NCBI GenBank assembly: GCA_947175645.1
Contig: CAMWNP010000015.1
Span: forward strand, 1 to 62,396
Reading direction: 5' to 3'
Length of the DNA: 62,396 nucleotides
Source: an uncultured Porphyromonadaceae bacterium
Lineage (GTDB): Bacteria; Bacteroidota; Bacteroidia; Bacteroidales; Muribaculaceae
Every line of letters begins with the position of its first letter. The first letter of the stretch is position 1. Shown piece after piece: positions 1-62,396 of the stretch. Below the pieces are notes generated by a model. That model was not told the DNA's origin. It was given only the letters and a program-made list of their open reading frames with translations, and ran no database searches. A program made the position numbers and the translations under genes.

Positions 1-251
1 CAACCTCTCATCCCACTTGTTTATCACATTGTCGGTGTGGTTTGATATAGAATTTATTACCTTTACAACTAAACATCATTTTGCATAGAAAGTTGGGCGT
101 TGTGGTTTGATATAGAATTTATTACCTTTACAACTTAGACATTTAAATATTCAACAATTATCTTGTTGTGGTTTGATATAGAATTTATTACCTTTACAAC
201 CTCTCATCCCACTTGTTTATCACATTGTCGGTGTGGTTTGATATAGAATTT
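1..251. CRISPR. CRISPR array end, 36-bp repeats with 29-30-bp spacers
   Basis: Repeats occupy 34-69, 99-134 and 165-200; positions 1-4 are the end of another and 230-251 is a truncated, degenerate one. The repeat begins GTTGTGGTTTGATATAG and ends TACCTTTACAAC, so its ends (GTTGT/ACAAC) are complementary. Spacers are at 5-33, 70-98, 135-164 and 201-229; the first and last are identical. The decayed repeat on the right suggests the leader-distal end, with leader and cas genes outside the window to the left. Repeat length, AT content and spacer size fit a type II array of Bacteroidota, but no cas gene or tracrRNA is visible, so the type is an inference. Confidence 0.93.
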
Positions 252-403
252 TTAATTGCTATAAAGAGCATTGCAATAATCGGGTATCAGAAGAACTCAA
301 AAACAATTATAGTATTTTTCAACGTTTCTTTTTTCATTTAACCCTCTAAAAACCGTATCAGGAATTTATTTGTTAGATTAACGCAATCAATATTTTTTGA
401 CCG

Positions 404-1285
404 ATGGGAAAACTTTTGGAACGACGTAAGGCAGTGAGCCATTTTGCTAAACAACCGGATAGCGGTACGGTGGAGCATTGCACCATGAGCAGCGATATCC
501 TTGGTGTGAATAAGGAATTTTCAGTATATCTTCCTGCCGGGTACGAAGAAAGCGACCGGCGTTACCCCGTAATGTTTCTACTGCATCCTGCCGGGGGCAC
601 ACATGAAATATGGATCAGCATGGGACAACTTCCTCAGATTGCTGACGATGCCATAAGGTCCGGCATGGCAGTCCCGATGATTATTGTCATACCCGATGCG
701 AGTGGTGATGAGGAGTTCCATCTTGGCAAGCATCTGGGATTCTTCTCTGTGCCCGGCTGGGATTATGAAGGTTTTTTCCATAATGAACTGATTCCGCTGA
801 TCGACTCCTCTTACCGTACTATTGCAGACAAAAAACACAGGGCCATTACGGGAGCATCAATGGGAGGGGAAGCCTCAATCGCATACGCGCAGAAGCATCC
901 GGAAATGTACGGCACCTCATGTGCCCTATGTGGTATTCTCGGACATCCCGAACAAAGTCAGATGGCCCGGACCGACAAGGATTATGCCGATTCGCTTGTT
1001 GCCAATAATCCGTCGGCTTTCGTGGAAAACGCTTCCGCCGCCACAACCGATAACCTCAAAACCGTCAGATGGTATACTGACTGCGGCGACAGCGACTATT
1101 TCATAGAGGGAAACACTGAATTCTTCCTTGCCATGAAACACAAGGAGATACCCATTGACTTCCGTGTGCGCAGCGGTGTTCACGGATGGTACTACTGGAC
1201 CACCGGACTTGCCCCCATCCTTCACTTCATTTCAATTGGATTTTTGCCCGAGTTCCCCTATGTCAGTCAACCCCTGAAGCGCTAA
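404..1285 (+). CDS. Putative esterase, alpha/beta hydrolase (esterase D / FrmB-like)
   Basis: The 293-residue protein has the layout of the putative-esterase family: an early strand-loop VMFLLHPAGG (oxyanion region, residues about 56-65), the nucleophile elbow GASMGG near residue 149, and a late HGWYYW segment carrying the likely catalytic His. No signal peptide is visible, so it is probably cytoplasmic. Relatives act on acyl esters (feruloyl or acetyl esters, S-formylglutathione); the substrate here cannot be told. It starts about 150 bp after the CRISPR array and converges on an AraC-type regulator gene. Its stop is followed within 10 bp by a 14-bp sequence that recurs in the promoter of that regulator. 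Confidence 0.8.
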   Translation: MGKLLERRKAVSHFAKQPDSGTVEHCTMSSDILGVNKEFSVYLPAGYEESDRRYPVMFLLHPAGGTHEIWISMGQLPQIADDAIRSGMAVPMIIVIPDASGDEEFHLGKHLGFFSVPGWDYEGFFHNELIPLIDSSYRTIADKKHRAITGASMGGEASIAYAQKHPEMYGTSCALCGILGHPEQSQMARTDKDYADSLVANNPSAFVENASAATTDNLKTVRWYTDCGDSDYFIEGNTEFFLAMKHKEIPIDFRVRSGVHGWYYWTTGLAPILHFISIGFLPEFPYVSQPLKR

Positions 1286-1300
1286 CAACCGTTTAGACCC

Positions 1301-1506
1301 GGTTCCCCAATATTTGTTAATACTGAGGCGGTCAAGCGTAACTCATGCCACGGATAAGTAAGAATAATAATATGTAAGGATTTATATCCCAATTTATCCT
1401 AACATGTTATAAATGATTAAAATCATATAACCGAATTTTGGCACTTGTAATTGTGTACTATGGCAAAAAGTTACCTTACCTCAGCATTAACAAATATTGG
1501 GGATCC
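1301..1506. repeat. 28-bp imperfect inverted repeat flanking a 150-bp AT-rich segment
   Basis: The arms 1301-1328 and 1479-1506 are reverse complements at 26 of 28 positions. The segment between (1329-1478) has no ORF. The direct heptamer CCGGTTC at 1299-1305 and 1505-1511 could be a target duplication, which would make this a MITE-like element of about 200 bp. The size also fits an invertible segment, but no good promoter is visible inside. It lies between two convergent genes, so it may also serve as a bidirectional terminator. Confidence 0.7.
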
Positions 1507-1515
1507 GGTTCTAAG

Positions 1516-2415
1516 TCAGTTCTTTCTGCGCCGTAACATATAATCTTTAGGGGTGATACCCTCCTCACGTTTGAAAAAACGGCTGAAATGCTGTGGATAA
1601 TCAAACCCCAGACTGTAGGCTGTCTCTGAAATACTGTGGCCCGACGATATCAGATTCTTGGCCATCTGAACCACCTGCCGCTGAATATATTTGCTGGCAG
1701 TGCTTCCGGTGGAACGCTTGATAAGGTCACCCAGATAACTTGGTGAGACGCACAACCTGTCAGCCATATACTGAATTGTCGGGATACCCTCCGAAAGTTG
1801 TTTATCAGCAGCAAAATAGCCGTTCAGCACCTCCTGAAACCGGCCGAGGATGTCACTGTTCTCAACCTTTCTCGCAGCGAACTGACGGTCATAAAACCGC
1901 TGACAAAAATTGAGCATTAGTTCGATATAGCCCACAATTATCCTGTCCTGCTGCATGTCATGAGGCTTCCCTGCCTCCAACTCTATGCTGCGCATCAGCC
2001 CGGTGACAATCTCTTTTTCCTCCTCCGTCATGTGCAGGGCCTCGTTAATACTATACTCGAAAAAGGTGTACCTCCCAATCCCTTTTTCCAACGGTGTGCC
2101 CTGCAACAGATCAGGATGAAACAGAAGAGCCCATCCTGAAAGAGGAAATTTCTCACCCGTATCCTCCGTTCCTCCCAACTGACCCGGTGCCACCGCCAGC
2201 AAAGTACCCTCCTTGTAATCATATCTTCCGCAACCGTACGTCAGATCCACGCTGTCATCGCCACGGAGGAATATCCCGTAAACACCATAGTCATTCAGCG
2301 TGAGATAAACCGGAGATATACGGTCATACTCAATCACGCTCACCAGCGGGTGAGGATCACTCAAACCAAGATAGGACGAGTAGTCCGACGGCTTACTGAC
2401 TTTCAGTACTTTCAT
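1516..2415 (-). CDS. AraC-family transcriptional regulator
   Basis: This 299-residue protein has an N-terminal sensor-like region and a C-terminal AraC double helix-turn-helix (about residues 200-296). The first helix pair includes IQYMADRLCVSPSYLGDLIK and the second includes ISETAYSLGFDYPQHFSRFF, followed by the family-typical GITPKDY. I chose the ATG at 2415 rather than an upstream in-frame ATG at 2496, because a TATCTTTG -7 box (2435-2442) lies between them. It is convergent with the esterase gene, which it may regulate; that is inferred only from proximity and from a shared 14-bp sequence next to both genes. Confidence 0.88.
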   Translation of the reverse strand: MKVLKVSKPSDYSSYLGLSDPHPLVSVIEYDRISPVYLTLNDYGVYGIFLRGDDSVDLTYGCGRYDYKEGTLLAVAPGQLGGTEDTGEKFPLSGWALLFHPDLLQGTPLEKGIGRYTFFEYSINEALHMTEEEKEIVTGLMRSIELEAGKPHDMQQDRIIVGYIELMLNFCQRFYDRQFAARKVENSDILGRFQEVLNGYFAADKQLSEGIPTIQYMADRLCVSPSYLGDLIKRSTGSTASKYIQRQVVQMAKNLISSGHSISETAYSLGFDYPQHFSRFFKREEGITPKDYMLRRRKN

Positions 2416-2434
2416 GAGGAAACTTATTTTTTCA

Positions 2435-2460
2435 CAAAGATAATAATTTAGACCCGGTTC
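2435..2460 (-). promoter_or_regulatory. Promoter of the AraC gene with overlapping 14-bp repeat
   Basis: On the minus strand TATCTTTG (2435-2442) matches the Bacteroidota -7 box TAnnTTTG, 19 bp ahead of the chosen start codon. Just upstream, at 2447-2460, lies TTTAGACCCGGTTC (plus-strand reading), which is repeated exactly at 1292-1305 after the esterase gene. Its place over the spacer and -33 region suits an autoregulatory operator. Confidence 0.55.
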
Positions 2461-2568
2461 AAAGAAGCCTAAGAAGCCGAAAAGAAAAATTAACATTTTT
2501 TCAAAGGGGCATAACTAAAATTTGAATAAAAAATAGTAACTTTGCAACTTGAAATAAAATTGACCATC

Positions 2569-3378
2569 ATGCGTAAAGCCCTAAACATTGTCATACTCCT
2601 CGTTGCCGCCTTAGGTTTGTCATCATGCGGTGAATACCAGAAGGTACTCAAAAGCAACGACTACAACTACAAGTTTGACTATGCCAAACGTGCGTTCGAG
2701 CGTCAGAAATACGCGCAGACAACCACCATACTCAAGGACATAGTCACAGTGTTCAAGGGATCGGACAAAGCCGAGGAATCACTGTATCTGCTCGCCCTGG
2801 CCCACTACGAAAACCGCGAATATCCCGATGCGTCAGCCTACTTCCAGAGTTACTACAACCGCTACCCGAAAGGGAAGTACACCGAACTGGCCAGATTCTA
2901 TGCCGGCTACGGTTACTATCTTGACTCTCCCGACACCCAACTTGACCAGTCAGGAACCGTAAAGGCCATTGAAGAACTTCAAAACTTCCTTGACTATTTC
3001 CCCCGCAGCGAAAAAGTTTCAATAGCACAAAACGCAATCTTTGAACTGCAGGACAAACTGACCCTCAAAGAATTACAGAACGCACAACTCTATTACAACC
3101 TCGGCACCTACATGGGCAACAACTACGAGAGCGCCATCATCACCGCGCAGAATGCCCTCAAGGAATACCCATACTCAAAATACAAAGAAGAACTTGAATT
3201 GCTCATCCTCAAATCACGCTATCAGGAAGCAGCCCTGAGTGTGGAAGAAAAGAAAGCCGACCGCTTCCGCGATGTTATCGACGAATACTACAGTTTTGTC
3301 AACAACTATCCCGAAAGCCCCAACCGTGACGAGGCCGACAACATTCTGAAAATAGCACGCAAATACGTAAAAGAATAA
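2569..3378 (+). CDS. bamD: Outer membrane protein assembly factor BamD (lipoprotein)
   Basis: The 269-residue protein starts with a lipoprotein signal (MRKALNIVIL...LSSC, lipid Cys near residue 20) and continues with TPR-like helical repeats such as AEESLYLLALAHYENREY and YTELARFYAGYGYYLDS. This is the form of BamD, the periplasmic-face lipoprotein of the BAM complex that inserts beta-barrel proteins in the outer membrane. The ATG at 2569 is preferred over one at 2542 because only it puts the signal peptide at the N-terminus and it lies after a TAACTTTG box (2537-2544). The following omega-subunit gene is 29 bp downstream, a pairing usual in Bacteroidota. Confidence 0.92.
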   Translation: MRKALNIVILLVAALGLSSCGEYQKVLKSNDYNYKFDYAKRAFERQKYAQTTTILKDIVTVFKGSDKAEESLYLLALAHYENREYPDASAYFQSYYNRYPKGKYTELARFYAGYGYYLDSPDTQLDQSGTVKAIEELQNFLDYFPRSEKVSIAQNAIFELQDKLTLKELQNAQLYYNLGTYMGNNYESAIITAQNALKEYPYSKYKEELELLILKSRYQEAALSVEEKKADRFRDVIDEYYSFVNNYPESPNRDEADNILKIARKYVKE

Positions 3379-3407
3379 AACAACACCCCAATATAATTTT
3401 CTCGACT

Positions 3408-3743
3408 ATGGACTACAAAAAGACCAACGCTCCTCTGAACACCGTCACCCGCGACATGATTGAGTTGTCAGCCGACACCGGCAATGTCTACGAGACCGTA
3501 TGCATCATCGCCAAACGCGCAAACCAGATCGCTCTGGAAATGAAGCACGACCTCGAAAAGAAACTCCAGGAATTCGCGTCACTCAACGACAACCTCGAGG
3601 AGATTTCCGAGAACCGCGAACAAATCGAGATTTCACGTTACTACGAGAAACTCCCAAAACCCACCCTCATTGCCGCTCAGGAATATCAGGAAGGGAAAAT
3701 CTTCTTCCGCAATCCTGCCAAGGACAAACTCAAAATGGACTGA
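3408..3743 (+). CDS. rpoZ: RNA polymerase omega subunit-like protein (RpoZ)
   Basis: This is a 111-residue, mostly helical protein. The segment VYETVCIIAKRANQIALEMK matches the conserved helical core of omega, which promotes assembly of RNA polymerase by binding beta'. Bacteroidota omega is short and divergent and typically follows bamD, as here (29-bp gap, same strand, no terminator between). The C-terminus ends KDKLKMD. Function is assigned from family and neighbourhood; no catalytic residues are expected. Confidence 0.82.
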   Translation: MDYKKTNAPLNTVTRDMIELSADTGNVYETVCIIAKRANQIALEMKHDLEKKLQEFASLNDNLEEISENREQIEISRYYEKLPKPTLIAAQEYQEGKIFFRNPAKDKLKMD

Positions 3744-3779
3744 TTTTCGCTGTCAAAGCCGAAATTATTCCGTCAAGAA

Positions 3780-3811
3780 TTTGCCAGTATAAGGATTTAT
3801 TATTACCTTTG
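3780..3811 (+). promoter_or_regulatory. Promoter of rpsO
   Basis: TTTG at 3780-3783 and TACCTTTG at 3804-3811 are separated by 20 bp, a full match to the Bacteroidota primary sigma consensus. Transcription would start about 45 bp ahead of the rpsO ATG. Confidence 0.75.
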
Positions 3812-3859
3812 TGGCGCAATTTAAAACAATATTATTAACACTACTAAAACTCCAAAAGA

Positions 3860-4135
3860 ATGCATTTGAATTCTGAAGAAAAAGTAGAAATCTTTGAGAA
3901 ATACGGTAAGGGCAAGACTGACACTGGCTCACCTGAAGCACAGATTGCATTATTCTCAGTCCGTATTGCTCATTTGACTGAACACCTCAAGTCAAATCAC
4001 AAAGATTATACAACTGCACGCGCTCTTAAGCAACTCGTTGGTAAACGTCGCCGTCTGCTTGACTATCTGATCAAGAAAGACATCAACCGCTACCGCGCTA
4101 TCATTGCTCAGAAAGAGTTAGGTATCAGAAAGTAA
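3860..4135 (+). CDS. rpsO: 30S ribosomal protein S15
   Basis: The 91-residue product has the usual S15 length and its core motifs: GSPEAQIALFSVRIAHLTEHL (residues about 23-42), then HKDYTTARALKQLVGKRRRLLDYL, which binds the 16S rRNA central domain. S15 is a primary binder in assembly of the small-subunit platform. The gene has its own strong promoter upstream and a clear intrinsic terminator 22 bp downstream, so it is a one-gene unit. The approximately 50-nt 5' leader could hold autoregulatory structure, but I see no clear hairpin. Confidence 0.97.
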   Translation: MHLNSEEKVEIFEKYGKGKTDTGSPEAQIALFSVRIAHLTEHLKSNHKDYTTARALKQLVGKRRRLLDYLIKKDINRYRAIIAQKELGIRK

Positions 4136-4156
4136 ATTTCTACTTGAAGATTACAC

Positions 4157-4187
4157 AAAAAGTCCGACGCACATGCCGGACTTTTTT
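4157..4187 (+). terminator. Intrinsic terminator after rpsO
   Basis: AAAAAGTCCG and CGGACTTTTTT form a stem around a 10-nt loop and are followed by a T-run. Confidence 0.9.
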
Positions 4188-4233
4188 AGTAAACTGACAT
4201 TCTTATTGACAAAACAGACTCCCCCTAAAAAAT

Positions 4234-5823
4234 ATGAGCAACCAATTTGAGATGGTAGCCAAGACCTTCCAGGGTCTGGAAAATGTCCTGGCAAAGGAAC
4301 TGACGGAAATAGGCGCACTGGATGTTACCCCGGGACGCCGCATGGTCTCTTTCCACGGTGACCTTGAAATGCTTTACAAAGCAAACTTCTGCTGCCGCAC
4401 CGCACTGCGGATTCTGAAGCCGTTCCACAAATTCATAGCCACTGACACCGACTCACTTTATGACATGGTCAAGGACTTCGACTGGGAATCAGTACTGTCT
4501 CTGGACAAGACCTTCTCAATCGATTCAGTGGTTAACTCCGATGAATTCACCCACTCACGCTTCGTCACCTACAGAGTAAAGGATGCCATAGTGGACTGGT
4601 TCAAGGACAAGTACGGACCTGACAAACGCCCTATGGTCAGCGTGACAGACCCGGATGTGATCATAAATGTTCATGTGTCCGGTGAACGAGTGACCCTCTC
4701 CCTCGACTCATCCGGTGAATCACTCCACAAGCGCGGCTACAGGGAAGCGCAAACGGAAGCACCCATCAATGAAGTGCTGGCTGCAGGCATCATCCTTATC
4801 ACCGGATGGAACGGTGACAAACCGTTCGTCGACCCCATGTGCGGATCCGGAACATTCCTGGTTGAAGCCGCTCTGATTGCAGCCAACATCAATCCCGGAG
4901 TCTACCGCAAATCTTTCGCTTTCCAGAACTGGCCTGATTATGACGCGGAAATATTCGAAAAAATCTATAACGATGATTCCCGGGAACGTGAAATAACCGT
5001 ACCCATAATCGGTGCCGACATATCCCCCAAAGCAATAGAAATAGCCCGCCGTAACGTACGTGGCGCCGGAATGACCAAAAACATAGAACTTGAGATCAAG
5101 CCAATCTCCCAGTGGACCGAGGCCCCAGCCAACGGAATTGTCGTTACGAATCCGCCATACGGAGAACGTATCAGCACCGAGGATATGGAAGGCCTCTACA
5201 ACACCCTCGGCAACCGCTTGAAGAACGTATTCAAAGGCTATGATGCATGGGTGATAGGATACCGGAAGGAATACTTCGCCGCCATTGGACTGTCACCATC
5301 CGTAAAAATCCCCCTCCTCAACGGTTCACTGGAATGTGAACTGCAGGAATATGTTATTTTCGAGGGTGCAATGAGTGATTTCCGCAAAGGAGGAGGTTCA
5401 CTCCATAAGGAACGTGCGTCAGAACATGTTTCCGCCCCCCGGCGAAGGGAAACTGACGTTGAATGGAAAGCAAAGGCCCGGCGCGAAGGTTTCGGCGGTA
5501 AAGACGCACGCGGAAAGGGCTCACGCGGTAAAGACAAATCCACCGGAGACAGATTCCGTTCCGGCAGGGATGACCGCAAAGGATTCGGAAAAAAATCAGG
5601 ATTCGCCACCCGCCGTCATGATGACCGTAAAGAGCGGTTCGCAGCGCATGATTCCGACCGTCGCTCGGAATTCGCACGCGAACGTGAACTCGTGTCAGAA
5701 AATCCCCTGGCCTCTCGTCGCAATGAACATGCACTGAAATCCATCAGACACAAAACGCCCTCGCTGCCTCCTCAGGAAGGACCTCTCATGCGTAGCCGGG
5801 GATGGAAAAAGAAAAGTGAATGA
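4234..5823 (+). CDS. 23S rRNA (guanine-N2)-methyltransferase, THUMP + Rossmann (RlmL-type), with long basic tail
   Basis: The 529-residue protein has a THUMP RNA-binding domain (about residues 50-160) and a class I SAM methyltransferase domain. That domain has the SAM motif DPMCGSGTFLVE (about 205-216) and the catalytic TNPPYGERI (about 308-316), which is the signature of guanine-N2 methylases such as RlmL. From about residue 385 onward it is low-complexity and rich in Arg, Lys, Gly, Asp and Ser (for example RGKGSRGKDKSTGDRF). This looks like a disordered RNA-binding tail of about 145 residues that the Escherichia coli protein lacks. Its stop overlaps the region preceding purD. It probably modifies 23S rRNA; the exact guanine is not deducible. 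Confidence 0.88.
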   Translation: MSNQFEMVAKTFQGLENVLAKELTEIGALDVTPGRRMVSFHGDLEMLYKANFCCRTALRILKPFHKFIATDTDSLYDMVKDFDWESVLSLDKTFSIDSVVNSDEFTHSRFVTYRVKDAIVDWFKDKYGPDKRPMVSVTDPDVIINVHVSGERVTLSLDSSGESLHKRGYREAQTEAPINEVLAAGIILITGWNGDKPFVDPMCGSGTFLVEAALIAANINPGVYRKSFAFQNWPDYDAEIFEKIYNDDSREREITVPIIGADISPKAIEIARRNVRGAGMTKNIELEIKPISQWTEAPANGIVVTNPPYGERISTEDMEGLYNTLGNRLKNVFKGYDAWVIGYRKEYFAAIGLSPSVKIPLLNGSLECELQEYVIFEGAMSDFRKGGGSLHKERASEHVSAPRRRETDVEWKAKARREGFGGKDARGKGSRGKDKSTGDRFRSGRDDRKGFGKKSGFATRRHDDRKERFAAHDSDRRSEFARERELVSENPLASRRNEHALKSIRHKTPSLPPQEGPLMRSRGWKKKSE

Positions 5824-5867
5824 ATACACCCAGAACAACCCCACAAACCCACCCAACAGAAACAACG

Positions 5868-7139
5868 ATGAACCCGATTAACGTACTCCTGCTCGGCTCC
5901 GGCGGTCGTGAATCCGCCCTGGCATGGAAAATCTCCCGTAGCCCTCTGCTCAAACAACTGTTCATTGCACCCGGAAACGGTGGCACCGGTGCATACGGAA
6001 AAAATGTCGCAATCTCACCCCTGGATTTCCCGTCAATCGAGAAATTTGTTGCCGATAATGCCATTGACCTCATTGTGGTGGGCAACGAAGATCCGCTGGT
6101 TGCAGGAATCTATGACTACTTCGCGCCGTTAGGCATACCCGTTGTAGGACCATCAAAAAAGGGTGCGGCACTTGAAGGCAGCAAGGATTTCGCCAAGAAA
6201 TTCATGGTTGAGAACAACATTCCCACCGCACGTTACCGTAGTTTCACCGCAGAGACCATATCCGAAGGTGACGCCTTCCTGGAATCGCTCCGTCCGCCCT
6301 ACGTTCTAAAGGCCGACGGCCTTGCAGCAGGGAAAGGAGTGCTGATAATCGACAATCTTGATGAGGCTAAGAAATCACTGCGGGAGATGCTGGGCGGCAT
6401 GTTCGGCAAATCATCCGCAACCGTGGTCATTGAAGAGTTTCTCAAGGGAATAGAATGTTCTGTTTTCGTCCTTACAGACGGGAACGGAGAATACCGCATC
6501 CTCCCGGTTGCCAAAGACTACAAACGCGTAGGAGAGGGTGACACCGGTCTGAACACGGGTGGTATGGGAGCAGTGAGTCCCGTACCTTTCGCCAACCGGG
6601 AATTCATGCAGAAAGTCGAGGACAGAATCATCCGTCCCACTATTGAAGGGTTGAAAAAAAGCGACATAATCTACCGCGGTTTCATCTTCCTCGGACTCAT
6701 CAACGTTGACGGCGAGCCTATGGTCATCGAGTACAACGTCCGTATGGGCGACCCTGAGACAGAAGTAGTCATGCTGCGTATTGAGTCTGACCTCCTGCCG
6801 CTGCTTGTAAAAACAGCAAACGGTGAACTGGGCGATGCTCCGCTCCTTATCTCTCCTGACACCGCAGTTACCGTAATGGCTGTTTCGCAGGGCTATCCGG
6901 GTTCTTATCCTAAGGGAAAGGTTATATCAGGCACCGAAAAAATCACTGAAAGCATTTTGTTCCACGCCGGGACAAAACTTGAGCAGGACACTCTTGTAAC
7001 GTCAGGTGGGCGTGTGATTGCCATAAGTTCCATTGGAAAAGATATACCGTCGGCACTTGAAAAGAGTTATAGTGCAATGGAAAAACTCTCTTTTGAAGGT
7101 AAAAATTTCCGTAGGGATATTGGCAAAGACCTTATGTAA
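5868..7139 (+). CDS. purD: Phosphoribosylamine-glycine ligase (GAR synthetase)
   Basis: PurD joins glycine to phosphoribosylamine with ATP, the second step of de novo purine synthesis. The 423-residue protein begins MNPINVLLLGSGGRESALAW, the typical N-terminal nucleotide-binding fold. It carries the ATP-grasp segments LKADGLAAGKGVLI (about residues 140-153) and GGMGAVSP, and the metal-binding NVRMGDPETEV. An in-frame ATG at 5820 overlaps the methyltransferase stop and would add 16 Thr/Pro-rich residues; the ATG at 5868 gives the family N-terminus and is preferred. The next gene follows 9 bp downstream, suggesting an operon. Confidence 0.96.
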   Translation: MNPINVLLLGSGGRESALAWKISRSPLLKQLFIAPGNGGTGAYGKNVAISPLDFPSIEKFVADNAIDLIVVGNEDPLVAGIYDYFAPLGIPVVGPSKKGAALEGSKDFAKKFMVENNIPTARYRSFTAETISEGDAFLESLRPPYVLKADGLAAGKGVLIIDNLDEAKKSLREMLGGMFGKSSATVVIEEFLKGIECSVFVLTDGNGEYRILPVAKDYKRVGEGDTGLNTGGMGAVSPVPFANREFMQKVEDRIIRPTIEGLKKSDIIYRGFIFLGLINVDGEPMVIEYNVRMGDPETEVVMLRIESDLLPLLVKTANGELGDAPLLISPDTAVTVMAVSQGYPGSYPKGKVISGTEKITESILFHAGTKLEQDTLVTSGGRVIAISSIGKDIPSALEKSYSAMEKLSFEGKNFRRDIGKDLM

Positions 7140-7148
7140 TCCGGTTCT

Positions 7149-8138
7149 ATGGGCAATACCCTCTACATAAACGAAAATGAGTTGACCCGGTTTTTCCATA
7201 ACCGGGGCGGCTTCCTTTTTGTAGCGTTGACAGCCGTATTGTTGACTCTGGCGGCGTATGCAGCCGGAGCCATTCCGCCGGTCAGCGGTGAAGAGGGTAT
7301 GTTTTTCGAATCGGTTGATAAATGGATAACCCTCCCGCCGGTGTCGCTTGCGGTGTGTATGGCCATGAACATAGCAACAGGCTATGCCGTGGTAATCATC
7401 ACCAAGCAATTCAACACCATCCGTTCCATGTCACGGCTTATGGCCACCCTGTTCCTGATGATGCAGACCGCCACCCCCATGCTGATGGGAGAGTTCGGCA
7501 ACGGCACATTCATTGCAGCAGTTATGGTAATCGAAACTGCTCTGCTGTTCAGTTGCTACGATGACAAATCATCAGTGCGAAGAATATTTCTGATATTCTT
7601 CATACTGGCATTGTGCGCCATGCTGTCACTTCCTATGCTGTTCTACCTACCCTTCCTCCTTTTAGGGCTGGCGCAAATGAAAGTGTTCAGTTTCAGGGCC
7701 CTGATGGCCTCCATTATAGGCATCATTACCCCTGCATGGATTCTTTTGGGATTCGGCATCATTTCACCGTACGACTTCAGGATACCTGAAATTAACACCA
7801 TCTTCACAGACATACCGTTCATGGATCCACCCCTGTTCACGGCAATAGTTCTTTCCGCGGGAATGGGAATCCTCTTCCTGGTGGCAAATCTCATGAAACT
7901 GCTCAGTTACAACGCCCGTATCCGTGCCTACAACGGTTTTTTCATCCTGATGCTTTTCGCCACTATAATACTGATGCTGCTGAACATAGATGCCATTCCT
8001 GCCTATCTGCCTATGCTCAATCTGGCGGCCTCATATCAGATAGCACATTTCTTTGCAGAACGACGTCACCGCAGATCCTACATAGCCATTTTAGCCACTT
8101 CCCTACCCTATCTGGTAATCTACGTATGGAACCTGTAA
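7149..8138 (+). CDS. Polytopic membrane protein of unknown function
   Basis: The 329-residue protein has about nine or ten hydrophobic segments, for example VALTAVLLTLAAYAAGAIPP near the N-terminus, AMLSLPMLFYLPFLLLGLAQ in the middle and ILMLFATIILMLLNIDAIPA near the C-terminus. I do not recognise catalytic motifs. It lies between purD and pdxB: 9 bp after purD, and its last 13 bp overlap the start of pdxB, so the three genes are probably co-transcribed. Membrane proteins of this kind often precede pdxB-like genes in Bacteroidales, but no function follows from that. Confidence 0.8.
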   Translation: MGNTLYINENELTRFFHNRGGFLFVALTAVLLTLAAYAAGAIPPVSGEEGMFFESVDKWITLPPVSLAVCMAMNIATGYAVVIITKQFNTIRSMSRLMATLFLMMQTATPMLMGEFGNGTFIAAVMVIETALLFSCYDDKSSVRRIFLIFFILALCAMLSLPMLFYLPFLLLGLAQMKVFSFRALMASIIGIITPAWILLGFGIISPYDFRIPEINTIFTDIPFMDPPLFTAIVLSAGMGILFLVANLMKLLSYNARIRAYNGFFILMLFATIILMLLNIDAIPAYLPMLNLAASYQIAHFFAERRHRRSYIAILATSLPYLVIYVWNL

Positions 8139-9127
8139 TCATCATAGAAAATCATATCCCTTTTATTAAAGGAGTATTTGACAAGGTTGCCCATGTCCGT
8201 TACCTCCCTCCTGAGGAAATAACCCCTGAGGTGATGCATGATGCGGACGCGCTGATAACCCGCACACGGACACGCTGTGACGAGCGACTGCTTGCCGGAA
8301 GCCGATGCAAAATCATTGCCACCGCCACCATCGGAACTGATCATATTGACCTCCCATATTGTGAGAGCCAAGGTATCACGGTTGTCAATGCGCCTGGGTG
8401 CAACGCTCCTGCTGTGGCGCAATACGTCATTGCTTCAATTCTGGCGACGTCAACCTTATCTCCTGGCGAACTCACTCTGGGCATCGTGGGTGTAGGACAT
8501 GTCGGAACCATTGTAGACCGATGGGCTCGCAGTCTGGGCATCAGAACATTAAAATGTGACCCGCCCCGTGAAATTGCTGAAAACTCCGGAGAATTCGTAT
8601 CCCTTGACACAATTGTCGAGAAATCCGACATAATCACATTCCACACACCTCACACAAGAGAGGGCGAACACAAAACTCATCATCTCATATCCGAAAGTTT
8701 TCTGGATAAAGTCGTACATAAACCGCTGATTATCAACAGCGCACGAGGTCCCATAGCCGATACGGAAGCACTGCTTAAAGCCCTTGATACGGGGAAAATA
8801 TCGGGAGTAATCATCGACTGCTGGGAAAACGAGCCGCGGCTGTCACTCACGCTCCTTTCCAAAGCCCTGATTGCCACACCTCACATAGCAGGCTACTCCG
8901 AGGACGGGAAAATACGTGCGACAAAAGCGGTAATTGATGCCGTTGCCGGTCATTTCGGTCTTGAAGTGAAATACAACGGACCGGAACCACACCCTGTTCC
9001 CGAATCTGTAACACAAGACCTTATCCGGGGAACATATAATCCCCTTATTGACACCGAAGCACTTAAGAATCACCCGGAAAGTTTTGAATCACTGCGAAAT
9101 AACTACCACCTCAGACCTGAGCCGTAA
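8126..9127 (+). CDS. pdxB: 4-phosphoerythronate dehydrogenase
   Basis: PdxB oxidises 4-phospho-D-erythronate, the second step of the DXP-independent branch of pyridoxal phosphate synthesis. The 333-residue protein is a D-isomer-specific 2-hydroxyacid dehydrogenase. It has the NAD-binding LGIVGVGHVGTIVDRWARSL (about residues 114-133), the catalytic Arg in NSARGPIADTEAL, the Glu region WENEPRL and the His in ATPHIAGYSEDGK. The C-terminal extension (about 270-333) is where PdxB has its dimerisation domain. The start overlaps the upstream membrane-protein gene by 13 bp. Confidence 0.93.
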   Translation: MEPVIIIENHIPFIKGVFDKVAHVRYLPPEEITPEVMHDADALITRTRTRCDERLLAGSRCKIIATATIGTDHIDLPYCESQGITVVNAPGCNAPAVAQYVIASILATSTLSPGELTLGIVGVGHVGTIVDRWARSLGIRTLKCDPPREIAENSGEFVSLDTIVEKSDIITFHTPHTREGEHKTHHLISESFLDKVVHKPLIINSARGPIADTEALLKALDTGKISGVIIDCWENEPRLSLTLLSKALIATPHIAGYSEDGKIRATKAVIDAVAGHFGLEVKYNGPEPHPVPESVTQDLIRGTYNPLIDTEALKNHPESFESLRNNYHLRPEP

Positions 9128-9253
9128 GTATCGGTTACGCGAAATCAGCAAATAATCAGCAAATAATGTAACCGTTCAGCAAAAAAATGTTCAAAATATT
9201 CGCTCTATCGGAAAAAAATTAGTAACTTTGCACCGCAAAATCAATATCGGCCT

Positions 9254-9326
9254 CGGGGTGTAGCACAGTTGGCAGCGCGCCACGTTCGGGACGTGGAGGT
9301 CGGAAGTTCGAGTCTTCTCACCCCGA
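9254..9326 (+). tRNA. tRNA-Pro (anticodon CGG)
   Basis: The acceptor arms CGGGGTG (9254-9260) and CACCCCG (9319-9325) pair. The anticodon stem CCACG/CGTGG encloses the loop TTCGGGA, giving anticodon CGG (Pro, codon CCG). The T arm GGAAG-TTCGAGT-CTTCT is intact and the CCA end is not encoded. A TAACTTTG -7 box lies at 9223-9230. The last 16 bases of the tRNA are shared with the right end of the prophage, so the gene has been rebuilt by phage integration. Confidence 0.95.
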
Positions 9327-9327
9327 C
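9311..9327 (+). repeat. attL core, direct repeat with attR
   Basis: The 17-bp AGTCTTCTCACCCCGAC is identical to 55968-55984. It covers the T-arm and acceptor 3' half of tRNA-Pro, the usual tyrosine-recombinase target. Confidence 0.93.
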
Positions 9328-9339
9328 CCATCAAGGGTC

Positions 9340-9374
9340 AAATGCTTGCAGGTGAATAACTTGCAAGCATTTTT
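9340..9374 (+). terminator. Terminator after tRNA-Pro (phage-supplied)
   Basis: AAATGCTTGCA and TTGCAAGCATTTTT form an 11-bp stem with a 10-nt loop. It lies inside the element, so the phage brings a new terminator for the rebuilt tRNA gene. Confidence 0.75.
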
Positions 9375-9385
9375 CAAAATATGCC

Positions 9386-9402
9386 GGGACAGATTCGGGA
9401 CA
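9386..9402 (+). repeat. Arm-type site, left (paired with 55881-55897)
   Basis: GGGACAGATTCGGGACA is two GGGACA half-sites 11 bp apart. The same 17 bp occurs at 55881-55897, 70 bp inside attR. This copy is 58 bp inside attL and 49 bp before the integrase start. The placement suits integrase arm-binding sites. Confidence 0.7.
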
Positions 9403-9451
9403 CGTCGTTTCAATCTACCCTATGTTTAATCAGACGTTTCTTAGTTAAGAA

Positions 9452-10672
9452 ATGTCAAAAAAAATGTGCCAAAAACATTTTTCCATCTCAAAAAATGAGA
9501 GCGAGGGTGCACCATCATCCTCAAAAGGAGGGGTAGCAAACATCCTCCAGTACGAACCGCCAGTCTATCGAGAGAACCCCAAAGGGTGCTATATTGAATT
9601 TCGCGCTTTTGACCCTGAACGGGGCGTAATGAGGCGCAAGAGAATGAAGGTGAACCGCATCGGTGGCACCCTGGCACGTCGCAAATATGCAAAGGAAGTC
9701 ATTGCCAGACTCAACGATCAGTTAAAGAATGGTTGGAATCCGTGGATAGCCAAGGACACTTCAGACCTACTGACATTCACAGATGGTTTAACTCGATATG
9801 AAAATTATCTTGAAAAGATGATGGCTGATGGTCTTTACCGTAAAGAAACCTATGCAGGCTATAAATCCTACGTAAAGATGCTGAAAGAGTACATCAAGAA
9901 GATCAATCCTATCTTCTACATGTACCAATTCGACAGGAAATTTTGTGTCGCATTCCTGGACTATGTTTTCATCGATCGCAACAACGGAGCGCAGACCCGG
10001 AATAACTATCTCGGCTTTCTCAAAACTTTCTCAGGCTTTCTTGTAGAGAAGGGCTTCCTTAAATCTCGGCCGACAGAAGGCATTGCCCCTATAAGCAAGC
10101 GACTCTACAAAAAGGGGCGTACAGTTATTCCCATTGACGTAGTAAGGAAGATTGCCGATTACTGCAAAACCAACGAGAAGTATTTCTTGTTGGCGTGTTA
10201 TCTGCTCTATTATTGCTTCATCCGGCCTGTTGAAATGACGAGGCTACAGATAAAACATATTAACGTCAAGCATTGTACTGTCTTTATACCCGGCGAATGT
10301 TCCAAGAATCATCAGGATCAGACCGTAACATTGCCTAAGAAAGTACTACTATACGCCATTGAGATTGGAGTGATAGAAGCCCCACAAAATGATTACATAT
10401 TTTCATACAATCTTCGTCCCGGTCAAAAACAGATAGACCCCAAGCATTTCAGAGATCACTGGGATAATGTTCGCCGTGCATTGAACCTGAAACCTGAATG
10501 GAAATTTTACTCATTGAAGGACACAGGCATCACAGAAATGTGCGACAACAATATGGCGACGATTGCCGTGCGCGACCAGGCACGACATTCATCCCTCGCC
10601 ATTACTGACATCTATACCAGGCACAATGCCAAGGCCAACAAAGATATTGTCAACCTTGACGGAGCACTTTAG
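9452..10672 (+). CDS. int: Tyrosine recombinase (phage integrase)
   Basis: The 406-residue protein has an N-terminal arm-type DNA-binding region, a SAM-like core-binding domain (about residues 110-220) and a C-terminal catalytic domain. Visible active-site parts are FIRPVEMTRL (first Arg, about 258), ARHSSLAITD (His-containing box) and IYTRH (Tyr nucleophile near 388). The middle box, usually HxLRH, reads YSLKDTG here, with Lys in the Arg II place; Bacteroidales phage integrases often carry such variants. The gene points away from the left end, next to attL and its arm site. In the excised circle it would lie downstream of the repressor across attP. Confidence 0.95.
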   Translation: MSKKMCQKHFSISKNESEGAPSSSKGGVANILQYEPPVYRENPKGCYIEFRAFDPERGVMRRKRMKVNRIGGTLARRKYAKEVIARLNDQLKNGWNPWIAKDTSDLLTFTDGLTRYENYLEKMMADGLYRKETYAGYKSYVKMLKEYIKKINPIFYMYQFDRKFCVAFLDYVFIDRNNGAQTRNNYLGFLKTFSGFLVEKGFLKSRPTEGIAPISKRLYKKGRTVIPIDVVRKIADYCKTNEKYFLLACYLLYYCFIRPVEMTRLQIKHINVKHCTVFIPGECSKNHQDQTVTLPKKVLLYAIEIGVIEAPQNDYIFSYNLRPGQKQIDPKHFRDHWDNVRRALNLKPEWKFYSLKDTGITEMCDNNMATIAVRDQARHSSLAITDIYTRHNAKANKDIVNLDGAL

Positions 10673-12561
10673 ACGATAGGATAAAATTCACCCTTAAGCA
10701 TCTGCGACATTCCATCATCTGTGAATGTCGCAGTAATTTTTTCACATAGAAATTTTTTACCACGAATGTAGAATATTGCGCGAGGATTAGGAATTGTGTC
10801 TGAGATGAACGATACCTTGAACTTCTGCTTAGGGTTGATTGATGGAATTTGTAACTGAATATTTCGATGTTGACCAGTAAGACGAAGATCTGGAAGGTGA
10901 TTAGAGAAATAGGTCCAGTCCTGAGTGACATTAACAGAATCGAGCATCGGGTAAGGTGTTTTACCGTAGTTTGGTATGGTCCCATCCCAAAATCCTATGT
11001 ATATAACATCATAGTATTCCGTTTTTTCCTCTTTCTTCCCGGCTTCAATGGTAGCCGCCGGCAGAGGTTGATAGATTTTTTCATCTGTTGTTGAATCACG
11101 GGTCGATTCCTCTTCATAAGTTGAAAACGACAGGAACATCATATATCCCTTATCATCGTCATCACTTACATGTGTGTCCGATACACATACCGGCACAAAC
11201 TCTATTTCTTCCGTATCAACGTCATCGCTTTCTTCAGAGCCACTGCCAAAAATGTTGATTGGTTGAAGCACATACATTTGAGATGCGCCCCCCCTTCGTC
11301 CAGGAGCATCTTTGTGTATTCCGATAGATCGGAATACAAAATAGGTGTCTTCATTGATAGCGTACATAATGTGATTTATGGCATCCCAGATAGAAGGGAC
11401 AACCCGTGTACCACCTTCTGAGAGAGATGCTCCATCACCATATGCCGGATATTGCGCACCATCTGAAGCGATAAGAGCATGTCGTTTATTGGCTTCAATT
11501 AAAGCATTAATATTTGGATAGTCCTTCTTACAGTATTGACCTTCAATGAACCAATCACAGGCATAATATGACTGCATACTATGGACACATTCCTTGAAAG
11601 CCAATCGCTTTGCTCCAATGTAGTCGCAAGACTGCTGTTCCGTAGAAATATCTACATCGTACTCATCAACGACTTCTTGAATTTGAAAAGGAGCCACATT
11701 AGATATGGCAGTTTTTGAGAACACGAATTTGACGTGCTTTGCTTTGTGGTTGATATCAAACTCACACATCAATAACAATTCCAACTTCTCAAAAAACTCT
11801 GTTACAGTCCATCTTGGCAATATTGACTTATAATTTCTTAAATCGCCCTCAGTCCAAGTGTATGGCAATGTGTTACATATTATCAGGAATTTATAATCGC
11901 TGTTTTCCCATTCTGTGAAGTCATAAGAATATCCCACGGCTTCGCAGATTCGTTTTGCGATGACAATAAGATAAGGCTGCCATGAAAGAGAGGACCCGTT
12001 TACCGATGTTTGATAGTCGGTTGTCTGCTGTCTATTAACATAGATATTCTTCTCCCACTTGTACGTGTTATCCTTAAACACTACCCAATTGTTAAATGCT
12101 GTTGGTGACTGCTCATTTATCCAAGGCAACGCCACTTCGCTCTTGCCATATCCGATACCGGCCCAAGCCTGCTCAGGCGTGTAGTTCCCGGATGACGGTT
12201 GTATTCCTAAATCGAGGGCATTTATGTATTTATTTTCGAAAGGATCAGTTGCAGTTTGTTCGCATCGCCCCTCAGCAAACTGGCATTTAACCTCTGTCTG
12301 AGAAACGCCCGTAATCAAGAGAGAGCCAATTGATGAGAATGACTTATCCCGGATTTCGCATTCATAAAATATTTTTTCCTTGTCGACATCTATTCGTTCA
12401 AGATTACCAAAGATGGCACGATTCTGCGAGCAATCGCGGAGTGGGAACGTGAGAGTTAGAGTATAACTGTCACGCCCCATAAACAGACGGTTCTCCGCGA
12501 TGAATTCAAAACTTGATCCGGATTTAAGCAGTGCCGGCTTGCCTTCAACTAATATGATCAT
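10669..12561 (-). CDS. Phage tail protein, probable tail tip / hub component
   Basis: This 630-residue protein follows the tape measure gene with an ATGA overlap, the position of distal tail or tail-hub proteins in siphoviruses. It has no signal peptide. The N-terminal part resembles a beta-rich tail domain (ALLKSGSSFEFIAENRLFMG), and the middle contains aromatic-rich segments such as FFEKLELLLMCEFDINHKAK. I cannot assign an enzymatic domain. It is the last gene of the leftward late region; its 3' end meets the integrase 3' end (convergent, 4-bp overlap) with no obvious terminator, so some antisense transcription into int is possible. Confidence 0.65.
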   Translation of the reverse strand: MIILVEGKPALLKSGSSFEFIAENRLFMGRDSYTLTLTFPLRDCSQNRAIFGNLERIDVDKEKIFYECEIRDKSFSSIGSLLITGVSQTEVKCQFAEGRCEQTATDPFENKYINALDLGIQPSSGNYTPEQAWAGIGYGKSEVALPWINEQSPTAFNNWVVFKDNTYKWEKNIYVNRQQTTDYQTSVNGSSLSWQPYLIVIAKRICEAVGYSYDFTEWENSDYKFLIICNTLPYTWTEGDLRNYKSILPRWTVTEFFEKLELLLMCEFDINHKAKHVKFVFSKTAISNVAPFQIQEVVDEYDVDISTEQQSCDYIGAKRLAFKECVHSMQSYYACDWFIEGQYCKKDYPNINALIEANKRHALIASDGAQYPAYGDGASLSEGGTRVVPSIWDAINHIMYAINEDTYFVFRSIGIHKDAPGRRGGASQMYVLQPINIFGSGSEESDDVDTEEIEFVPVCVSDTHVSDDDDKGYMMFLSFSTYEEESTRDSTTDEKIYQPLPAATIEAGKKEEKTEYYDVIYIGFWDGTIPNYGKTPYPMLDSVNVTQDWTYFSNHLPDLRLTGQHRNIQLQIPSINPKQKFKVSFISDTIPNPRAIFYIRGKKFLCEKITATFTDDGMSQMLKGEFYPIV

Positions 12562-15500
12562 TTATGTTTTGCTTTAGGTGTGATGTTCCGAAGGAGAGTG
12601 GCATATTCTTCCTGGGCCTTGTTAACACCATACGGGCCGGTCACGGTAGTAATGGCGGCGATAGGCTCTTTCAATCGTTCAGATAGTTCTTTCACCGCCT
12701 CGGCAGATTGTGCAACCGCAGCAACCATTAACGCTGATGACGCATCCCCTTCCATGATACGAGCCAACGATTGAGGTGCGGTGATAGCCATTGACACATC
12801 TTCGCTTTTGAGTGAACCGATAGTATTTGTACGCTGAACATAATCCAACTGCTCGATAAGAGCCCGGGCACTTGGATTAGCAAGCAACTTTTGTGATGCC
12901 ACCCATTCGCCGGCATGAACAATGCCGGCCGGTTCGTATTTAGAGCCGGGTTTTGTAAAACCTCCCTCCGCGTAGCCTTCGGCTTCCGCCGCTTTCTGTT
13001 GTTTCTTTAAAAGCGCAATCTGCACAAGACCAGTGGCTGTAGCGAGTCCGGCCAACGTGGGAGCAAGCCAAAGAGCCATAGGAAATCCCGCTTGCAGACC
13101 GGCGCCATAGGCGGCCAGTGCATTTTGTGCTGTCTGTGCTACAGCCTGGGCAACTTTGATATTAAACTCCTTTTTTGTCGCCTCTGCTTTGAGTTTGGCT
13201 ATTTCAGCGTCACGTTTCTTTTCGAGTTTGGCCGTCTTGTAGGTGTTACCCTGCATTGCCTCAATCTCCTTGTCATACTTCTTCTGAGTATTGGCAATTT
13301 CAATACGGGATTGTGCGGACGCAAACTCACCATACATTTCAAGACCAGCAGACATGACGGCAAAGGTATTCATTGCGATGCTCCCGATATCTTCAAATGA
13401 AATACGACCACCATTGGCAATGTTCCTGAAGAAGTCGGCCCAGACCACGCCGAGGTCAAAGAGCATTTTTGTCTGATCATCAAGACAACTCCGGATGTCA
13501 TCATACATAAGGTTTGTATAATATTTTTCAATATTTCTACGGCCTTGCTGATACCTCTTTTCATCAATGAGTCCTTGATCATACTTGTACTTGAGTTCTT
13601 CAAGATCTTTTGCCTTATCAGCGTTTCTCGATGACACTTTGGCAGTTCGGTGTTCTGAGTTGGAAAGATAGTCAACCTTACCATTAGAGGCAGAATTTGT
13701 TTCCGTCTGATACTTGCGTTCAAGGTCGGCCTTGATACGCAGGTACTCTTCTTCGGATATGAGTTTTTTATTGTGCAGTTCATCAAGAACCTTCAATTCC
13801 ATATCCATCCGTTTTTTGAGTGAAAGAAATTCGTAACCCTTACGCCATTCCTCGAGTTTCTGAACATACATCTTTCTTTTCTCGAACATACGAGCACTTT
13901 CAGCATCAGAGATTTGCCGCTCATACTCCAACCACTCTTTAGAACCCTTCTTATATGCGTCACGGAACATCCGGAGATACTTCATCTTGACTTGATAAAG
14001 TTGTTCCTGTTGTGCCATTTCGTTACCATACAACTCATTTTCAGGAGTCAGAGCATTAAGTTTTATGGCATTTTCTTCCGCTTTCTGTTCACGTTTAAGA
14101 GTGGCTATTTTGCGCTTATGGCGTTCATCCTCATGTTTCTTTTCAAGTTCCGCCTTACGAAGAAGGAGTTCCTGATAATCCTCGTCATATTTGAGTAAGA
14201 GGTTCTTATTCTCCGCAGTTTCATCTTTGTAGAGGTCATTGTATATTGCGATTCGATCCTCAATATATTTAAGGTCGATTCGTTCTTTCTCAGCGATATA
14301 TTCTTCGTAAGTGATAAGGCCTTGCGAGTAATTTACAACATTTTCCGCCTTGGCGGCTTCCCAATCACCCTTGGCACCTTCCATTCGGTCACGATATGCA
14401 AGATTTGCCTTTGCGAGTTCTCGTTTAACCTCCAACTCCTGACGTCGTTTTTCTTTCGCTGACAAGACTGCTGAAGTATAACCATCACCGTTACCATCAT
14501 TAAGGTCGGGCGTACCGATAGGGGATTTGGCTCCTGTACGGTATGCCTTTTCTGTTTTAAATTCTTCAAGTAGCCGGCGGGCTTCGTTTAGATCTACTTC
14601 CACCATCTCTGCAGTGCCAGCGAGAGCATCAGAAATACTCAAAACTGAGCCACCGCCAGATTTGACGGCTTTTTCTGCATAGGCTATAAAATTATCAAGC
14701 ATACTATCTTCAAGGTCACGCAATGGGCGATTGAGGCGTGCAGTCACATCAATCTCGTTTAGTGCCTGATTTCTTACATCTGTTGCTTGATACATTTTAT
14801 TTACAAGTTCAGCAGGAGAGTCTTTAATCTCTGTTCCGAGTATTCCACCCGTTAAAAAATTGAGTGAAGCAGATCCATTATATGCCAGTTTAGCACCCCA
14901 CCCTGATTGACCGTCATCAGCAACACGACCTGATGCCGTTATTTCATTTATACGGGCAACAGTTTCAGCGTCAACAGCCTCATGCATACTCATAGACGTA
15001 ACGACACGTTGCGTTAGTTTTGTTGCCTCGCGCACTGTGACGCCATAATCAATAAGTGTATTATGGAGTTCTTTCGAGAACTCTTCCATTTGCTCAGAAT
15101 AATTGCTCTCGACAGCATCGCGGGCATTTTTTATTCCTCGTTCCTGATTGGCAATCCTTATAGCCTCGGACAGGCGGTGATAAGCGGCTTCAAGGTCTAC
15201 GACCCGACCTTTCTCGTCAATCAGACCTTGGAGATATGAGCCATATTGTTCTAACAATTTCTTTTTGGCCTTATTGAATTCATTAGATCCTTCAGTCGCT
15301 CCTTCCAATGCACCGAAAAGTTCATCCAATTCTCTTTTCTCCTTTTCAAGTTCCTTGTTATAACTTGACGTAAGGGTCACGGCCTCCTTCATTTTTGTCT
15401 TAAATTCATCTGCCTTTGGGACCAACTTTGAGATAATGGCGACAAGTCCAGCCAGAAGAGAGATAAGCAGACCGATATAATTTGTCTTAATTACAGTATT

Positions 15501-17210
15501 AAGCAATTGAAATGCGTGTCGGGCTTTCGTTATTTGGCCCGTAAAAGCCAAAAGGGCAATTCTACCGAGCATTAATGAGGCTCTTAATCCACCCTGAATA
15601 GCAATACTTGCTTTCGTTACAAGATTCCAGCCGACAATAGCGGCTTTACATAACCCAATCCAAGCATAATAGGAGCCAATGGTTACTATTGCAATAGTAA
15701 GCACCCCCCTGAACTTTATAATGCCGTCGATGAGGACATTCAGAACTTTAAGAGCCGCGGACCCCGACGATGTAAGATGAGCCATCAAGGGGTATAGTTT
15801 CTCTCCGAGTTCCACCGACAACTCATGAATTTTCTTTTTAGCCTTGTCAATGGTTGCTTGTGCCGTGTTGTTGAAGATGATATATTCGCGTGTGGCCGAT
15901 GAACCCTCTTCAAATGCCTTGTTGGCCTCGCCCATCTCCCACTTCACCATTTCAAGTTTATTTGCAACAGTAGCGAGGACAGTAGACATACGCACGCCAT
16001 CCATACCAAGGTCTTTGAACAAAGGAGAGAGAGCAGCGAGGGCATCCTCCTTGCCCATCTTCTGAAGGGCGCCGAAGAACATCATCAGACCCTCGGTAGT
16101 ATTACGCTGTAATGTCTTGGTAAATTCTTCAACATCGAGGCCCACGGTCTTTGCAATTTCCTTAGGCTTTTGGAAAAGCATCATAATAGTGCGGGAAAGA
16201 GCCGAAGCAGACATTTCCACAGCCTGACCGTTGGCATCGAGAGTGGCCGCGAAAGCCATAATTTCCGGAATGGTCATTTTAGCCTGGGAACCAACACCGG
16301 CAAGACGTTTAGTGAACTCAACGATGTATGGCTTTGAGGCAGTACAGTTCTGGGAAAGGACATTTACAGTCGAACCCACCTTAAGCATGGCATCCCTTGT
16401 GCCGTAGGCTTCTTCTACATCAAATATGTTGGTTAGTTTGGCGATTTCTTGGGTTGCCCCTTGGCCAAGGTCAACAAGAGCCACATTTATGATGTCGGCG
16501 GCTTCAACATATCCTTGCACCGATTCCTTTGTGTTCTTGCCAAGGCGGCCTGCCTCTTGTGCAAGTTCATTCAGTTTCTCTCGAGGAGTACGGGTGTCAA
16601 GAGCCTTGAAAGATTCGTTGAGTTCTTTGACCTCTTGTTTGGAAAGCCCCGTAAACTTCATGGTGTTGGCCATCTGTTCCTCCATAGATGCATAGTCGTT
16701 AACGTAGCCACGCAAGGTTGAGATTAATGTTTGATATCCGGCGATAAGTGCTGCTACAGCCTGGCCGCATTGATACCACCATTTTGAAAAGCGTTGCCAT
16801 AGCGACTCCTGACCCTGAATCTGCTGTTTCAGGACTTTCAGTTGCGCTGATGCCTGCTGAATTTTCTTTGTGTGCTCATCCCATACGGCGGTACCGGGCT
16901 TCAAGTCTTTAAGTTGCTTTTTAAGAGTCTTGAGAGTCTTTTCCAACTGACGGGGAGTTGCAGTGTCAAGGCTCTTAAAAGCCTTATTGACGCCTTCGGT
17001 AGCCGAGCGCATCTCATCGAGTTGCTTCTGATATGTCCGGAGAAGTTTCCGCTGCTTCTCTATATCTTTTGGGTCAGCATTACTCTTTTTCAGTTTGATA
17101 ATAGCCTGCTCGGTGGCCTTGATCTTTTTCTCGACATCAGCCATCACCGTTTTGGCTTGCTCACCGTTCACTTGGAGAGTAACGGTCGCCTTATCATTTA
17201 TTCCACTCAT
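12558..17210 (-). CDS. Phage tail tape measure protein
   Basis: The 1550-residue protein is the longest helical protein of the tail module. The N-terminal 130 residues are coiled coil (for example KKIKATEQAIIKLKKSNADP). The TP901-type core follows, with TDR-like segments about residues 170-480, then hydrophobic stretches near 500-560 and 610 (VLTIAIVTIGSYYAWIGLC; IGLLISLLAGLVAII) and further coiled coil from about 900 to 1350. The C-terminus ends in the typical AEGGFTKPGS and HAGEWVASQ region. Tape measures set tail length; by the usual 1.5 angstrom per residue the tail would be near 230 nm. The ATG at 17210 is chosen over 17255 because it follows the late promoter at 17228-17262. Confidence 0.93.
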   Translation of the reverse strand: MSGINDKATVTLQVNGEQAKTVMADVEKKIKATEQAIIKLKKSNADPKDIEKQRKLLRTYQKQLDEMRSATEGVNKAFKSLDTATPRQLEKTLKTLKKQLKDLKPGTAVWDEHTKKIQQASAQLKVLKQQIQGQESLWQRFSKWWYQCGQAVAALIAGYQTLISTLRGYVNDYASMEEQMANTMKFTGLSKQEVKELNESFKALDTRTPREKLNELAQEAGRLGKNTKESVQGYVEAADIINVALVDLGQGATQEIAKLTNIFDVEEAYGTRDAMLKVGSTVNVLSQNCTASKPYIVEFTKRLAGVGSQAKMTIPEIMAFAATLDANGQAVEMSASALSRTIMMLFQKPKEIAKTVGLDVEEFTKTLQRNTTEGLMMFFGALQKMGKEDALAALSPLFKDLGMDGVRMSTVLATVANKLEMVKWEMGEANKAFEEGSSATREYIIFNNTAQATIDKAKKKIHELSVELGEKLYPLMAHLTSSGSAALKVLNVLIDGIIKFRGVLTIAIVTIGSYYAWIGLCKAAIVGWNLVTKASIAIQGGLRASLMLGRIALLAFTGQITKARHAFQLLNTVIKTNYIGLLISLLAGLVAIISKLVPKADEFKTKMKEAVTLTSSYNKELEKEKRELDELFGALEGATEGSNEFNKAKKKLLEQYGSYLQGLIDEKGRVVDLEAAYHRLSEAIRIANQERGIKNARDAVESNYSEQMEEFSKELHNTLIDYGVTVREATKLTQRVVTSMSMHEAVDAETVARINEITASGRVADDGQSGWGAKLAYNGSASLNFLTGGILGTEIKDSPAELVNKMYQATDVRNQALNEIDVTARLNRPLRDLEDSMLDNFIAYAEKAVKSGGGSVLSISDALAGTAEMVEVDLNEARRLLEEFKTEKAYRTGAKSPIGTPDLNDGNGDGYTSAVLSAKEKRRQELEVKRELAKANLAYRDRMEGAKGDWEAAKAENVVNYSQGLITYEEYIAEKERIDLKYIEDRIAIYNDLYKDETAENKNLLLKYDEDYQELLLRKAELEKKHEDERHKRKIATLKREQKAEENAIKLNALTPENELYGNEMAQQEQLYQVKMKYLRMFRDAYKKGSKEWLEYERQISDAESARMFEKRKMYVQKLEEWRKGYEFLSLKKRMDMELKVLDELHNKKLISEEEYLRIKADLERKYQTETNSASNGKVDYLSNSEHRTAKVSSRNADKAKDLEELKYKYDQGLIDEKRYQQGRRNIEKYYTNLMYDDIRSCLDDQTKMLFDLGVVWADFFRNIANGGRISFEDIGSIAMNTFAVMSAGLEMYGEFASAQSRIEIANTQKKYDKEIEAMQGNTYKTAKLEKKRDAEIAKLKAEATKKEFNIKVAQAVAQTAQNALAAYGAGLQAGFPMALWLAPTLAGLATATGLVQIALLKKQQKAAEAEGYAEGGFTKPGSKYEPAGIVHAGEWVASQKLLANPSARALIEQLDYVQRTNTIGSLKSEDVSMAITAPQSLARIMEGDASSALMVAAVAQSAEAVKELSERLKEPIAAITTVTGPYGVNKAQEEYATLLRNITPKAKHK

Positions 17211-17227
17211 AGATACTTCATTTTTTG

Positions 17228-17262
17228 CAAAAGTATCCACAATTATACGGTGCATAAAAGAC
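17228..17262 (-). promoter_or_regulatory. Late promoter P1 (tape measure operon)
   Basis: On the minus strand GTCTTTTA (17255-17262) and TACTTTTG (17228-17235) are 19 bp apart, and the second is followed by C. The same pair with the same spacing occurs at 31720-31754, 35114-35148 and 42501-42535. The upstream box replaces the usual TTTG and overlaps the U-tract of the preceding terminator. Confidence 0.75.
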
Positions 17263-17291
17263 AGTAGCGGGCCTCAAAGGAGGTCCGCTAC
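17255..17291 (-). terminator. Terminator closing cassette A
   Basis: GTAGCGGGCC (17264-17273) pairs with GGTCCGCTAC (17282-17291) with one G-U pair. On the minus strand the stem is followed by TGTCTTTTATG. It ends the transcript of the 17315-17788 gene just before the tape measure promoter. Confidence 0.7.
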
Positions 17292-17314
17292 CAGCATTGT
17301 CTATATTGACTTAA

Positions 17315-17788
17315 TTATGTAAACAAGACTTTGATGACAAGCCGGGGGATATTCTTGTCAACCGTTTCCACAACCGCTCCTTTAATAAAATCGTATCGAT
17401 TGGCAATTTCTTCCTTATCCTTATCGAAAGCAGTGCCATATTTATTTTTCAGACAGTCTATAAATACGATTGAGTAGTCAGAGCCTGCATTGGTCCAGGC
17501 CACATACAATCTCTCACCCTCATTAAGCGGCTCTATTGTTTTACGGCGGTCTGCGACAGATCGACCTGCAATTTTGACCTCAAGAACCAACGGGCTCTTA
17601 TCGTTAGCGTAACGGTTAACCTCTTCGGCCGTCAGCGGCACAGAGGTTATATCATTAACAAATAATTTCCCGCTCTTAGATGAACCTTTACCCCCATGCT
17701 TCCTGGACGAAAAACCGCCCATCAAAGCGATGGTAATGATGACGAGAGCAATTGTCAACCCGGAAATTTCAAACATACGATTAATCAA
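17315..17788 (-). CDS. Membrane-anchored protein, possible HIRAN-like domain
   Basis: The 157-residue protein has one N-terminal transmembrane segment (ISGLTIALVIITIALMGGF), a Gly/Ser/Lys-rich linker and a soluble domain. The segment with EPLNEGERLYVAWTNAG followed by SIVFID loosely recalls HIRAN domains, which bind DNA ends, but the match is weak and a membrane anchor would be odd for that role. It is the second gene of cassette A, 68 bp after the 129-aa gene, and is followed by a terminator. I infer that it is expressed in the lysogen from leader A. Confidence 0.6.
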   Translation of the reverse strand: MINRMFEISGLTIALVIITIALMGGFSSRKHGGKGSSKSGKLFVNDITSVPLTAEEVNRYANDKSPLVLEVKIAGRSVADRRKTIEPLNEGERLYVAWTNAGSDYSIVFIDCLKNKYGTAFDKDKEEIANRYDFIKGAVVETVDKNIPRLVIKVLFT

Positions 17789-17856
17789 TTATATTTGTTG
17801 TATGGACTATGTACAAAGGTACAATTATTTTATGAATCTGAGCAGTGATAGTAATA

Positions 17857-18246
17857 TTAATTGAAAATCACCTCGGCACGGCGGTTTTCGCCAAAAGGTA
17901 TACAGAGTGAATTTTTGCCGTTGGATTCTGCATACCGGCAAAGGTGCGCCACCATGTGGCGCAGTTGTCGGTTAGACGGAGTTTCCCGGAGATGGGAGAT
18001 GTATTGGTCGTTAAGCAGTTCGAGTTGCTGGAGGTAGCAGGTCTTGTTGAGTTCGTGAGAGCGGCGCATAGATTCGTATACTCGTTCCTTTTCAGTGCGC
18101 ATAGCCTCGCGGGCTTCCACGGAATGGACCTGCAGGATTGCCGTGTTGAGCCGGCCGATGGTCCGGTTTGCGTCTTTGGTGATGGAACGCTGTTCTGCCT
18201 TGAACTGCCGACGCAGTTCGTTCATTCTTTTTTCAAATTCGTTCAT
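17857..18246 (-). CDS. Small helical protein, paralogue of 31809-32198, under leader A
   Basis: The 129-residue protein is highly charged and predicted helical (MNEFEKRMNELRRQFKAEQR, then RTEKERVYESMRRSHELNK), with a short beta-like end (CIPFGENRRAEVIFN). It aligns without gaps to the product of 31809-32198 at about 86 of 129 positions, and 44 bases (18152-18195) are identical between the genes. I do not recognise the family and see no catalytic motif. The start codon lies 4 bp after element a2 of leader A, so its translation is the likely target of that antisense-type leader. It is probably a lysogenic accessory gene. Confidence 0.75.
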   Translation of the reverse strand: MNEFEKRMNELRRQFKAEQRSITKDANRTIGRLNTAILQVHSVEAREAMRTEKERVYESMRRSHELNKTCYLQQLELLNDQYISHLRETPSNRQLRHMVAHLCRYAESNGKNSLCIPFGENRRAEVIFN

Positions 18247-18250
18247 TTCG

Positions 18251-18469
18251 CTTGTTTTAGTTTGGCATTACAGGCAGGGAGGAAAAAGACGGCTGCCATA
18301 TCCCGTCGCCAAACTAAAACAAGACTTGTCTCCGAAGAGCAAAAATTGTAAGGATATGACAGCCGCAGCCGTTTATGTAAGGGCATAAAAAATGCCCGAA
18401 TATGTTCGAGCCGTTAACCGGGTCTCAACGGTAGACATACGTCTTATTTTAGTTGGCACTGCAAATTTA
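18251..18469 (-). ncRNA. Leader A: antisense/attenuator-type RNA element
   Basis: In transcript order on the minus strand: -7 box TAAATTTG (18462-18469, with TTTG at 18490-18493, 20 bp apart); a1 at 18443-18457; a U-loop hairpin GGGCAT-UUUUU-AUGCCC (18381-18397); b at 18352-18364; a' at 18308-18323; b' at 18291-18303, followed by a T-run at 18282-18288; a2 at 18251-18266; ATG at 18246. a' is the perfect 16-bp complement of a2 and pairs with a1 with one mismatch and one bulge. b and b' pair over 13 bp with one G-U, making a terminator-like stem that holds a' in its loop. Predicted short RNA: about 175 nt. Confidence 0.75.
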
Positions 18470-18499
18470 CGTAATATTTTTAAGACAACCAAATATTTT

Positions 18500-19260
18500 A
18501 CCGGTATTTTTACGCCACAGGTAAAGTATTGAAAATCAGGTTTGCTTCTTATGGATTTCCTATGCGTTTTTGAGGAAAATTCATGATTTTCCAGAGGTCA
18601 AAAACGTAAAGAGCGAAAAATGAGCGATTTAGGGGTTTCAAAAGGGAATTTCGCCCCTTTTGTCCGTCGGAAGACCCGCCGCCCGCCCTACGGCGCAAGG
18701 CGCGCCCTGCCCTTGAAACGCTCCCGCTATATGCCAATCGTGCGGTAACGCGCCCCTCGTGCGCCACCATCCGACCGCAGGGAAGTTAGTGGCGATGTGA
18801 GGGGGCTACCGCTCTCCCCCTTGCGGGGGTTATGGCTCGGTAGCGGGTGATGGCGCGTGCAGGGAACAGAACGGAGGGGATAGCGGTCACAGCAATGATA
18901 AGGGAGTGAGGTGTCGGTGTGCTTGACAGATCAGACTACGACAGAGGCTTTCGTGGGTGGCGTTAAACTCGACGTGCCGACAGCGTTGTGTATGTCAATA
19001 CACATGGCTGCCGACACATTGAGCAGCCACGGAACGATAACCGCCGGAAGTAGGCCTGTCAATCACTCCCTGGCCGATAGGCCAAACCTCTCTCCCGATT
19101 GCCGTGAGCCGCGACCCCGGAGTGACGTGACCGACAGTGCGACATTGACCGCTACCGAGGGGGCCGGGGCGGGTCAAACTAAGCAATGAGTCCACTCTCC
19201 ATCTCTCGGAGATCTTCAGTGAGACAGCAGTATCCAAATGATTAAACGAGGAAGGGTATA
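18500..19260. other. GC-rich non-coding block rich in inverted repeats
   Basis: No convincing ORF is present. It contains the nested hairpin GCTACCG...CGGTAGC with inner CCCCC/GGGGG (18805-18844). A long hairpin at 18974-19017 has arms that pair perfectly only on the minus-strand RNA, where two A-C mismatches become G-U. A stretch at 18650-18720 is very GC-rich. It has the look of the non-coding DNA found around Bacteroidales conjugative elements, an impression I cannot verify here. Its role is unknown; packaging, transfer or a structured RNA are possible. Confidence 0.5.
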
Positions 19261-19270
19261 TATCAGAATA

Positions 19271-19312
19271 AAAAACCCCGGCTTAATCTCTGTAAAGATT
19301 GAAGTCGGGGTT
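19271..19312 (-). terminator. Terminator after the fibre operon
   Basis: AACCCCGGCTTAATC (19274-19288) pairs with GATTGAAGTCGGGGTT (19297-19312) with minor mismatches. The minus-strand transcript then runs into TTTTTTA. It follows the 19335 gene by about 20 bp. Confidence 0.85.
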
Positions 19313-19334
19313 AAGAATCCTGGGGAAAGTGGAG

Positions 19335-19733
19335 TTAATAAGATCTGGAAGATATCTTATCCATTATTGCTATTGCGAAAGACTTTGCGAACATTCGCCA
19401 TAGTTGCATACGATTGAAATCGGAGATGTCTTCATCAGAGCGATCCTTGTTTAACATCACAGCCAATTGTTTGTCGTTAGAATAACGTGATTTGATTATC
19501 TGTTCAACGATATCGTCGTAGGAGAATCGCTTGATGATGAAACAGAATTTGCGATTCTCGAAGTACACCTTATTCCCGACAATTTCAACAACTATGGGTG
19601 AGGAGATAGGGAGTTCTTCGAAGTCTTCATGGTTGTAGGCATCGGCAGGAACAGACAAGCAGTTCACCGGTCGGGAAAAATGTTTCAGAAAGTGAAACGG
19701 TTCGGCATAGAGTATGTTTTTATCAGTATACAT
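19335..19733 (-). CDS. Hypothetical phage protein after the fibre gene
   Basis: This 132-residue soluble protein starts 2 bp after the end of the 2000-residue fibre gene and is the last gene before a terminator. It contains a beta-rich middle (SSPIVVEIVGNKVYFENRKF) and a helical C-terminus (RMFAKSFAIAIMDKISSR). The family is not recognised. The position next to a fibre suggests a fibre assembly chaperone or attached subunit, but this is inferred from context only. Confidence 0.65.
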   Translation of the reverse strand: MYTDKNILYAEPFHFLKHFSRPVNCLSVPADAYNHEDFEELPISSPIVVEIVGNKVYFENRKFCFIIKRFSYDDIVEQIIKSRYSNDKQLAVMLNKDRSDEDISDFNRMQLWRMFAKSFAIAIMDKISSRSY

Positions 19734-19735
19734 AA

Positions 19736-22700
19736 TTATAGAGTGTACGAAAGGTTATAACCACAAGTTTCAAGAAATTCAGGCCAGTTGCCTGAGTCAT
19801 AACCGGTGGCCCCGGCAGGGACATAAATAGTTTTCTCAGTGCCCTCGGGTAGACCGGAGCCGGCTCCGCCTGTACCGACCATAATTGATGGGGCGGTCAT
19901 GGCCTCGATGTAGATATCCTTAAGCATGGCAATCTTGTCGAACAATAGGCCCAACGATGTAACCGCCGATCCGATATGTAGAGAACTTGAGTAACCAGTC
20001 TCATCCATCCATTCCACATGATCTTCTTGAAGAAATTCAGAACCGGACGTAAGAGATGGGAGGTGAAGTTCGCCAATCGGACAGTAAATTGCAGGGTTCG
20101 CGGAACTCCATTGGAGGGAAGATAGATCAAAAGAAGGGATTATTGGGGATTCACACCCTGGAACCCATATTGGTTTATTTGCCCTCTCCAGAGAACGTAG
20201 GTTAATCTCGGGTGAACTAGTCTCATTAGGGAGGGTCTCCTGATTAGAGCATAGGGCTATCGGAAGAGCCGTCAATGAACTAAGATCAATGTTCTTTATA
20301 TGGCTTATAGACGGAAGGATTCCATTATATGATGAAGTGTTTAAAAGAGAGAGAGTTTTAAGGGATGGTAGTGATAAAACTTCAACTCCGGTAGAATCAA
20401 TCAATGAAATTGCAGGAGCAGAAGAACTAGACCTTTGGAACCGAGCCGTAATTGACTCCAGAGCAGGGAAATCAATCTTTTTTATACTTCCAGAGATAAA
20501 TCGACTATAACACGTCACAGTTTTCAATACCGGGGCTTTAATCACAGCCTCTGCGGGTAAATCTTTAAATATTATACTCCCAGAGCAGGAGGTAAGAATT
20601 GGGAATTCAGCAAGTTCCAGGTACTCGGATTGTATCAAATATGGACTGGTAGAAGTATACCCAACTGAAAAAGTGGCGAGGTATGGGAAATATGCTTCAC
20701 GAAGGTATAACCCAGCGCCTGTTGAAACTCCTGTCCCTGATGAAATTGGGTAAGTTACCTCTTTGATATATCGGAACGACAGTGAAGTAATACTTGCATT
20801 TTTGAAATACTGGTATTCATTAAACGATGGGGAATTGACCCCATAAAAAGGATTTCCTATATTTCCAGAAACCGCGTCACACTCAGCAAGGGTCATGTAA
20901 TTTGGATTTGCAGCCCATCCGTTACTATAACAAAGACTCATAATATTCGGATTCACACTGCGAGTTATTGCAATTGGTGAGGATGAAACCACGATGGTAA
21001 AAGATTTTGAGAAAAGTTCACGATTTGATTCCGACACCTTCATCTGTGCAATCAGATCAAAGGTTACCGTCTCTTCAGGAACAGAATGAACTATGAGATC
21101 TACAGAGAATATTCCGTCGGTGTATGAGGTTTCACCAATGGTTGCAATTGATGAATTGTCACCGAGGTTGTCTATAGAGAACTCTACATCAACATCACCG
21201 TCAAAATCCAAATCGTTGAGTGAGAACGTGGCTGTATAAGTTCCGGGAGCGGAAATACTATCCAGGGCAGATAAGGTTCCAGTTGTAGGGTAAGAACGTG
21301 GAACAATTGTTATACTTTTTGCGAGAGAAATTATTGACCCATCAGGTTTAACGAATGTAGCCGAGAGTGTAAGGGGCTTGCTCTCGGTCAAGTCACCGAC
21401 AGAGATGGAGCCGTTCTCTAATGTCACTCCTGGAGGAGGCGCCACTAATGATAAAGTATAAGTGCCCTCGAAGACACTAATTACTTCGTAGGAGGCTGAA
21501 GAAAGTGCTTTAACGTCATCCGGCCCCATTATAAAACATATCGGGGAGTTTGATTTAATGTAAAGTTCCGCATTAGGGTTAAAGCAGTTTCGACCAAATA
21601 TTTCATATAAACGACTCAGTTGTTGTTCGCTAATTTCATTTACTTCAACTACTCCTTTAAGAGATAGTGAACGGAATGAACCAAAACGGAGGAGGAGTTC
21701 TACATCGACATTTTTCCAATTTATCCCCTCCAGCGATAGCGAGCAGTTAATGTCATGAGTCGATTTTCCACTTATCCATTCAGTAATAAGAGATAGAGAG
21801 TCAAGTCCCGGACAATTATGGATATGTATATCCGAGATGTTCCACCCATGGTTTCCTATGAGCAGTCCATCAGATGTGAGTAGGGGAAGAGAATCAAGGA
21901 CGAGGGCTCGCATTGAGTCAGGAACGGCGAAGAACTCTATCGGGGCTCCTTGAGCAAAAATCACAGAGGAGATAGAAGTGTTTCGGGCATCAAGAGATCG
22001 GAGATTGTGGTTGGAAGAGAGATCAATGGCGGTTAAACCTTTACATCCCGCAATATTAAGAACTTCAAGGCGAGTGGCCTGAGAAATGCCGGAGAGTTCG
22101 GTCAGTGCGTAGTTGGCTTGAGTAGCAGAGTTGTCGCCAATGATCAGCGATTTGAGGGAAGTCCCCAAACGAGAGGAGGCCACTCCGGCGATCGACAACT
22201 GTGAGATATAAGGGAGGAAACCGGATATGTCAATATCGCGGAGGTATGGGGCTGCGTATAAACGGAGAGGATCGCCCACGTTCAGTACAGAAGAAGTTGT
22301 GAATGTATGGGACTCGCCATTGGAGAGAGCGATTTTCGTTTCCATAGGCACATCGTTGACTCCATATCCGAAAAGCATATCGGAGGCAGCCGTTATCGAG
22401 AACTCCAACCCAGCGGGGGCACCGGCGAGTTTCACTTCAAACGTGTTTGCCTTATACTCACCGCCAACGAAAGTAGCATCCATTCGATAGAACCTTTCAG
22501 AGAGCCACCAACGGCGATGGGAGCGGCGTGAGCCCTGAAGCATGAAAAGATTATTCACTCCACGGTCAGCAAACGGACTGAGATATTTATATCGGGCATC
22601 ACGGTTGTATACACGTTCACACCAAGCCCCGGCCTGATGAGTGTCGAACATCTCGATGGATTTGTCGTAAGAGAGTCCCGCGATGAAAAGAGCCTGATAA

Positions 22701-25700
22701 ACCTTTGCCACCATCTGCATGAAGTCAGGATCTGACTCAAGGAGATTCCAGAGACGAGAGTCATGTCCGGCATAGGCGTAAACTTCTGAGGTGAAAGAAC
22801 CGTCGAGAGTCTGGCGATCGATGGTCGGCGGATAGATCAGAGGGCCATCGTTACGCAACCCATTGATAGTATCGTTATCGTAATTAATGAAGAACCAGTG
22901 CTGTCCATCCTCAGAGGTGAACATCGAGTTTTTAACCACCTGGTCAACGGCTCCGAAAGTCATCAGATAGACATAATACGCTGCCACTTTCGGGATGTCG
23001 AGGTGCTGATATTTCTCCGATGTGAAGTCGGCGGCGGAGACTGTTGAAATCCATTCGGCAAACTCCTTCAGAAGGGAGGTGTCTGTATTACCATCAGGGA
23101 ATCGTCCCTCGAAGGCATCAGCCCATTCATCATCCCAATTATCCGTATCTTTGAAGAGAGCGAGGTGATGGCCGTTGTTAAGAAGTTCCCAGCACTGAGT
23201 GTTGGAATTGTCAAAACCGGGAATATCCGTGAACCCGAATACGGATTCAGTAGATTTATCGTTATTGAAGTTATACTTTCCTATAAAGATAGGTACGTCT
23301 GATGCAGTCTGGCGGTAGAAGATCAGGATGGGGAACCCGTCAACTGTAGTGCGTACATCGTAGGGGTAGTTGTTTTCAAGAGCAGCCGTCTGAGCCGAGG
23401 TGCGGAGAGAGTGTTGACCGTCTACCACAGCATTGAAAAGGATAGAATTCCACAGTCGGGCTATACCTGTGTTATGAGTACCTGAAGATTCGGCATAATC
23501 GGCTTTCAAGCACCAACAATCGACAGGTTGTGCGCCTGGTGTAAAGGAATATTTTCTGGATGGAACAACGTTGCCGTCGGCATCGTAGAGTACCGTAGAT
23601 TCCTTCTTGTTAGTGTAAAGACGGAAGTTCTTTTTTGGGTATGCCATTGAAGAGGTACCCTGTGGACGAAGTGCCGCGTTGACGGCCTTAAAATATAGTT
23701 CGGGATGTTGGAGATTAATGTACTCTACATCCACATCTATCTGATGACTTTTGTCGGTAGTTGCCTCAAGTGCAGGGATATTACCGGTTATGATCATAAC
23801 CGGGACCTGACCAGAAAGTGCATCAATAGAGAAATCGGAAGATTCCTCAGAAAGTACATTATTTCTTGAGAATGCTGACTGGAAGTCAGAAGGGGAGGAG
23901 CGGTAAAGGATGAAGTTATTCAGGATCTGGTCATCGGTCAACGCCGTGTCATATATACGAATATCAGAAAGGGAGATACTTGCAGATTCTGAGGATGCAA
24001 AAGATAGAGGTTTCGCGGAGATAAAGTTGTCAGAGCCCACGAAGTTCGCGGCGGCTGACACTATACCATCGATGTAGAGGAGAGCCAACCCTTTATCGGC
24101 TGTTCCTGTGTGGCGATTGATCACCAGTGAGACACGTACCGATTCCTGAGGTTTGAACTTCGACGAGAGAGTGACCCCGTTTGCCGACCGTAGTGATATT
24201 TCAGAAGCAGTCAGGAGCAGGCCGGTACCGGCGGAGTCTCTGAGATCGCATAATATTGCATCTGAGTCTGATACGTTAAGTGTAGAGAACTCAAATTCGA
24301 TGGTTTTCCCGGTAGTGGTGGCATCGGTGGCCAGAGGTGCGTAATTCACCGAAAGAGAGGCATCTCCGGTGAAGAGAAGCCGGTTATTTACCCAACCGGA
24401 GTTGAGATTCCACGAAAACCCTGAAAGTGTAGATTGATAATCGCCATAGTCCCATCGGTCGCGGTCGGCAGATTGATTCGTTTTCCCTTCAGCACGGAGG
24501 GCGAGGACAAGCGAATCGGTGATCTCGTTCACAGATGCCGCAGACTCAGCGACTATGAGGGTGATTAGTGAGTCAATCTCTCCGATAGAAAGTAGGAGTT
24601 CTCGTGCCCCGGCGGTCATGGGTGTAAAAGTGAGCGACCCGACAGACTCATTCGCAAGGAGGAGGCTCTGTGAAGTCCCATCGTCAAAAAGAGCTTTCAA
24701 CTCTGTTGAAGAAGCGTATGAGGGGTTAAAGAGTGCAACATCCAGAGAGAATGGTTCAAACTGTTTGAGAGAGGTTATTACCGGTGTGGATGGGATAATG
24801 TCGGCAGATGGAGGGAGGTCAACAGCATAAGAGATAACCGGGGATTGTGCCCCCGCAGAGAAAATAAACTTGCGGTAGATCTGCCGGGAATAGAATTTTT
24901 CACCATCTATAGATACGTAGGCACGGAACTGGAGGGTATGAGCCCCGTGAGTGAGGTTGTTAAGAGAGATGTATTTGGTGCGGGTGGTTGCCACTTCATT
25001 TATAATATCCTCAGCCGGGATAGATGTCACTCGCTTCCCGTCGATAAACCACTCTAATGTTTTAGCCCCATAACCGGAAATAGTATATGGTATTTCGAGT
25101 TGGTTGTCTTGAGCGGAGTAGACATGGGAAATATCGAAAGAGGAGGAAAGAGCGAGGTCTACGACCTGATATGAAACACCGACAGTGGTGGCCGCCAAAG
25201 TAGTTTGACCGACGATAGAGATACGAACTGAGTTGGCTCCGGTGGCGAGATAATCGTCTACGATAAAACTGACCGACGTCCCGGCTCTGAATTTACGTGT
25301 TACGGTGTTTGAAACAGCCCCGTGAGAGAAAGTGAACGTACAAAGGACATCATCACCCACGCTCTGCCCTGACTTATTTTTGATGTCGAAGGTAAATTCG
25401 ATGGCCTGACCGGTAGACCCAAGGAGTATCGGGACGAACTTCGGCGAAATGAGGTTTATTTCAGCCGAATAGTTCGCCGGGGCGTCAAATGTTCCGAGCA
25501 ACAGGGTAGAATTCTGATCGGGATTTTCAAGGTATTTATCACGAGCGTTCCCATCGGCAAACACGAGATAACGTAAGGAGGAAGAGTCATAGTAGAAGCA
25601 CCCGGCCTTCGAGGAAATGGATTGTTTGAGAAAGTTCTCGATGTCGGCGACATCATGTGCGGTGCCGTCCTCAGGGTTACACCAAGGCTCTTCGATGGAT

Positions 25701-25738
25701 GTGATAGGAGTTGATATTACTTTGAGTTTTTTAGCCAT
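19736..25738 (-). CDS. Giant tail fibre/adhesin with Ig-like, LamG-like, CotH-like and leucine-rich regions
   Basis: The 2000-residue protein appears modular. Ig-like beta repeats cover about residues 85-390. A LamG/concanavalin-like region (about 405-615) ends with the typical LSDIRIYDTALTDDQI. A CotH-kinase-like region (about 690-1060) includes RPQGTSSMAYPKKNFRLY, LKADYAESSGTHNTGIARLW and WFFINYDNDTINGLRN. A short leucine-rich stretch lies near 1225 (LEVLNIAGCKGLTAIDLSSN), more Ig-like sequence near 1410-1595, and a leucine-rich BspA-like C-terminal part follows. There is no signal peptide, as expected for a virion protein. Being the largest protein beside the tail module, it is the best candidate for host recognition. 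The CotH assignment is by motif memory and needs a profile search. Confidence 0.75.
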   Translation of the reverse strand: MAKKLKVISTPITSIEEPWCNPEDGTAHDVADIENFLKQSISSKAGCFYYDSSSLRYLVFADGNARDKYLENPDQNSTLLLGTFDAPANYSAEINLISPKFVPILLGSTGQAIEFTFDIKNKSGQSVGDDVLCTFTFSHGAVSNTVTRKFRAGTSVSFIVDDYLATGANSVRISIVGQTTLAATTVGVSYQVVDLALSSSFDISHVYSAQDNQLEIPYTISGYGAKTLEWFIDGKRVTSIPAEDIINEVATTRTKYISLNNLTHGAHTLQFRAYVSIDGEKFYSRQIYRKFIFSAGAQSPVISYAVDLPPSADIIPSTPVITSLKQFEPFSLDVALFNPSYASSTELKALFDDGTSQSLLLANESVGSLTFTPMTAGARELLLSIGEIDSLITLIVAESAASVNEITDSLVLALRAEGKTNQSADRDRWDYGDYQSTLSGFSWNLNSGWVNNRLLFTGDASLSVNYAPLATDATTTGKTIEFEFSTLNVSDSDAILCDLRDSAGTGLLLTASEISLRSANGVTLSSKFKPQESVRVSLVINRHTGTADKGLALLYIDGIVSAAANFVGSDNFISAKPLSFASSESASISLSDIRIYDTALTDDQILNNFILYRSSPSDFQSAFSRNNVLSEESSDFSIDALSGQVPVMIITGNIPALEATTDKSHQIDVDVEYINLQHPELYFKAVNAALRPQGTSSMAYPKKNFRLYTNKKESTVLYDADGNVVPSRKYSFTPGAQPVDCWCLKADYAESSGTHNTGIARLWNSILFNAVVDGQHSLRTSAQTAALENNYPYDVRTTVDGFPILIFYRQTASDVPIFIGKYNFNNDKSTESVFGFTDIPGFDNSNTQCWELLNNGHHLALFKDTDNWDDEWADAFEGRFPDGNTDTSLLKEFAEWISTVSAADFTSEKYQHLDIPKVAAYYVYLMTFGAVDQVVKNSMFTSEDGQHWFFINYDNDTINGLRNDGPLIYPPTIDRQTLDGSFTSEVYAYAGHDSRLWNLLESDPDFMQMVAKVYQALFIAGLSYDKSIEMFDTHQAGAWCERVYNRDARYKYLSPFADRGVNNLFMLQGSRRSHRRWWLSERFYRMDATFVGGEYKANTFEVKLAGAPAGLEFSITAASDMLFGYGVNDVPMETKIALSNGESHTFTTSSVLNVGDPLRLYAAPYLRDIDISGFLPYISQLSIAGVASSRLGTSLKSLIIGDNSATQANYALTELSGISQATRLEVLNIAGCKGLTAIDLSSNHNLRSLDARNTSISSVIFAQGAPIEFFAVPDSMRALVLDSLPLLTSDGLLIGNHGWNISDIHIHNCPGLDSLSLITEWISGKSTHDINCSLSLEGINWKNVDVELLLRFGSFRSLSLKGVVEVNEISEQQLSRLYEIFGRNCFNPNAELYIKSNSPICFIMGPDDVKALSSASYEVISVFEGTYTLSLVAPPPGVTLENGSISVGDLTESKPLTLSATFVKPDGSIISLAKSITIVPRSYPTTGTLSALDSISAPGTYTATFSLNDLDFDGDVDVEFSIDNLGDNSSIATIGETSYTDGIFSVDLIVHSVPEETVTFDLIAQMKVSESNRELFSKSFTIVVSSSPIAITRSVNPNIMSLCYSNGWAANPNYMTLAECDAVSGNIGNPFYGVNSPSFNEYQYFKNASITSLSFRYIKEVTYPISSGTGVSTGAGLYLREAYFPYLATFSVGYTSTSPYLIQSEYLELAEFPILTSCSGSIIFKDLPAEAVIKAPVLKTVTCYSRFISGSIKKIDFPALESITARFQRSSSSAPAISLIDSTGVEVLSLPSLKTLSLLNTSSYNGILPSISHIKNIDLSSLTALPIALCSNQETLPNETSSPEINLRSLERANKPIWVPGCESPIIPSFDLSSLQWSSANPAIYCPIGELHLPSLTSGSEFLQEDHVEWMDETGYSSSLHIGSAVTSLGLLFDKIAMLKDIYIEAMTAPSIMVGTGGAGSGLPEGTEKTIYVPAGATGYDSGNWPEFLETCGYNLSYTL

Positions 25739-25749
25739 AATAAGGGGTG

Positions 25750-25935
25750 TTATCTGTTAGAGTTACGTTCATTCCATCCGGTGCCATACATCCACCCATG
25801 AGAGTGCTGCCACCAACCTCCGGCGATGCAATTCGATATCGCTTGCCAAACCAGACGGGAGCCGGAATATACGGCAGAGATTGCACGTCGGCCGATGTTG
25901 ATTACAGAGATAGGGGTATTGCCGTTAGTTATCAT
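25750..25935 (-). CDS. Small phage tail-associated protein
   Basis: This is a 61-residue protein with the pattern ISVINIGRRAISAVYSGSRL followed by VWQAISNC and a Trp-rich end (GGWWQHSHGWMYGTGW). Short proteins of this type recur upstream of fibre genes in Bacteroidales prophages; their function is not known. I take the ATG at 25935, which overlaps the end of the upstream gene by 11 bp, rather than 25965. The fibre gene begins 12 bp downstream in the same operon. Confidence 0.65.
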   Translation of the reverse strand: MITNGNTPISVINIGRRAISAVYSGSRLVWQAISNCIAGGWWQHSHGWMYGTGWNERNSNR

Positions 25936-26353
25936 CTTCAAGGACAAAATATAGGGTTGATTCACTTAAATTGTTTGACGTTACCAGTTCTAAATATTCT
26001 TCTTCAGAACAAACCTTGATTGAGAGGTTTTCAAGTTGAACATCTCGGATGTAGTCAATTTTATTAGATAAAGAGTTAATGGCAGTATCGATAGCGGTTA
26101 ACAGTGAATCCTTTTGAATCTGAAGGTCCGAGCGTAGAGATGTAATCTCCTCTGCATTATTGGTAATAAGAAGGCGTAGATTTGAGAATTTTTTGTTTAT
26201 AGTGTAAATTAATTCATCTTTTACGTCGAGAGTCTTCATTAAGGTAATGATTTCATCAAGCAAACTCGCTAGCGATGTAGGAGAGATTGAATCTTGGGCC
26301 ACCATTAAGCCCAAGACCTCAATCTTTGTGTGGAGAGAGGAGAATGAAGTCAT
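25925..26353 (-). CDS. Coiled-coil phage structural protein
   Basis: The protein has about 142 residues from the ATG at 26353; the frame is open to 26455 but the extra part overlaps the upstream gene. The core is helical and coiled-coil-like (TSLRSDLQIQKDSLLTAIDT). The C-terminus, VCSEEEYLELVTSNNLSEST and then LYFVLEDDN, is the kind of beta-hairpin end seen in several phage fibre-network proteins. It probably belongs to the baseplate or fibre assembly, judging from the position between neck-type genes and the fibre. Confidence 0.6.
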   Translation of the reverse strand: MTSFSSLHTKIEVLGLMVAQDSISPTSLASLLDEIITLMKTLDVKDELIYTINKKFSNLRLLITNNAEEITSLRSDLQIQKDSLLTAIDTAINSLSNKIDYIRDVQLENLSIKVCSEEEYLELVTSNNLSESTLYFVLEDDN

Positions 26354-26412
26354 AGAGTTTAGAAAGTTTGAAACGAAATTAGAGAGATGTTCCCGGATGG
26401 CAAAAGACGGAT

Positions 26413-26886
26413 TTAAGGCGCATATCCCTTGCGGCGATAGTGGGCGGATTGCCAACGCAACTTATCGGAGTCAAGAGCAGCACAGAACATAGCCTTGAAT
26501 TCGTTGCCAAGGCTTTCAGCCATGAAATCGCGCAGATTCATAACCGAGGCATAGTATTTGGGGGACATCCACCGGCGGCGTTGGCGTTTGTTTCCCCATC
26601 CATCCTGATCGGCCTGATGCGTATTGCCGACCTTGACATTTCGTCCGGTGCCAAGATCTTGCCATAAACCATACTCGAGAAAGTTTTCACTTACCGAAAT
26701 GTCATAAAATCTGCCGTCTGCCCTAACAGGTAAAGCCAATGGAGAACGCCACAGAGCGGCTGTATCAATTATTTTAAGTTTGTAGATGCGCTCTTGCCAA
26801 ATGTCAATCATTGTTTTATTCCAGGCCTCTACAAACTTACGCCGGCGGTCGGCTTCCTGTTGTCTTGGATCTACTGCTCCAGCCAT
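26413..26886 (-). CDS. Putative neck / minor head-tail protein
   Basis: The 157-residue protein has a basic C-terminal half (NKRQRRRWMSPKYYASVMNL) and a central FLEYGLWQDLGTGRNVKVGN. It lies downstream of portal and DUF6712-like genes and overlaps its upstream neighbour by 16 bp. That position is where head-completion or tail-terminator proteins are usually encoded. The family is not firmly recognised. Confidence 0.6.
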   Translation of the reverse strand: MAGAVDPRQQEADRRRKFVEAWNKTMIDIWQERIYKLKIIDTAALWRSPLALPVRADGRFYDISVSENFLEYGLWQDLGTGRNVKVGNTHQADQDGWGNKRQRRRWMSPKYYASVMNLRDFMAESLGNEFKAMFCAALDSDKLRWQSAHYRRKGYAP

Positions 26887-27377
26887 TCGTCAGGATTATA
26901 TCGGAGGTCGCTGTAGGTAGTGACCTTCAGTTGAAAATAGGCACAGGCCATGCCGGAAAAGAAATACTGATCAATTTCTGTGAAACTTATTGCATCATCG
27001 AGGTACAGATTATGTTCTTCAAGGCGAATCTTTTCCTGGACCAGTTTAGTCATAAACTGTCGAAACAACTCCTTCAGAGTGTCGAGCGCCTTTTTGCGTG
27101 CCGGCATATCATCAAGTTTATGGCGCATGGCAAGGAAAAATAGTTTTACTTCGTCATTGTGCGGCGTGTTGTCGCCCATAAAGAAAGCCCCGTTTGATGT
27201 ATCACTGGCTGCGACTATCAGTTTCGCCGATTTCAATGTACCAAGGCATTCATTAAAACCGTCGAGGCCGGACACACTACAGAACTTAGCCTGGTTGTCA
27301 CATGCTAGTTTGTTAGTGGCAGTCAACCTCTCGAAGAATGCGGTTGAGTCCCAATCAATATTCTTAGTGTTTGCCAT
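26871..27377 (-). CDS. Hypothetical phage protein (neck region)
   Basis: The 168-residue protein starts at the ATG 27377 (MANTKNIDW); an upstream ATG at 27398 would add seven residues and a larger overlap. It is mixed alpha-beta, with NPDEWLEQ as the C-terminus and no recognised motif. It overlaps both neighbours slightly, so it is translationally linked within the portal operon. A head-tail joining role is plausible by position only. Confidence 0.6.
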   Translation of the reverse strand: MANTKNIDWDSTAFFERLTATNKLACDNQAKFCSVSGLDGFNECLGTLKSAKLIVAASDTSNGAFFMGDNTPHNDEVKLFFLAMRHKLDDMPARKKALDTLKELFRQFMTKLVQEKIRLEEHNLYLDDAISFTEIDQYFFSGMACAYFQLKVTTYSDLRYNPDEWLEQ

Positions 27378-28149
27378 ATTTCTTTGTGATTTCTTCATAT
27401 TCCTTGGCCTGAGCGTCGAGTTCTGTCAAAGCACGTGTTACATCAGTATCGTAAATCTGATCCTCTTTGGTCACGTCGCCCTTGGTGAGCGCGCGAATCT
27501 GAGCGTCTGCATTTCGCTGAAGCATCTCGAAACTTATAGCGGCGCTGTCACCTTCTCCCCCCGCAGGCTTAAAGAATGAGGGGAATCGCTTGGCGAACAT
27601 ATTCTTTATGGCGGCAATCCAGTAGAATACGCCGAGCAAATCAGCGTCACTGAACAAGTCGCCTGTAATACCGGGATAAAGTATTTCACCAATCGAGCGG
27701 AGCAGGCTTTCATCCTTAGTCACGTTGTAGCCTTGCCAAAGATTCTCAATCTCGAGCCATTTGCCGAATGGCAGACCTGTCAGGTCTTCAGGAATAGCAT
27801 TGAAACGGCCCACATGATCGAGCCGCACAGGGAAAGAAGGTATTTCACGAATCCACTTCGCGCAGTCAAGGAGCGCAGCCACTTGCTCCGGCGTGATGTA
27901 GTATTCCTTATTACGGTACTTGATGAGATATCCATCGGCATACGGAGTATATACCAAGATATTGTTACGAGCGAAGATGCGGTGAGTGGCAATCATCGCC
28001 CAAGTCTGAGTACTGTAATCGTCTGCATCTAAAAATGGCGTGTGCAGGGTTAGTTTCTGACAGTCAGAAATGCACCACAGCAAGGCGGACAACTCACGTT
28101 GGTCGAGTTGGGCCCATCCCGTAGGATATTCAAGGTTAATAGTACTCAT
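27364..28149 (-). CDS. Hypothetical phage structural-operon protein
   Basis: The 261-residue protein has an aromatic-rich N-terminal half and a helical, charged C-terminus (TRALTELDAQAKEYEEITKK). Its start overlaps the stop of the preceding gene (ATGA). No known fold is recognised by eye. It lies third after the portal gene, so a head or neck role is the default guess. Confidence 0.6.
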   Translation of the reverse strand: MSTINLEYPTGWAQLDQRELSALLWCISDCQKLTLHTPFLDADDYSTQTWAMIATHRIFARNNILVYTPYADGYLIKYRNKEYYITPEQVAALLDCAKWIREIPSFPVRLDHVGRFNAIPEDLTGLPFGKWLEIENLWQGYNVTKDESLLRSIGEILYPGITGDLFSDADLLGVFYWIAAIKNMFAKRFPSFFKPAGGEGDSAAISFEMLQRNADAQIRALTKGDVTKEDQIYDTDVTRALTELDAQAKEYEEITKKYGKH

Positions 28150-29003
28150 AGCCAGAAACCTCCGTTTTTAGAAGGAAAATGATCAGAGTAAGCCACCGTG
28201 AAGAAGTCTCCCATCTCAGAGTTCCAGACCTCGTATAGATCAGGGTATTTACGCAAGTTGAGTACTATGCGCTGCATCAGATGCCAAATTTCATGCTCTT
28301 TCGGGCATGCCACAGAGCGGTCGCGGTGGTGCACAGCAATCCATCGTTTCTCAGCGTCTTTCACCAGGTCTGAGATGATTTTTAATTGCTTCGCATCGAT
28401 ATCTGAATCAACGTCGAAAATACGGTCATGCAACCGAGCCATAAGAGTGGGGCCAAGGTAGTCAACTTCGACAGTATGCTCAAAACTTACGGCAAGAGGC
28501 TGGATCCTCATATAAGCATCTAAGAGCGGTTCCCCATCTTTCTTGATGTATGCCGCTTCATCAAGACTCCATAAAAGGGTTCGGCGATAAGGCTCTGAGA
28601 CATCGCTTAGGAGCCATTCATTGTTATGCCGCAAGATAGACAGCAAGTTGTCAGCCCAACCATCATAGGCTTCGAGCAGCGATGCTCTCAGGCGTTCAAT
28701 GCGCTCTTTCGATGCCGGGGCCATATTCGTAGTGTTAACCACAGCGAAGCCATTAGGCGTAAGCACCAAATCAAGAGAAGGCACAGCATGGTAGAAAGCC
28801 TTGATTGCGATTAGAGAGCAAGCGGCTCTATGCTCATCCGCATTGAGGTCAAAATTGCCGATGAAGTGTCGCTCCACCTCTCGTTGGGCCTGCTCGAGAA
28901 AAGGAAGGATCTTATCGTAGAGCGGTGATTCATCATCAACTTCGTGCACCACATTCACTATGTAGCGCCGCAGTTCTTCATTATTACTGATCAGCAGATT
29001 CAT
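28146..29003 (-). CDS. Head-tail region protein (DUF6712-like)
   Basis: The 285-residue protein has the segment LDLVLTPNGFAVVNTTNMAP and then ASKERIERLR. This pattern I associate with DUF6712 proteins of Bacteroidales phages, which sit next to portal genes. It contains two long helical regions and no catalytic motif. It overlaps the portal gene end by 20 bp. It may be a head-completion adaptor. Confidence 0.6.
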   Translation of the reverse strand: MNLLISNNEELRRYIVNVVHEVDDESPLYDKILPFLEQAQREVERHFIGNFDLNADEHRAACSLIAIKAFYHAVPSLDLVLTPNGFAVVNTTNMAPASKERIERLRASLLEAYDGWADNLLSILRHNNEWLLSDVSEPYRRTLLWSLDEAAYIKKDGEPLLDAYMRIQPLAVSFEHTVEVDYLGPTLMARLHDRIFDVDSDIDAKQLKIISDLVKDAEKRWIAVHHRDRSVACPKEHEIWHLMQRIVLNLRKYPDLYEVWNSEMGDFFTVAYSDHFPSKNGGFWL

Positions 29004-30372
29004 TATCGTTAAGTTTAGAGTTATTCATTGATACCTCTTTGGCATCCTGATGTTCGTCAAGAGTAGTAAGTTGGATAAAAGGGCATTCGGGAGCAACGCC
29101 CTTCCATCCGTTGTATCTAATGATGATGTTATGAACGGCGAACAACACATCGCGGTAAGGCTTCTGGAGCGCCTGAGCGATGGTATATAACTCTCGCTTG
29201 TCGGAACCGGAGTTATTGGTCTGAGTCTTGCCCGGAACAGATCCCACGAGGTTGCTATGCACTCTCATCGTAAAACAGATCATGTTGATGGCCTCCGCAA
29301 TGTCACTCTCCCAGTCGCCACCCTCCTTGGTCTTTGAGTCGATGCACTCCACCTCGACATTGGCAAGTTCGTTACGCCCGTCAACGGATATAGATTTGCC
29401 GGTGAACAGCACACTGCCTGAATTTTCAGTGGTAGTAAGGAATTCGAGCATCTCACGTTTGCGCTTAGCGACAAACATCTGTTGTTCCTTGGGATCCATA
29501 ATCTTCATATCCTTGAAAATTTCATCCCAATACCTGGGGCTTATCTTTACCACATACTTGATTGGAGCGGCATTGCTGAGTTTACCTTTCTTGGCGATGC
29601 CGATAAGCCGTTTTATGTCGTACCAAGACCCACGGAACAGAGAAGCATAATGCGGGATTGGGTAATAGAGCGAGTCGGCACCGGGTATTCTTGTAAGGAT
29701 AGCAAATTTTTTGTCACTATCAGACTTGACAGTGCCGTTCCTCCTTGTACGTCGGCCAGTGCGCTGCTGTAAATCCTTCCAAGGGGACCGAGGATTCAAA
29801 AGGGGGATTTTCTCGAATTTATCCCCTTGTTGCTGATTGCGGAAATTCCCGTACAGAACATAGGGTATATCACCGAGGTCATCATGCTTTGCGAAGCGAC
29901 AGTAACAGGCCTCCTTCCTATGGATTTCTACGATTTGAGTGCCATCAGAATTAAGGCAGATAACAGTGACAGCAAAGTTGAAATATTTAAGATCCTGACA
30001 CACGCCGAGGAAATAATCCGGCATAGGATTGTCAAGTAAAAATTCTTCAACTGCATCTTTGATCTTTTGGGAAGCCTTATCAACATTATACTGAAGGCCA
30101 CTGCCATAGCAGACTTCAGAATTGAATACCTGGCAAGTAGAAAGCGTTTCGTCGCCCTCGATAAGATCTATGATGTCGTATGGCATCGCATTGTCAGCGC
30201 CCCACGGCACAAATTCATGGCCGTCGACGGTAACGTCAGTCTGCAAATCCGCATCTTCACGGAAAGACTGACGGCACTTATTAACAAATACAGCACTGGC
30301 GTTTGTATTCGGTATTCTTTCGACCGAGAAGCAGTCTATTGATTGCTGTTTCTGAGGTTTAGATTTATTCAT
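28984..30372 (-). CDS. Phage portal protein
   Basis: The 462-residue protein has the size and style of phage portals, the dodecameric ring through which DNA is packaged. Supporting segments are the N-terminal YDIIDLIEGDETLSTCQVFN (clip/stem entry), the central LFRGSWYDIKRLIGIAKKGK and the late NMICFTMRVHSNLVGSVPGK. It is separated from the terminase by the lysis genes and cassette B, an unusual order. It reads from late promoter P2 through the two upstream genes. Confidence 0.75.
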   Translation of the reverse strand: MNKSKPQKQQSIDCFSVERIPNTNASAVFVNKCRQSFREDADLQTDVTVDGHEFVPWGADNAMPYDIIDLIEGDETLSTCQVFNSEVCYGSGLQYNVDKASQKIKDAVEEFLLDNPMPDYFLGVCQDLKYFNFAVTVICLNSDGTQIVEIHRKEACYCRFAKHDDLGDIPYVLYGNFRNQQQGDKFEKIPLLNPRSPWKDLQQRTGRRTRRNGTVKSDSDKKFAILTRIPGADSLYYPIPHYASLFRGSWYDIKRLIGIAKKGKLSNAAPIKYVVKISPRYWDEIFKDMKIMDPKEQQMFVAKRKREMLEFLTTTENSGSVLFTGKSISVDGRNELANVEVECIDSKTKEGGDWESDIAEAINMICFTMRVHSNLVGSVPGKTQTNNSGSDKRELYTIAQALQKPYRDVLFAVHNIIIRYNGWKGVAPECPFIQLTTLDEHQDAKEVSMNNSKLNDNESADQ

Positions 30373-30390
30373 TGGAGAGAGGATGATTGG

Positions 30391-30621
30391 TTATAGGTAG
30401 ACTTCAAAATCATCGAGGCCGATGATGCAAACATCTCTTATAGTTCGGATTTCACCGCTCGAAAGCCACTTTATAGTGCGAGTTCCACCATAAAAATCAT
30501 ATCGAAGACTTACTACATTCTGGGCTTCGAGGATTGAGCCTTTTGTGGTTACGACACGAAGATTGACCGGCTTGCCTCGGTCGAGTATCTTGCGGGCTTG
30601 TGATATATGCAGGGAATTCAT
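30391..30621 (-). CDS. Small hypothetical phage protein
   Basis: The 76-residue protein starts at the ATG 30621 (MNSLHISQARKILDRGKPVN). It is predicted beta-rich in its second half (YGGTRTIKWLSSGEIRTIRD). It lies 2 bp after the 363-residue gene and 18 bp before the portal gene. The upstream in-frame codons to 30729 overlap that neighbour and were not used. Function is unknown. Confidence 0.65.
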   Translation of the reverse strand: MNSLHISQARKILDRGKPVNLRVVTTKGSILEAQNVVSLRYDFYGGTRTIKWLSSGEIRTIRDVCIIGLDDFEVYL

Positions 30622-30623
30622 AA

Positions 30624-31715
30624 TTAGCAGAATTGGTATGTAAACTCCTTGGTAAAGATGCCCGGCTCCCGCAACGAAGCGGCGAGAACATCCGGATTCA
30701 AATGCGGTCGGAGGTCGGCGAAAGTCCAAGTGAATTTTATGCTCGGCTGAGCCTCGTTGTTATTGTCGATTTCGCAAGTATGGTCAGTGATAATTATTGG
30801 CGTAGCCTTACCGTTGAACATCACCCAAACCTTATGAGAATTCAGGAGTTGGTCAATGCTCAAAGCCTCTGATTCAGTCAGGCCCTCAGACACAAATTCA
30901 TATTCCTTTTCTGTCCGGCGATTATAGGCCACTCGTTTACCTGCAACAATAGCCGTTTCCTGGATTACTTTGGTCTTGTCTGTGAGCAATCCTTTTAGAT
31001 CCAGGGACTCGTAGGCATTGAAGCAGTTCATGAAAACAAGTCTTATATCGGGTTTGCCCGGCATAAAGTACACTACCTTTGAGCGTTGGCCATTGCGAAT
31101 AACCGCATTTAGCAGATGCACACCATCAGTAGGATTATAGGAAGTGTAGCGGTCTACCCAATCATAGAATGGCACAGACAGCACTTCTCCCGGCACCATA
31201 TCATCCTCGCTCTCCACTTCAAAGTGCTCATAGCGATTGTGTTTGTCATCGCTGTATGTGTCATCGGCATCATGAACCATCAACCCATGAATCACAGTAG
31301 GACCTGAAGCATTGCCTACAAGTGTAACCAATACATTACTATCGATATACACTCTTTGAGTAGACAGAGTAGTCAAGAAAGAGTTTTCGGTATCAAAGCC
31401 CTCGGCAATATAGTCACAGTACAGTACATCCATTGTCTTGCAATGTGAGCCAATATGTAGGTCATAGGAACAAATGACCAAACCCCGACGGCGCATATCT
31501 TCCTCGATCAACTCACCAAGTTCGTATATGGCAATTTTACCATCATAAGCATAGAGTGTTGTTGCATAGATGGCATTGTCCGGATCCTCCGCATCCGGGG
31601 CCAGCCACACATTCACACTATCACCGCCGGATATGCTTGCCTCAATAGTGGGAATGTCAGAACTTTTAATAAGCCCGGAAGAAAGATTGGTAAGTAGTGT
31701 CACTTGTGTTGCCAT
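30624..31715 (-). CDS. Phage structural-operon protein, first gene after late promoter P2
   Basis: The 363-residue protein is beta-rich, acidic and without a signal peptide; for example it contains TIEASISGGDSVNVWLAPDA and FVSEGLTESEALSIDQLLNS. No domain is recognised. The -7 box of promoter P2 ends only 4 bp before its ATG, so its mRNA may be leaderless. It heads the operon that includes portal, neck and fibre genes, and is most likely a virion component. Confidence 0.65.
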   Translation of the reverse strand: MATQVTLLTNLSSGLIKSSDIPTIEASISGGDSVNVWLAPDAEDPDNAIYATTLYAYDGKIAIYELGELIEEDMRRRGLVICSYDLHIGSHCKTMDVLYCDYIAEGFDTENSFLTTLSTQRVYIDSNVLVTLVGNASGPTVIHGLMVHDADDTYSDDKHNRYEHFEVESEDDMVPGEVLSVPFYDWVDRYTSYNPTDGVHLLNAVIRNGQRSKVVYFMPGKPDIRLVFMNCFNAYESLDLKGLLTDKTKVIQETAIVAGKRVAYNRRTEKEYEFVSEGLTESEALSIDQLLNSHKVWVMFNGKATPIIITDHTCEIDNNNEAQPSIKFTWTFADLRPHLNPDVLAASLREPGIFTKEFTYQFC

Positions 31716-31719
31716 GCCG

Positions 31720-31754
31720 CAAAATTAGTAACAGCATGTCAGCCCATAAAAGAC
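31720..31754 (-). promoter_or_regulatory. Late promoter P2 (portal operon)
   Basis: GTCTTTTA (31747-31754) and TAATTTTG (31720-31727) are 19 bp apart on the minus strand and followed by C, matching P1, P3 and P4. The start codon is only 4 bp beyond. Confidence 0.78.
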
Positions 31755-31784
31755 AAACAAGGTCCGTCATCACGACGGGCCTTG
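31748..31784 (-). terminator. Terminator closing cassette B
   Basis: CAAGGTCCGTC (31758-31768) pairs with GACGGGCCTTG (31774-31784) with one G-U pair. On the minus strand the stem is followed by TTTGTCTTTTATG, the same trailing sequence as after cassette A. Confidence 0.8.
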
Positions 31785-31808
31785 CTCATAGGTTATTGCT
31801 CGTAAAAA

Positions 31809-32198
31809 TTAGTCGAAGGTTATTTCGGCGCGGCGGCTTTCGCCGAAAGAGATGACGAAACTCTTTTGGCCATCGGCTTCCGCCTGACGGCAGAGGAGCC
31901 CAATTATACGGCGCAGACGTCTCTTTGATGGCGTTTTCTCGAAGTGGAGGCGGAGTTTGTCGTTGAGCATCTCCATTTGCTCGGAGTAGCACGCCTTGTT
32001 GAGCGCGTGTGAGCGGCGCATGGATTCATACACCCGTTCTTTTTCGGCGCGGAGAGCCTCGCGGGCCTCCTGCGAGTCAACCATCCTGATGGCGGCGTTG
32101 AGACGGCCGATGGTCCGGTTTGCGTCTTTGGTGATGGAACGCTGTTCAGCCTTGTATTGAAGGCGCAGGGCGTTCATTTGTTTTTCAAATTCATTCAT
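31809..32198 (-). CDS. Small helical protein, paralogue of 17857-18246, under leader B
   Basis: The 129-residue protein is helical and charged (MNEFEKQMNALRLQYKAEQR, then RAEKERVYESMRRSHALNK), with the same end pattern as its paralogue (FGESRRAEITFD). Identity is about two thirds with no gaps, and 44 bases (32104-32147) are identical in both genes. Function is unknown. It stands alone between leader B and a terminator, directly between the lysis region and the portal operon. This resembles a moron cassette with its own promoter. Confidence 0.75.
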   Translation of the reverse strand: MNEFEKQMNALRLQYKAEQRSITKDANRTIGRLNAAIRMVDSQEAREALRAEKERVYESMRRSHALNKACYSEQMEMLNDKLRLHFEKTPSKRRLRRIIGLLCRQAEADGQKSFVISFGESRRAEITFD

Positions 32199-32202
32199 TT
32201 TT

Positions 32203-32425
32203 GGAAGACAATTAAAATGAGGTTAAACAATATGTTGATATTCTCTTTGGAGTAAAAAAGAGTTCCGCTCCCCGTTGTCTTCCACTCTCTCGAGCAGCGG
32301 GCGCATTAACGCACCGCACGGGACGGAACTCTGTATGGTACAGTCAGGCATAAAAAAATGCCCGCTGAAGTATGACGGCGGACTTTCATCCGCTCAAGAG
32401 ATATGTGGAAGACGTTGCAAAGGTA
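32203..32425 (-). ncRNA. Leader B: antisense/attenuator-type RNA element
   Basis: On the minus strand: -7 box TACCTTTG (32418-32425) with ATTG at 32445-32448, 19 bp apart; a1 at 32405-32413; U-loop hairpin GGCAU...AUGCC (32347-32362); b at 32320-32331; a' at 32275-32285; b' at 32260-32273, directly followed by six T (32254-32259); a2 at 32203-32211; ATG at 32198. a' pairs with a1 (9 bp) and with a2 (9 bp); b and b' pair through GAGTTCCG/CGGAACTC. None of these sequences resembles leader A or C, but order and pairing are the same. Predicted short RNA: about 160 nt. Confidence 0.75.
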
Positions 32426-32469
32426 CACATTTTTTTTGAAATTGCAATATCTCAAGCCTAATTTCTCGC

Positions 32470-32600
32470 TAAGTTTCGACTTATCGGCCGAGGTCTCTCC
32501 GAGACGAGGCCGTCGAGTCGCGCGAAGTTTCCCCTGGAACTTCGCCGCCGTGAGCGCGAGGGGGTGATTGGGCACCCCCTCGGATGTAGGCCTCGGCTTA
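32470..32600 (-). other. Non-coding segment with three strong hairpins
   Basis: Hairpins GAGGGGGTG/CACCCCCTC, GCGAAGTT/AACTTCGC and a GGCC-rich stem lie one after another between the end of the 32601-33002 gene and the promoter of leader B. They may terminate the upstream transcript. No ORF is seen. Confidence 0.5.
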
Positions 32601-33002
32601 TCAAGCGACTGCGGCGGTTTTGGCCGCGCGTTTGCGCTTGGGCTTCTCGGTCGGTGGTGTCGGCTCGGTCTGCTCTGCGGTGGTGACAGCCTTTGCGGCC
32701 TCGGCCTTACGCTGTGCGCGTGTGCTGATTGCACCTGTGCGCCTTACTTCCCACATTATGAGTTCAAAGGCACGGCGAGCAATGGTTATGCCGTAGCGTT
32801 TTTTGAGAAGAAATGCGTAATTGAGGGCGTTGGCCGCATTGGTGAAGTTGGTGGTGTCGGTGGTGGTGCGGTCTGCCATGTGGTAGATACCGACAGACAG
32901 ACGGCCAGCGATGAAGTTAGCGTCGATGAACGATGGCACTACGAAGTTGTTAGGGTTGACGGCTGCGGTGGTGTTGGCGGTGGTGTTAACTGAAGTGTTC
33001 AT
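32601..33002 (-). CDS. Hypothetical protein with Lys/Ala/Pro-rich tail
   Basis: The 133-residue protein has an N-terminal Asn/Thr-rich stretch, a helical middle (ANALNYAFLLKKRYGITIAR) and a low-complexity basic C-terminus (TEKPKRKRAAKTAAVA). The basic tail suggests nucleic-acid binding, but no domain is recognised. It lies between the lysis genes and cassette B, surrounded by non-coding blocks, and may be an accessory gene. Confidence 0.55.
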   Translation of the reverse strand: MNTSVNTTANTTAAVNPNNFVVPSFIDANFIAGRLSVGIYHMADRTTTDTTNFTNAANALNYAFLLKKRYGITIARRAFELIMWEVRRTGAISTRAQRKAEAAKAVTTAEQTEPTPPTEKPKRKRAAKTAAVA

Positions 33003-33047
33003 AATCTTGTGATTTTATATGTTATTGATTTAGTTGTTATTTAGGGA

Positions 33048-33233
33048 TTAGAGGTTGAAAACGCGGAAAAATGCGTTGTGAACTTCTACCTCAAAATGAG
33101 AGTGATTGTGAGAGGGCTGACCATTCATCGGATTGGAGGAGGGGTGAGATGCTTTTACAATCGCTTCTTCCTTCTTGATTTCGGGCTTGGAAGAGCCGGA
33201 GAGGTTGGTAGGGGTTGATTTTTTTGTTTCCAT
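33048..33233 (-). CDS. Short hypothetical protein
   Basis: The 61-residue, Ser/Pro/Lys-rich protein (METKKSTPTNLSGSSKPEIK) has no recognised motif and no predicted membrane segment. It starts with ATG and lies 45 bp upstream of the 133-residue gene on the same strand. It may be spurious, since the DNA just upstream appears to be a conserved non-coding block. Confidence 0.35.
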   Translation of the reverse strand: METKKSTPTNLSGSSKPEIKKEEAIVKASHPSSNPMNGQPSHNHSHFEVEVHNAFFRVFNL

Positions 33234-33239
33234 TTATCG

Positions 33240-33620
33240 TCTTTGTTATCGGGTTTGATTTTGCTTTTACACTGCAAGACAAGGGAAGACGAAAGCACGA
33301 AGACAAGGCTTTTGCTACAAATTACTACCCGAAGGCGTGGAGAATTTTTGAAAAACACCGCTTGGCCTTGACGAATGCGTGTCTGCCCTAACTTCGCGGT
33401 GGAAATGCCAAAAATCATCCCGAATAACATGGCGGGAATAAATGGGCACAAAAAATCCCCCGTAGCCTCGCAGGCCATGTAAAGCCATACGAAACCAAGA
33501 GGGAAGAAGTGTCAATAAACGTCGTGTGCGGAGCACACACCGCTTATGCGTTAGGGATTGAAGCCCGGAGGGCCGAGATTACAAGCTCAGTTCACGAAAG
33601 CCCGACCCGTATAGGGTAAC
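33240..33620. other. Non-coding block between spanin gene and 33233
   Basis: No credible gene is seen; open frames here lack consistent starts and overlap each other. Its composition and wording recall intergenic DNA of Bacteroidales mobile elements, which I cannot check here. Like the GC-rich block at 18500-19260, it lies upstream of one of the two paralogous leader cassettes. Confidence 0.4.
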
Positions 33621-33624
33621 GCCC

Positions 33625-33659
33625 AAAATAAAAGGTCGCCCACATCACTGTGAACGACC
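33625..33659 (-). terminator. Terminator after the lysis cassette
   Basis: GGTCG (33634-33638) pairs with CGACC (33655-33659), with inner CAC/GTG pairs. The minus-strand transcript continues into TTTTATTTT. Confidence 0.85.
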
Positions 33660-33693
33660 AAGGAGAGAGAAAAGGAGAGAGGAAAATTGAAAG

Positions 33694-34209
33694 TTAAAGT
33701 TTCAGTTTACCCTTACGATAGAGGATAACAAGCACAATGGCGAACAGCAGAATACATAGTACAGTCATAAGAACAGAGCCTTGCGACGGATGAAGTTGCG
33801 CTGATTCTTGCTTAACTTCCTGTTCCAGATCTGCGGCTTCTTCTGAATGAAAGTCTGATGCCTGAATGGAATTATCCTCGACGTGCAGGTTTGTAGATTC
33901 TTCTGAATTGTCGGAGATTTTGACCTTACCGATTGATAACCTTGCGGGAGCGGTGGGACTTCGTATGTCCGGGGGGCGATTGTCTGACACCTTGGATGTA
34001 TCCTCGCTTTGATACTGAACGACAACATCTTCAAGTGTGACAACGATATTACGGTTTACGAGTCGACTCAGGTACGCATCGACATTAGAAGTGGTGACAT
34101 CGCTCCGCGCCACCTCCTGCACATAGGTTGCTTGGGTACAGGCTTCTTTATGGCTGTGGCATGACGAAAGCACGAAGACAAAGAGAAAAAGAACGTACAG
34201 ATAATTCAT
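33694..34209 (-). CDS. Putative unimolecular spanin (u-spanin)
   Basis: The 171-residue protein starts with a lipoprotein signal (MNYLYVLFLFVFVLSSC, lipid Cys at residue 17) and ends with a transmembrane segment near residues 146-165 (VLMTVLCILLFAIVLVILYR) plus a short basic tail. A lipid anchor at one end and an inner-membrane helix at the other is the architecture of T1 gp11-type u-spanins, which fuse the two membranes in the last lysis step. The start overlaps the amidase stop (ATGA), and a terminator follows. The linker is acidic and lacks obvious coiled coil. The assignment rests on topology and position, not sequence similarity. Confidence 0.72.
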   Translation of the reverse strand: MNYLYVLFLFVFVLSSCHSHKEACTQATYVQEVARSDVTTSNVDAYLSRLVNRNIVVTLEDVVVQYQSEDTSKVSDNRPPDIRSPTAPARLSIGKVKISDNSEESTNLHVEDNSIQASDFHSEEAADLEQEVKQESAQLHPSQGSVLMTVLCILLFAIVLVILYRKGKLKL

Positions 34210-34634
34210 AGAGAGGCGTATTCTTTGGTTGCGTCGAAAGAGGGACAGGCTTTATTGGCAAAATCCTTATGGCTACGTATTTCAGCACCGGGGTATTTGG
34301 CCTTGAGAGATTTGAGGAGAATGAGCAACGATGCTTTCTGCTGTGGGGTTCTGTTGTCAACAGGCGGATTGCCCGGAACACTGAGGTCGACACCACCGGC
34401 ATAGCACACGTTAATGCTGACAGAATTGTAACCCTTGACGCCATTGCTGACCTTTTCTTCGGGCCACATCTCAACAATAGTGCCATTGGCTTCAATGAAG
34501 TAGTGGTAGCCTGGGGCTTTCCATCCTCTACCTTTCTTAGATACAGGCGCGAGGAAGAAAGCAAGGACATCGGCAGCCTTTGCTTTCTGATTCCCCCCGG
34601 AACAATGCACCATTATGTATTTGATATTTCGCAT
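34206..34634 (-). CDS. Endolysin: N-acetylmuramoyl-L-alanine amidase (amidase_2)
   Basis: The 142-residue protein has the size and motifs of T7-lysozyme-like amidases, which cut the bond between muramic acid and the stem peptide. Zinc ligands are the His in MVHCSGG (residue 10), the His in RSHKDFANKACPSF and the Cys of the same segment. YHYFIEANGTIVEMWPEEKV and INVCYAGGVD are core strands. No signal peptide is present, so release depends on the holin. The order in the cassette is holin, small gene, amidase, spanin. Confidence 0.93.
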   Translation of the reverse strand: MRNIKYIMVHCSGGNQKAKAADVLAFFLAPVSKKGRGWKAPGYHYFIEANGTIVEMWPEEKVSNGVKGYNSVSINVCYAGGVDLSVPGNPPVDNRTPQQKASLLILLKSLKAKYPGAEIRSHKDFANKACPSFDATKEYASL

Positions 34635-34637
34635 TGC

Positions 34638-34841
34638 TCAGACTTCGATGCCGTGGATTCGCAGACGTTCAGACAGGATCGCGTCGAGTTCGTGCATTGT
34701 AGCAGAATGCTTGGCCATAAGTTTGCGCTCGACGAGGGGGAGCGCTTTAAAGCGATCGCTATCCATAAAGCGGTCGATGTTCTGCACGTGGGTACGGTTG
34801 CGACTGTGTTGGTTAATGAGGTTGATCAGAAACTTTTTCAT
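34638..34841 (-). CDS. Small crAss001_48-type protein in the lysis cassette
   Basis: The 67-residue protein starts at the ATG 34841 (MKKFLINLINQHSRN). The segment FKALPLVERKLMAKHSATMH followed by ELDAILSERL fits the helical hairpin pattern of small phage proteins called crAss001_48-related, whose role is unknown. It overlaps the holin gene by 29 bp and precedes the amidase by 3 bp. A lysis regulator or antiholin role is possible from position only. Confidence 0.6.
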   Translation of the reverse strand: MKKFLINLINQHSRNRTHVQNIDRFMDSDRFKALPLVERKLMAKHSATMHELDAILSERLRIHGIEV

Positions 34842-35085
34842 TGTGAGTAAGTATTTGTTTGATGATTGATTTGTAGTGGGCACTAATACCGATGACACTG
34901 CCGATGAGAGTAAAGGCGAATGTGATTATCTCGCCGAAGGCTATAAGCACCGACGAGTGGATTTCGCCCTGGGGCGGGATGGCGAGGCCGGCTATGAGCA
35001 GGCAAACGCCGACAATCACCATAAAGACGGCCAGGTGAATGGCAGTCTTGTGGTAGGCGTGGGAATGATCGAGAACTTTTTCCAT
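34813..35085 (-). CDS. Putative holin
   Basis: The 90-residue protein has two transmembrane segments (AVFMVIVGVCLLIAGLAI and LIAFGEIITFAFTLIGSVIG) separated by a short polar loop, with charged ends (MEKVLDHSHAYHK and KQILTHNEKVSD). It is the first gene of the lysis cassette and starts 28 bp after late promoter P3. Size, topology and position are those of a class II holin, though holins share little sequence. Confidence 0.8.
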   Translation of the reverse strand: MEKVLDHSHAYHKTAIHLAVFMVIVGVCLLIAGLAIPPQGEIHSSVLIAFGEIITFAFTLIGSVIGISAHYKSIIKQILTHNEKVSDQPH

Positions 35086-35113
35086 AGGAGAGAGTTTGAG
35101 AGGTTTTGTGATG

Positions 35114-35148
35114 CAAAAGTAGCCGACGTTACCCGGAGGGTAAAAGAC
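35114..35148 (-). promoter_or_regulatory. Late promoter P3 (lysis cassette)
   Basis: GTCTTTTA (35141-35148) and TACTTTTG (35114-35121) are 19 bp apart on the minus strand and followed by C. It directly precedes the holin gene. Confidence 0.78.
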
Positions 35149-35318
35149 GGTTTCTTGACCAAGGGGTGGCGCACAGTCTACCCCTTACCGCTCTCCCCCC
35201 GCTATGAAAGCCGAAGGGGGTAGCCCCTGCTGAGGGATATGCCAATGGTGGGCTGCAAGTAGAAGGAGAAGAAAGATTGTGCGGTCGAGGTCCGAATATA
35301 TAGGAGTTTCGGCGAGAC
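35149..35318 (-). other. Intergenic hairpin region after terL
   Basis: CTACCCCTT (35178-35186) pairs with AAGGGGGTAG (35214-35223), one base bulged. The 13-mer ACCGCTCTCCCCC inside it also occurs in the hairpin at 18805-18844. It probably ends terminase transcription ahead of promoter P3. Confidence 0.5.
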
Positions 35319-36953
35319 TTACAAGATTCCGTTCACGTTGATTGTACCCATGCCTCGCTGTGGTAGAGATTCACAACCGATATAAAGAGTATCGAAGGCA
35401 TCCGTGCCATCGGTACGGAGTTCAAGACGATCTTCCTCAGTTTCGGCAAGTTTCTCTCCGCTCTTATCCTTTTGGAAGCCATTGCGCCCCCTTATGACAC
35501 CGGCAGTCTGAATGGCAAGTATTAGGTCATCATTATTCTGCCTATTAAACATAGGAGTAAGGCGGTTCAGACCCTGAAAGCCACGGTTAATCAGGTTATA
35601 CTTTTCAGTATGCTTCATAGGATTGCCAAGCGGTATAGGCTGCACAGACCAACCATGCTTCTCAAATTCATTTATGATTGTATAACGAAAGTCAATATTA
35701 TTGACGGCATAATTTGAGCCAAGGGCTGTACTGTCATAATAGAAAATCACCGTCTTATTGCGGTGGAAGGCATAATACTGACAGAAATCCGCGACAAGAG
35801 CCGGGATTTTGCGTTCATACTTGACGAAGAACGATTTAAGCACATTCAAACGGCCAAGTTCCTCGTCAGGTTGCCCTGCCACAATCCAGTTGATATTTGC
35901 ATTGTAGTCCATACCGATGCAGATTGCGGCATAAGGGTCGACATCAGCATCGGCACGGCTATCCATAGCGGCAGGGTCAAAATCATAGCCAATATTATCG
36001 AGATATTCAAAGTCACTGGCATTGTACTTATGGCCTTCTCGCATCGATGAATAGAAGCCACTGCGGGATATACCTATCTTTTTGCAGAGAATAGATGTCT
36101 GGAATGTAAGCGGCGTAAGATCGCGTTTCATCTGCCGGATATACTTTTCACCAAGCAGTTCAAGATTCTCGATAGAACTATATTCACGGTAATAAGTAGC
36201 CGTAGACCGTAAACGGTTGATATTGCGGTCCAGCCGACGCAGATACCCTCTGAGATAATCAGGCGGCATAATGCCCTTTTCCCTCATTGCGAGAATCTTC
36301 TGCTTAAGTCGCCATTGCTCACAGATACCGGCCTCGATCGCGGCAATTACCCGAGGGTTCATATCCTTTTCATACTCGAGAAACCAAGATCCCTTTTTAC
36401 TCTGAGGCATATCACTAAGAATCATAATAGCGTGGTTGAAGGAGTGCCTTGAGAAATGGGTCTTGATACCGCCATTGGCGGGCAGAGTTTCCTCATTCAG
36501 TTTCACAGGATCGATAAACTTTGCCTCATCGACAAGCAGCCACGACAGTGTAAGAGAGTTCGCCGCGCCGGGGCGGTCTTGGCTAAGTATAACCGCGATC
36601 GAGCCGTTATAGAATGAAATCACCTGTTCCCAGTCCTTGGGCTCAGTGATAGGCGAAGCAAAACTTTTAGGAGGACGGCGGCCAACGACATAATGCACAC
36701 CGTTCAGGTATCCGTATCGCTTCCATGCCGCGAACAATCCGGGCAAAGTGTTAGTTAGTCCATGTTTGAACGTAGGCACTACAACGCCGCCGGTGCTTCC
36801 CGGCATTCGTTGCATCATTTTCAGCATATACGGCGCCGCAATACTGTCGGTCTTACCTGTGCGTCGACCGGCAACCACCACAGTTGTATTAGCCCCAATC
36901 AGTTGAGTAATCATCTGAGGGCGGTTAAAGTACGTCTCGTTAGTCTTCGCCAT
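35319..36953 (-). CDS. terL: Terminase large subunit
   Basis: The 544-residue packaging ATPase-nuclease has Walker A AGRRTGKTDS (about residues 31-40) and Walker B LSWLLVDEAKF (about 135-145). In the nuclease half a strand with its acidic residue reads ICIGMDYN, and a later FYYDSTALGSNY follows. TerL drives DNA into the prohead through the portal. The ATG at 36953 (MAKTNETYF) overlaps the preceding gene by 14 bp; an upstream start at 36986 would add 11 residues inside that gene and is less likely. Confidence 0.92.
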   Translation of the reverse strand: MAKTNETYFNRPQMITQLIGANTTVVVAGRRTGKTDSIAAPYMLKMMQRMPGSTGGVVVPTFKHGLTNTLPGLFAAWKRYGYLNGVHYVVGRRPPKSFASPITEPKDWEQVISFYNGSIAVILSQDRPGAANSLTLSWLLVDEAKFIDPVKLNEETLPANGGIKTHFSRHSFNHAIMILSDMPQSKKGSWFLEYEKDMNPRVIAAIEAGICEQWRLKQKILAMREKGIMPPDYLRGYLRRLDRNINRLRSTATYYREYSSIENLELLGEKYIRQMKRDLTPLTFQTSILCKKIGISRSGFYSSMREGHKYNASDFEYLDNIGYDFDPAAMDSRADADVDPYAAICIGMDYNANINWIVAGQPDEELGRLNVLKSFFVKYERKIPALVADFCQYYAFHRNKTVIFYYDSTALGSNYAVNNIDFRYTIINEFEKHGWSVQPIPLGNPMKHTEKYNLINRGFQGLNRLTPMFNRQNNDDLILAIQTAGVIRGRNGFQKDKSGEKLAETEEDRLELRTDGTDAFDTLYIGCESLPQRGMGTINVNGIL

Positions 36954-37578
36954 CTTCTCCTCCTTCCTCTGATGAAAGCGGAGCAAACAATTTCTTTTCC
37001 TCCAGGTCTGCTTCCTCGGCTTCCACGTCGACGATATCCGGGAGATCCCTGCACATTTCCTTGGTAAGTTTGTCTATAGCCTCATAGGCATTAGGCATAG
37101 GCTTCAGACCAAGTACGGTAACATCCATAGTGGGAATGAAAGGCTGAGGCACGATGAGTTCAAACGGCATTGTCATTTCATCCTCAAGGTAGACACGATT
37201 ATTTTTAGCATACGAAGTGGCGGCACGTTCCATAGTCTTCATATCCTTGTGCCGCTTAGCCATCTCGTATGTTTCCATAATCATCTCATTGTAACGCCAT
37301 CGGTGAAAATCACGGCTTTGCTGAGAGATAGAAGGCAACAAAGTCTTCACGATCTGAAGATCGCTGTACGCTGATGATTTATGGATTTCGGGGTGTGCCA
37401 GCATAATATGATCCACAATCTGTTTGTCCTTGACGGTAGGATTGGAAAGCAGATAATTGTAAGCCTCGCGGACACGTATAATGCGCTTCACCATAACTTC
37501 GGTGTAGCGTTCTTCAAGTTCCTGGCGCGGAGTGAATAGGTCTGCGCGGCAAGCATCTATTGTAGCAGGAAGAGCCAT
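36940..37578 (-). CDS. Packaging-region protein, possible terminase small subunit
   Basis: The 212-residue protein is largely helical (MVKRIIRVREAYNYLLSNPT, then VKDKQIVDHIMLAHPEIHKS) and ends in an acidic tail (SSEEGGEDGED). The helical N-terminal part with a TVKDKQIVDHI helix-turn-helix-like stretch and its place just before terL suggest a DNA-recognition partner of the terminase. The gene at 37611-37889 is an alternative candidate for that role, and I cannot decide between them. Confidence 0.55.
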   Translation of the reverse strand: MALPATIDACRADLFTPRQELEERYTEVMVKRIIRVREAYNYLLSNPTVKDKQIVDHIMLAHPEIHKSSAYSDLQIVKTLLPSISQQSRDFHRWRYNEMIMETYEMAKRHKDMKTMERAATSYAKNNRVYLEDEMTMPFELIVPQPFIPTMDVTVLGLKPMPNAYEAIDKLTKEMCRDLPDIVDVEAEEADLEEKKLFAPLSSEEGGEDGED

Positions 37579-37610
37579 AGGAGAGCGGAATTAAGAGGTA
37601 AGATGTGCCT

Positions 37611-37889
37611 TTACAGTTCGTCATCTTCCATATCGAGCAGAGCCTTTTGGCTTTGCTCCAGTGCGAGAGGCGAGCCGACACGAGCCAGTTCAGCCATCTG
37701 CCTGTGGACCTCTAGTTTCTGACCAAGTTTGCCCTTGATATATGCCCGGCGCGCCGGGTGTTCGGGCGTAGCGATGTCACTTTTGAAATCGGCCTCCGGC
37801 ACGCCGAGCAACACGGCCATTTCGGTAGGTTTTATGTAGAGAGTGGCAAGATCCTCAATTTGTTGCAACTCGTTGTCTGTATATGTCAT
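37611..37889 (-). CDS. Small HTH protein, possible terminase small subunit
   Basis: The 92-residue protein starts at the ATG 37889 (MTYTDNELQQIEDLATLYIK). The segment EDLATLYIKPTEMAVLLGVP resembles a helix-turn-helix that opens many terminase small subunits. ARRAYIKGKLGQKLEVHRQM forms a long helix. It overlaps the end of the PLD-like gene by 35 bp. It probably recognises the packaging site, alone or with the 212-residue protein. Confidence 0.6.
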   Translation of the reverse strand: MTYTDNELQQIEDLATLYIKPTEMAVLLGVPEADFKSDIATPEHPARRAYIKGKLGQKLEVHRQMAELARVGSPLALEQSQKALLDMEDDEL

Positions 37890-38373
37890 GGAAAGGCACA
37901 CTTTGGGATTTGATAACTTCTTCGAGCTGCGCCGCGATATTGGCACAGCATGCCGGATCTGTTACTATTGAAGCGCACTCATATCGGTTGCCTCGGGTAA
38001 GGTTCTGACTGGTAACGACGGCCACCATTGCTGAATCACTACGAATCAACAGAATCTTACTATGATTATCGGCAAGGAAACAATGCTCTACCGTTTGGGC
38101 GATGAATGGCCATAACAGGAGTGTCTTATTCGTGGCCTTATAGTCAAGCACAATTCTGAGAGATCGGATATTACCTTTCTTGCGGATAAAGAAAAGGCGA
38201 CGCAGAAATTCCTCACTGATAGAGAACGAAGTCATAGTCACATCGGCGGGGCCTGTGAAGGCAAGGGCATATTCAAGCACATCAGCCACTTGTATAGCAT
38301 TGCTCATGTAACATTGATATGGTGTGCTATCAAGTGGCTGTATGATATCGCTTATTGTTGCGGTACGTTTCAC
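37855..38373 (-). CDS. Phospholipase D-like domain protein
   Basis: The 172-residue protein has the single half-motif NHSKILLIRSD (about residues 102-112), then VVTSQNLTRGNRYE. This matches the HxK...D plus (G/S)xxN pattern of PLD-superfamily nucleases. Single-motif members act as dimers. The start is GTG at 38373, overlapping the preceding stop (GTGA). Its place in the packaging operon is unusual. It could be a nuclease in DNA processing, or a defence or counter-defence factor; neither is shown. Confidence 0.68.
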   Translation of the reverse strand: MKRTATISDIIQPLDSTPYQCYMSNAIQVADVLEYALAFTGPADVTMTSFSISEEFLRRLFFIRKKGNIRSLRIVLDYKATNKTLLLWPFIAQTVEHCFLADNHSKILLIRSDSAMVAVVTSQNLTRGNRYECASIVTDPACCANIAAQLEEVIKSQSVPFHDIYRQRVATN

Positions 38374-39128
38374 GATTGAGTGGCAGAATCATTGGCCAAA
38401 AGTCCGGCAGCCGTCATTTTGGCAATTAGTTTTTCATCGGGATTGTCAACCTTGGCGAATAAGCCTCGGATTTGTTCGGCCAATTCATCAGAAGGATTCT
38501 TTGAATATCGGCCGAGGGCAAGATGCAATGACTTGACCGCATTTTTCGAGGCTGTCCGAGGGTCAACCGCTATTTCAGTTGATGCCAGCGGCGTGCCCTT
38601 GATATAGTGGTCATAGAGATTGAAATTCTCCCGGTACTGCTTATCGAGGCGGATGATTTCTTTTGCCCAGGGGTAACGGTCACTGTCCGGGCAAGTGCTG
38701 TTCTCGGGTGTGATGAGGCGCAGATGCGTATGGCAGTCGCGCATCTTCTTCATAATTTCGGCATTGTCCTCCCACAACCGCTGAACATTTTCGGGAAGAT
38801 CCGCATGGTCGGCTCGTTTGCCCCGCTGGAACTCTGACCGCTCCGAATCCGGAGTCTTGTCGAGGCCACGGGCGGCGTTGATTGCGTTGACTTGGGCCAT
38901 GAGCGAGTCAACTTCAGATTTAGTGACCGCATTAAGGCGAGTCTTATATGCCTTCTGCAGTTCATACGCAACGCGGTCAGCGTATCTGTCGGGATTACGC
39001 ATAGCATTGCGGAAAATGATTTGATTGCGGGTAATCTGCAAAAGCAGACGTGCGCCCTCAATGGTATCGCGGTCGGCAACAGGAGTGTCGAGCCACGTTT
39101 TGATTTTGAGATTGAGATCCTGATTCAT
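38370..39128 (-). CDS. Hypothetical helical phage protein
   Basis: The 252-residue protein is mainly helical and charged (AYELQKAYKTRLNAVTKSEV; EEQIRGLFAKVD-type C-terminal helices). No domain is recognised. It is tightly coupled on both sides: its start overlaps the stop of the PRTase gene (TAATG), and its stop overlaps the GTG start of the PLD-like gene. A shared function with those two genes is suggested by this coupling only. Confidence 0.65.
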   Translation of the reverse strand: MNQDLNLKIKTWLDTPVADRDTIEGARLLLQITRNQIIFRNAMRNPDRYADRVAYELQKAYKTRLNAVTKSEVDSLMAQVNAINAARGLDKTPDSERSEFQRGKRADHADLPENVQRLWEDNAEIMKKMRDCHTHLRLITPENSTCPDSDRYPWAKEIIRLDKQYRENFNLYDHYIKGTPLASTEIAVDPRTASKNAVKSLHLALGRYSKNPSDELAEQIRGLFAKVDNPDEKLIAKMTAAGLLANDSATQS

Positions 39129-39805
39129 TACAGTTTGTTGTTGATACCCGCTATGAAAAGCAGATTTTTATTGAGAGGTTTAAGAAGTTGATCCATGCTT
39201 TTAAGAGTGCTCCCGGTGGTCACAAAATCATCGAAAACAATCAGATTGGTTTGTGGTGGCATAGCGTTGAGCTCGAAAACAGCATTGATGCGTTCCTTTG
39301 ACTTGCAAATAGCAACATCCTCAATGAATGGTATTTGCAACCGCTTGTGGATTTCGATGCAAATAAGGCTTGCAAAATTATGAACCTTATGCCGGCGCTT
39401 AGGAGTAGTGATTATCGCCCAATCCGCCTGTGCAAGATTGCGGCCCAACAGGTCGATGATCATTTCTGAGATTGCTTCGGCAAAGTGTGCTATCTCCGCT
39501 TCATCTTGCTTGATTTCAGTAAGCGTGCGGCCTTTCACAGACTTTTGCCAAAGAGATATAAACCATACTCCGGCACGGGGAACGAGCCTCGGTTTCCAAG
39601 CAAAATCACACCTGGCCTCGACACTCTTATCCCAAGACTTGCGTTTCTGCACAGCAAACAGATCCTTGGAAAGAGAAGCCCCGGGAGCCTTCGTGGAGGC
39701 CAACGACAGAGATTTGCCGTTGGTCAATTCCGACAGTAGGCTTCCGGGGCGAGGAGAGGGAGAATCAGTTGCTTGCCTTGCCGGTGTCTTCGTTGATAGT
39801 GCCAT
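39128..39805 (-). CDS. Phosphoribosyltransferase-like protein (ComF-type fold)
   Basis: The 225-residue protein contains the PRPP-binding loop LIVFDDFVTTGSTLKSM (about residues 187-203), the key signature of type I phosphoribosyltransferases and ComF-like proteins. The first 50 residues are low-complexity and overlap the next gene upstream by 41 bp. An enzyme of this fold between capsid and packaging genes is unexpected. It may be an accessory gene, a nucleotide-salvage enzyme or a repurposed fold; the substrate is unknown. Confidence 0.72.
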   Translation of the reverse strand: MALSTKTPARQATDSPSPRPGSLLSELTNGKSLSLASTKAPGASLSKDLFAVQKRKSWDKSVEARCDFAWKPRLVPRAGVWFISLWQKSVKGRTLTEIKQDEAEIAHFAEAISEMIIDLLGRNLAQADWAIITTPKRRHKVHNFASLICIEIHKRLQIPFIEDVAICKSKERINAVFELNAMPPQTNLIVFDDFVTTGSTLKSMDQLLKPLNKNLLFIAGINNKL

Positions 39806-40343
39806 CTTCTGTTACGATTTCACCGTTGTAGAAGGGGCAGTCAACCATATCGCTTGCCTCAAGGCTGATGGTGGTGCCGGTGGTGCCGGTCGCGCCCTGT
39901 CCGTTGTCACGGGCGTAGGTAGTTACGCCGTCATAGTAGGGAGATCCTACGACACGAAAACGGCCTTTCATATCTTCCACCAGGAACACATTGTCGCTGT
40001 TGAGCAGATAACAGGTAGCGGCGGCGGCTTCCTCGCCGACGGCGGGATGCACGATAGTCACCGTGTTCTTCTGCGTCTGACTGGGGACCTCGCCCTGTGT
40101 TTCAGACTTGAATTCGGCCTTGTTGGGGAGATGATCGATGTAGTGCCAAAAGGCATCTTCTTCGAGTAGGAAGTTACCCTCGTACACAGCAGACGTGGGG
40201 CGGCCAAGTTCATCCTTAGGGAGAGAGGGCCAGCCAAGGATATGATTTTTCGAGATGTAGTAGACGCGGCGTTTGATGCCGGGCATCTCGGGGGTGCCTT
40301 GGCACCACCCGAGAGATTTCTGAATATTAGCGCACTTACTCAT
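39765..40343 (-). CDS. Putative phage structural protein after the capsid gene
   Basis: The 192-residue protein is predicted beta-rich (NTVTIVHPAVGEEAAAATCY; DNVFLVEDMKGRFRVVGSPY) with a Gly/Thr-rich end. The N-terminus (CQGTPEMPGIKRRVYYISK) recalls a family repeatedly encoded beside capsid genes of Bacteroidales prophages. It could be a tail tube or head decoration protein. It starts 25 bp after the capsid stop. Confidence 0.6.
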   Translation of the reverse strand: MSKCANIQKSLGWCQGTPEMPGIKRRVYYISKNHILGWPSLPKDELGRPTSAVYEGNFLLEEDAFWHYIDHLPNKAEFKSETQGEVPSQTQKNTVTIVHPAVGEEAAAATCYLLNSDNVFLVEDMKGRFRVVGSPYYDGVTTYARDNGQGATGTTGTTISLEASDMVDCPFYNGEIVTEDGTINEDTGKASN

Positions 40344-40368
40344 TGTCGTTGCATTGATTGGTTGGTGA

Positions 40369-41400
40369 TTACTGGGCGCCCGAGTTCTGATCGGTTGGAT
40401 TTGACGGAGCCGGGGGCACGATGTTGATGACTTTCATGCGGCGCTTGTCGAGAGAGTGGAACTGCACGCCGAAGAACATAGTGCTTGAGAGAGTGAGGCG
40501 GAACGACTCGAAGCGGTCAACGACGATTTGCGTTTTGTCGCTTTCGTTGTCTGTACCCCAGAGCATATTTTCCTTGGGAGTAAGGTAGAACTTGGTGGTA
40601 CCATCGAGTTCGGCAAGGGGGCAGAGAGTGACATTGCCATTGCTGCCCTCGATGACCGGCTGATTATACTTGGTGTTGTAGACCAGGCCGGTGTGAGTTT
40701 CGAGATAGGCTTCGTTGTACTTGTCGGCGAAGTCCTGGGAGCAGAACAGGAGCGAGGGAGTACGGCGCAGATAGGGGTCGAGCCCGAAGATGATATCCTT
40801 GGCGATGTCAACGGCATTGAGGTTGGTGACGTCCTCAGTAAGCGTGTACAGGTTACCCTTGGCCGCACTGAGGTTGCCGGCCTCGATTTCCTTGTCAGCG
40901 ATTGTGTGGAAGCCGTCGAATAGGTCAACAGTCTTGTCGCCGTCTTCCTTACGCACACCGTTGAAGATGGCGTAAGCAAGAGCCTCGCCGCGGGCCTTGC
41001 AGATTTCCTTAAGAACGATGAGTGCGGTTGTCGCTTTCTTCTGGGCATCGCCACGAGTGGCCGAGTTGTAACCCATAGTCCAGAAAGCGTAGTCATTGGG
41101 ATGGAACTTCTCGATCACGCTACCCATGAAGGTTTCAAGGTCGCGGTGCTTGATGTTCACGTCAGACTTGACCACTCGGTCGGGGTTGTAGGGACCGAAC
41201 TGCGATTTGGCGCTGATTTCTCCGAAGCGCATCACGCCGCGCAAGCCCTTGATGCCGTGCATATACTTAAGCACGTCTTCGGCCTGAGCGATAGGAAGCG
41301 CCTGGAGTACCGGCTGCCATTTGATGGCTGTTTTCTTATAGTCCTCGAGAGTGCGATCATCAATGACTATCTGAGTCTGGTTGTCGGTTGTTGTAGGCAT
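40369..41400 (-). CDS. Major capsid protein
   Basis: The 343-residue protein directly follows the ClpP-type protease/scaffold gene, the usual order in HK97-fold phages. Typical features are a long N-terminal helical part (DRTLEDYKKTAIKWQPVLQA), a central domain with TPSLLFCSQDFADKYNEAY and a beta-rich end (FRLTLSSTMFFGVQFHSLDK). Gene size and position support the coat role; the HK97 fold itself cannot be proven by eye. Confidence 0.82.
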   Translation of the reverse strand: MPTTTDNQTQIVIDDRTLEDYKKTAIKWQPVLQALPIAQAEDVLKYMHGIKGLRGVMRFGEISAKSQFGPYNPDRVVKSDVNIKHRDLETFMGSVIEKFHPNDYAFWTMGYNSATRGDAQKKATTALIVLKEICKARGEALAYAIFNGVRKEDGDKTVDLFDGFHTIADKEIEAGNLSAAKGNLYTLTEDVTNLNAVDIAKDIIFGLDPYLRRTPSLLFCSQDFADKYNEAYLETHTGLVYNTKYNQPVIEGSNGNVTLCPLAELDGTTKFYLTPKENMLWGTDNESDKTQIVVDRFESFRLTLSSTMFFGVQFHSLDKRRMKVINIVPPAPSNPTDQNSGAQ

Positions 41401-41427
41401 TTTGGAGAGAGGTTAGAGATTGAGAGA

Positions 41428-42480
41428 TTAGAGGGACATCAGGAACTCGACATCTTTTTCGAGATTGCCGGTGGGGCCACAGTCATCCTTATCGGCACCG
41501 GTTTCCGTCACGGTGCCGGTCGGGGTAGCGGGCTCCTTGCCGAGATCCTTGACTTTGGCTTCGAGGTCTGCGATAGTCTTGTCCTTGTCAGCGATGGTTC
41601 GGTCCTTGTCAGCGATGGCTTTGTCCTTCTTGTCGAGTTCTGCTTCGATTTTGTCAAGATCAGATTCGGCGAAAACATACTTGCCGTCAGTCTGAGCCAC
41701 AGAAGCGCCAAGGGCGGCGGCCATGAGAGAGAAAGTTTTGCTCATAGGAGATTGAGGATTTTGTGCGCTTTCCTTGGCCTGAGGTTCCTTGGTGTCAGCC
41801 TCGTTGACTGGTTGCGCGGGTTCTGATGAAAAAGCGGATATGATTTTCTGAAGCCAGCCGGGCATAGAGCCTTTGGCCGAGGGTGGCAAAGGCAGACCTG
41901 CGGCGGCCATGGCGGTGAGTGTTGATTTGTCGAGAGGGGATGTTTTGTCTTCTGCGTCATCGGTCACCTCGTCGACAAAGCCCCAGTCAAGGGCCTGTTT
42001 AGCCGAGATGAATTTATTCTGACCCATCAGGTCCATCAGATCTGCCTGGTCTTTCTTGCATCGGCGGGCGTACATATTGGCTATTACCTTGTTCAGAGTG
42101 CCTTGCTCAGACTTGAGTTTTTCAAGATCCTCAATGAGCGCGGTAATATCATCCTCGTTCATGTCGCCCCATCGGTCAACCCAACTCAGACATTTATGCA
42201 CAAGATAGATCGCATCGATGTCAATGGTAATTCGCTTCGCACCCATCGATGCGATGGTAGCGGCAGAAGCATTGGCACCGATGAAATGCACATGCACGTT
42301 GCCGTGCAACTTGAATAATGACGAAATAGACAGTGCCTCATAGGCGTAGCCACCGAGCGAGTCAATCAACACGTGCACCTCCTCGTCCTTGTGTTGGTCG
42401 AGGATATAGGCCACCTGGTCTTTAGAAAAATTCCAGTAGCCAACAAATCCGGTGAGGTGAAGGTGATAATTTTTGGGCAT
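41428..42480 (-). CDS. Prohead protease (ClpP-type, S14/S49-like) fused to scaffold
   Basis: The 350-residue protein has an N-terminal ClpP-like domain (about residues 1-175): strand-loop VLIDSLGGYAYEALSISS, the catalytic-Ser region FIGANASAATIASMGA and the His region IYLVHKCLSWVDRW. The C-terminal third is a charged coiled coil (LDKKDKAIADKDRTIADKDK), typical of scaffold parts fused to prohead proteases. It would assemble with and trim the capsid. It is the first gene after late promoter P4. Confidence 0.88.
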   Translation of the reverse strand: MPKNYHLHLTGFVGYWNFSKDQVAYILDQHKDEEVHVLIDSLGGYAYEALSISSLFKLHGNVHVHFIGANASAATIASMGAKRITIDIDAIYLVHKCLSWVDRWGDMNEDDITALIEDLEKLKSEQGTLNKVIANMYARRCKKDQADLMDLMGQNKFISAKQALDWGFVDEVTDDAEDKTSPLDKSTLTAMAAAGLPLPPSAKGSMPGWLQKIISAFSSEPAQPVNEADTKEPQAKESAQNPQSPMSKTFSLMAAALGASVAQTDGKYVFAESDLDKIEAELDKKDKAIADKDRTIADKDKTIADLEAKVKDLGKEPATPTGTVTETGADKDDCGPTGNLEKDVEFLMSL

Positions 42481-42500
42481 AGTCTGTCAAGATTATGCCG

Positions 42501-42535
42501 CAAAATTATCACCTGAAATTAATACTGTAAAAGAC
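42501..42535 (-). promoter_or_regulatory. Late promoter P4 (protease/capsid operon)
   Basis: GTCTTTTA (42528-42535) and TAATTTTG (42501-42508) are 19 bp apart on the minus strand and followed by CGGCAT, as in P2. Confidence 0.78.
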
Positions 42536-42978
42536 TATACAACGCACTCAATGGCCGCTTTCGGGGCCACATAAGTCACTGTGTAAGTACGCGCGGCCCT
42601 GTCACCGGCACGCTGACCGGTAGTGTCCGAGTAGTTGATGACGGGAAAACGACCCTCACGTTTGCCTACAATGTACTGTTGGCCGTCCGGCGTTGTAAGC
42701 ACAAATGCCAAAGGCTCATCGTCTGGGATATAGTCATTGGTGATGAATTTCAGTGTGCCCTTTTCCTGACGGGCATGATTGACAGTGCTACCCTCCCAAG
42801 TGTATGTCGCTTGCGCAATAATGCTGATTGATGTTATCGGAGCAGATATAGCCACCAACTGGCCTGTCATACTTTGTAGCATTAGGTCGGGGGGCAGAAG
42901 GCGGCATGGCACAAATCCCAATTCGGAGATTTCAGGAAGGCGTGGCGAAAGACTGGATCGAGAATTAATTCTTGACAT
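42535..42978 (-). CDS. Hypothetical phage protein upstream of the protease
   Basis: The 147-residue protein is predicted beta-rich (AISAPITSISIIAQATYTWE; KGTLKFITNDYIPDDEPLAF) with no signal peptide, membrane helix or known motif. Its stop codon overlaps the distal box of late promoter P4, so the late operon begins immediately after it. It may be a minor virion protein; the first 30 residues are Ser/Arg-rich and the true start could be later. Confidence 0.6.
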   Translation of the reverse strand: MSRINSRSSLSPRLPEISELGFVPCRLLPPDLMLQSMTGQLVAISAPITSISIIAQATYTWEGSTVNHARQEKGTLKFITNDYIPDDEPLAFVLTTPDGQQYIVGKREGRFPVINYSDTTGQRAGDRAARTYTVTYVAPKAAIECVV

Positions 42979-43074
42979 TGGCGTATTGTGGGATTTGTTT
43001 CAGTTTGTATGATTTGTACGTCTTGTTAATTTTTGCGTCTGAAATAAACACGAAAAATACAAAAAAAATTAACA

Positions 43075-43533
43075 TTATTTTTCGCCGTAAACTTTTCGCA
43101 TCCTGAAGTACATCTGACGAATCGTTTCCCAGTTCTTGCCATTATCAGAGATACCGTGCTTCTCCATGAAGGCATAGATGATGTCCGTAATCTGTACCTC
43201 GTCGGGCTTGATGACGTGAAGTTCCTTCCACATCAGAAATTTGAAGCGGCGCTTGATGGTATTGATCAGAGCCTTCTTGGCGAACTCCGGCATGTAATTG
43301 AATACGGCGGGATTCTTGCCGGGCTGAGTTGGCACCTTGATAGGAAGAAGATCATCATCGGCCACGTCGACCGGGGCATCGGCGGGCCGCTTTCCGAGGA
43401 ACAGGCACAGCACAATCCATTCAGCGGAATTTCGAGGAAAAACGATGCGCTGTTCGTCCTCATTCCACATTTCATGGCGCAACCAATCTTTCAGATAGTC
43501 TGGTGTCTTAAGGTAGATGTTAAATTGAGACAT
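43075..43533 (-). CDS. Hypothetical phage protein, possible regulator or packaging accessory
   Basis: The 152-residue protein has a helical C-terminal half (ALINTIKRRFKFLMWKELHV; IRQMYFRMRKVYGEK) and an N-terminus beginning MSQFNIYLKTPDYLKDWLRH. No fold is recognised with confidence. It has its own -7 box TAACTTTG (43571-43578, minus strand) 37 bp upstream and is preceded by the long non-coding AAGTAC-repeat region. That may mean it is controlled separately from the late genes. Confidence 0.6.
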   Translation of the reverse strand: MSQFNIYLKTPDYLKDWLRHEMWNEDEQRIVFPRNSAEWIVLCLFLGKRPADAPVDVADDDLLPIKVPTQPGKNPAVFNYMPEFAKKALINTIKRRFKFLMWKELHVIKPDEVQITDIIYAFMEKHGISDNGKNWETIRQMYFRMRKVYGEK

Positions 43534-44359
43534 AGAGGAAGAGAGAAATAAAATACTGAGTATGAGTATGCAAAGTTACTTATAATTTCTCAATTAGATT
43601 ATATATGTAAACAATTTATAAAAAATAGCCGTGCAAATTTCACAAAATGATTAACCACAAAGTACGATATAAAAGTGCGAAAGTACGAAGCGACATAACA
43701 GCACATATATCAATGCATTACATCCGCACTTTTTTCAGTACTCCACAATGATTTTCGGGTACGGCAAAGATTGTGATTTGAACTTTTGGACATAAGTACA
43801 TAAAAGTGCGGAAAAAGTACGGTCGCAAAACGCTGATTTACAAACGTAAACAGCCTTTTTGTACTTTTGTACTTTTTTTTTCTACTTATTAGAAGAAAAA
43901 TTAAGATAAAATAAAAGCCATCGTGTGATTTACACAACATACCTCCGACATTCTTACATAGATAATGGGGTAATGGCAATATGATGGCATCTATGGACCA
44001 GTACCAAGAAATACAATAGCAGCCGGAGTAGTAGATTGCTACAGCAGCGCTCTCCCCTCTCCCCTCTCCCGGCTCGATGACCGATGCCGTGCCGTCGTGC
44101 CGTTCTTTTGCACAACTCATGCCCATACTCCTTTCTGAAGGGGGTGCAGGGGCGCGGAAGCGGCCACCGGGCGAAATGTCAAGGTAAAGAACTTTTCACC
44201 GAAAAATTTTGATATGCCGTTGACAAGGCTTAACTTTGCATTATATTGGGGTTTTATACACCTTTTACGTGTGTAGAAAGGATATATAAGGCCCCGGAAA
44301 GTACCGAATGAGAGTGCAAAAATACCATCGCCTGACGTTAACAAAGATACCATACAGCG
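43534..44359. other. Long non-coding region with AAGTAC repeats
   Basis: No reliable gene is found here in about 825 bp. AAGTAC or its complement occurs seven times between 43660 and 43876, and AAGTGCG or its complement three times (43672, 43726, 43803). They often form the pair AAGTGCG-A(n)-AAGTAC. The area is AT-rich. A TATCTTTG box at 44342-44349 could drive a minus-strand transcript through it. Replication-origin iterons or a regulator-binding array are the main options. Confidence 0.55.
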
Positions 44360-44385
44360 AGAGCCGCCCCGGATGGAGCGGCTCT
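44360..44385 (-). terminator. Hairpin after the leader C operon
   Basis: AGAGCCGC and GCGGCTCT form an 8-bp stem 45 bp beyond the stop of the 44430-44960 gene. No strong U-tract follows, so termination efficiency is uncertain. Confidence 0.5.
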
Positions 44386-44429
44386 CTAACGTGACGGAGC
44401 AAACCTAAATCTTACCGCCTTGCGCTTTG

Positions 44430-44960
44430 CTACTGCAAAGAATCTACCTTTACAGGGTGGTTAGGATCCAGTTCAAACGGTCGCCTAACCAACATCCAGC
44501 CATGCCGTCCGTCTGCGTCATGGTAGGTCTTGAAGCCGGTTCTGACGAGAAGCGCGGCCACGTCGTTGGGCTCGAGTTCGCACATCGAGGACAGATCGTT
44601 GATGATGTCGTCTGTGGTCTTCAGTTCCACGCCCGGAGTGCGAATGCTATCAGTCATCATAAACTGGGCCATATACTGGGCGAGGATAGTTACAGCAGCC
44701 GGAACTTCGGGCTGTTTGGATTCTTCATTCTCTTTCATGTCTAAGGTTATTTGTTGTTTGATATTATGTTCTTTGATGAACGAATCGATCGCAGAGCGGA
44801 GCAAGAACAGATAAGCCGGATCGTCGAGCACGATGAAGCCCGCACTGGTGTCCTCTGAATCTTGGAAGTCGATAACGACATAGTCAGTCGACGGTTGGCC
44901 ATTGCTTTCGTCACAGCGATTTAACGACATGTAAACTGCCGGGAAATGTTTTGCGCTCAT
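44430..44960 (-). CDS. Hypothetical phage protein (leader C operon, third gene)
   Basis: The 176-residue soluble protein has an alpha-beta N-terminal half (DYVVIDFQDSEDTSAGFIVL) and a C-terminal segment (MCELEPNDVAALLVRTGFKT) resembling a winged-helix-like fold, which is not certain. Its start overlaps the preceding stop (ATGA). It closes the leader C operon before a hairpin. The family is not recognised. Confidence 0.6.
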   Translation of the reverse strand: MSAKHFPAVYMSLNRCDESNGQPSTDYVVIDFQDSEDTSAGFIVLDDPAYLFLLRSAIDSFIKEHNIKQQITLDMKENEESKQPEVPAAVTILAQYMAQFMMTDSIRTPGVELKTTDDIINDLSSMCELEPNDVAALLVRTGFKTYHDADGRHGWMLVRRPFELDPNHPVKVDSLQ

Positions 44961-45331
44961 TCGTCACCTCCTTCCATTAGCGATGTTAACGCGACAGCCT
45001 CCGGAATGGTGGCCGTACGTGCGACCTTATGGAAGAATAGGCGGAAATAAGGCTGCTTGTCGAAGTCCACATAGTCCGACACCGGATATGCTGTTATTTG
45101 GCCATAATTACCCGTGCGGTCTAATACATAGTCCACATACGTAGCGCGGCCATGCCTAACACGAGTATCGAGAATACGGGCCTTATCGCGCATAGCCATC
45201 GTTATTGTAAGCGGAGCATCGTCGCCTTGTACCAGTACGCCCTCAAAGCGCTTAGCCATTCTCTGGAGAAACTGGCCTTTTACAGACTTTCCTGATGTTG
45301 AAAACGTCTGTACGTTATCAAAGAAAAACAT
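44957..45331 (-). CDS. Hypothetical phage protein (leader C operon, second gene)
   Basis: The 124-residue protein starts at the ATG 45331 (MFFFDNVQTFSTSGKSVKGQ), which overlaps the stop of the preceding gene (TGATG), giving translational coupling. It is rich in Arg and aromatic residues (TMAMRDKARILDTRVRHGRA). No motif is recognised. An open frame extends upstream to 45451, but that part overlaps the previous gene and was not used. Confidence 0.6.
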   Translation of the reverse strand: MFFFDNVQTFSTSGKSVKGQFLQRMAKRFEGVLVQGDDAPLTITMAMRDKARILDTRVRHGRATYVDYVLDRTGNYGQITAYPVSDYVDFDKQPYFRLFFHKVARTATIPEAVALTSLMEGGDE

Positions 45332-45777
45332 CACTGTTGACCTCCTTTCTTTGCTGAGCAAAGCGACTTCGTCGATGACTTGGTTGATTTGGTGTCGGCG
45401 AATGTGGCGCGGCATGCCCACACGATAGCCCAGGGCATGCCGTAAAGGCAATCAGTGCCTACAGCCTCCTGGGCCTCGATGACGTTATCAATAGAGATGT
45501 TGTGCCACCACATGGCGGTGATGACTACCACGGCCACGACCAGCGATACCTTCTCGCAGAACAGGGCGCGGAAGATGTTGCGTGCCGTACAACGGCACTT
45601 CGCCAACTTCAACAGGGCGGAGAGGGCGCGGGAGATCCGCACGGTGATAGGGGTTGAGTAGTTCTTCGCTGGACTCGGCGACTTCTTCAATTCGACCCCG
45701 AGGGCGGGGCCGGTTAAGATCACGAGGGGCTTATTGTTCGGTCTGCCCTGGACCTTGTATAAAACTGATTGTTGCAT
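45331..45777 (-). CDS. Hypothetical membrane protein under leader C
   Basis: The 148-residue protein starts at the ATG 45777 (MQQSVLYKVQGRPNNKPL), 6 bp after element a2 of leader C. The middle holds a transmembrane segment (KVSLVVAVVVITAMWWHN), preceded by a basic region with several Cys (LLKLAKCRCTARNIF), and the C-terminus is Ser/Lys/Thr-rich. It is not related to the proteins under leaders A and B. An inner-membrane lysogenic protein is possible; the function is unknown. Confidence 0.6.
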   Translation of the reverse strand: MQQSVLYKVQGRPNNKPLVILTGPALGVELKKSPSPAKNYSTPITVRISRALSALLKLAKCRCTARNIFRALFCEKVSLVVAVVVITAMWWHNISIDNVIEAQEAVGTDCLYGMPWAIVWACRATFADTKSTKSSTKSLCSAKKGGQQ

Positions 45778-45783
45778 GATTTT

Positions 45784-46036
45784 GACTATCATGAGTTGTA
45801 GCATACAGGCAGACTAGAAAACGGCTGCCAATTCCGTTGCTACAACTCATGATAGTCGACCACAGAGGGCGGTATTATGAATTCGGAATGACAGCCGTAA
45901 GGGGCTACTTATGTTAACTTCATGAAGTAAACTTCATGAAAAACGGGCATAAAAAAAGCCCGAAGTTATGTCGAGCGTCTGAACCTACGCTCCCGGTAGT
46001 CGGCAAACGACCATGAGTTGTAGCACTGCAAAGGTA
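45784..46036 (-). ncRNA. Leader C: antisense/attenuator-type RNA element
   Basis: On the minus strand: -7 box TACCTTTG (46029-46036) with TTTG at 46057-46060, 20 bp apart; a1 at 46012-46025; U-loop hairpin CGGGC...GCCCG (45944-45961); b at 45884-45898; a' at 45838-45857; b' at 45821-45837 followed by TTTT; a2 at 45784-45803; ATG at 45777. a' is the perfect 20-bp complement of a2, and 14 bases of it pair with a1. b pairs with b' over 15 bp with one bulge. b and the CTGCCTGTA after b' are shared with leader A, while a1/a'/a2 are not. Predicted short RNA: about 205 nt. Confidence 0.78.
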
Positions 46037-46077
46037 CGAAAATAACCTCACACTACCAAATAATTCACGAAGAAAGT

Positions 46078-47001
46078 TTATCTCTTGTTCAGCATGTCAA
46101 GAAAATCTTGCTCATCGATTATCTCAATGGGCATTCCCTTTTCTTTATATTTGGCAGCAGTCTTCATTTTACCACTTAGGCCCTTCTCACCTACAACACG
46201 CAAATCCTGAATACCAACAACAAGGTAGTCAGTATCTTGTGTAAGACGTTCTGGGGCCTGACCTCCAATTCTGACAACAGCCACTCTTGCATCGTCGCGT
46301 TTCATAGATTCCATCTTCCCGGTAAATACTACATTCATGTCGTAGAAAGGATTGTCCGGGTCTGCATCGACATCTACTGAAGATGCGTCGAATGTCAAGT
46401 GGTTGCGCTTTGAATAAACTTTTTTGCAAAGAGAGGGTGTGAATGTGTCCGGCGTGAGTTCTCCAGGTTGGATCTTTACGACGGAGAGGAAGGCCGCAAG
46501 CGATTGTTCGGGAACGCTGTCGAGGCCTTTGATCGCCAGGTCGCACCAACGTTGCGCGATCATTACAGGCTCATTAGACGGTACCGTATCATCGTATAAT
46601 TTATAACTAAGATAGTCAAGGCTATACGACACCTCGTTCAGAGTTCTACGACAAATTGCCTTTGCATTGCAATAGCGAATTGATGAGAAGGACACATCAA
46701 GGCGGGTGAGGGTGTTATACAGCGCCCTAGCAGAGTAACCCTCGGCCGAGCATACCGCCATTTCAAATTGTTCAAAGACCTCTTGGACTCTCGGCCATTG
46801 CTGAGCAAAAGTTGGATAAGATTTTACTTGAGCCTCTGTTATGCCTGACATCACCATCAGGAACTCAGCCTCTGGGTTAAAGAAAAACTCTTGCGGTTGT
46901 TGAGGAGTCCCATCAACGACAGGAACTAGAACTAGGTGGCACACCGCATTCTGCTCCTCGTTGACGGTTTCTGCATGAAATAGGACAAATGAAGGTTTCA
47001 T
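46078..47001 (-). CDS. DnaQ-like exonuclease fold with C-terminal BRCT domain
   Basis: The 307-residue protein has an N-terminal RNase H-like exonuclease region: FVLFHAETVNEE in the place of ExoI, GITEAQVKSYPTF, and SYSLDYLSYKLY as in epsilon-type proteins. A C-terminal BRCT domain covers about residues 222-305 (MNVVFTGKMESMKRDDARVA; RLTQDTDYLVVG). The usual ExoI DxE reads HAE, so the first metal-binding Asp is absent and the nuclease may be inactive. BRCT suggests binding to DNA ends or partners. The gene reads into leader C about 18 bp before its promoter. Confidence 0.78.
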   Translation of the reverse strand: MKPSFVLFHAETVNEEQNAVCHLVLVPVVDGTPQQPQEFFFNPEAEFLMVMSGITEAQVKSYPTFAQQWPRVQEVFEQFEMAVCSAEGYSARALYNTLTRLDVSFSSIRYCNAKAICRRTLNEVSYSLDYLSYKLYDDTVPSNEPVMIAQRWCDLAIKGLDSVPEQSLAAFLSVVKIQPGELTPDTFTPSLCKKVYSKRNHLTFDASSVDVDADPDNPFYDMNVVFTGKMESMKRDDARVAVVRIGGQAPERLTQDTDYLVVGIQDLRVVGEKGLSGKMKTAAKYKEKGMPIEIIDEQDFLDMLNKR

Positions 47002-47052
47002 AAAAACGTCTTAAAAATGTGACACAAAGTTAGCCATTATTTTCGTAATCAA

Positions 47053-47083
47053 CAAAAAAGCCCCCGCCGCGATGGCGAGGGCT
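47053..47083 (-). terminator. Terminator after hicB
   Basis: AGCCCCCGCC and GGCGAGGGCT form the stem (one mismatch). The minus-strand transcript then runs into TTTTTTG. It separates hicAB from the exonuclease gene. Confidence 0.85.
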
Positions 47084-47118
47084 GAGTCAAGACCAATAGG
47101 TCGAAAGGTGTTAATTAA

Positions 47119-47517
47119 TCATACGAAATGAACTTGACTCAATTCTGCGGCAAAGGAATGCAGGGCTTGGTTGATTTTCTCAACTGTACGTGGAGAAGGA
47201 TTGCGATGCCCGGTGATGTAATGGGATAGTTGACCCTGTGCAACGCCAGTGATACGGGATAAGCCGGCGAGAGTGAGTTTTCCACCATAGTAGGCAAGGA
47301 ACGATGCAAGATCGTAGGAAAAATCAAACTGCAGATCTGCAATTTCTTCAGGGAAGTCAACGCGGAAAGCATCAACTACGGCCATAAAATCATCGTGTGC
47401 CTCTTTTGCTGTCGCTCCTTCTCCTATCGCATTGAAGTGGAGTTTATTGTCATCGGGCATATATGCGCTATATACACCGTCCTTAGCGCGTTCTATAAAT
47501 ACTCTTACGGTTTTCAT
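47119..47517 (-). CDS. hicB: HicB antitoxin with C-terminal HTH
   Basis: The 132-residue protein has the HicB beta-alpha fold at the N-terminus (VYSAYMPDDNKLHFNAIGEG, then ATAKEAHDDFM) and a C-terminal XRE-type helix-turn-helix (LAGLSRITGVAQGQLSHYIT). HicB neutralises the HicA RNase and represses the operon through its DNA-binding part. The order is toxin then antitoxin, with a 52-bp gap after hicA. A perfect 8+4+8 palindrome in the promoter spacer is the likely operator. Confidence 0.9.
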   Translation of the reverse strand: MKTVRVFIERAKDGVYSAYMPDDNKLHFNAIGEGATAKEAHDDFMAVVDAFRVDFPEEIADLQFDFSYDLASFLAYYGGKLTLAGLSRITGVAQGQLSHYITGHRNPSPRTVEKINQALHSFAAELSQVHFV

Positions 47518-47569
47518 ATCTCTTATATTTTTTTGTAGAGAGGGGCCGGGACCAGCCCCTCTCTTTGGT

Positions 47570-47767
47570 TTACTTTTTGTTTTCGATTCCAGCCGTTCTA
47601 AGGATTGACTTTAGGGTTCCTGTTGCGACTTCGTGCGATCCGTGGTTGCTTGTCGTAAACTTCTCGCCTGTTTTGGGATTAAGCCATAGCGGGTGACCCG
47701 CTCGTTGCTCCCCCAATTCAATCATCCCGGCTTTTCGGAGGATTTTGTGGAGTTCTTTGTACTTCAT
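47570..47767 (-). CDS. hicA: HicA toxin (mRNA interferase)
   Basis: The 65-residue protein starts at the ATG 47767 (MKYKELHKILRKAGMIELGE). It has the HicA dsRBD-like fold with the catalytic-His segment TSNHGSHEVATGTLKSIL. HicA cleaves translated mRNA and is inhibited by HicB. An upstream in-frame start at 47836 lies within the promoter and was rejected. It is probably a prophage stability or phage-exclusion module. Confidence 0.9.
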   Translation of the reverse strand: MKYKELHKILRKAGMIELGEQRAGHPLWLNPKTGEKFTTSNHGSHEVATGTLKSILRTAGIENKK

Positions 47768-47793
47768 TTTCGTTCTCTGATTAATTAACACTG

Positions 47794-47824
47794 CAAAGTT
47801 AGTGATATTAATTTTAATATCAAA
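47794..47824 (-). promoter_or_regulatory. hicAB promoter with palindromic operator
   Basis: On the minus strand TTTG (47821-47824) and TAACTTTG (47794-47801) are 19 bp apart. The spacer is filled by TGATATTA-AAAT-TAATATCA (47803-47822), a perfect 8-bp inverted repeat. A repressor bound there would block RNA polymerase, which fits HicB autoregulation. Confidence 0.82.
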
Positions 47825-47863
47825 ATATTTTGACAAAAAAATTTCGCATTGGCGTGATTTTTT

Positions 47864-48379
47864 TCAAAACAGGCTCGGTTGAGTGTTGAGACGCTCTGAT
47901 CTGAGTTTGCCGAGTGCTTCTTCCGCTTTCTTCCGTCGGCCTTTGGCTTCCTTCTCGTCTGTGATTGCCGAATTGATCTGCCGGAGCAGGTCAATCTCAG
48001 CGTTGTTGGTTTCGATGGTGCGACGCATTGAGCCGGTGAAATGCTCATAAAGAGCCCGGGCGCACTCGAGACGATAGGCGATGACTTTGGGACGCGCTTC
48101 GTCTGAGACATATTTAGGATTTATCGTACCAAGCCATAGATAGACGAGCCACAACGGCAGACATAGCATCTCTCGCTCCTTTCCGTCGGCGGCAACTATC
48201 CCCCGGAGGGGGACAGTTGAAGTAGCGAATGTTTCGTCCGATTGAAGTTTTTCAACCTGAGATGTATAGTTTACTGTGACAACTTCACAGATTGGTTTGA
48301 TAGGGACGAAGATTTCTCCGTTCTGTTCAACAGTGACGATGTCGACGCCATTGATTGTGGTGATTCGTTGTTGTTCCAT
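47864..48379 (-). CDS. Phage antirepressor (P22 Ant N-terminal-like)
   Basis: The 171-residue protein has the N-terminal domain shared by phage antirepressors (VTVEQNGEIFVPIKPICEVV; LQSDETFATSTVPLRGIVAA) followed by the LCLPLWLVYLWLGTINPKYV core. A charged C-terminal coiled coil follows (AEIDLLRQINSAITDEKEAK). Such proteins bind and inactivate phage repressors. It lies just before hicAB in the early region and may link host signals to induction. Confidence 0.82.
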   Translation of the reverse strand: MEQQRITTINGVDIVTVEQNGEIFVPIKPICEVVTVNYTSQVEKLQSDETFATSTVPLRGIVAADGKEREMLCLPLWLVYLWLGTINPKYVSDEARPKVIAYRLECARALYEHFTGSMRRTIETNNAEIDLLRQINSAITDEKEAKGRRKKAEEALGKLRSERLNTQPSLF

Positions 48380-48382
48380 ACC

Positions 48383-48652
48383 TTAAATTCCGGGGGTTAC
48401 TTTCCATCCTGTTAGCGTGGTGTACCATTTGCCGTTATACTCGCGGCTCTCTGCGTTGACCTCGACCGTATAAAGTAATCCGACTTGAATGTTCATTTGG
48501 TCGATGCGATCATTCATTACCTCAAAGGCAATTTTCTTGGGGTAACTTTCTTGTGTTTCCAACACATATTCGCGTTTTCGCCAGGGCTTCCCGGCTTTGC
48601 TGACACCGCGGGCCTCAGGCAATGCGGTGACGATTTTTCCTTTAATCTGCAT
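48383..48652 (-). CDS. DUF3127 domain protein (OB-fold-like)
   Basis: The 89-residue protein matches the short DUF3127 pattern: MQIKGKIVTALPEARGVSKA, KPWRKREYVLETQESYPKKI, then VEVNAESREYNGKWYTTLTG. These proteins are common in Bacteroidota phages and are thought to be single-stranded-DNA-binding-like OB folds. It lies 3 bp upstream of the antirepressor gene in the early operon, consistent with a role in replication or recombination. Confidence 0.85.
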   Translation of the reverse strand: MQIKGKIVTALPEARGVSKAGKPWRKREYVLETQESYPKKIAFEVMNDRIDQMNIQVGLLYTVEVNAESREYNGKWYTTLTGWKVTPGI

Positions 48653-48851
48653 TTTTCTTGTTAAGGGTTATAGTTAGTGTATGCGGTTTTCCGTCGGCCA
48701 TAGCGTCGATTGTCAGGCAGTGTGCGCCGAGTCTGTAAAGCAAAGATCCGAGCAAGTGTGCCGCTTCTTGTGCGGCCTTCCTGGTCTGTTCCGGCAAGCG
48801 CTGCCATACCGATTCAATTTCCTTGCATTTATCATCACTATCAGGCCGCAT
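48642..48851 (-). CDS. Small hypothetical early protein
   Basis: The 69-residue protein runs from the ATG at 48851 (MRPDSDDKCKEIESVWQRLP), is helical in its first half (QEAAHLLGSLLYRLGAHCL) and ends TLTITLNKKNAD. It overlaps the start of the DUF3127 gene by 11 bp. A longer version from a TTG at 48935 is possible. A second open frame on the same strand (to 48997, beginning MMKGINFEERKEYDLHVLVD) overlaps it, and one of the two may be spurious. Confidence 0.5.
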   Translation of the reverse strand: MRPDSDDKCKEIESVWQRLPEQTRKAAQEAAHLLGSLLYRLGAHCLTIDAMADGKPHTLTITLNKKNAD

Positions 48852-48998
48852 TTTTTCGGTAGATGTCGATGTGCGATATTGTCTGCAAAGTTGCTGGAGA
48901 AGGCTAACACCTTGTTGACAGAGCACATCGTGCAACCATCCACCAAGACGTGAAGGTCATACTCTTTTCGTTCTTCAAAATTGATGCCTTTCATCATG

Positions 48999-49312
48999 TT
49001 ATAATTCAAATTTTATTGGTCGAATTTTCACCTCTCGGAATTCGCCTGAGAGTTTGATGTCGAAGCCTTGACGCGAAAGCCACGCCTTTGCTCGAGTCAT
49101 CATTGTTATTACTTCTTGGGTAGTCTTCCCTTCAAATTCAGGAAAAGTCATGCCCTCAATAGAAGCCGATTCACGACGCTGTTTTTTTGTGGCCGCAGTC
49201 TTTTTCGATTGGCACACATTACATTTCGACGAAAATCCACCCCAACGAGTTTTTCTGAAAGCGGATAACGGTAACAGGCGATTACAGCCTGCACAAACTT
49301 TTTTTCATCCAT
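48999..49312 (-). CDS. Zinc-ribbon protein, apparently made by -1 frameshift
   Basis: A frame opening at ATG 49312 reads MDEKK over the heptamer A AAA AAG (49304-49298), a classic -1 slippery sequence. A shift there enters the frame that runs to 48999. The fused product (about 104 residues) begins MDEKKVCAGCNRLLPLS and gains two Cx2C pairs (VCAGC and KCNVC) spaced like a zinc ribbon, followed by KKTAATKKQRR and a helical C-terminus. Without the shift, the downstream frame has no good start before half the zinc ribbon. A 1-bp loss in the A-run is the alternative. The function is probably nucleic-acid binding. Confidence 0.6.
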
Positions 49313-49317
49313 ATAGT

Positions 49318-49647
49318 TTACTTGTTTTTATTATGAATTATTACGTTGTTATGCTCAATGCCATATACCAGGCCGGTGGGGCATTGGGGATCCATAAAGA
49401 CTGGCGTTGCCGAGAACTCGCCGTCATCGCTTAACTCATATCCGGCGACACCTTCAGGCAAGGCAAATCTATCATACGGATCAAACACCTTGCATTTCCT
49501 GATTTTGACCTTTGAGATGTTGCCACAACCGCAAGGGCATTGCCATATAGCAGTGTGTCCCATTGCATCGAGGTATATTGTACCCGGCTGTACGTTTATC
49601 ACATTCGGGCACCTCACAAAGACTATGTGAGTGAACGCGGTAATCAT
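49318..49647 (-). CDS. Small protein with CPCGCG motif (DUF6527-like)
   Basis: The 109-residue protein starts at the ATG 49647, whose ATGA overlaps the stop of the preceding short gene. The segment WQCPCGCGN (about residues 35-43) is the hallmark I associate with DUF6527 proteins, probably metal-binding. It lies in the early operon just before the zinc-ribbon gene. The function is unknown; a DNA metabolism accessory role is a guess. Confidence 0.65.
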   Translation of the reverse strand: MITAFTHIVFVRCPNVINVQPGTIYLDAMGHTAIWQCPCGCGNISKVKIRKCKVFDPYDRFALPEGVAGYELSDDGEFSATPVFMDPQCPTGLVYGIEHNNVIIHNKNK

Positions 49648-49814
49648 ATCGGCACGCAATAGGCCTCCTCTCCCGGTTCTTCTTCCTCGATGTCTGAGAT
49701 GTCTTCGTACTCTACGTCTACGATTTCGGGGTCTTGACGCGGTGGTGCCGACCTGAGTGCTTCAGTAAATCGCCGCAGTGCAGTCGTTAGATCTGCCAAG
49801 GTATAATTCTTCAT
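49644..49814 (-). CDS. Short acidic early protein (56 aa)
   Basis: This short gene encodes 56 residues: MKNYTLADLTTALRRFTEAL, a Pro/Arg linker, then a strongly acidic part (EYEDISDIEEEEPGEEAYC). It is linked on both sides by ATGA overlaps: its start overlaps the stop of the 49811-50074 gene and its stop overlaps the start of the CPCGCG gene. The couplings are good evidence that it is translated. Acidic small proteins in phage early regions are often inhibitors or DNA mimics, but nothing here shows that. Confidence 0.75.
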   Translation of the reverse strand: MKNYTLADLTTALRRFTEALRSAPPRQDPEIVDVEYEDISDIEEEEPGEEAYCVPI

Positions 49815-50074
49815 TGCTTGATATTTTTGAATAGTTCTTTAAGTTCTGTTGGGGATGCCTGGTAGTTGTCCCTGATTACTTCGAGGAATTTAGCCCTACC
49901 TACGCGCGCATAGATTTCTGCAAAATCGCGGCGAACTAAATCATGCTCGTCACCCACAATCACATATTCTGTATGATTGAGGCTTAGACCTCCGCAGTAT
50001 TCGGCTATTGACAGTGGCGTATTGTTCCAATAGTCAAATTCCATCAGGATACATTTTTCTTCTTTTTGCGCCAT
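49811..50074 (-). CDS. Hypothetical early phage protein
   Basis: The 87-residue protein has no recognised motif (MAQKEEKCILMEFDYWNNTP; RDFAEIYARVGRAKFLEVIR) and a helical C-terminus (ASPTELKELFKNIKQ). It overlaps the end of the upstream gene and is coupled by ATGA to the next one. Probably cytoplasmic. Confidence 0.6.
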   Translation of the reverse strand: MAQKEEKCILMEFDYWNNTPLSIAEYCGGLSLNHTEYVIVGDEHDLVRRDFAEIYARVGRAKFLEVIRDNYQASPTELKELFKNIKQ

Positions 50075-50295
50075 CGTTTTTTATTTGGTTTATTATGTTT
50101 GTGCTCAGGGGCCAATATCTGAATCGTCGACGGCATGACGGCGATTGCTCCAAGCCCAAATTTCAGATATACGACGGCACTACCATTCGCAGTACTGAAT
50201 TTGGAGATATCATAGATCTCACCCTTGTTGAATCGAATGCCGTGACAATAGAATGTCTTCATCAGAACGGCACGGAGAGGACTATCGTTGCTCAT
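50044..50295 (-). CDS. Hypothetical early phage protein with basic tail
   Basis: The 83-residue protein is predicted to be a small beta-barrel-like domain (FYCHGIRFNKGEIYDISKFS; VVYLKFGLGAIAVMPSTIQI) followed by a strongly basic tail (KPNKKRWRKKKKNVS). The tail suggests nucleic-acid binding. The family is not recognised. It is part of the run of small early genes. Confidence 0.6.
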   Translation of the reverse strand: MSNDSPLRAVLMKTFYCHGIRFNKGEIYDISKFSTANGSAVVYLKFGLGAIAVMPSTIQILAPEHKHNKPNKKRWRKKKKNVS

Positions 50296-50313
50296 ATCCT
50301 TTTTTTGTTTTTG

Positions 50314-50523
50314 TTACCAATCACCGGCATCATCAATATGCCCGCAATCAAGTAGTTTATGCGTATCCAAACCACTGACATCAAATGACATTTCCTGTGG
50401 TATTGCATATATATCACCAGAAGATCCATGCTGAATAAGATATAGGCCGCTATCTGAAAGTGCTTTTAATGCCTTACTCGCACGCCTGGCTGCTCTGATT
50501 TGTTCGGGAGTATATTCAATCAT
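50314..50523 (-). CDS. Short hypothetical early protein
   Basis: The 69-residue protein opens with a helix (YTPEQIRAARRASKALKALS) and a beta hairpin (GLYLIQHGSSGDIYAIPQEM). No motif is known. Its start overlaps the stop of the preceding membrane-protein gene (ATGA). Confidence 0.6.
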   Translation of the reverse strand: MIEYTPEQIRAARRASKALKALSDSGLYLIQHGSSGDIYAIPQEMSFDVSGLDTHKLLDCGHIDDAGDW

Positions 50524-50930
50524 AGTTCAATGGGTATTGTTTTACCTGTACGATAATCGACCAGCAGGCCCTCAGAATAACTCATACATTCTTCGCCTCT
50601 TTCTGTACCATCTGATTCGCAGATGTCGACGCGCTGATACGATTTGGCATAGGTGGAAATGATTTCTTTGGCGGCCTCGAGTGTTGCTTCGCCATTGGCG
50701 ACAACCCGGATAAACAGCCTGTCTGATGATCTCTCAGCAATGATGTATTTTGAACGCGGCTCATCATCTTCAAAGTCGCACGATTGATCAGACGTGCACT
50801 CACAAACAGAAGGGGGAGCCGGGGGCTGAGTGGCTGTCGGTTCGACAATAAGCATTGCCACTCCAGTGAGAAGGCCGAGAATGGCCACAAGAGCAGCAAG
50901 TGTGTAAAGTAGGATACTTGAAAAACTCAT
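50520..50930 (-). CDS. Single-pass membrane protein, early region
   Basis: The 136-residue protein has one N-terminal transmembrane segment (ILLYTLAALVAILGLLTGVA), a short Pro-rich linker with CEC and CDF cysteines, and a soluble alpha-beta domain (SDRLFIRVVANGEATLEAAK). No function is recognised. Inner-membrane early proteins of prophages may act in superinfection exclusion, which remains untested here. Confidence 0.6.
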   Translation of the reverse strand: MSFSSILLYTLAALVAILGLLTGVAMLIVEPTATQPPAPPSVCECTSDQSCDFEDDEPRSKYIIAERSSDRLFIRVVANGEATLEAAKEIISTYAKSYQRVDICESDGTERGEECMSYSEGLLVDYRTGKTIPIEL

Positions 50931-50932
50931 AT

Positions 50933-51295
50933 CTAAAAAAGTGTTTGTTGTGAAAATTCGAGTAAGGCAGATTTAATGGAAGACTTTGTGTCCTCGAGGT
51001 AGTAATCCAAGAACAGCGAGAGGTAGCCTATATAGTAAAGTCTCGTTTCGCGTTCTGACCTGAACAATCCATTTGCAGGATCCGGGCGCTTGTAAGAAGT
51101 GTTGCCATGGTGCCAATAGAACTGAAAGCCGCCATACCAGTATTCACCGGTTTTCCGGGTAATGATTATGGCTGTTTCCTGGTTGCTGTCAGTAATATTC
51201 AGACTGTGCTGTTCATCATCGGCCGAGGCTTCTACGCCTGGCACACCTTGCACCTTCAGGAATTCATACGGATTGGGGGGATCTTGCTTGCTCAT
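50933..51295 (-). CDS. Hypothetical early phage protein
   Basis: The 120-residue soluble protein has an aromatic-rich middle (GEYWYGGFQFYWHHGNTSYK) and a helical C-terminal part (YYIGYLSLFLDYYLEDTKSS). No domain is recognised. It overlaps the end of the DnaA-C gene by 32 bp. Confidence 0.6.
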   Translation of the reverse strand: MSKQDPPNPYEFLKVQGVPGVEASADDEQHSLNITDSNQETAIIITRKTGEYWYGGFQFYWHHGNTSYKRPDPANGLFRSERETRLYYIGYLSLFLDYYLEDTKSSIKSALLEFSQQTLF

Positions 51296-51575
51296 CGAGT
51301 TTGGATTTTATGATTTCACACTTCGCTCTGAATAATTTATTCTGCTCGTATTCTCGTTTTTGAGCCTTAGATGTATAAGTGATCGATGGGCGAGTGCGAT
51401 TTAGGAGCCAGCCAATGGTTTCGTGCGTTTCTCCGGCTTCTTCGAGGAATCTTACAGCAAGCATACGTGCAAAATATAATTGCCCTGTTCTGATCGGTGA
51501 AAGCAATTTGCTGACACGAACACCACAAACCCGGCATACAATATTGATTATAATTTCTGATTTCGACATGGTCAT
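51264..51575 (-). CDS. DnaA C-terminal domain-like DNA-binding protein
   Basis: The 103-residue protein consists of a domain resembling DnaA domain IV: ARMLAVRFLEEAGETHETIG, then WLLNRTRPSITYTSKAQKR. This matches the helix-turn-helix and the segment (usually DHSTV) that reads DnaA boxes. It lacks the AAA+ ATPase part. It sits directly downstream of the primase-helicase gene, so it may recognise the phage replication origin or regulate replication. Similar stand-alone DnaA-C proteins are known in Bacteroidota phages. Confidence 0.78.
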   Translation of the reverse strand: MTMSKSEIIINIVCRVCGVRVSKLLSPIRTGQLYFARMLAVRFLEEAGETHETIGWLLNRTRPSITYTSKAQKREYEQNKLFRAKCEIIKSKLDEQARSPQSV

Positions 51576-51578
51576 TCG

Positions 51579-54500
51579 TTAAAATGGTTTTATCTCTTTT
51601 TGTTTATCCTGACTGAAAATTGTGTAGTATTCGGCACCGCCGCTCTTATGAGCCGTTCCGATGAACGACTCACTCTGATGGCTTGGCTTCCAATCGGCAT
51701 AGAACTGTCCTTGCTCGTTAGGTTGGTTTTGGTTGAAGTCATAACCTTTGAATCGGCAATATGCTTTTATCTTTCTGCTGAAGTTACTTGATGTCACACC
51801 GTGGCCGGTCTTACCCGCACACTCAAAGAATGCGGCAAGAATCTCCGCTTTCTTCTCGGTAGCGTTAAGATGCGGGCCTGAAGGATCGTAGTATTCTTCG
51901 GCCCATTGAAATAGCACCTCACTCATTTCCTGGCGTAGTGTACGGAGCATAATATTGCCCATCGGCGGGGGCACTGCTCCCATACCTTCCCTATACCATT
52001 TCAATTCCATCGAGCGTAGATAGTACATCAAACACTCTGCCATAAGGTTGTCGAACAGATTCCACTGTTCGTCATCCCAATCATCAAACAGCATGTGGTG
52101 GAAGTCATCAATGACCGTGTGCGCCGGATTATACCACGATGAAAATTCCATATAAGCGATACGGCGTTGTGTGGCACCTTCCTCAGCCTTATTGATGGCA
52201 TGATTGGTTGTAATCAGAATTTTGGGTGACTCCTCTTTTTCAATCTCGAGCGGGGCCATATTCTTACGTAGAATAGTCATCTTGCCCGTCACCATAGCAA
52301 ATATGCGCTCAAAGTTGTAGTTAACGCGCACATCATCTATGAAGATGTTGCGAGTTGAGAGGTTGACAGATTCAAAGAAGAATTTATCATCTGTTTCGCT
52401 CTTACCGTCGAGCATTAGTTGTGGGATGACCTTTCCGATGGCTTCACCAAGTATAGACTTACCCGCGCCTCCGTGGCTTTGGCCGACCTCACTCATTAAA
52501 TAATCCTGTATGATCACTGCCTTACGTTCACTACTAAACTTGTAATTGCATAGCAGATATCCAATGGTGGTAAGTTTGTTGATGAGATGCTGAGCAAACT
52601 GCTGATATTCCTCCGGCAAAAGATCCCTCGGGGCATCGTGCGGATAGAATGTGTTTGAGGTGTTGATCAAGTAAGTAAGGAACTCGCATTTTTCGCCCTC
52701 CGGGGTGATGGCGAAGTGGAAGCCGTCGTACCCCTGAGAATCGCCCTTTTCTATTGAAGAAATTATTGGCACACGGTGAAAGCGGCGCGGCATTATCCGG
52801 GTTCGCCATACGTCACACAAAGGCTTCTCCGGCACGATATCGCTGGCCGTAACTTCGACTGTCCCATTGTTGTAGTACATGTGCTGAACACTCGGCGAGA
52901 AGTAGTTAAAATCATTTTCGCGGTAGTCCATACGTTCAAGTTTTTTATCCGCCAACAGTGTGTCGAGCTTCTTGGCAAAAAATTCTTGCACGATTGGCTG
53001 TTTGACACAAGTGCCTTTTATGTAGTCAAAGATAAAGCCGCGAATTTCCACAGGAGTAGTGCGGTCAATGATGCCGTCATCTATCCTGATATACTCATAG
53101 TCAGCCAATCCATTGCTCACCGTTCTAAGGCGAAAGAAGCCGTTGGCCTTTAAGAACTCCAACGATTCCATCATATTGAATACAACTTTGTCCTGATCCT
53201 TGCTATCCTTCTCTATGCTCCAAATATCAACATCCGAGGAATAGCGGTTTAGTTGTACGAGTTTACCGTCTTCAACCTTATATCTGATTCGTCGGATCTT
53301 GAATGTGTCGACATTCTTTAGGCGGTCTTTGTGGAAATCAAAGAAAGCCTGGTTGTCATTGAGCAGCCAAAAGTCCTCGATTTTCTTGTCTGAGATTGCC
53401 GAAATCTTGTGAATATTGATATAGGTTGCACGCCCATCGTGTGCGTGCATAGCCTTATCAATATCTGCGACAAGGGTATCTTCCCGGCCTTTCAGTGTAT
53501 TGCACAACAGATCGTCAATGCCTTTGTCGTTTCCCGGGTTATCATTAACATGGCCCCACCAAACATCAACAGAAAGCCCGGCATTATGCAGGGATCCAAT
53601 GTAGGCCTTGAATTTTATGACTGCCTTACTGAATGAATTGGGGCGCTTGTCTGCATCATCGCCTGTGGTTATATTGCGGTGTAGATCGTTCCAGTCGCTA
53701 TCCATCACCAGTACGATGTTTGTAATGGAGCACACCTTGGCCAGAAGTTGTATCTCAGTTAGTAAGCCATCTCGTTCAGAGCCAAAATTATTTATGCCTT
53801 GAATTCCTATCGATGGGATTCCGTGCTTACATGCTTTCTCGGCCTTCTTCTCTCCCTCCTGTACAAACAGTGTTTCAATATGCTCACCCCTCTTATACAG
53901 GTCACGGATATATTGAGGGATGTAAACCTTTGACGGCGCCCCGGGCATAGTCTGATACTTCTTTGGCTTGCCGGACCTATCAGGATGTGCATCAGGATTG
54001 GAAAATCGAACACGTAAGTAAGGCTGCTGTCTGCCACCCTTACCTCTCAATGAATATGTCATCGCTCGACCGTCAAGGTCATAGTAGTAGATGAGCATAT
54101 CATCACCGTAACCACTGGCTCTGAAGTTCCCGTCGATACTTCCTCGTTGGAATGGCACTATTTGGCCTTCCTTTCCACGGTCATCTATAGTAGTGGCCAC
54201 AACATCCGCTTCAGTAAGGCCACTACTTTCAAGTTGTTGCGCGGCGAAAGACTTGGCATTTTTCGTCTTAGCCTCTTTGATTGCATCAGCACGCCGACGT
54301 TCATTTGGAATAAGGAAAATTCCGGCTTCCGAAGCACAAGCCTCTAATGCTTCAATAAATTTTAAACCTTGGAAGTGCATAACGGCACTTACCGGATTAA
54401 GATTTTGTTCACACTCAAAGCAATGGGCGAAGTTTTTACCCGACTTATGGACCACACTGAAATTCTTGGATCCACAAAACGGACACGTCAACTTTTGTTC

Positions 54501-54596
54501 CGCTTTAGTCTTACAGCCAGGAATAAATTTGCGGATATCGGCATCCGACAGGACCCTGTTGATTTGGTCTTGACTATATTTTTGGTCTGTATTCAT
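51579..54596 (-). CDS. Bifunctional DNA primase-helicase (CHC2 zinc finger, TOPRIM-like, SF3/D5 helicase)
   Basis: The 1005-residue replication protein has an N-terminal primase zinc finger (LTCPFCGSKNFSV ... HCFECEQ, residues about 36-62). A TOPRIM-like region follows (TLFVQEGEKKAEKACKHGIP; NIVLVMDSDWNDLH, about 245-310). The C-terminal SF3-type helicase has Walker A SHGGAGKSILGEAIGK (about 705-720), Walker B NIFIDDVRVNYNF and sensor KILITTNHAIN. It unwinds the origin region and primes DNA synthesis. Its start overlaps the stop of the LuxR-type gene (ATGA). Confidence 0.92.
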   Translation of the reverse strand: MNTDQKYSQDQINRVLSDADIRKFIPGCKTKAEQKLTCPFCGSKNFSVVHKSGKNFAHCFECEQNLNPVSAVMHFQGLKFIEALEACASEAGIFLIPNERRRADAIKEAKTKNAKSFAAQQLESSGLTEADVVATTIDDRGKEGQIVPFQRGSIDGNFRASGYGDDMLIYYYDLDGRAMTYSLRGKGGRQQPYLRVRFSNPDAHPDRSGKPKKYQTMPGAPSKVYIPQYIRDLYKRGEHIETLFVQEGEKKAEKACKHGIPSIGIQGINNFGSERDGLLTEIQLLAKVCSITNIVLVMDSDWNDLHRNITTGDDADKRPNSFSKAVIKFKAYIGSLHNAGLSVDVWWGHVNDNPGNDKGIDDLLCNTLKGREDTLVADIDKAMHAHDGRATYINIHKISAISDKKIEDFWLLNDNQAFFDFHKDRLKNVDTFKIRRIRYKVEDGKLVQLNRYSSDVDIWSIEKDSKDQDKVVFNMMESLEFLKANGFFRLRTVSNGLADYEYIRIDDGIIDRTTPVEIRGFIFDYIKGTCVKQPIVQEFFAKKLDTLLADKKLERMDYRENDFNYFSPSVQHMYYNNGTVEVTASDIVPEKPLCDVWRTRIMPRRFHRVPIISSIEKGDSQGYDGFHFAITPEGEKCEFLTYLINTSNTFYPHDAPRDLLPEEYQQFAQHLINKLTTIGYLLCNYKFSSERKAVIIQDYLMSEVGQSHGGAGKSILGEAIGKVIPQLMLDGKSETDDKFFFESVNLSTRNIFIDDVRVNYNFERIFAMVTGKMTILRKNMAPLEIEKEESPKILITTNHAINKAEEGATQRRIAYMEFSSWYNPAHTVIDDFHHMLFDDWDDEQWNLFDNLMAECLMYYLRSMELKWYREGMGAVPPPMGNIMLRTLRQEMSEVLFQWAEEYYDPSGPHLNATEKKAEILAAFFECAGKTGHGVTSSNFSRKIKAYCRFKGYDFNQNQPNEQGQFYADWKPSHQSESFIGTAHKSGGAEYYTIFSQDKQKEIKPF

Positions 54597-55150
54597 GAGA
54601 AGAGATTATGCAAAACCGCATACTTAACGAACTCACTCCTGGAGTGAACACCAAGTCGGATGTAAGCATTGCGGATGTGATTATGAACAGTACAGGTGCT
54701 AAGACAGAGTGATTCGGCAATTTCATCCTCGTTTAGCCCCTCATACCATTTTACCATGACCCTCATTTCTGCGGGGCGGAGAGAGGGTTTGTATTTGGGA
54801 TTGCAGACAATACCCTCCAACTCACATTCCCCTCGCATTGGGCACGACACATACTCAATGTTCGCAAAGGTACCATTGTAGAAGTCGGGCCGGTTGTCGC
54901 TCGGGCTATAATTGCATTTAAGGAATCGTATAACTATGCGTTGAAGGAAATATACACGATTTAATCTACTTTCAGCGTAGATCTCGGTGAGTGCGCTATA
55001 TGCCTCCGGGAAACACACGGCAATTTCTTCGGCCAAGTGTTCTATGATTCCTCTCACGGCTTGCAAAGATATAGCCTCTCCTGTTGGCGAAACGATGATA
55101 ATATCTCTGTCAACCGCACAAAATTCACAAGTTGTTAATAGTCCATTCAT
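54593..55150 (-). CDS. LuxR-type HTH transcriptional regulator
   Basis: The 185-residue protein ends in a LuxR/GerE helix-turn-helix (about residues 128-185; LNEDEIAESLCLSTCTVHNH and then IRNAYIRLGVHSRSEFVKYA). The middle has a Cys cluster (CPMRGECELEGIVC) that might bind a metal. It is the second gene of the early leftward operon, after the Cro-like gene. It is a plausible activator of the special late promoters P1-P4, although nothing in the sequence proves that link. Confidence 0.82.
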   Translation of the reverse strand: MNGLLTTCEFCAVDRDIIIVSPTGEAISLQAVRGIIEHLAEEIAVCFPEAYSALTEIYAESRLNRVYFLQRIVIRFLKCNYSPSDNRPDFYNGTFANIEYVSCPMRGECELEGIVCNPKYKPSLRPAEMRVMVKWYEGLNEDEIAESLCLSTCTVHNHIRNAYIRLGVHSRSEFVKYAVLHNLFS

Positions 55151-55151
55151 A

Positions 55152-55370
55152 TCAATTTACACATTTTGCGACACAACTAAAGATATCCCCACCTACAATT
55201 TGGTTAATTTTGTCACGATAAATCGGCTTGATAGGAGTAGCGCCTACAGTCCAATTGTATAGCACCTGGCGCGATATGGAGCATCCCTGACGGATATTTC
55301 GTGACATTTTACGTCTTTCCGATGGGTCAAGGCTCCTTAAATAGTTAGATAGTGCTTCTCCTGCTGTCAT
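55152..55370 (-). CDS. Small HTH protein, Cro-like candidate
   Basis: The 72-residue protein contains a helix-turn-helix-like stretch (GCSISRQVLYNWTVGATPIK) and a basic N-terminal helix. It is the first gene of the early operon, divergent from the XRE repressor across a 123-bp AT-rich region, which is the Cro position. The DNA-binding role is inferred from the helix pattern and position. Confidence 0.65.
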   Translation of the reverse strand: MTAGEALSNYLRSLDPSERRKMSRNIRQGCSISRQVLYNWTVGATPIKPIYRDKINQIVGGDIFSCVAKCVN

Positions 55371-55460
55371 TGATTTGTTTATTTAGAAATTTTGTATTAT
55401 TTTTATGACACGAAATTAAGACATTTATTTCACATAATAATTAACTCAGCCACCATAATA

Positions 55461-55475
55461 TTAACATTTAACATT
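55461..55475. promoter_or_regulatory. Putative operator in the divergent lysogeny region
   Basis: TTAACATTTAACATT contains a tandem TTAACATT-type repeat, with a further AGCATTAAT nearby (55480-55488). It lies 18 bp ahead of the repressor start, between the divergent regulators. Binding is inferred only. Confidence 0.4.
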
Positions 55476-55493
55476 ATTTAGCATTAATAAATT

Positions 55494-55907
55494 ATGAAAC
55501 ATGTCGGCAGTTTACTCCAAAGGTATATTGAAGAAAACAACTTTGTGAAGAAGGATGTGGCTGAAAGTGTGGGTATTACATACAACTATCTTTCAACCAT
55601 TTTCAAGAAGGATTCAATAGATTGTGAACTTCTTGAAAAATTCTGTCGCGCACTACACATCTCGCCACTTATGTTCTTCGAGTTAGATCAGCCAAGCGAG
55701 TACAACTACAAATCCAACAACACCGTCTTCTCCCCCCGAGGCAAAGCAGAATTGCATATCGACAGCCACAATGGAACCAACGACGCTCTCCTTGCCGAAA
55801 AGGAAAGAGTAATAAAGACTCAGGAAGAAACAATCAACATACTAAAACAAATGCTGGTCCTGAACCAGTCATCACAAAACGGGACAGATTCGGGACAAGC
55901 ACATTAA
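55494..55907 (+). CDS. XRE-family phage repressor with C-terminal coiled coil
   Basis: The 137-residue protein has an N-terminal XRE helix-turn-helix (VKKDVAESVGITYNYLSTIF, about residues 18-37; CRALHISPLMFFEL). A linker and a coiled-coil C-terminus follow (LLAEKERVIKTQEETINILK, then QMLVL). It lacks the S24 peptidase domain, so SOS-type self-cleavage is not expected and an antirepressor may relieve it. It is the only right-end gene on the plus strand. The codons for GTDSGQ near its C-terminus form the arm-type repeat 55881-55897. Confidence 0.82.
   Translation: MKHVGSLLQRYIEENNFVKKDVAESVGITYNYLSTIFKKDSIDCELLEKFCRALHISPLMFFELDQPSEYNYKSNNTVFSPRGKAELHIDSHNGTNDALLAEKERVIKTQEETINILKQMLVLNQSSQNGTDSGQAH
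55881..55897 (+). repeat. Arm-type site, right (inside repressor gene)
   Basis: This is the same 17 bp as 9386-9402, in the same orientation, 70 bp inside attR. It overlaps the last codons of the repressor gene. Confidence 0.7.
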
Positions 55908-55967
55908 TTTATTTACATACAAACAACGTCTGACAAGACATATGTGGGTAAACAACAGAGGTCTTTT

Positions 55968-55984
55968 AGTCTTCTCACCCCGAC
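55968..55984 (+). repeat. attR core, direct repeat with attL
   Basis: AGTCTTCTCACCCCGAC is identical to the 3' end of tRNA-Pro at 9311-9327 and marks the right end of the prophage. Confidence 0.93.
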
Positions 55985-55991
55985 AGAACAC

Positions 55992-56026
55992 AAAAAAGCC
56001 TGTAAGTCAAAAACTTGCGGGCTTTT
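55992..56026 (+). terminator. Original chromosomal terminator of tRNA-Pro
   Basis: GCCTGTAAGT and ACTTGCGGGC pair (two G-U pairs) and are followed by TTTTATAATATAT. Being just outside attR, it is the terminator that tRNA-Pro would use in a phage-free strain. Confidence 0.75.
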
Positions 56027-56099
56027 ATAATATATATAATGAAACCCGCCGAAAAAATAATTTAATTTTCATGAGGAAAACATTTGAATTCTTTTGAAA

Positions 56100-56131
56100 C
56101 TTGCAGTTCTTGATAACATTTTATAACTTTG
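56100..56131 (+). promoter_or_regulatory. Promoter of the M28 peptidase gene
   Basis: TAACTTTG (56124-56131) is a full -7 match. CTTG at 56100-56103 lies 20 bp upstream and partly matches the -33 box. Confidence 0.6.
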
Positions 56132-56165
56132 CACAACCACTTTAAGTACATTATTCAAATTTTCA

Positions 56166-57701
56166 ATGAAAAAAAGAATACTTTCCTGGATTATGTGCGC
56201 TGTGACAATCGGTTACGCAGCCGCTCAGATAAGCCAACCGGATGAAATGGCGTTCATGATTAAGGACACCGCTTTCAACGAGTCTCAGATTGACAGTATA
56301 GCCCAATTCATGACGGATGAACTCGGTCCGCGTCTGGCCGCATCGAAAATGAAACTTCGTGCCGAGCAAATGGTAGTTGAGAAACTCAACCGGATGGGGT
56401 TTGATAACGTAAGGGTTGAATTTGCCCACGACTTTGACAAGGGTGGCTGGGACAATGAGAAGAACTACGTTGCCATGACCGCCCCCTATTATTGCAGTTT
56501 CGCTGCCAATCCAAAAGCCTGGTCAGGAAGTACAGCCGGTCCGGTGCGGGCAGAATGTATTCTCCTTAACGTCCAAGATACTACCGCACTGAAATATTTC
56601 AAGGGGAAACTGGGAGGAAAGATTGTGCTGATGCCTCCTACACGAAATTATGAACTCTCCTTCCGACCGATGGCATCACGCTACACTGAGGAAGAACTGA
56701 AAGATATGAGTGGCGATAAACGCCCGTACGGAAATCGTCGCCGCGGCAACTACAACGGAGGTATGGACAGGACTCTTAAGAGCGCCATTGATTCCATGAT
56801 CAAGGATGAGCGTCCGGTGGCAATTATTGTCGGCGACGGAACCTTCAACGTACCGGGCTCGAGAGGAGTGAAATACAAGTCAGGCGACCCCGAACCTCTT
56901 CCTGAGATTGTCCTTCCCATTGAAGACCACGGAAGAATGGTGCGAATGCTTCAGGCAGGTGATACCGTAGAGATGGAAATCGATATACGCAACACCTTCA
57001 CTGACAATCAGAAAATCAACAATATCATTGCCGAAATACCCGGTACGGATCCAAAACTGAAGAATCAGGTTGTCCTTATAGGAGCACATCTTGATTCATG
57101 GCATGGAGGTACAGGCGGAGCGGACAATGCCTCAGGGTGCATAACCATGATAGAGGGCATGCGCATATTGAAGTCTCTTGGGGTTAAACCGCGCCGCACA
57201 ATCCGTCTGGCACTATGGGGCGGAGAAGAACAGGGGCTATACGGATCACGCGGTTATGCAAAACAGAATCTGTATGACAGCGATGAGAAGAAGAAACAAC
57301 CCGGCTTCGATGACTTCGCGCTCTACCTCAACATGGACTTCGGGTCAGGACGTTTCAAAGGTATGTATCTGGAGGAGAACGACATGGCCTACCCTTTCAT
57401 CGAAGCATGGAAAAAGCCTCTTGTCAACTTAGGATTCAACACCTTCTCGCCAAGGAAAGTCGGGAGCACTGACCATGTTAGTTTCTCCCGGTTAGGTCTT
57501 CCCGCCTATCAGTTTATCCAGGATCCGCTTGACTACTTCCGCACGTATCACTCCACCATGGACACTTACGAGAGACTATCACTGGATGACCTGAGGGTAA
57601 ACGCGGCAATCGTAGCATGGCTCGCCTACTCCGCCGCCATGGATGACAACCGGATACCCGTAAAGCCCGGATACCCCGATAAAAGTGAGAAAAAACGATA
57701 A
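56166..57701 (+). CDS. Secreted M28-family metallopeptidase
   Basis: The 511-residue protein has an N-terminal signal peptide (MKKRILSWIMCAVTIGYAAA). A PA-like insert is followed by the M28 catalytic domain: AHLDSW (first Zn ligand His), GADNASGC (bridging Asp), GGEEQGLYG (Glu pair), NMDFG (Asp) and STDHVSF/TYHSTMDTYE (His). M28 enzymes are zinc aminopeptidases or carboxypeptidases acting on exported peptides. It probably works in the periplasm or at the cell surface. A good -7 box precedes it, and the WG-repeat gene follows after 12 bp. Confidence 0.92.
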   Translation: MKKRILSWIMCAVTIGYAAAQISQPDEMAFMIKDTAFNESQIDSIAQFMTDELGPRLAASKMKLRAEQMVVEKLNRMGFDNVRVEFAHDFDKGGWDNEKNYVAMTAPYYCSFAANPKAWSGSTAGPVRAECILLNVQDTTALKYFKGKLGGKIVLMPPTRNYELSFRPMASRYTEEELKDMSGDKRPYGNRRRGNYNGGMDRTLKSAIDSMIKDERPVAIIVGDGTFNVPGSRGVKYKSGDPEPLPEIVLPIEDHGRMVRMLQAGDTVEMEIDIRNTFTDNQKINNIIAEIPGTDPKLKNQVVLIGAHLDSWHGGTGGADNASGCITMIEGMRILKSLGVKPRRTIRLALWGGEEQGLYGSRGYAKQNLYDSDEKKKQPGFDDFALYLNMDFGSGRFKGMYLEENDMAYPFIEAWKKPLVNLGFNTFSPRKVGSTDHVSFSRLGLPAYQFIQDPLDYFRTYHSTMDTYERLSLDDLRVNAAIVAWLAYSAAMDDNRIPVKPGYPDKSEKKR

Positions 57702-57713
57702 CACAGTCAAACG

Positions 57714-58673
57714 ATGAAAACCGAGAAGAAACTTCTATGGGGATATATCGACCGTACCGGTCAGTTCATAATCGACCCTCAGTTTGAAGGAACGGCTGAT
57801 TTCAGTGAAGGTCTGGCCGTTGTACGTAAAGATTATCTCAGCGGTTACATTGACCGCGCCGGAACCCTGCAGATACCGTTCCGCTTTCAGAGCGCCGATG
57901 ACTTTCATGACGGAATGGCGCGAGTGATGGTCGATGATAAATGGGGATTCATAGATGCGACAGGTAACTTCATCATTCCGCCGGAATTTGAAAAAGCGGA
58001 AAAGTTTATCGACGGGCTCGCAAAAGTAATGACAGATGGTAAATATGGCTTCATAAACCGGAATGGAGAATATTCCGTAGAACCTCTTTTTGAATACATG
58101 GGAGATTTTCACGAAGGTCTCGCATGGGTAAAATACGATGGGAAATACGGCTATGTTGACGCTTCAGGCAAATTTGCCATCGAACCTCAGTTTGAAAACG
58201 CCAATGATTTTTCCGACGGGCTTGCTCTTGTCAGGAACAACAACCTTTGCGGCTACATCAATCCACAGGGAGAAACAGTGATACCGTTCGAATACAAGGC
58301 AGCCTGCGACTTCACTGACGGGAAAGCACGTGTCAAGATTGACAGAGACTGGATTTTCATTGACAAATCAGGAAGGATTCTGCCTGACACCTATTCCGAG
58401 TTTCAGCAGGCAACCACCTATCATGAGGGTCTTACCACATTCCTTGAAGGGGATAAGGTCGGATACAAAGATGAGAGCGGAGAAGTGGTTATACCACCGA
58501 AATATGCTCTTGCCGAACCTTTCTGCGAAGGACTTGCAAGGGTGGCCACCGGACAACGCTCAAAGTGGGGCTACATTGACCGTACGGGCCAATGGGCTTT
58601 CAAACAGAAATTCACCCAGGCGATGGATTTCCACGACGGGATAGCACGTGTGTTAACTGAAGAAACCTTATAG
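57714..58673 (+). CDS. WG-repeat protein
   Basis: The 319-residue protein is built of about a dozen repeats of roughly 24 residues with the pattern (W/Y)GYIDxTGxFxIxPxFExAxDFxEGLAxV, for example KWGFIDATGNFIIPPEFEKA. This is the WG (KWG) repeat, which forms a beta-rich scaffold for binding. No signal peptide is visible. It follows the M28 gene by 12 bp, so they are likely co-transcribed. The role is unknown, perhaps protein interaction. Its 3' end overlaps that of argE by 6 bp in convergent orientation. Confidence 0.92.
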   Translation: MKTEKKLLWGYIDRTGQFIIDPQFEGTADFSEGLAVVRKDYLSGYIDRAGTLQIPFRFQSADDFHDGMARVMVDDKWGFIDATGNFIIPPEFEKAEKFIDGLAKVMTDGKYGFINRNGEYSVEPLFEYMGDFHEGLAWVKYDGKYGYVDASGKFAIEPQFENANDFSDGLALVRNNNLCGYINPQGETVIPFEYKAACDFTDGKARVKIDRDWIFIDKSGRILPDTYSEFQQATTYHEGLTTFLEGDKVGYKDESGEVVIPPKYALAEPFCEGLARVATGQRSKWGYIDRTGQWAFKQKFTQAMDFHDGIARVLTEETL

Positions 58674-59738
58674 CGTCAACTGATGAAGCACGCGGGTGTA
58701 AAGTTCTATAGCCTCACGGATTTCATGCAGACAGATGTATTCATCTGCATTATGTGAGCGGGATGATTCACCGGGACCGAGTTTTACCGATGGCCACGGC
58801 ATCAGAGCCTGATCGCTCAATGTGGGTGATCCGAATGGCGTGCGTCCGTGAAGCAGAAGTCGCTTCACAACCGGATTATCATTACCGATGCCTGACGGAT
58901 TCAGTCGGGTTGACCGGGGAATGAGCGAGATTTCGTCACCCGCTGCATTACGCAAAATACTCAGTGTTTCTTCATTAGAATATGCATCGGTGCTTCTGAC
59001 ATCCACCACAAATCTGCATACATCAGGCACCACATTATGTTGAGTTCCGGCACTGATCTGAGTCACGGAAACCTTCACCGGACCAAGAGTTTCCGATACT
59101 TTTTCAAACTTAAAGTCACGCAAAATGGATATGGCGTCCATCGCCTTGTAGATTGCGTTCACCCCTTCGTTACGGGCAGCGTGTCCCGCTACCCCATGTG
59201 CCTCACCGTCAAGAACCATCAGCCCTTTCTCCGCTACCGCGGGGTTCATTGCAGTTGGTTCACCAACTATCGCCATGGTGATTTCCGGCAACTGCGACAC
59301 AACAGACTCAAATCCGTTCTTCCCACTGACCTCTTCTTCCGCCGATGCTACGAAAACCAGATTATAACTCTGCTTATAAGAGGTCAGAAACCGATAGGCT
59401 GCCATGAGTGATACCAACGATGCACCGGCATCGTTACTGCCGAGACCGAAAAGACGCTCATGCTCATCCTCAAACGGTGAGAACGGATCGCGCGTCCATC
59501 CCTCAACAGGTTTAACTGTGTCAATATGGGAATTCAGCAAAAGCGTATGGCGTGAAGGATCATATCCCGGTGCCGTAACAATTATATTATTTTGATGTCT
59601 GCGCACCTCACCCGCCATCTTATTCCGGGCGAACGACTCCACAATGTCAGCAGCAGCCGTTTCATCCCTACTGACAGACGGGGTGGCGATCAGTTGTTTA
59701 AGCAGGTCAACCGAGTCGTAATAAAAGTCATCAAGCAT
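58668..59738 (-). CDS. argE: M20-family deacylase, probable N-acyl-ornithine deacetylase (ArgE)
   Basis: The 356-residue protein shows the M20 metal site in order: SHIDTV (His and Asp), GSNDAGAS (bridging Asp), AEEEVSGKNG (Glu pair), GEPT and, at the end, SSRSHNADEYI (His). The small lid domain contains GVAGHAARNEGVNAIYKAMD. The best match is ArgE, which in Bacteroidota removes the succinyl or acetyl group from N-acyl-ornithine in arginine synthesis. Other M20 amidohydrolases cannot be fully excluded. Its start overlaps the end of the phosphodiester glycosidase gene. Confidence 0.85.
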   Translation of the reverse strand: MLDDFYYDSVDLLKQLIATPSVSRDETAAADIVESFARNKMAGEVRRHQNNIIVTAPGYDPSRHTLLLNSHIDTVKPVEGWTRDPFSPFEDEHERLFGLGSNDAGASLVSLMAAYRFLTSYKQSYNLVFVASAEEEVSGKNGFESVVSQLPEITMAIVGEPTAMNPAVAEKGLMVLDGEAHGVAGHAARNEGVNAIYKAMDAISILRDFKFEKVSETLGPVKVSVTQISAGTQHNVVPDVCRFVVDVRSTDAYSNEETLSILRNAAGDEISLIPRSTRLNPSGIGNDNPVVKRLLLHGRTPFGSPTLSDQALMPWPSVKLGPGESSRSHNADEYICLHEIREAIELYTRVLHQLTL

Positions 59739-62119
59739 TATCGTACTATGAGTTTACCTGATTTATCATTTACATGAACAATATAAATTCCCGGAGTTGC
59801 GGGAGCCCTGAAACAATGGCCTGCAACAACGGATTTCAGTTCGCCGGCAAGTGTGAAAATCCTTATTTTTCCATCTTGTGAAACATTAACCATTTGACCA
59901 CATCTGACGGGATTGCTGTCAAACAGATTTTTGTCAGCCGAGTCATCGTTGCTTACCGCTTCTACACCATTCTCACTCTTAATACCGTCAAAAACGTAAC
60001 TGAAACGATGGATGTCAATAGTGTGGGATGTGGCGTTTGCGTTATTGAAGTAGAAACGTAATCCGGTTAGAATGAAAGGAAAATTGCTCCGGTCATCAAT
60101 ATCGAAAATGTCCGAAAGATGGAATTTCAGTACTGACAGTTCTTTGACGGGAAGTTCCACATTGAACGTGGCGCTGCTCTTACGGCCTTCTTTGTTGATG
60201 TAACCAACTGCCAACGACTTTATGTTAGCCGTACCGGGATTAATTTCCAGAAGAAGAGAGTCAGGCAATGCTACCGAAGAGCACTCAGACTGTACTTCCA
60301 GATAAGGAGACCGTGCATTACTGATGGTGAAGTCAACCTTGAATGAGCCGTCGCCGCAGTTCGTCACCGTGACATCCTTTGTACCGGACTTGACGTTATT
60401 GAAAACAGTGTTGCTGTTATAAACACTGATGTATCTTGACTCAGGGACCTCTACACTGACGTTCATTGTCAACGCCACATCATCCACATTACCATGAATG
60501 ACAGTGATGCCTGGTGACACTCCTTTCACCATTCCACCTTCGTCGACCGTAGCCACCGATTCGTCATCGCTGCTCCAGATTATGGCTTTGTTGTCAACCG
60601 GCAGATCTTTTCCTTCAACTTCGGCCACCACCTCTGCAGTATAAGGCTTGAACGGGTCAACGAGTATGTAATCGTGAACTAACCGCGGTTGTGCGGAACT
60701 AACCGTTACAGGAACGGACGCTTTGACTCCATTGACTTCGGCTATCAGGGTATGGCATCCGGAACCGTTGGTGAACAGCATCTTTCCGTCTGAAGAAATT
60801 TCACCAAGTTCTTCGGGGCAACTGAGCGTGTAGCCGTCGTAATCGGCATTGATCATCACCCCATATCTGTTATATGCATAAATTCTGGGAGTATAAAAAC
60901 AGTACCGGGGAAGGGATATATGCCTCTGTTCGAACTCAATCGAGGTAACGGTTTTATCCTCGGGAGCCACGGCCACTGCATATACACCGTTTGTCACGGC
61001 GCGTTCTCTTCCATCAGAAGGATGATTTCTCACCCCAAGCCCCTGAACATATAGCGTGGATGATCCTCCACCGTCGAAGTTCATAGCCTCGGTACATCCT
61101 GTATATCTCATGATATCGGCCAACTGGCGTGACACCACTCCCGCTGATGTTCCGGTGCGACCGTCAACCACAAGCATCACCAGGCGCGTTCCGGCCCGGT
61201 CATATCCGATGGCTGTACGTGGGTTGAGTGACACCAGATGGTCAAGCGCGTCCTGAGTGTCAAGGACTTCCCCGCCTGATAATATCATGGGCTTGCCACC
61301 TGCCATCTGGGGCACATCGCTGTATGTTTCATCGCCATTAACAAGATTTATCTCCACGGTCACTTCATCTCCTATATTGAGCGAGCGCACAAAAGTGTCG
61401 GCTGTACCGTTGCCTGATAATACCACCTGTCCGGCCGGGACAGCCATAGAACCTGCAGAGGATGGTGCGGAAGTAACCTTGTACTTCTCTTTACCGAACT
61501 TTACGGAAGTGTCGCCTATGGGCTCCATGGCAACCTCGTATCCATATATATTGGTTCCGGTGGTAGTGGCTTTACGCTGAGTGTATATCACCAGATAATT
61601 GGTGTACCTGTCAACATTTACACCGCTCAATACGTGGCTGCCTGACGGGGAGGTTACAGTGCCTGAGAAACTCATTTCATTTGCCACAGGTTTTTTACCG
61701 CTGACCATTGCCCATGTGGTCCAACCGTTATTTGATAGATTGTAAATCTCGTTATTTACCACTGTCGAGCCTATAGGAGCAAGATTGCCGAAGAAATCAG
61801 CGTTGACCCCGGCAAAATACTGCTCGGTTGGGGTAGTTTTCCCCTGTGCCATACTTGACACTGTCGCACATGCGGCATATTTATCCGCCGCCATCACCAC
61901 ACGCATCTCTACATTTGGATTTGTAAGGTCAGTAGTAGTATAGAAAACACGCAGATTCGATGGTCCGGAAAGTTGCAGAGATGTTTGGGTTGTTCCCGGT
62001 CCGACATTAGCATGATAAAGAGTATCTACCTGATAATCTTTCGATTGCAATGTCCATGTGGTGCCCGCGGAAGCCAACTCCACGACAAACAGAGCCATAG
62101 CAAGAAAACAATATTTCAT
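59738..62119 (-). CDS. Secreted phosphodiester glycosidase (NAGPA-like) with Ig-like domain
   Basis: The 793-residue protein starts at the ATG 62119 with a signal peptide (MKYCFLAMALFVVELASA). The catalytic NAGPA-type domain covers about residues 90-420 and has YFAGVNADFF, RTAIGYDRAGTRLVMLVVDG and NFDGGGSSTLYV (the nucleophile-region motif of this family). A bacterial Ig-like domain follows near 510-590 (AIIWSSDDESVATVDEGGMV), and the C-terminus (GIYIVHVNDKSGKLIVR) looks like a T9SS-type sorting end. It may process exopolysaccharide or uncover phosphorylated N-acetylglucosamine. It abuts argE directly. Confidence 0.85.
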   Translation of the reverse strand: MKYCFLAMALFVVELASAGTTWTLQSKDYQVDTLYHANVGPGTTQTSLQLSGPSNLRVFYTTTDLTNPNVEMRVVMAADKYAACATVSSMAQGKTTPTEQYFAGVNADFFGNLAPIGSTVVNNEIYNLSNNGWTTWAMVSGKKPVANEMSFSGTVTSPSGSHVLSGVNVDRYTNYLVIYTQRKATTTGTNIYGYEVAMEPIGDTSVKFGKEKYKVTSAPSSAGSMAVPAGQVVLSGNGTADTFVRSLNIGDEVTVEINLVNGDETYSDVPQMAGGKPMILSGGEVLDTQDALDHLVSLNPRTAIGYDRAGTRLVMLVVDGRTGTSAGVVSRQLADIMRYTGCTEAMNFDGGGSSTLYVQGLGVRNHPSDGRERAVTNGVYAVAVAPEDKTVTSIEFEQRHISLPRYCFYTPRIYAYNRYGVMINADYDGYTLSCPEELGEISSDGKMLFTNGSGCHTLIAEVNGVKASVPVTVSSAQPRLVHDYILVDPFKPYTAEVVAEVEGKDLPVDNKAIIWSSDDESVATVDEGGMVKGVSPGITVIHGNVDDVALTMNVSVEVPESRYISVYNSNTVFNNVKSGTKDVTVTNCGDGSFKVDFTISNARSPYLEVQSECSSVALPDSLLLEINPGTANIKSLAVGYINKEGRKSSATFNVELPVKELSVLKFHLSDIFDIDDRSNFPFILTGLRFYFNNANATSHTIDIHRFSYVFDGIKSENGVEAVSNDDSADKNLFDSNPVRCGQMVNVSQDGKIRIFTLAGELKSVVAGHCFRAPATPGIYIVHVNDKSGKLIVR

Positions 62120-62280
62120 AATTTCAGTATAAAAGGTCAGTATTTTATCCGTAAAGTTAGTAAAATTTCCTTTATCCCCCAAATGAAGGTTATAGGATTG
62201 GTTTCCCGGTTATCAATTTTTGTGAAAAAGATATTTGTTGGAATAAAGTTTGTTTATGCAACAGGCGGAAGATGGGAAGA

Positions 62281-62396
62281 CTACGGAAGTTTATTGACAT
62301 CGGGGAGCCTGTCACGCCATGACTGGTCGGTGAGCCAGCGTTGCATGGTGGGGAACTGTCCGGTGCGGTAACCTCGTTCAGTCATGGTGCGGTGCC
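62281..62396 (-). CDS. 3' end of a gene cut by the window edge
   Basis: A frame open from the right window edge reads MTERGYRTGQFPTMQRWLTD and then QSWRDRLPDVNKLP before the stop TAG at 62283-62281. About 38 codons are visible. Its length and lack of stops are modest evidence, and the family is not recognised. Confidence 0.45.
   Translation of the reverse strand, partial: HRTMTERGYRTGQFPTMQRWLTDQSWRDRLPDVNKLP

Follow-up and report, generated by a model that had tools for sequence, protein, structure and literature searches.

What could be the function of a phage leader in which one short sequence lies at the predicted RNA 5' end, recurs as its complement between the arms of a terminator-like stem and appears a third time directly before a start codon? 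Leader A, on the minus strand of the 62,396-nt stretch analysed here (the window), raises this question. Judged from its sequence and that of its relatives, it looks like one of an undescribed family of phage gene switches, whose three matching pieces vary in concert between phages.

Leader A and the prophage that carries it

Re-examined in the window, every feature of leader A was found where a preliminary description had placed it: a promoter, followed on the minus strand by the order a1, hairpin, b, a', b', T-run, a2, ATG.

18462..18493, minus: promoter of Bacteroidota type; TTTG (18490-18493), N20, TAAATTTG (18462-18469)
18441..18457, minus: a1, predicted RNA 5' end
18433..18444, minus: P0, with the 3' half of a1 as its 5' arm; AGAC (18444-18441) with GUCU (18436-18433)
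18408..18426, minus: P1, hairpin GAGACC ... GGCUC with a single mismatch
18387..18411, minus: t1, terminator-like, GCUCGAA-CAUA-UUCGGGC and then AUUUUUU; excludes P1 and P2
18381..18397, minus: P2, the U-loop hairpin described earlier, GGGCAU-UUUUU-AUGCCC
18352..18365, minus: b, 5' arm of t2, the later of two terminator-like stems
18330..18339, minus: P4, mini-hairpin CUC-UUCG-GAG
18308..18325, minus: a', complement of a1 and a2
18283..18303, minus: b' (18290-18303) and U-run (18283-18287), terminator-like t2
18251..18266, minus: a2, target copy directly 5' of the AUG
18246-18244, minus: ATG of ORF1
17857..18246, minus: ORF1, 129 aa; no Pfam match and one weak PHROG of unknown function

The proposed pairings also hold. 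The perfect complement of a2 (18251-18266) in a' (18308-18323) is exact over 16 bp; the imperfect match to a1 amounts to 81% complementarity across 21 nt (18434-18454 with 18312-18332); and b and b' are 93% complementary over 14 nt and followed by TTTTT, as a terminator-like stem would be. The U-loop hairpin is likewise present, as P2; what had been missed are the early stem t1, which shares P2's 5' arm, and the small hairpin P0. The predicted terminated RNA is ∼176 nt long and ends after t2, and t1 predicts a second product of ∼70 nt. With up to three mismatches, the a2 16-mer occurs four times in the window (0.55 expected), its two exact occurrences being a2 and a'. The ∼0.8 kb before leader A (18500-19335) is GC-rich and holds no convincing gene; by eye, the stretch 5' of the leader in locus L005 resembles it (AAAAGGGG-like and CCCTTTT-like tracts).

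Leader A lies in a prophage that has two further leaders, B and C, with the same order of elements and different a sequences.

9311..55984: prophage, 46.7 kb, bounded by a 17-bp repeat of a tRNA-Pro 3' end (9311-9327 and 55968-55984)
9452-10672: prophage integrase
32196..32425, minus: leader B; promoter TACCTTTG (32418-32425), a1 (32405-32413)
Leader B hairpins, minus: P1 arms 32388-32393/32378-32383; t1 arms 32378-32383/32360-32365 and U7
Leader B, minus: b 32318-32331; a' 32275-32284; b' 32260-32274; a2 32202-32211; ATG 32196-32198
31809..32198, minus: ORF1 of leader B, 129 aa; 67% identity with its leader A counterpart
45775..46036, minus: leader C; promoter TACCTTTG (46029-46036), a1 (46006-46025)
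Leader C hairpins, minus: P1 45973-45992; t1 45951-45976
Leader C, minus: b 45884-45898; a' 45838-45857; b' 45821-45836; a2 45784-45803; ATG 45775-45777
45331..45777, minus: ORF1 of leader C; stop and next start overlap as TGATG, after an AAGGAGG-like site

Family matches in the prophage include tape measure, portal, large terminase, head protease, primase, HTH and antirepressor proteins; the tape measure gene (12558-17255) lies downstream of leader A's ORF1. Leaders A and B each stand 5' of one of two 129-aa paralogues, and neither has overlap coupling to a second gene. In leader B the arms of t1 and P1 differ in their letters and keep their relations to one another; this leader falls under the threshold of model R1 (13.4 bits, E 0.42) and was recognised by reading. 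A tblastn search of phage records with leader A's ORF1 gave no match, its gene was found in its own genome only, and DNA comparison with phage records returned weak or partial matches, the better ones being unannotated gut phages. Among the tail genes, a 2000-aa protein (19736-25738, minus) has a CotH kinase-like match (PF08757, 1.5e-8). The prophage probably has protein-based lysogeny control too, since it encodes a P22_AR_N antirepressor (47864-48379, minus) and a Cro/C1-type HTH protein (55494-55907, plus).

A recurring layout and its alternative folds

How far does this layout extend? The order promoter, a1 at the RNA 5' end, P1, P2, b, P4, a', b' with U-run, a2 and AUG recurs in more than 100 leaders, found in phage contigs and, mostly, in Bacteroidales genomes. 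Of 61 genomes searched at the DNA level, nine had matches; the layout was seen on reading in the window's own genome and in G008, G010, G019 and G038 (one G019 copy has a poor a2), and the other four held short matches. A first covariance model, built from 10 leaders over the core from P1 to b', that is, without a1 and a2, found A and C in their own genome and missed B. It was then run over 246 sources, nearly all drawn in by a pattern on P2 and the start of b, and gave 41, 29 and 33 matches at E ≤0.01. Cut-off matches (L066, L067, L125) and weak or opposite-strand matches were dropped; 110 leaders were carried on, B being added by hand, of which 95 remained at ≤90% identity and 91 of these had enough flank. 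The promoter can be aligned on TTTG in 81 of the 91, with a T-rich/TTG box upstream and TA before the TTTG.

The leader-bearing records include Bacteroides, Mediterranea, Prevotella, Muribaculaceae, Dysgonomonas, Proteiniphilum and Candidatus Symbiothrix, and one leader (L186) sits in a metagenome-assembled genome titled Clostridium, perhaps misassigned. At E ≤0.001, a second model matched 10/40 genomes of the window's family (its own and two already known among them) and 11/41 from the genus of Bacteroides congonensis, a species that itself has a leader (L198), some matches in either set being weak. Prevalence is uncertain, because the first model, run with strict filters over 295 genomes of the order, found only five. 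Two tandem leaders lie 350 nt apart in G008:C11 (86683-87177; L007, L199), their first ORFs short and related, their a sequences unlike; tandem leaders occur likewise at L089 (G351). A virus contig (G346) and a genome contig (G402:C35) each carry three leaders; their spacing is identical, so they are probably one prophage seen twice.

The covariation to which the preliminary description had looked is there, in a1/a'/a2 of the 91 leaders and, for b/b', in the core helices. Over 92 distinct sequences, the helices of P1, P2, b:b' and P4 are paired in 93.9% of cells, and 331 cells are changed on both sides, compared with 107.6 in shuffled and at most 46 in slid alignments; the alignment was fitted to the model, so these counts lean towards it. 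Changes on both sides occur in all five pairs of helix 1 (P1; 93.0% of cells paired) and all three of helix 5 (P4); b makes up helices 3 and 4. The conservation of P2 and of the first five letters of b proves nothing, because the search pattern fixed them, a bias of which helices 1, 4 and 5 and the loci found by a pattern on b' and the U-run are free. Additionally, L396, which was brought in without the P2 pattern, keeps the P2 pairing with other, compensatory letters.

In the early stem t1, the 3' arm of P1 pairs with the 5' arm of P2, and a U-run comes next. The stem can form in 105 of 116 leaders (11 lack it), with a median of 7 pairs and z below -1 in 77 of the 105; its mean energy is -6.7 kcal/mol and becomes -3.8 when the inner letters are shuffled, a comparison in which the choice of the best position somewhat favours t1. 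In unconstrained folding, the t1 arm is fully paired in 58/108 leaders (0.25 in shuffles), and P1 is a competitor that often wins. Because its 5' arm is common to t1, P2 would be an anti-terminator partner, not an inert hairpin; in other words, P1 with P2 on the one hand and t1 on the other are predicted to be mutually exclusive, as antiterminator and terminator would be. The second stem differs: t2 is not a classical terminator/antiterminator, since a1:a' and b:b' share no bases, and a 5'-end pseudoknot of both duplexes seems plausible given their energies in leader A (b:b' with a' free, -53.9 kcal/mol; a1:a', -26.7). At t2, 32 of the 91 leaders have a longest T-run of just 2-4. Two further ideas were dropped: a P0-to-P1 relay, judged by eye, fits leader A and fails in L162, and an upstream reading frame through P2 has no common frame (27, 22 and 32 of 86 in frames 0, 1 and 2).

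The three a blocks, in cis or in trans

Across the 91 leaders, a' scores on average 16.87 against its own a2 and 14.89 against its own a1, compared with 8.54 and 7.66 in the respective 728 swapped pairs, and the own pair exceeds the 99th percentile of swaps in 69 (a2) and 68 (a1) of the 91. At 23 places from later genome searches, the same holds for 17 (a2) and 19 (a1), or, without four repeats of known leaders (G399, G402), for 13 and 15 of 19; the failures among the 23 lie within weak or cut matches. The pattern on b' and U-run alone gave 16 loci, eight of them new (seven distinct), all with a1, a' and a2 and with scores of at least 15.3 (a2) and 14.2 (a1), here without the swap control. Positions are kept as well: a1 starts 3-5 nt after the promoter TTTG in 74/91 leaders, and in 85/91 the end of a2 lies at -4 to +7 nt relative to an ATG.

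Do these blocks pair as RNA, or are they sites in DNA? At a' bases that face different letters in a1 and a2, a2 makes the Watson-Crick pair and a1 a G-U pair 109 times and the reverse holds 15 times, in a local alignment that itself favours G-U over mismatch. A gap-free comparison of 87 leaders counted 77 transitions that make a wobble and 20 that make a mismatch (p 5e-9 against 0.5; 1e-3 against a2 base composition), with 68 transversions besides. This bias of a1 towards G-U points to a-block pairing as RNA. It counts, together with the three different a sequences in one prophage and the covarying core helices, against a DNA-level element in which a1, a' and a2 would be repressor operators or recombination sites; such a reading would suit the location of a1 at the predicted start site and the inverted repeat that a' and a2 form, and we disfavour it as extremely unlikely. 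Part of the difference between a1 and a2 may come from P0, which uses the 3' half of a1; P0 regions, measured in 74 of 109 leaders, fold better than the mean of their shuffles in 66.

The two pairings are close to balance in strength. Median duplex energies with a' are -26.8 for a1 and -29.1 for a2, with a2 the stronger partner in 65/109 leaders and a1 in 30/109; a1:a' is predicted stronger than a2:a' in leader B and, by one of two calculations, in leader A. A few leaders keep a good a1:a' and have a poor, weak or shortened a2 (L016, G394:C114:2378-2541, G387:C14:19583-19735 and G334:C1:27165-27320), and these are either decayed or aimed at another target.

Such energies bear on a comparison with Gifsy-1 IsrK. 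IsrK, the nearest case described, is a short terminated RNA encoded 5' of the message that read-through yields, and it activates in trans; in isrK-orf45-anrP a variable ORF1 has a stop that overlaps the next start (AUGA), with an antirepressor downstream. The gene order there is that of our leaders (promoter, terminated RNA, variable ORF1, AUGA overlap): ORF1 overlaps the start of gene 2 in 51/80 leaders (not in A or B; TGATG at C), against 13/175 for upstream ORFs. A difference from IsrK is that there are often several differently addressed leaders per phage here, and IsrK, as a trans activator, has the sign opposite to the repression first proposed for leader A. If the leaders worked by IsrK-type activation, the full message would be silent through a':a2 and the short RNA would open it in trans; since a2 is the stronger partner in most leaders, a free a1 strand would seldom win a', and we consider this reading improbable.

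Would the short RNA act in trans at all? As many as four leaders occur on one phage contig, their a sequences differing (one G375 pair cross-scores at 0.85 of its own), and cross-reaction between leaders of one genome is no weaker than between leaders of different genomes matched for similarity (0.473 vs 0.456 matched; 47 pairs, 1591 of 2000 draws at or below; one locus without a genome handle, two repeats and four leaders with an a2 score under 11 being left out). At up to two mismatches, the a2 16-mer of leader A has no further place in its 3.17-Mb, 139-contig assembly, in which a reversed control pattern has five, so the only target of a' in its own assembly is its own a2. Both the single target and the lack of excess orthogonality within a genome, as well as the t1 arms common to P1 and P2, would fit an attenuator confined to cis, in which a phage or host factor switches between P1/P2 and t1, a1, a' and a2 tune the folding of the same molecule, and no trans-acting RNA takes part. 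What this cis-only attenuator does not readily explain is the rate at which a changes. Among close relatives the a' block does not diverge faster than the adjoining linker (identity 0.72, against 0.72 to 0.78), and among distant relatives it diverges less; nevertheless, that a' should keep pace with an unpaired linker although two partners must follow each change hints at selection on specificity. The objection falls if specificity itself is what is selected. We judge the cis-only attenuator, which overlaps in part with a self-antisense switch, to be rather unlikely as the full account. The one sequence test for trans action, the comparison of leaders within and between genomes, was negative.

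A proposed self-antisense switch among known systems

The genes behind the leaders are varied. ORF1 is complete in 80 of the 91 loci, with a median length of 82 aa, and has a hydrophobic stretch in 37/80; a Shine-Dalgarno-like site precedes ORF1 in 0/80 and gene 2 in 56/80. Clustering sorts the ORF1s from 87 loci into 37 groups, some of which are cut or misread starts. A PHROG scan of 75 ORF1s (five of the 80 lay outside it) gave a named function for two only, antirepressors or their regulators (L153, L063), and a family of unknown function for one further. The 102 downstream proteins, counted with these two, match antirepressor, head and other families, antirepressor families accounting for a few. 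Defence families are not a regular cargo: just two, with two members each, appear among the 102. Could ORF1 then be a small toxin, often membrane-borne, with the leader RNA as its antitoxin? Its short length and hydrophobic stretches would agree, but the many ORF1 clusters, the two antirepressors among them and the other phage genes behind make a toxin-antitoxin unit very unlikely. In type III toxin-antitoxin systems, tandem RNA repeats stand before the toxin; leader A has no tandem array, just the a1/a2 pair and two short repeats. In hok/sok-type metastable messages, the translation start has a near-copy further upstream and the two compete for one pairing partner, as a2 and a1 would for a'; these messages differ from the leaders in that no conserved toxin is found among the ORF1s.

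We favour, with moderate confidence, the explanation that the leaders are a phage self-antisense attenuation switch. A housekeeping-type promoter would start the RNA at a1; the RNA would fold either as P0-P1-P2 or as t1; then t2 would form from b and b', its loop carrying P4 and a', which is complementary both to a wobble-weakened a1 and to an a2 ending at the start codon of a short ORF1 that has no Shine-Dalgarno site and is often ATGA-coupled to gene 2. Many transcripts would end at t1 or t2. In these, a1:a' and b:b' may coexist as a 5'-end pseudoknot that leaves a2 free, whereas a':a2 pairing, within a read-through message or from a terminated copy, would block ribosome start on ORF1 and thus keep the coupled genes silent. 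The net effect would be an operon that is low in the lysogen and bursts when the short RNA is absent, and a superinfecting phage of the same address would be restrained. That the leader is an RNA attenuator acting on ORF1 translation is likely; that its short RNA also acts in trans as a repressor stands at about even.

Studied parallels also include phage immunity RNAs. The P1/P7 C4 antisense RNA, a repressor, follows an a1 - a' - a2 scheme and acts at a small ORF that stands 5' of an antirepressor gene (c4-icd-ant). The antisense there also matches an upstream and a downstream site, the latter at a small-ORF start; the leaders depart from C4 in their b/b', which makes up an internal terminator-like stem instead of serving as a second arm of antisense. 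At E up to 10, leader A gave ten Rfam matches, none of them C4, isrK (a further member of the C4 clan) or c4-2, and no Rfam family, C4 and c4-2 models included, matches the leaders scanned (the window and 32 relative loci). One leader contig, L068 (leader at 9767-9919), carries a c4-2 RNA (RF02944, C4 clan; reportedly from Weinberg 2017) at 8092-8169 on the minus strand, upstream of a 432-aa ORF that looks GIY-YIG endonuclease-like by eye; as a regular companion of leaders, c4-2 was found at none of 15 further loci. One source lists 'c4 RNA, acts on icd and ant mRNA' (PMC10695390), and another places C4 RNAs in Proteobacteria and phages (PMC2864571).

In satellite phage P4, the order is seqA, CI RNA (seqB), seqC; CI RNA arises by processing of a longer transcript and, by pairing, causes premature termination (PMC4825925). 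The leaders share with it the order upstream copy, antisense, downstream copy, and this order and the covariation support the earlier proposal of an RNA-level switch of P4-like logic. They differ from P4 in that a terminator-like stem carries the antisense in its loop, the RNA would begin with a1 and a2 directly adjoins the start codon. The leaders would thus appear to work like P4 CI, P1 C4 and Gifsy IsrK without being scored members of the C4 clan. Among the papers that our literature searches listed, judged by their titles and opening abstract lines and drawn from a collection short of most subscription papers, none describes such a leader.

A bolder reading is that the leaders form a large unnamed RNA family by which Bacteroidales phages run several operons through individually addressed self-antisense switches, each built from a pseudoknot at the RNA 5' end, a pair of terminators in tandem and a target at the start codon, and with a as an immunity address. 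We offer it tentatively, as possible and still doubtful. If true, a resident prophage would silence only phages of the same address, and a newcomer would at first produce a burst of small proteins, perhaps with anti-defence roles, until its own short RNA switched them off. The studied cases of RNA-based phage control considered here, P4, P1 C4 and IsrK, come from Enterobacteria. The leader family would carry such control, in a new layout, into one of the main gut phyla; it gives phage operons that have no recognised genes a common regulatory mark, and it supplies ready-made, differently addressed switches.
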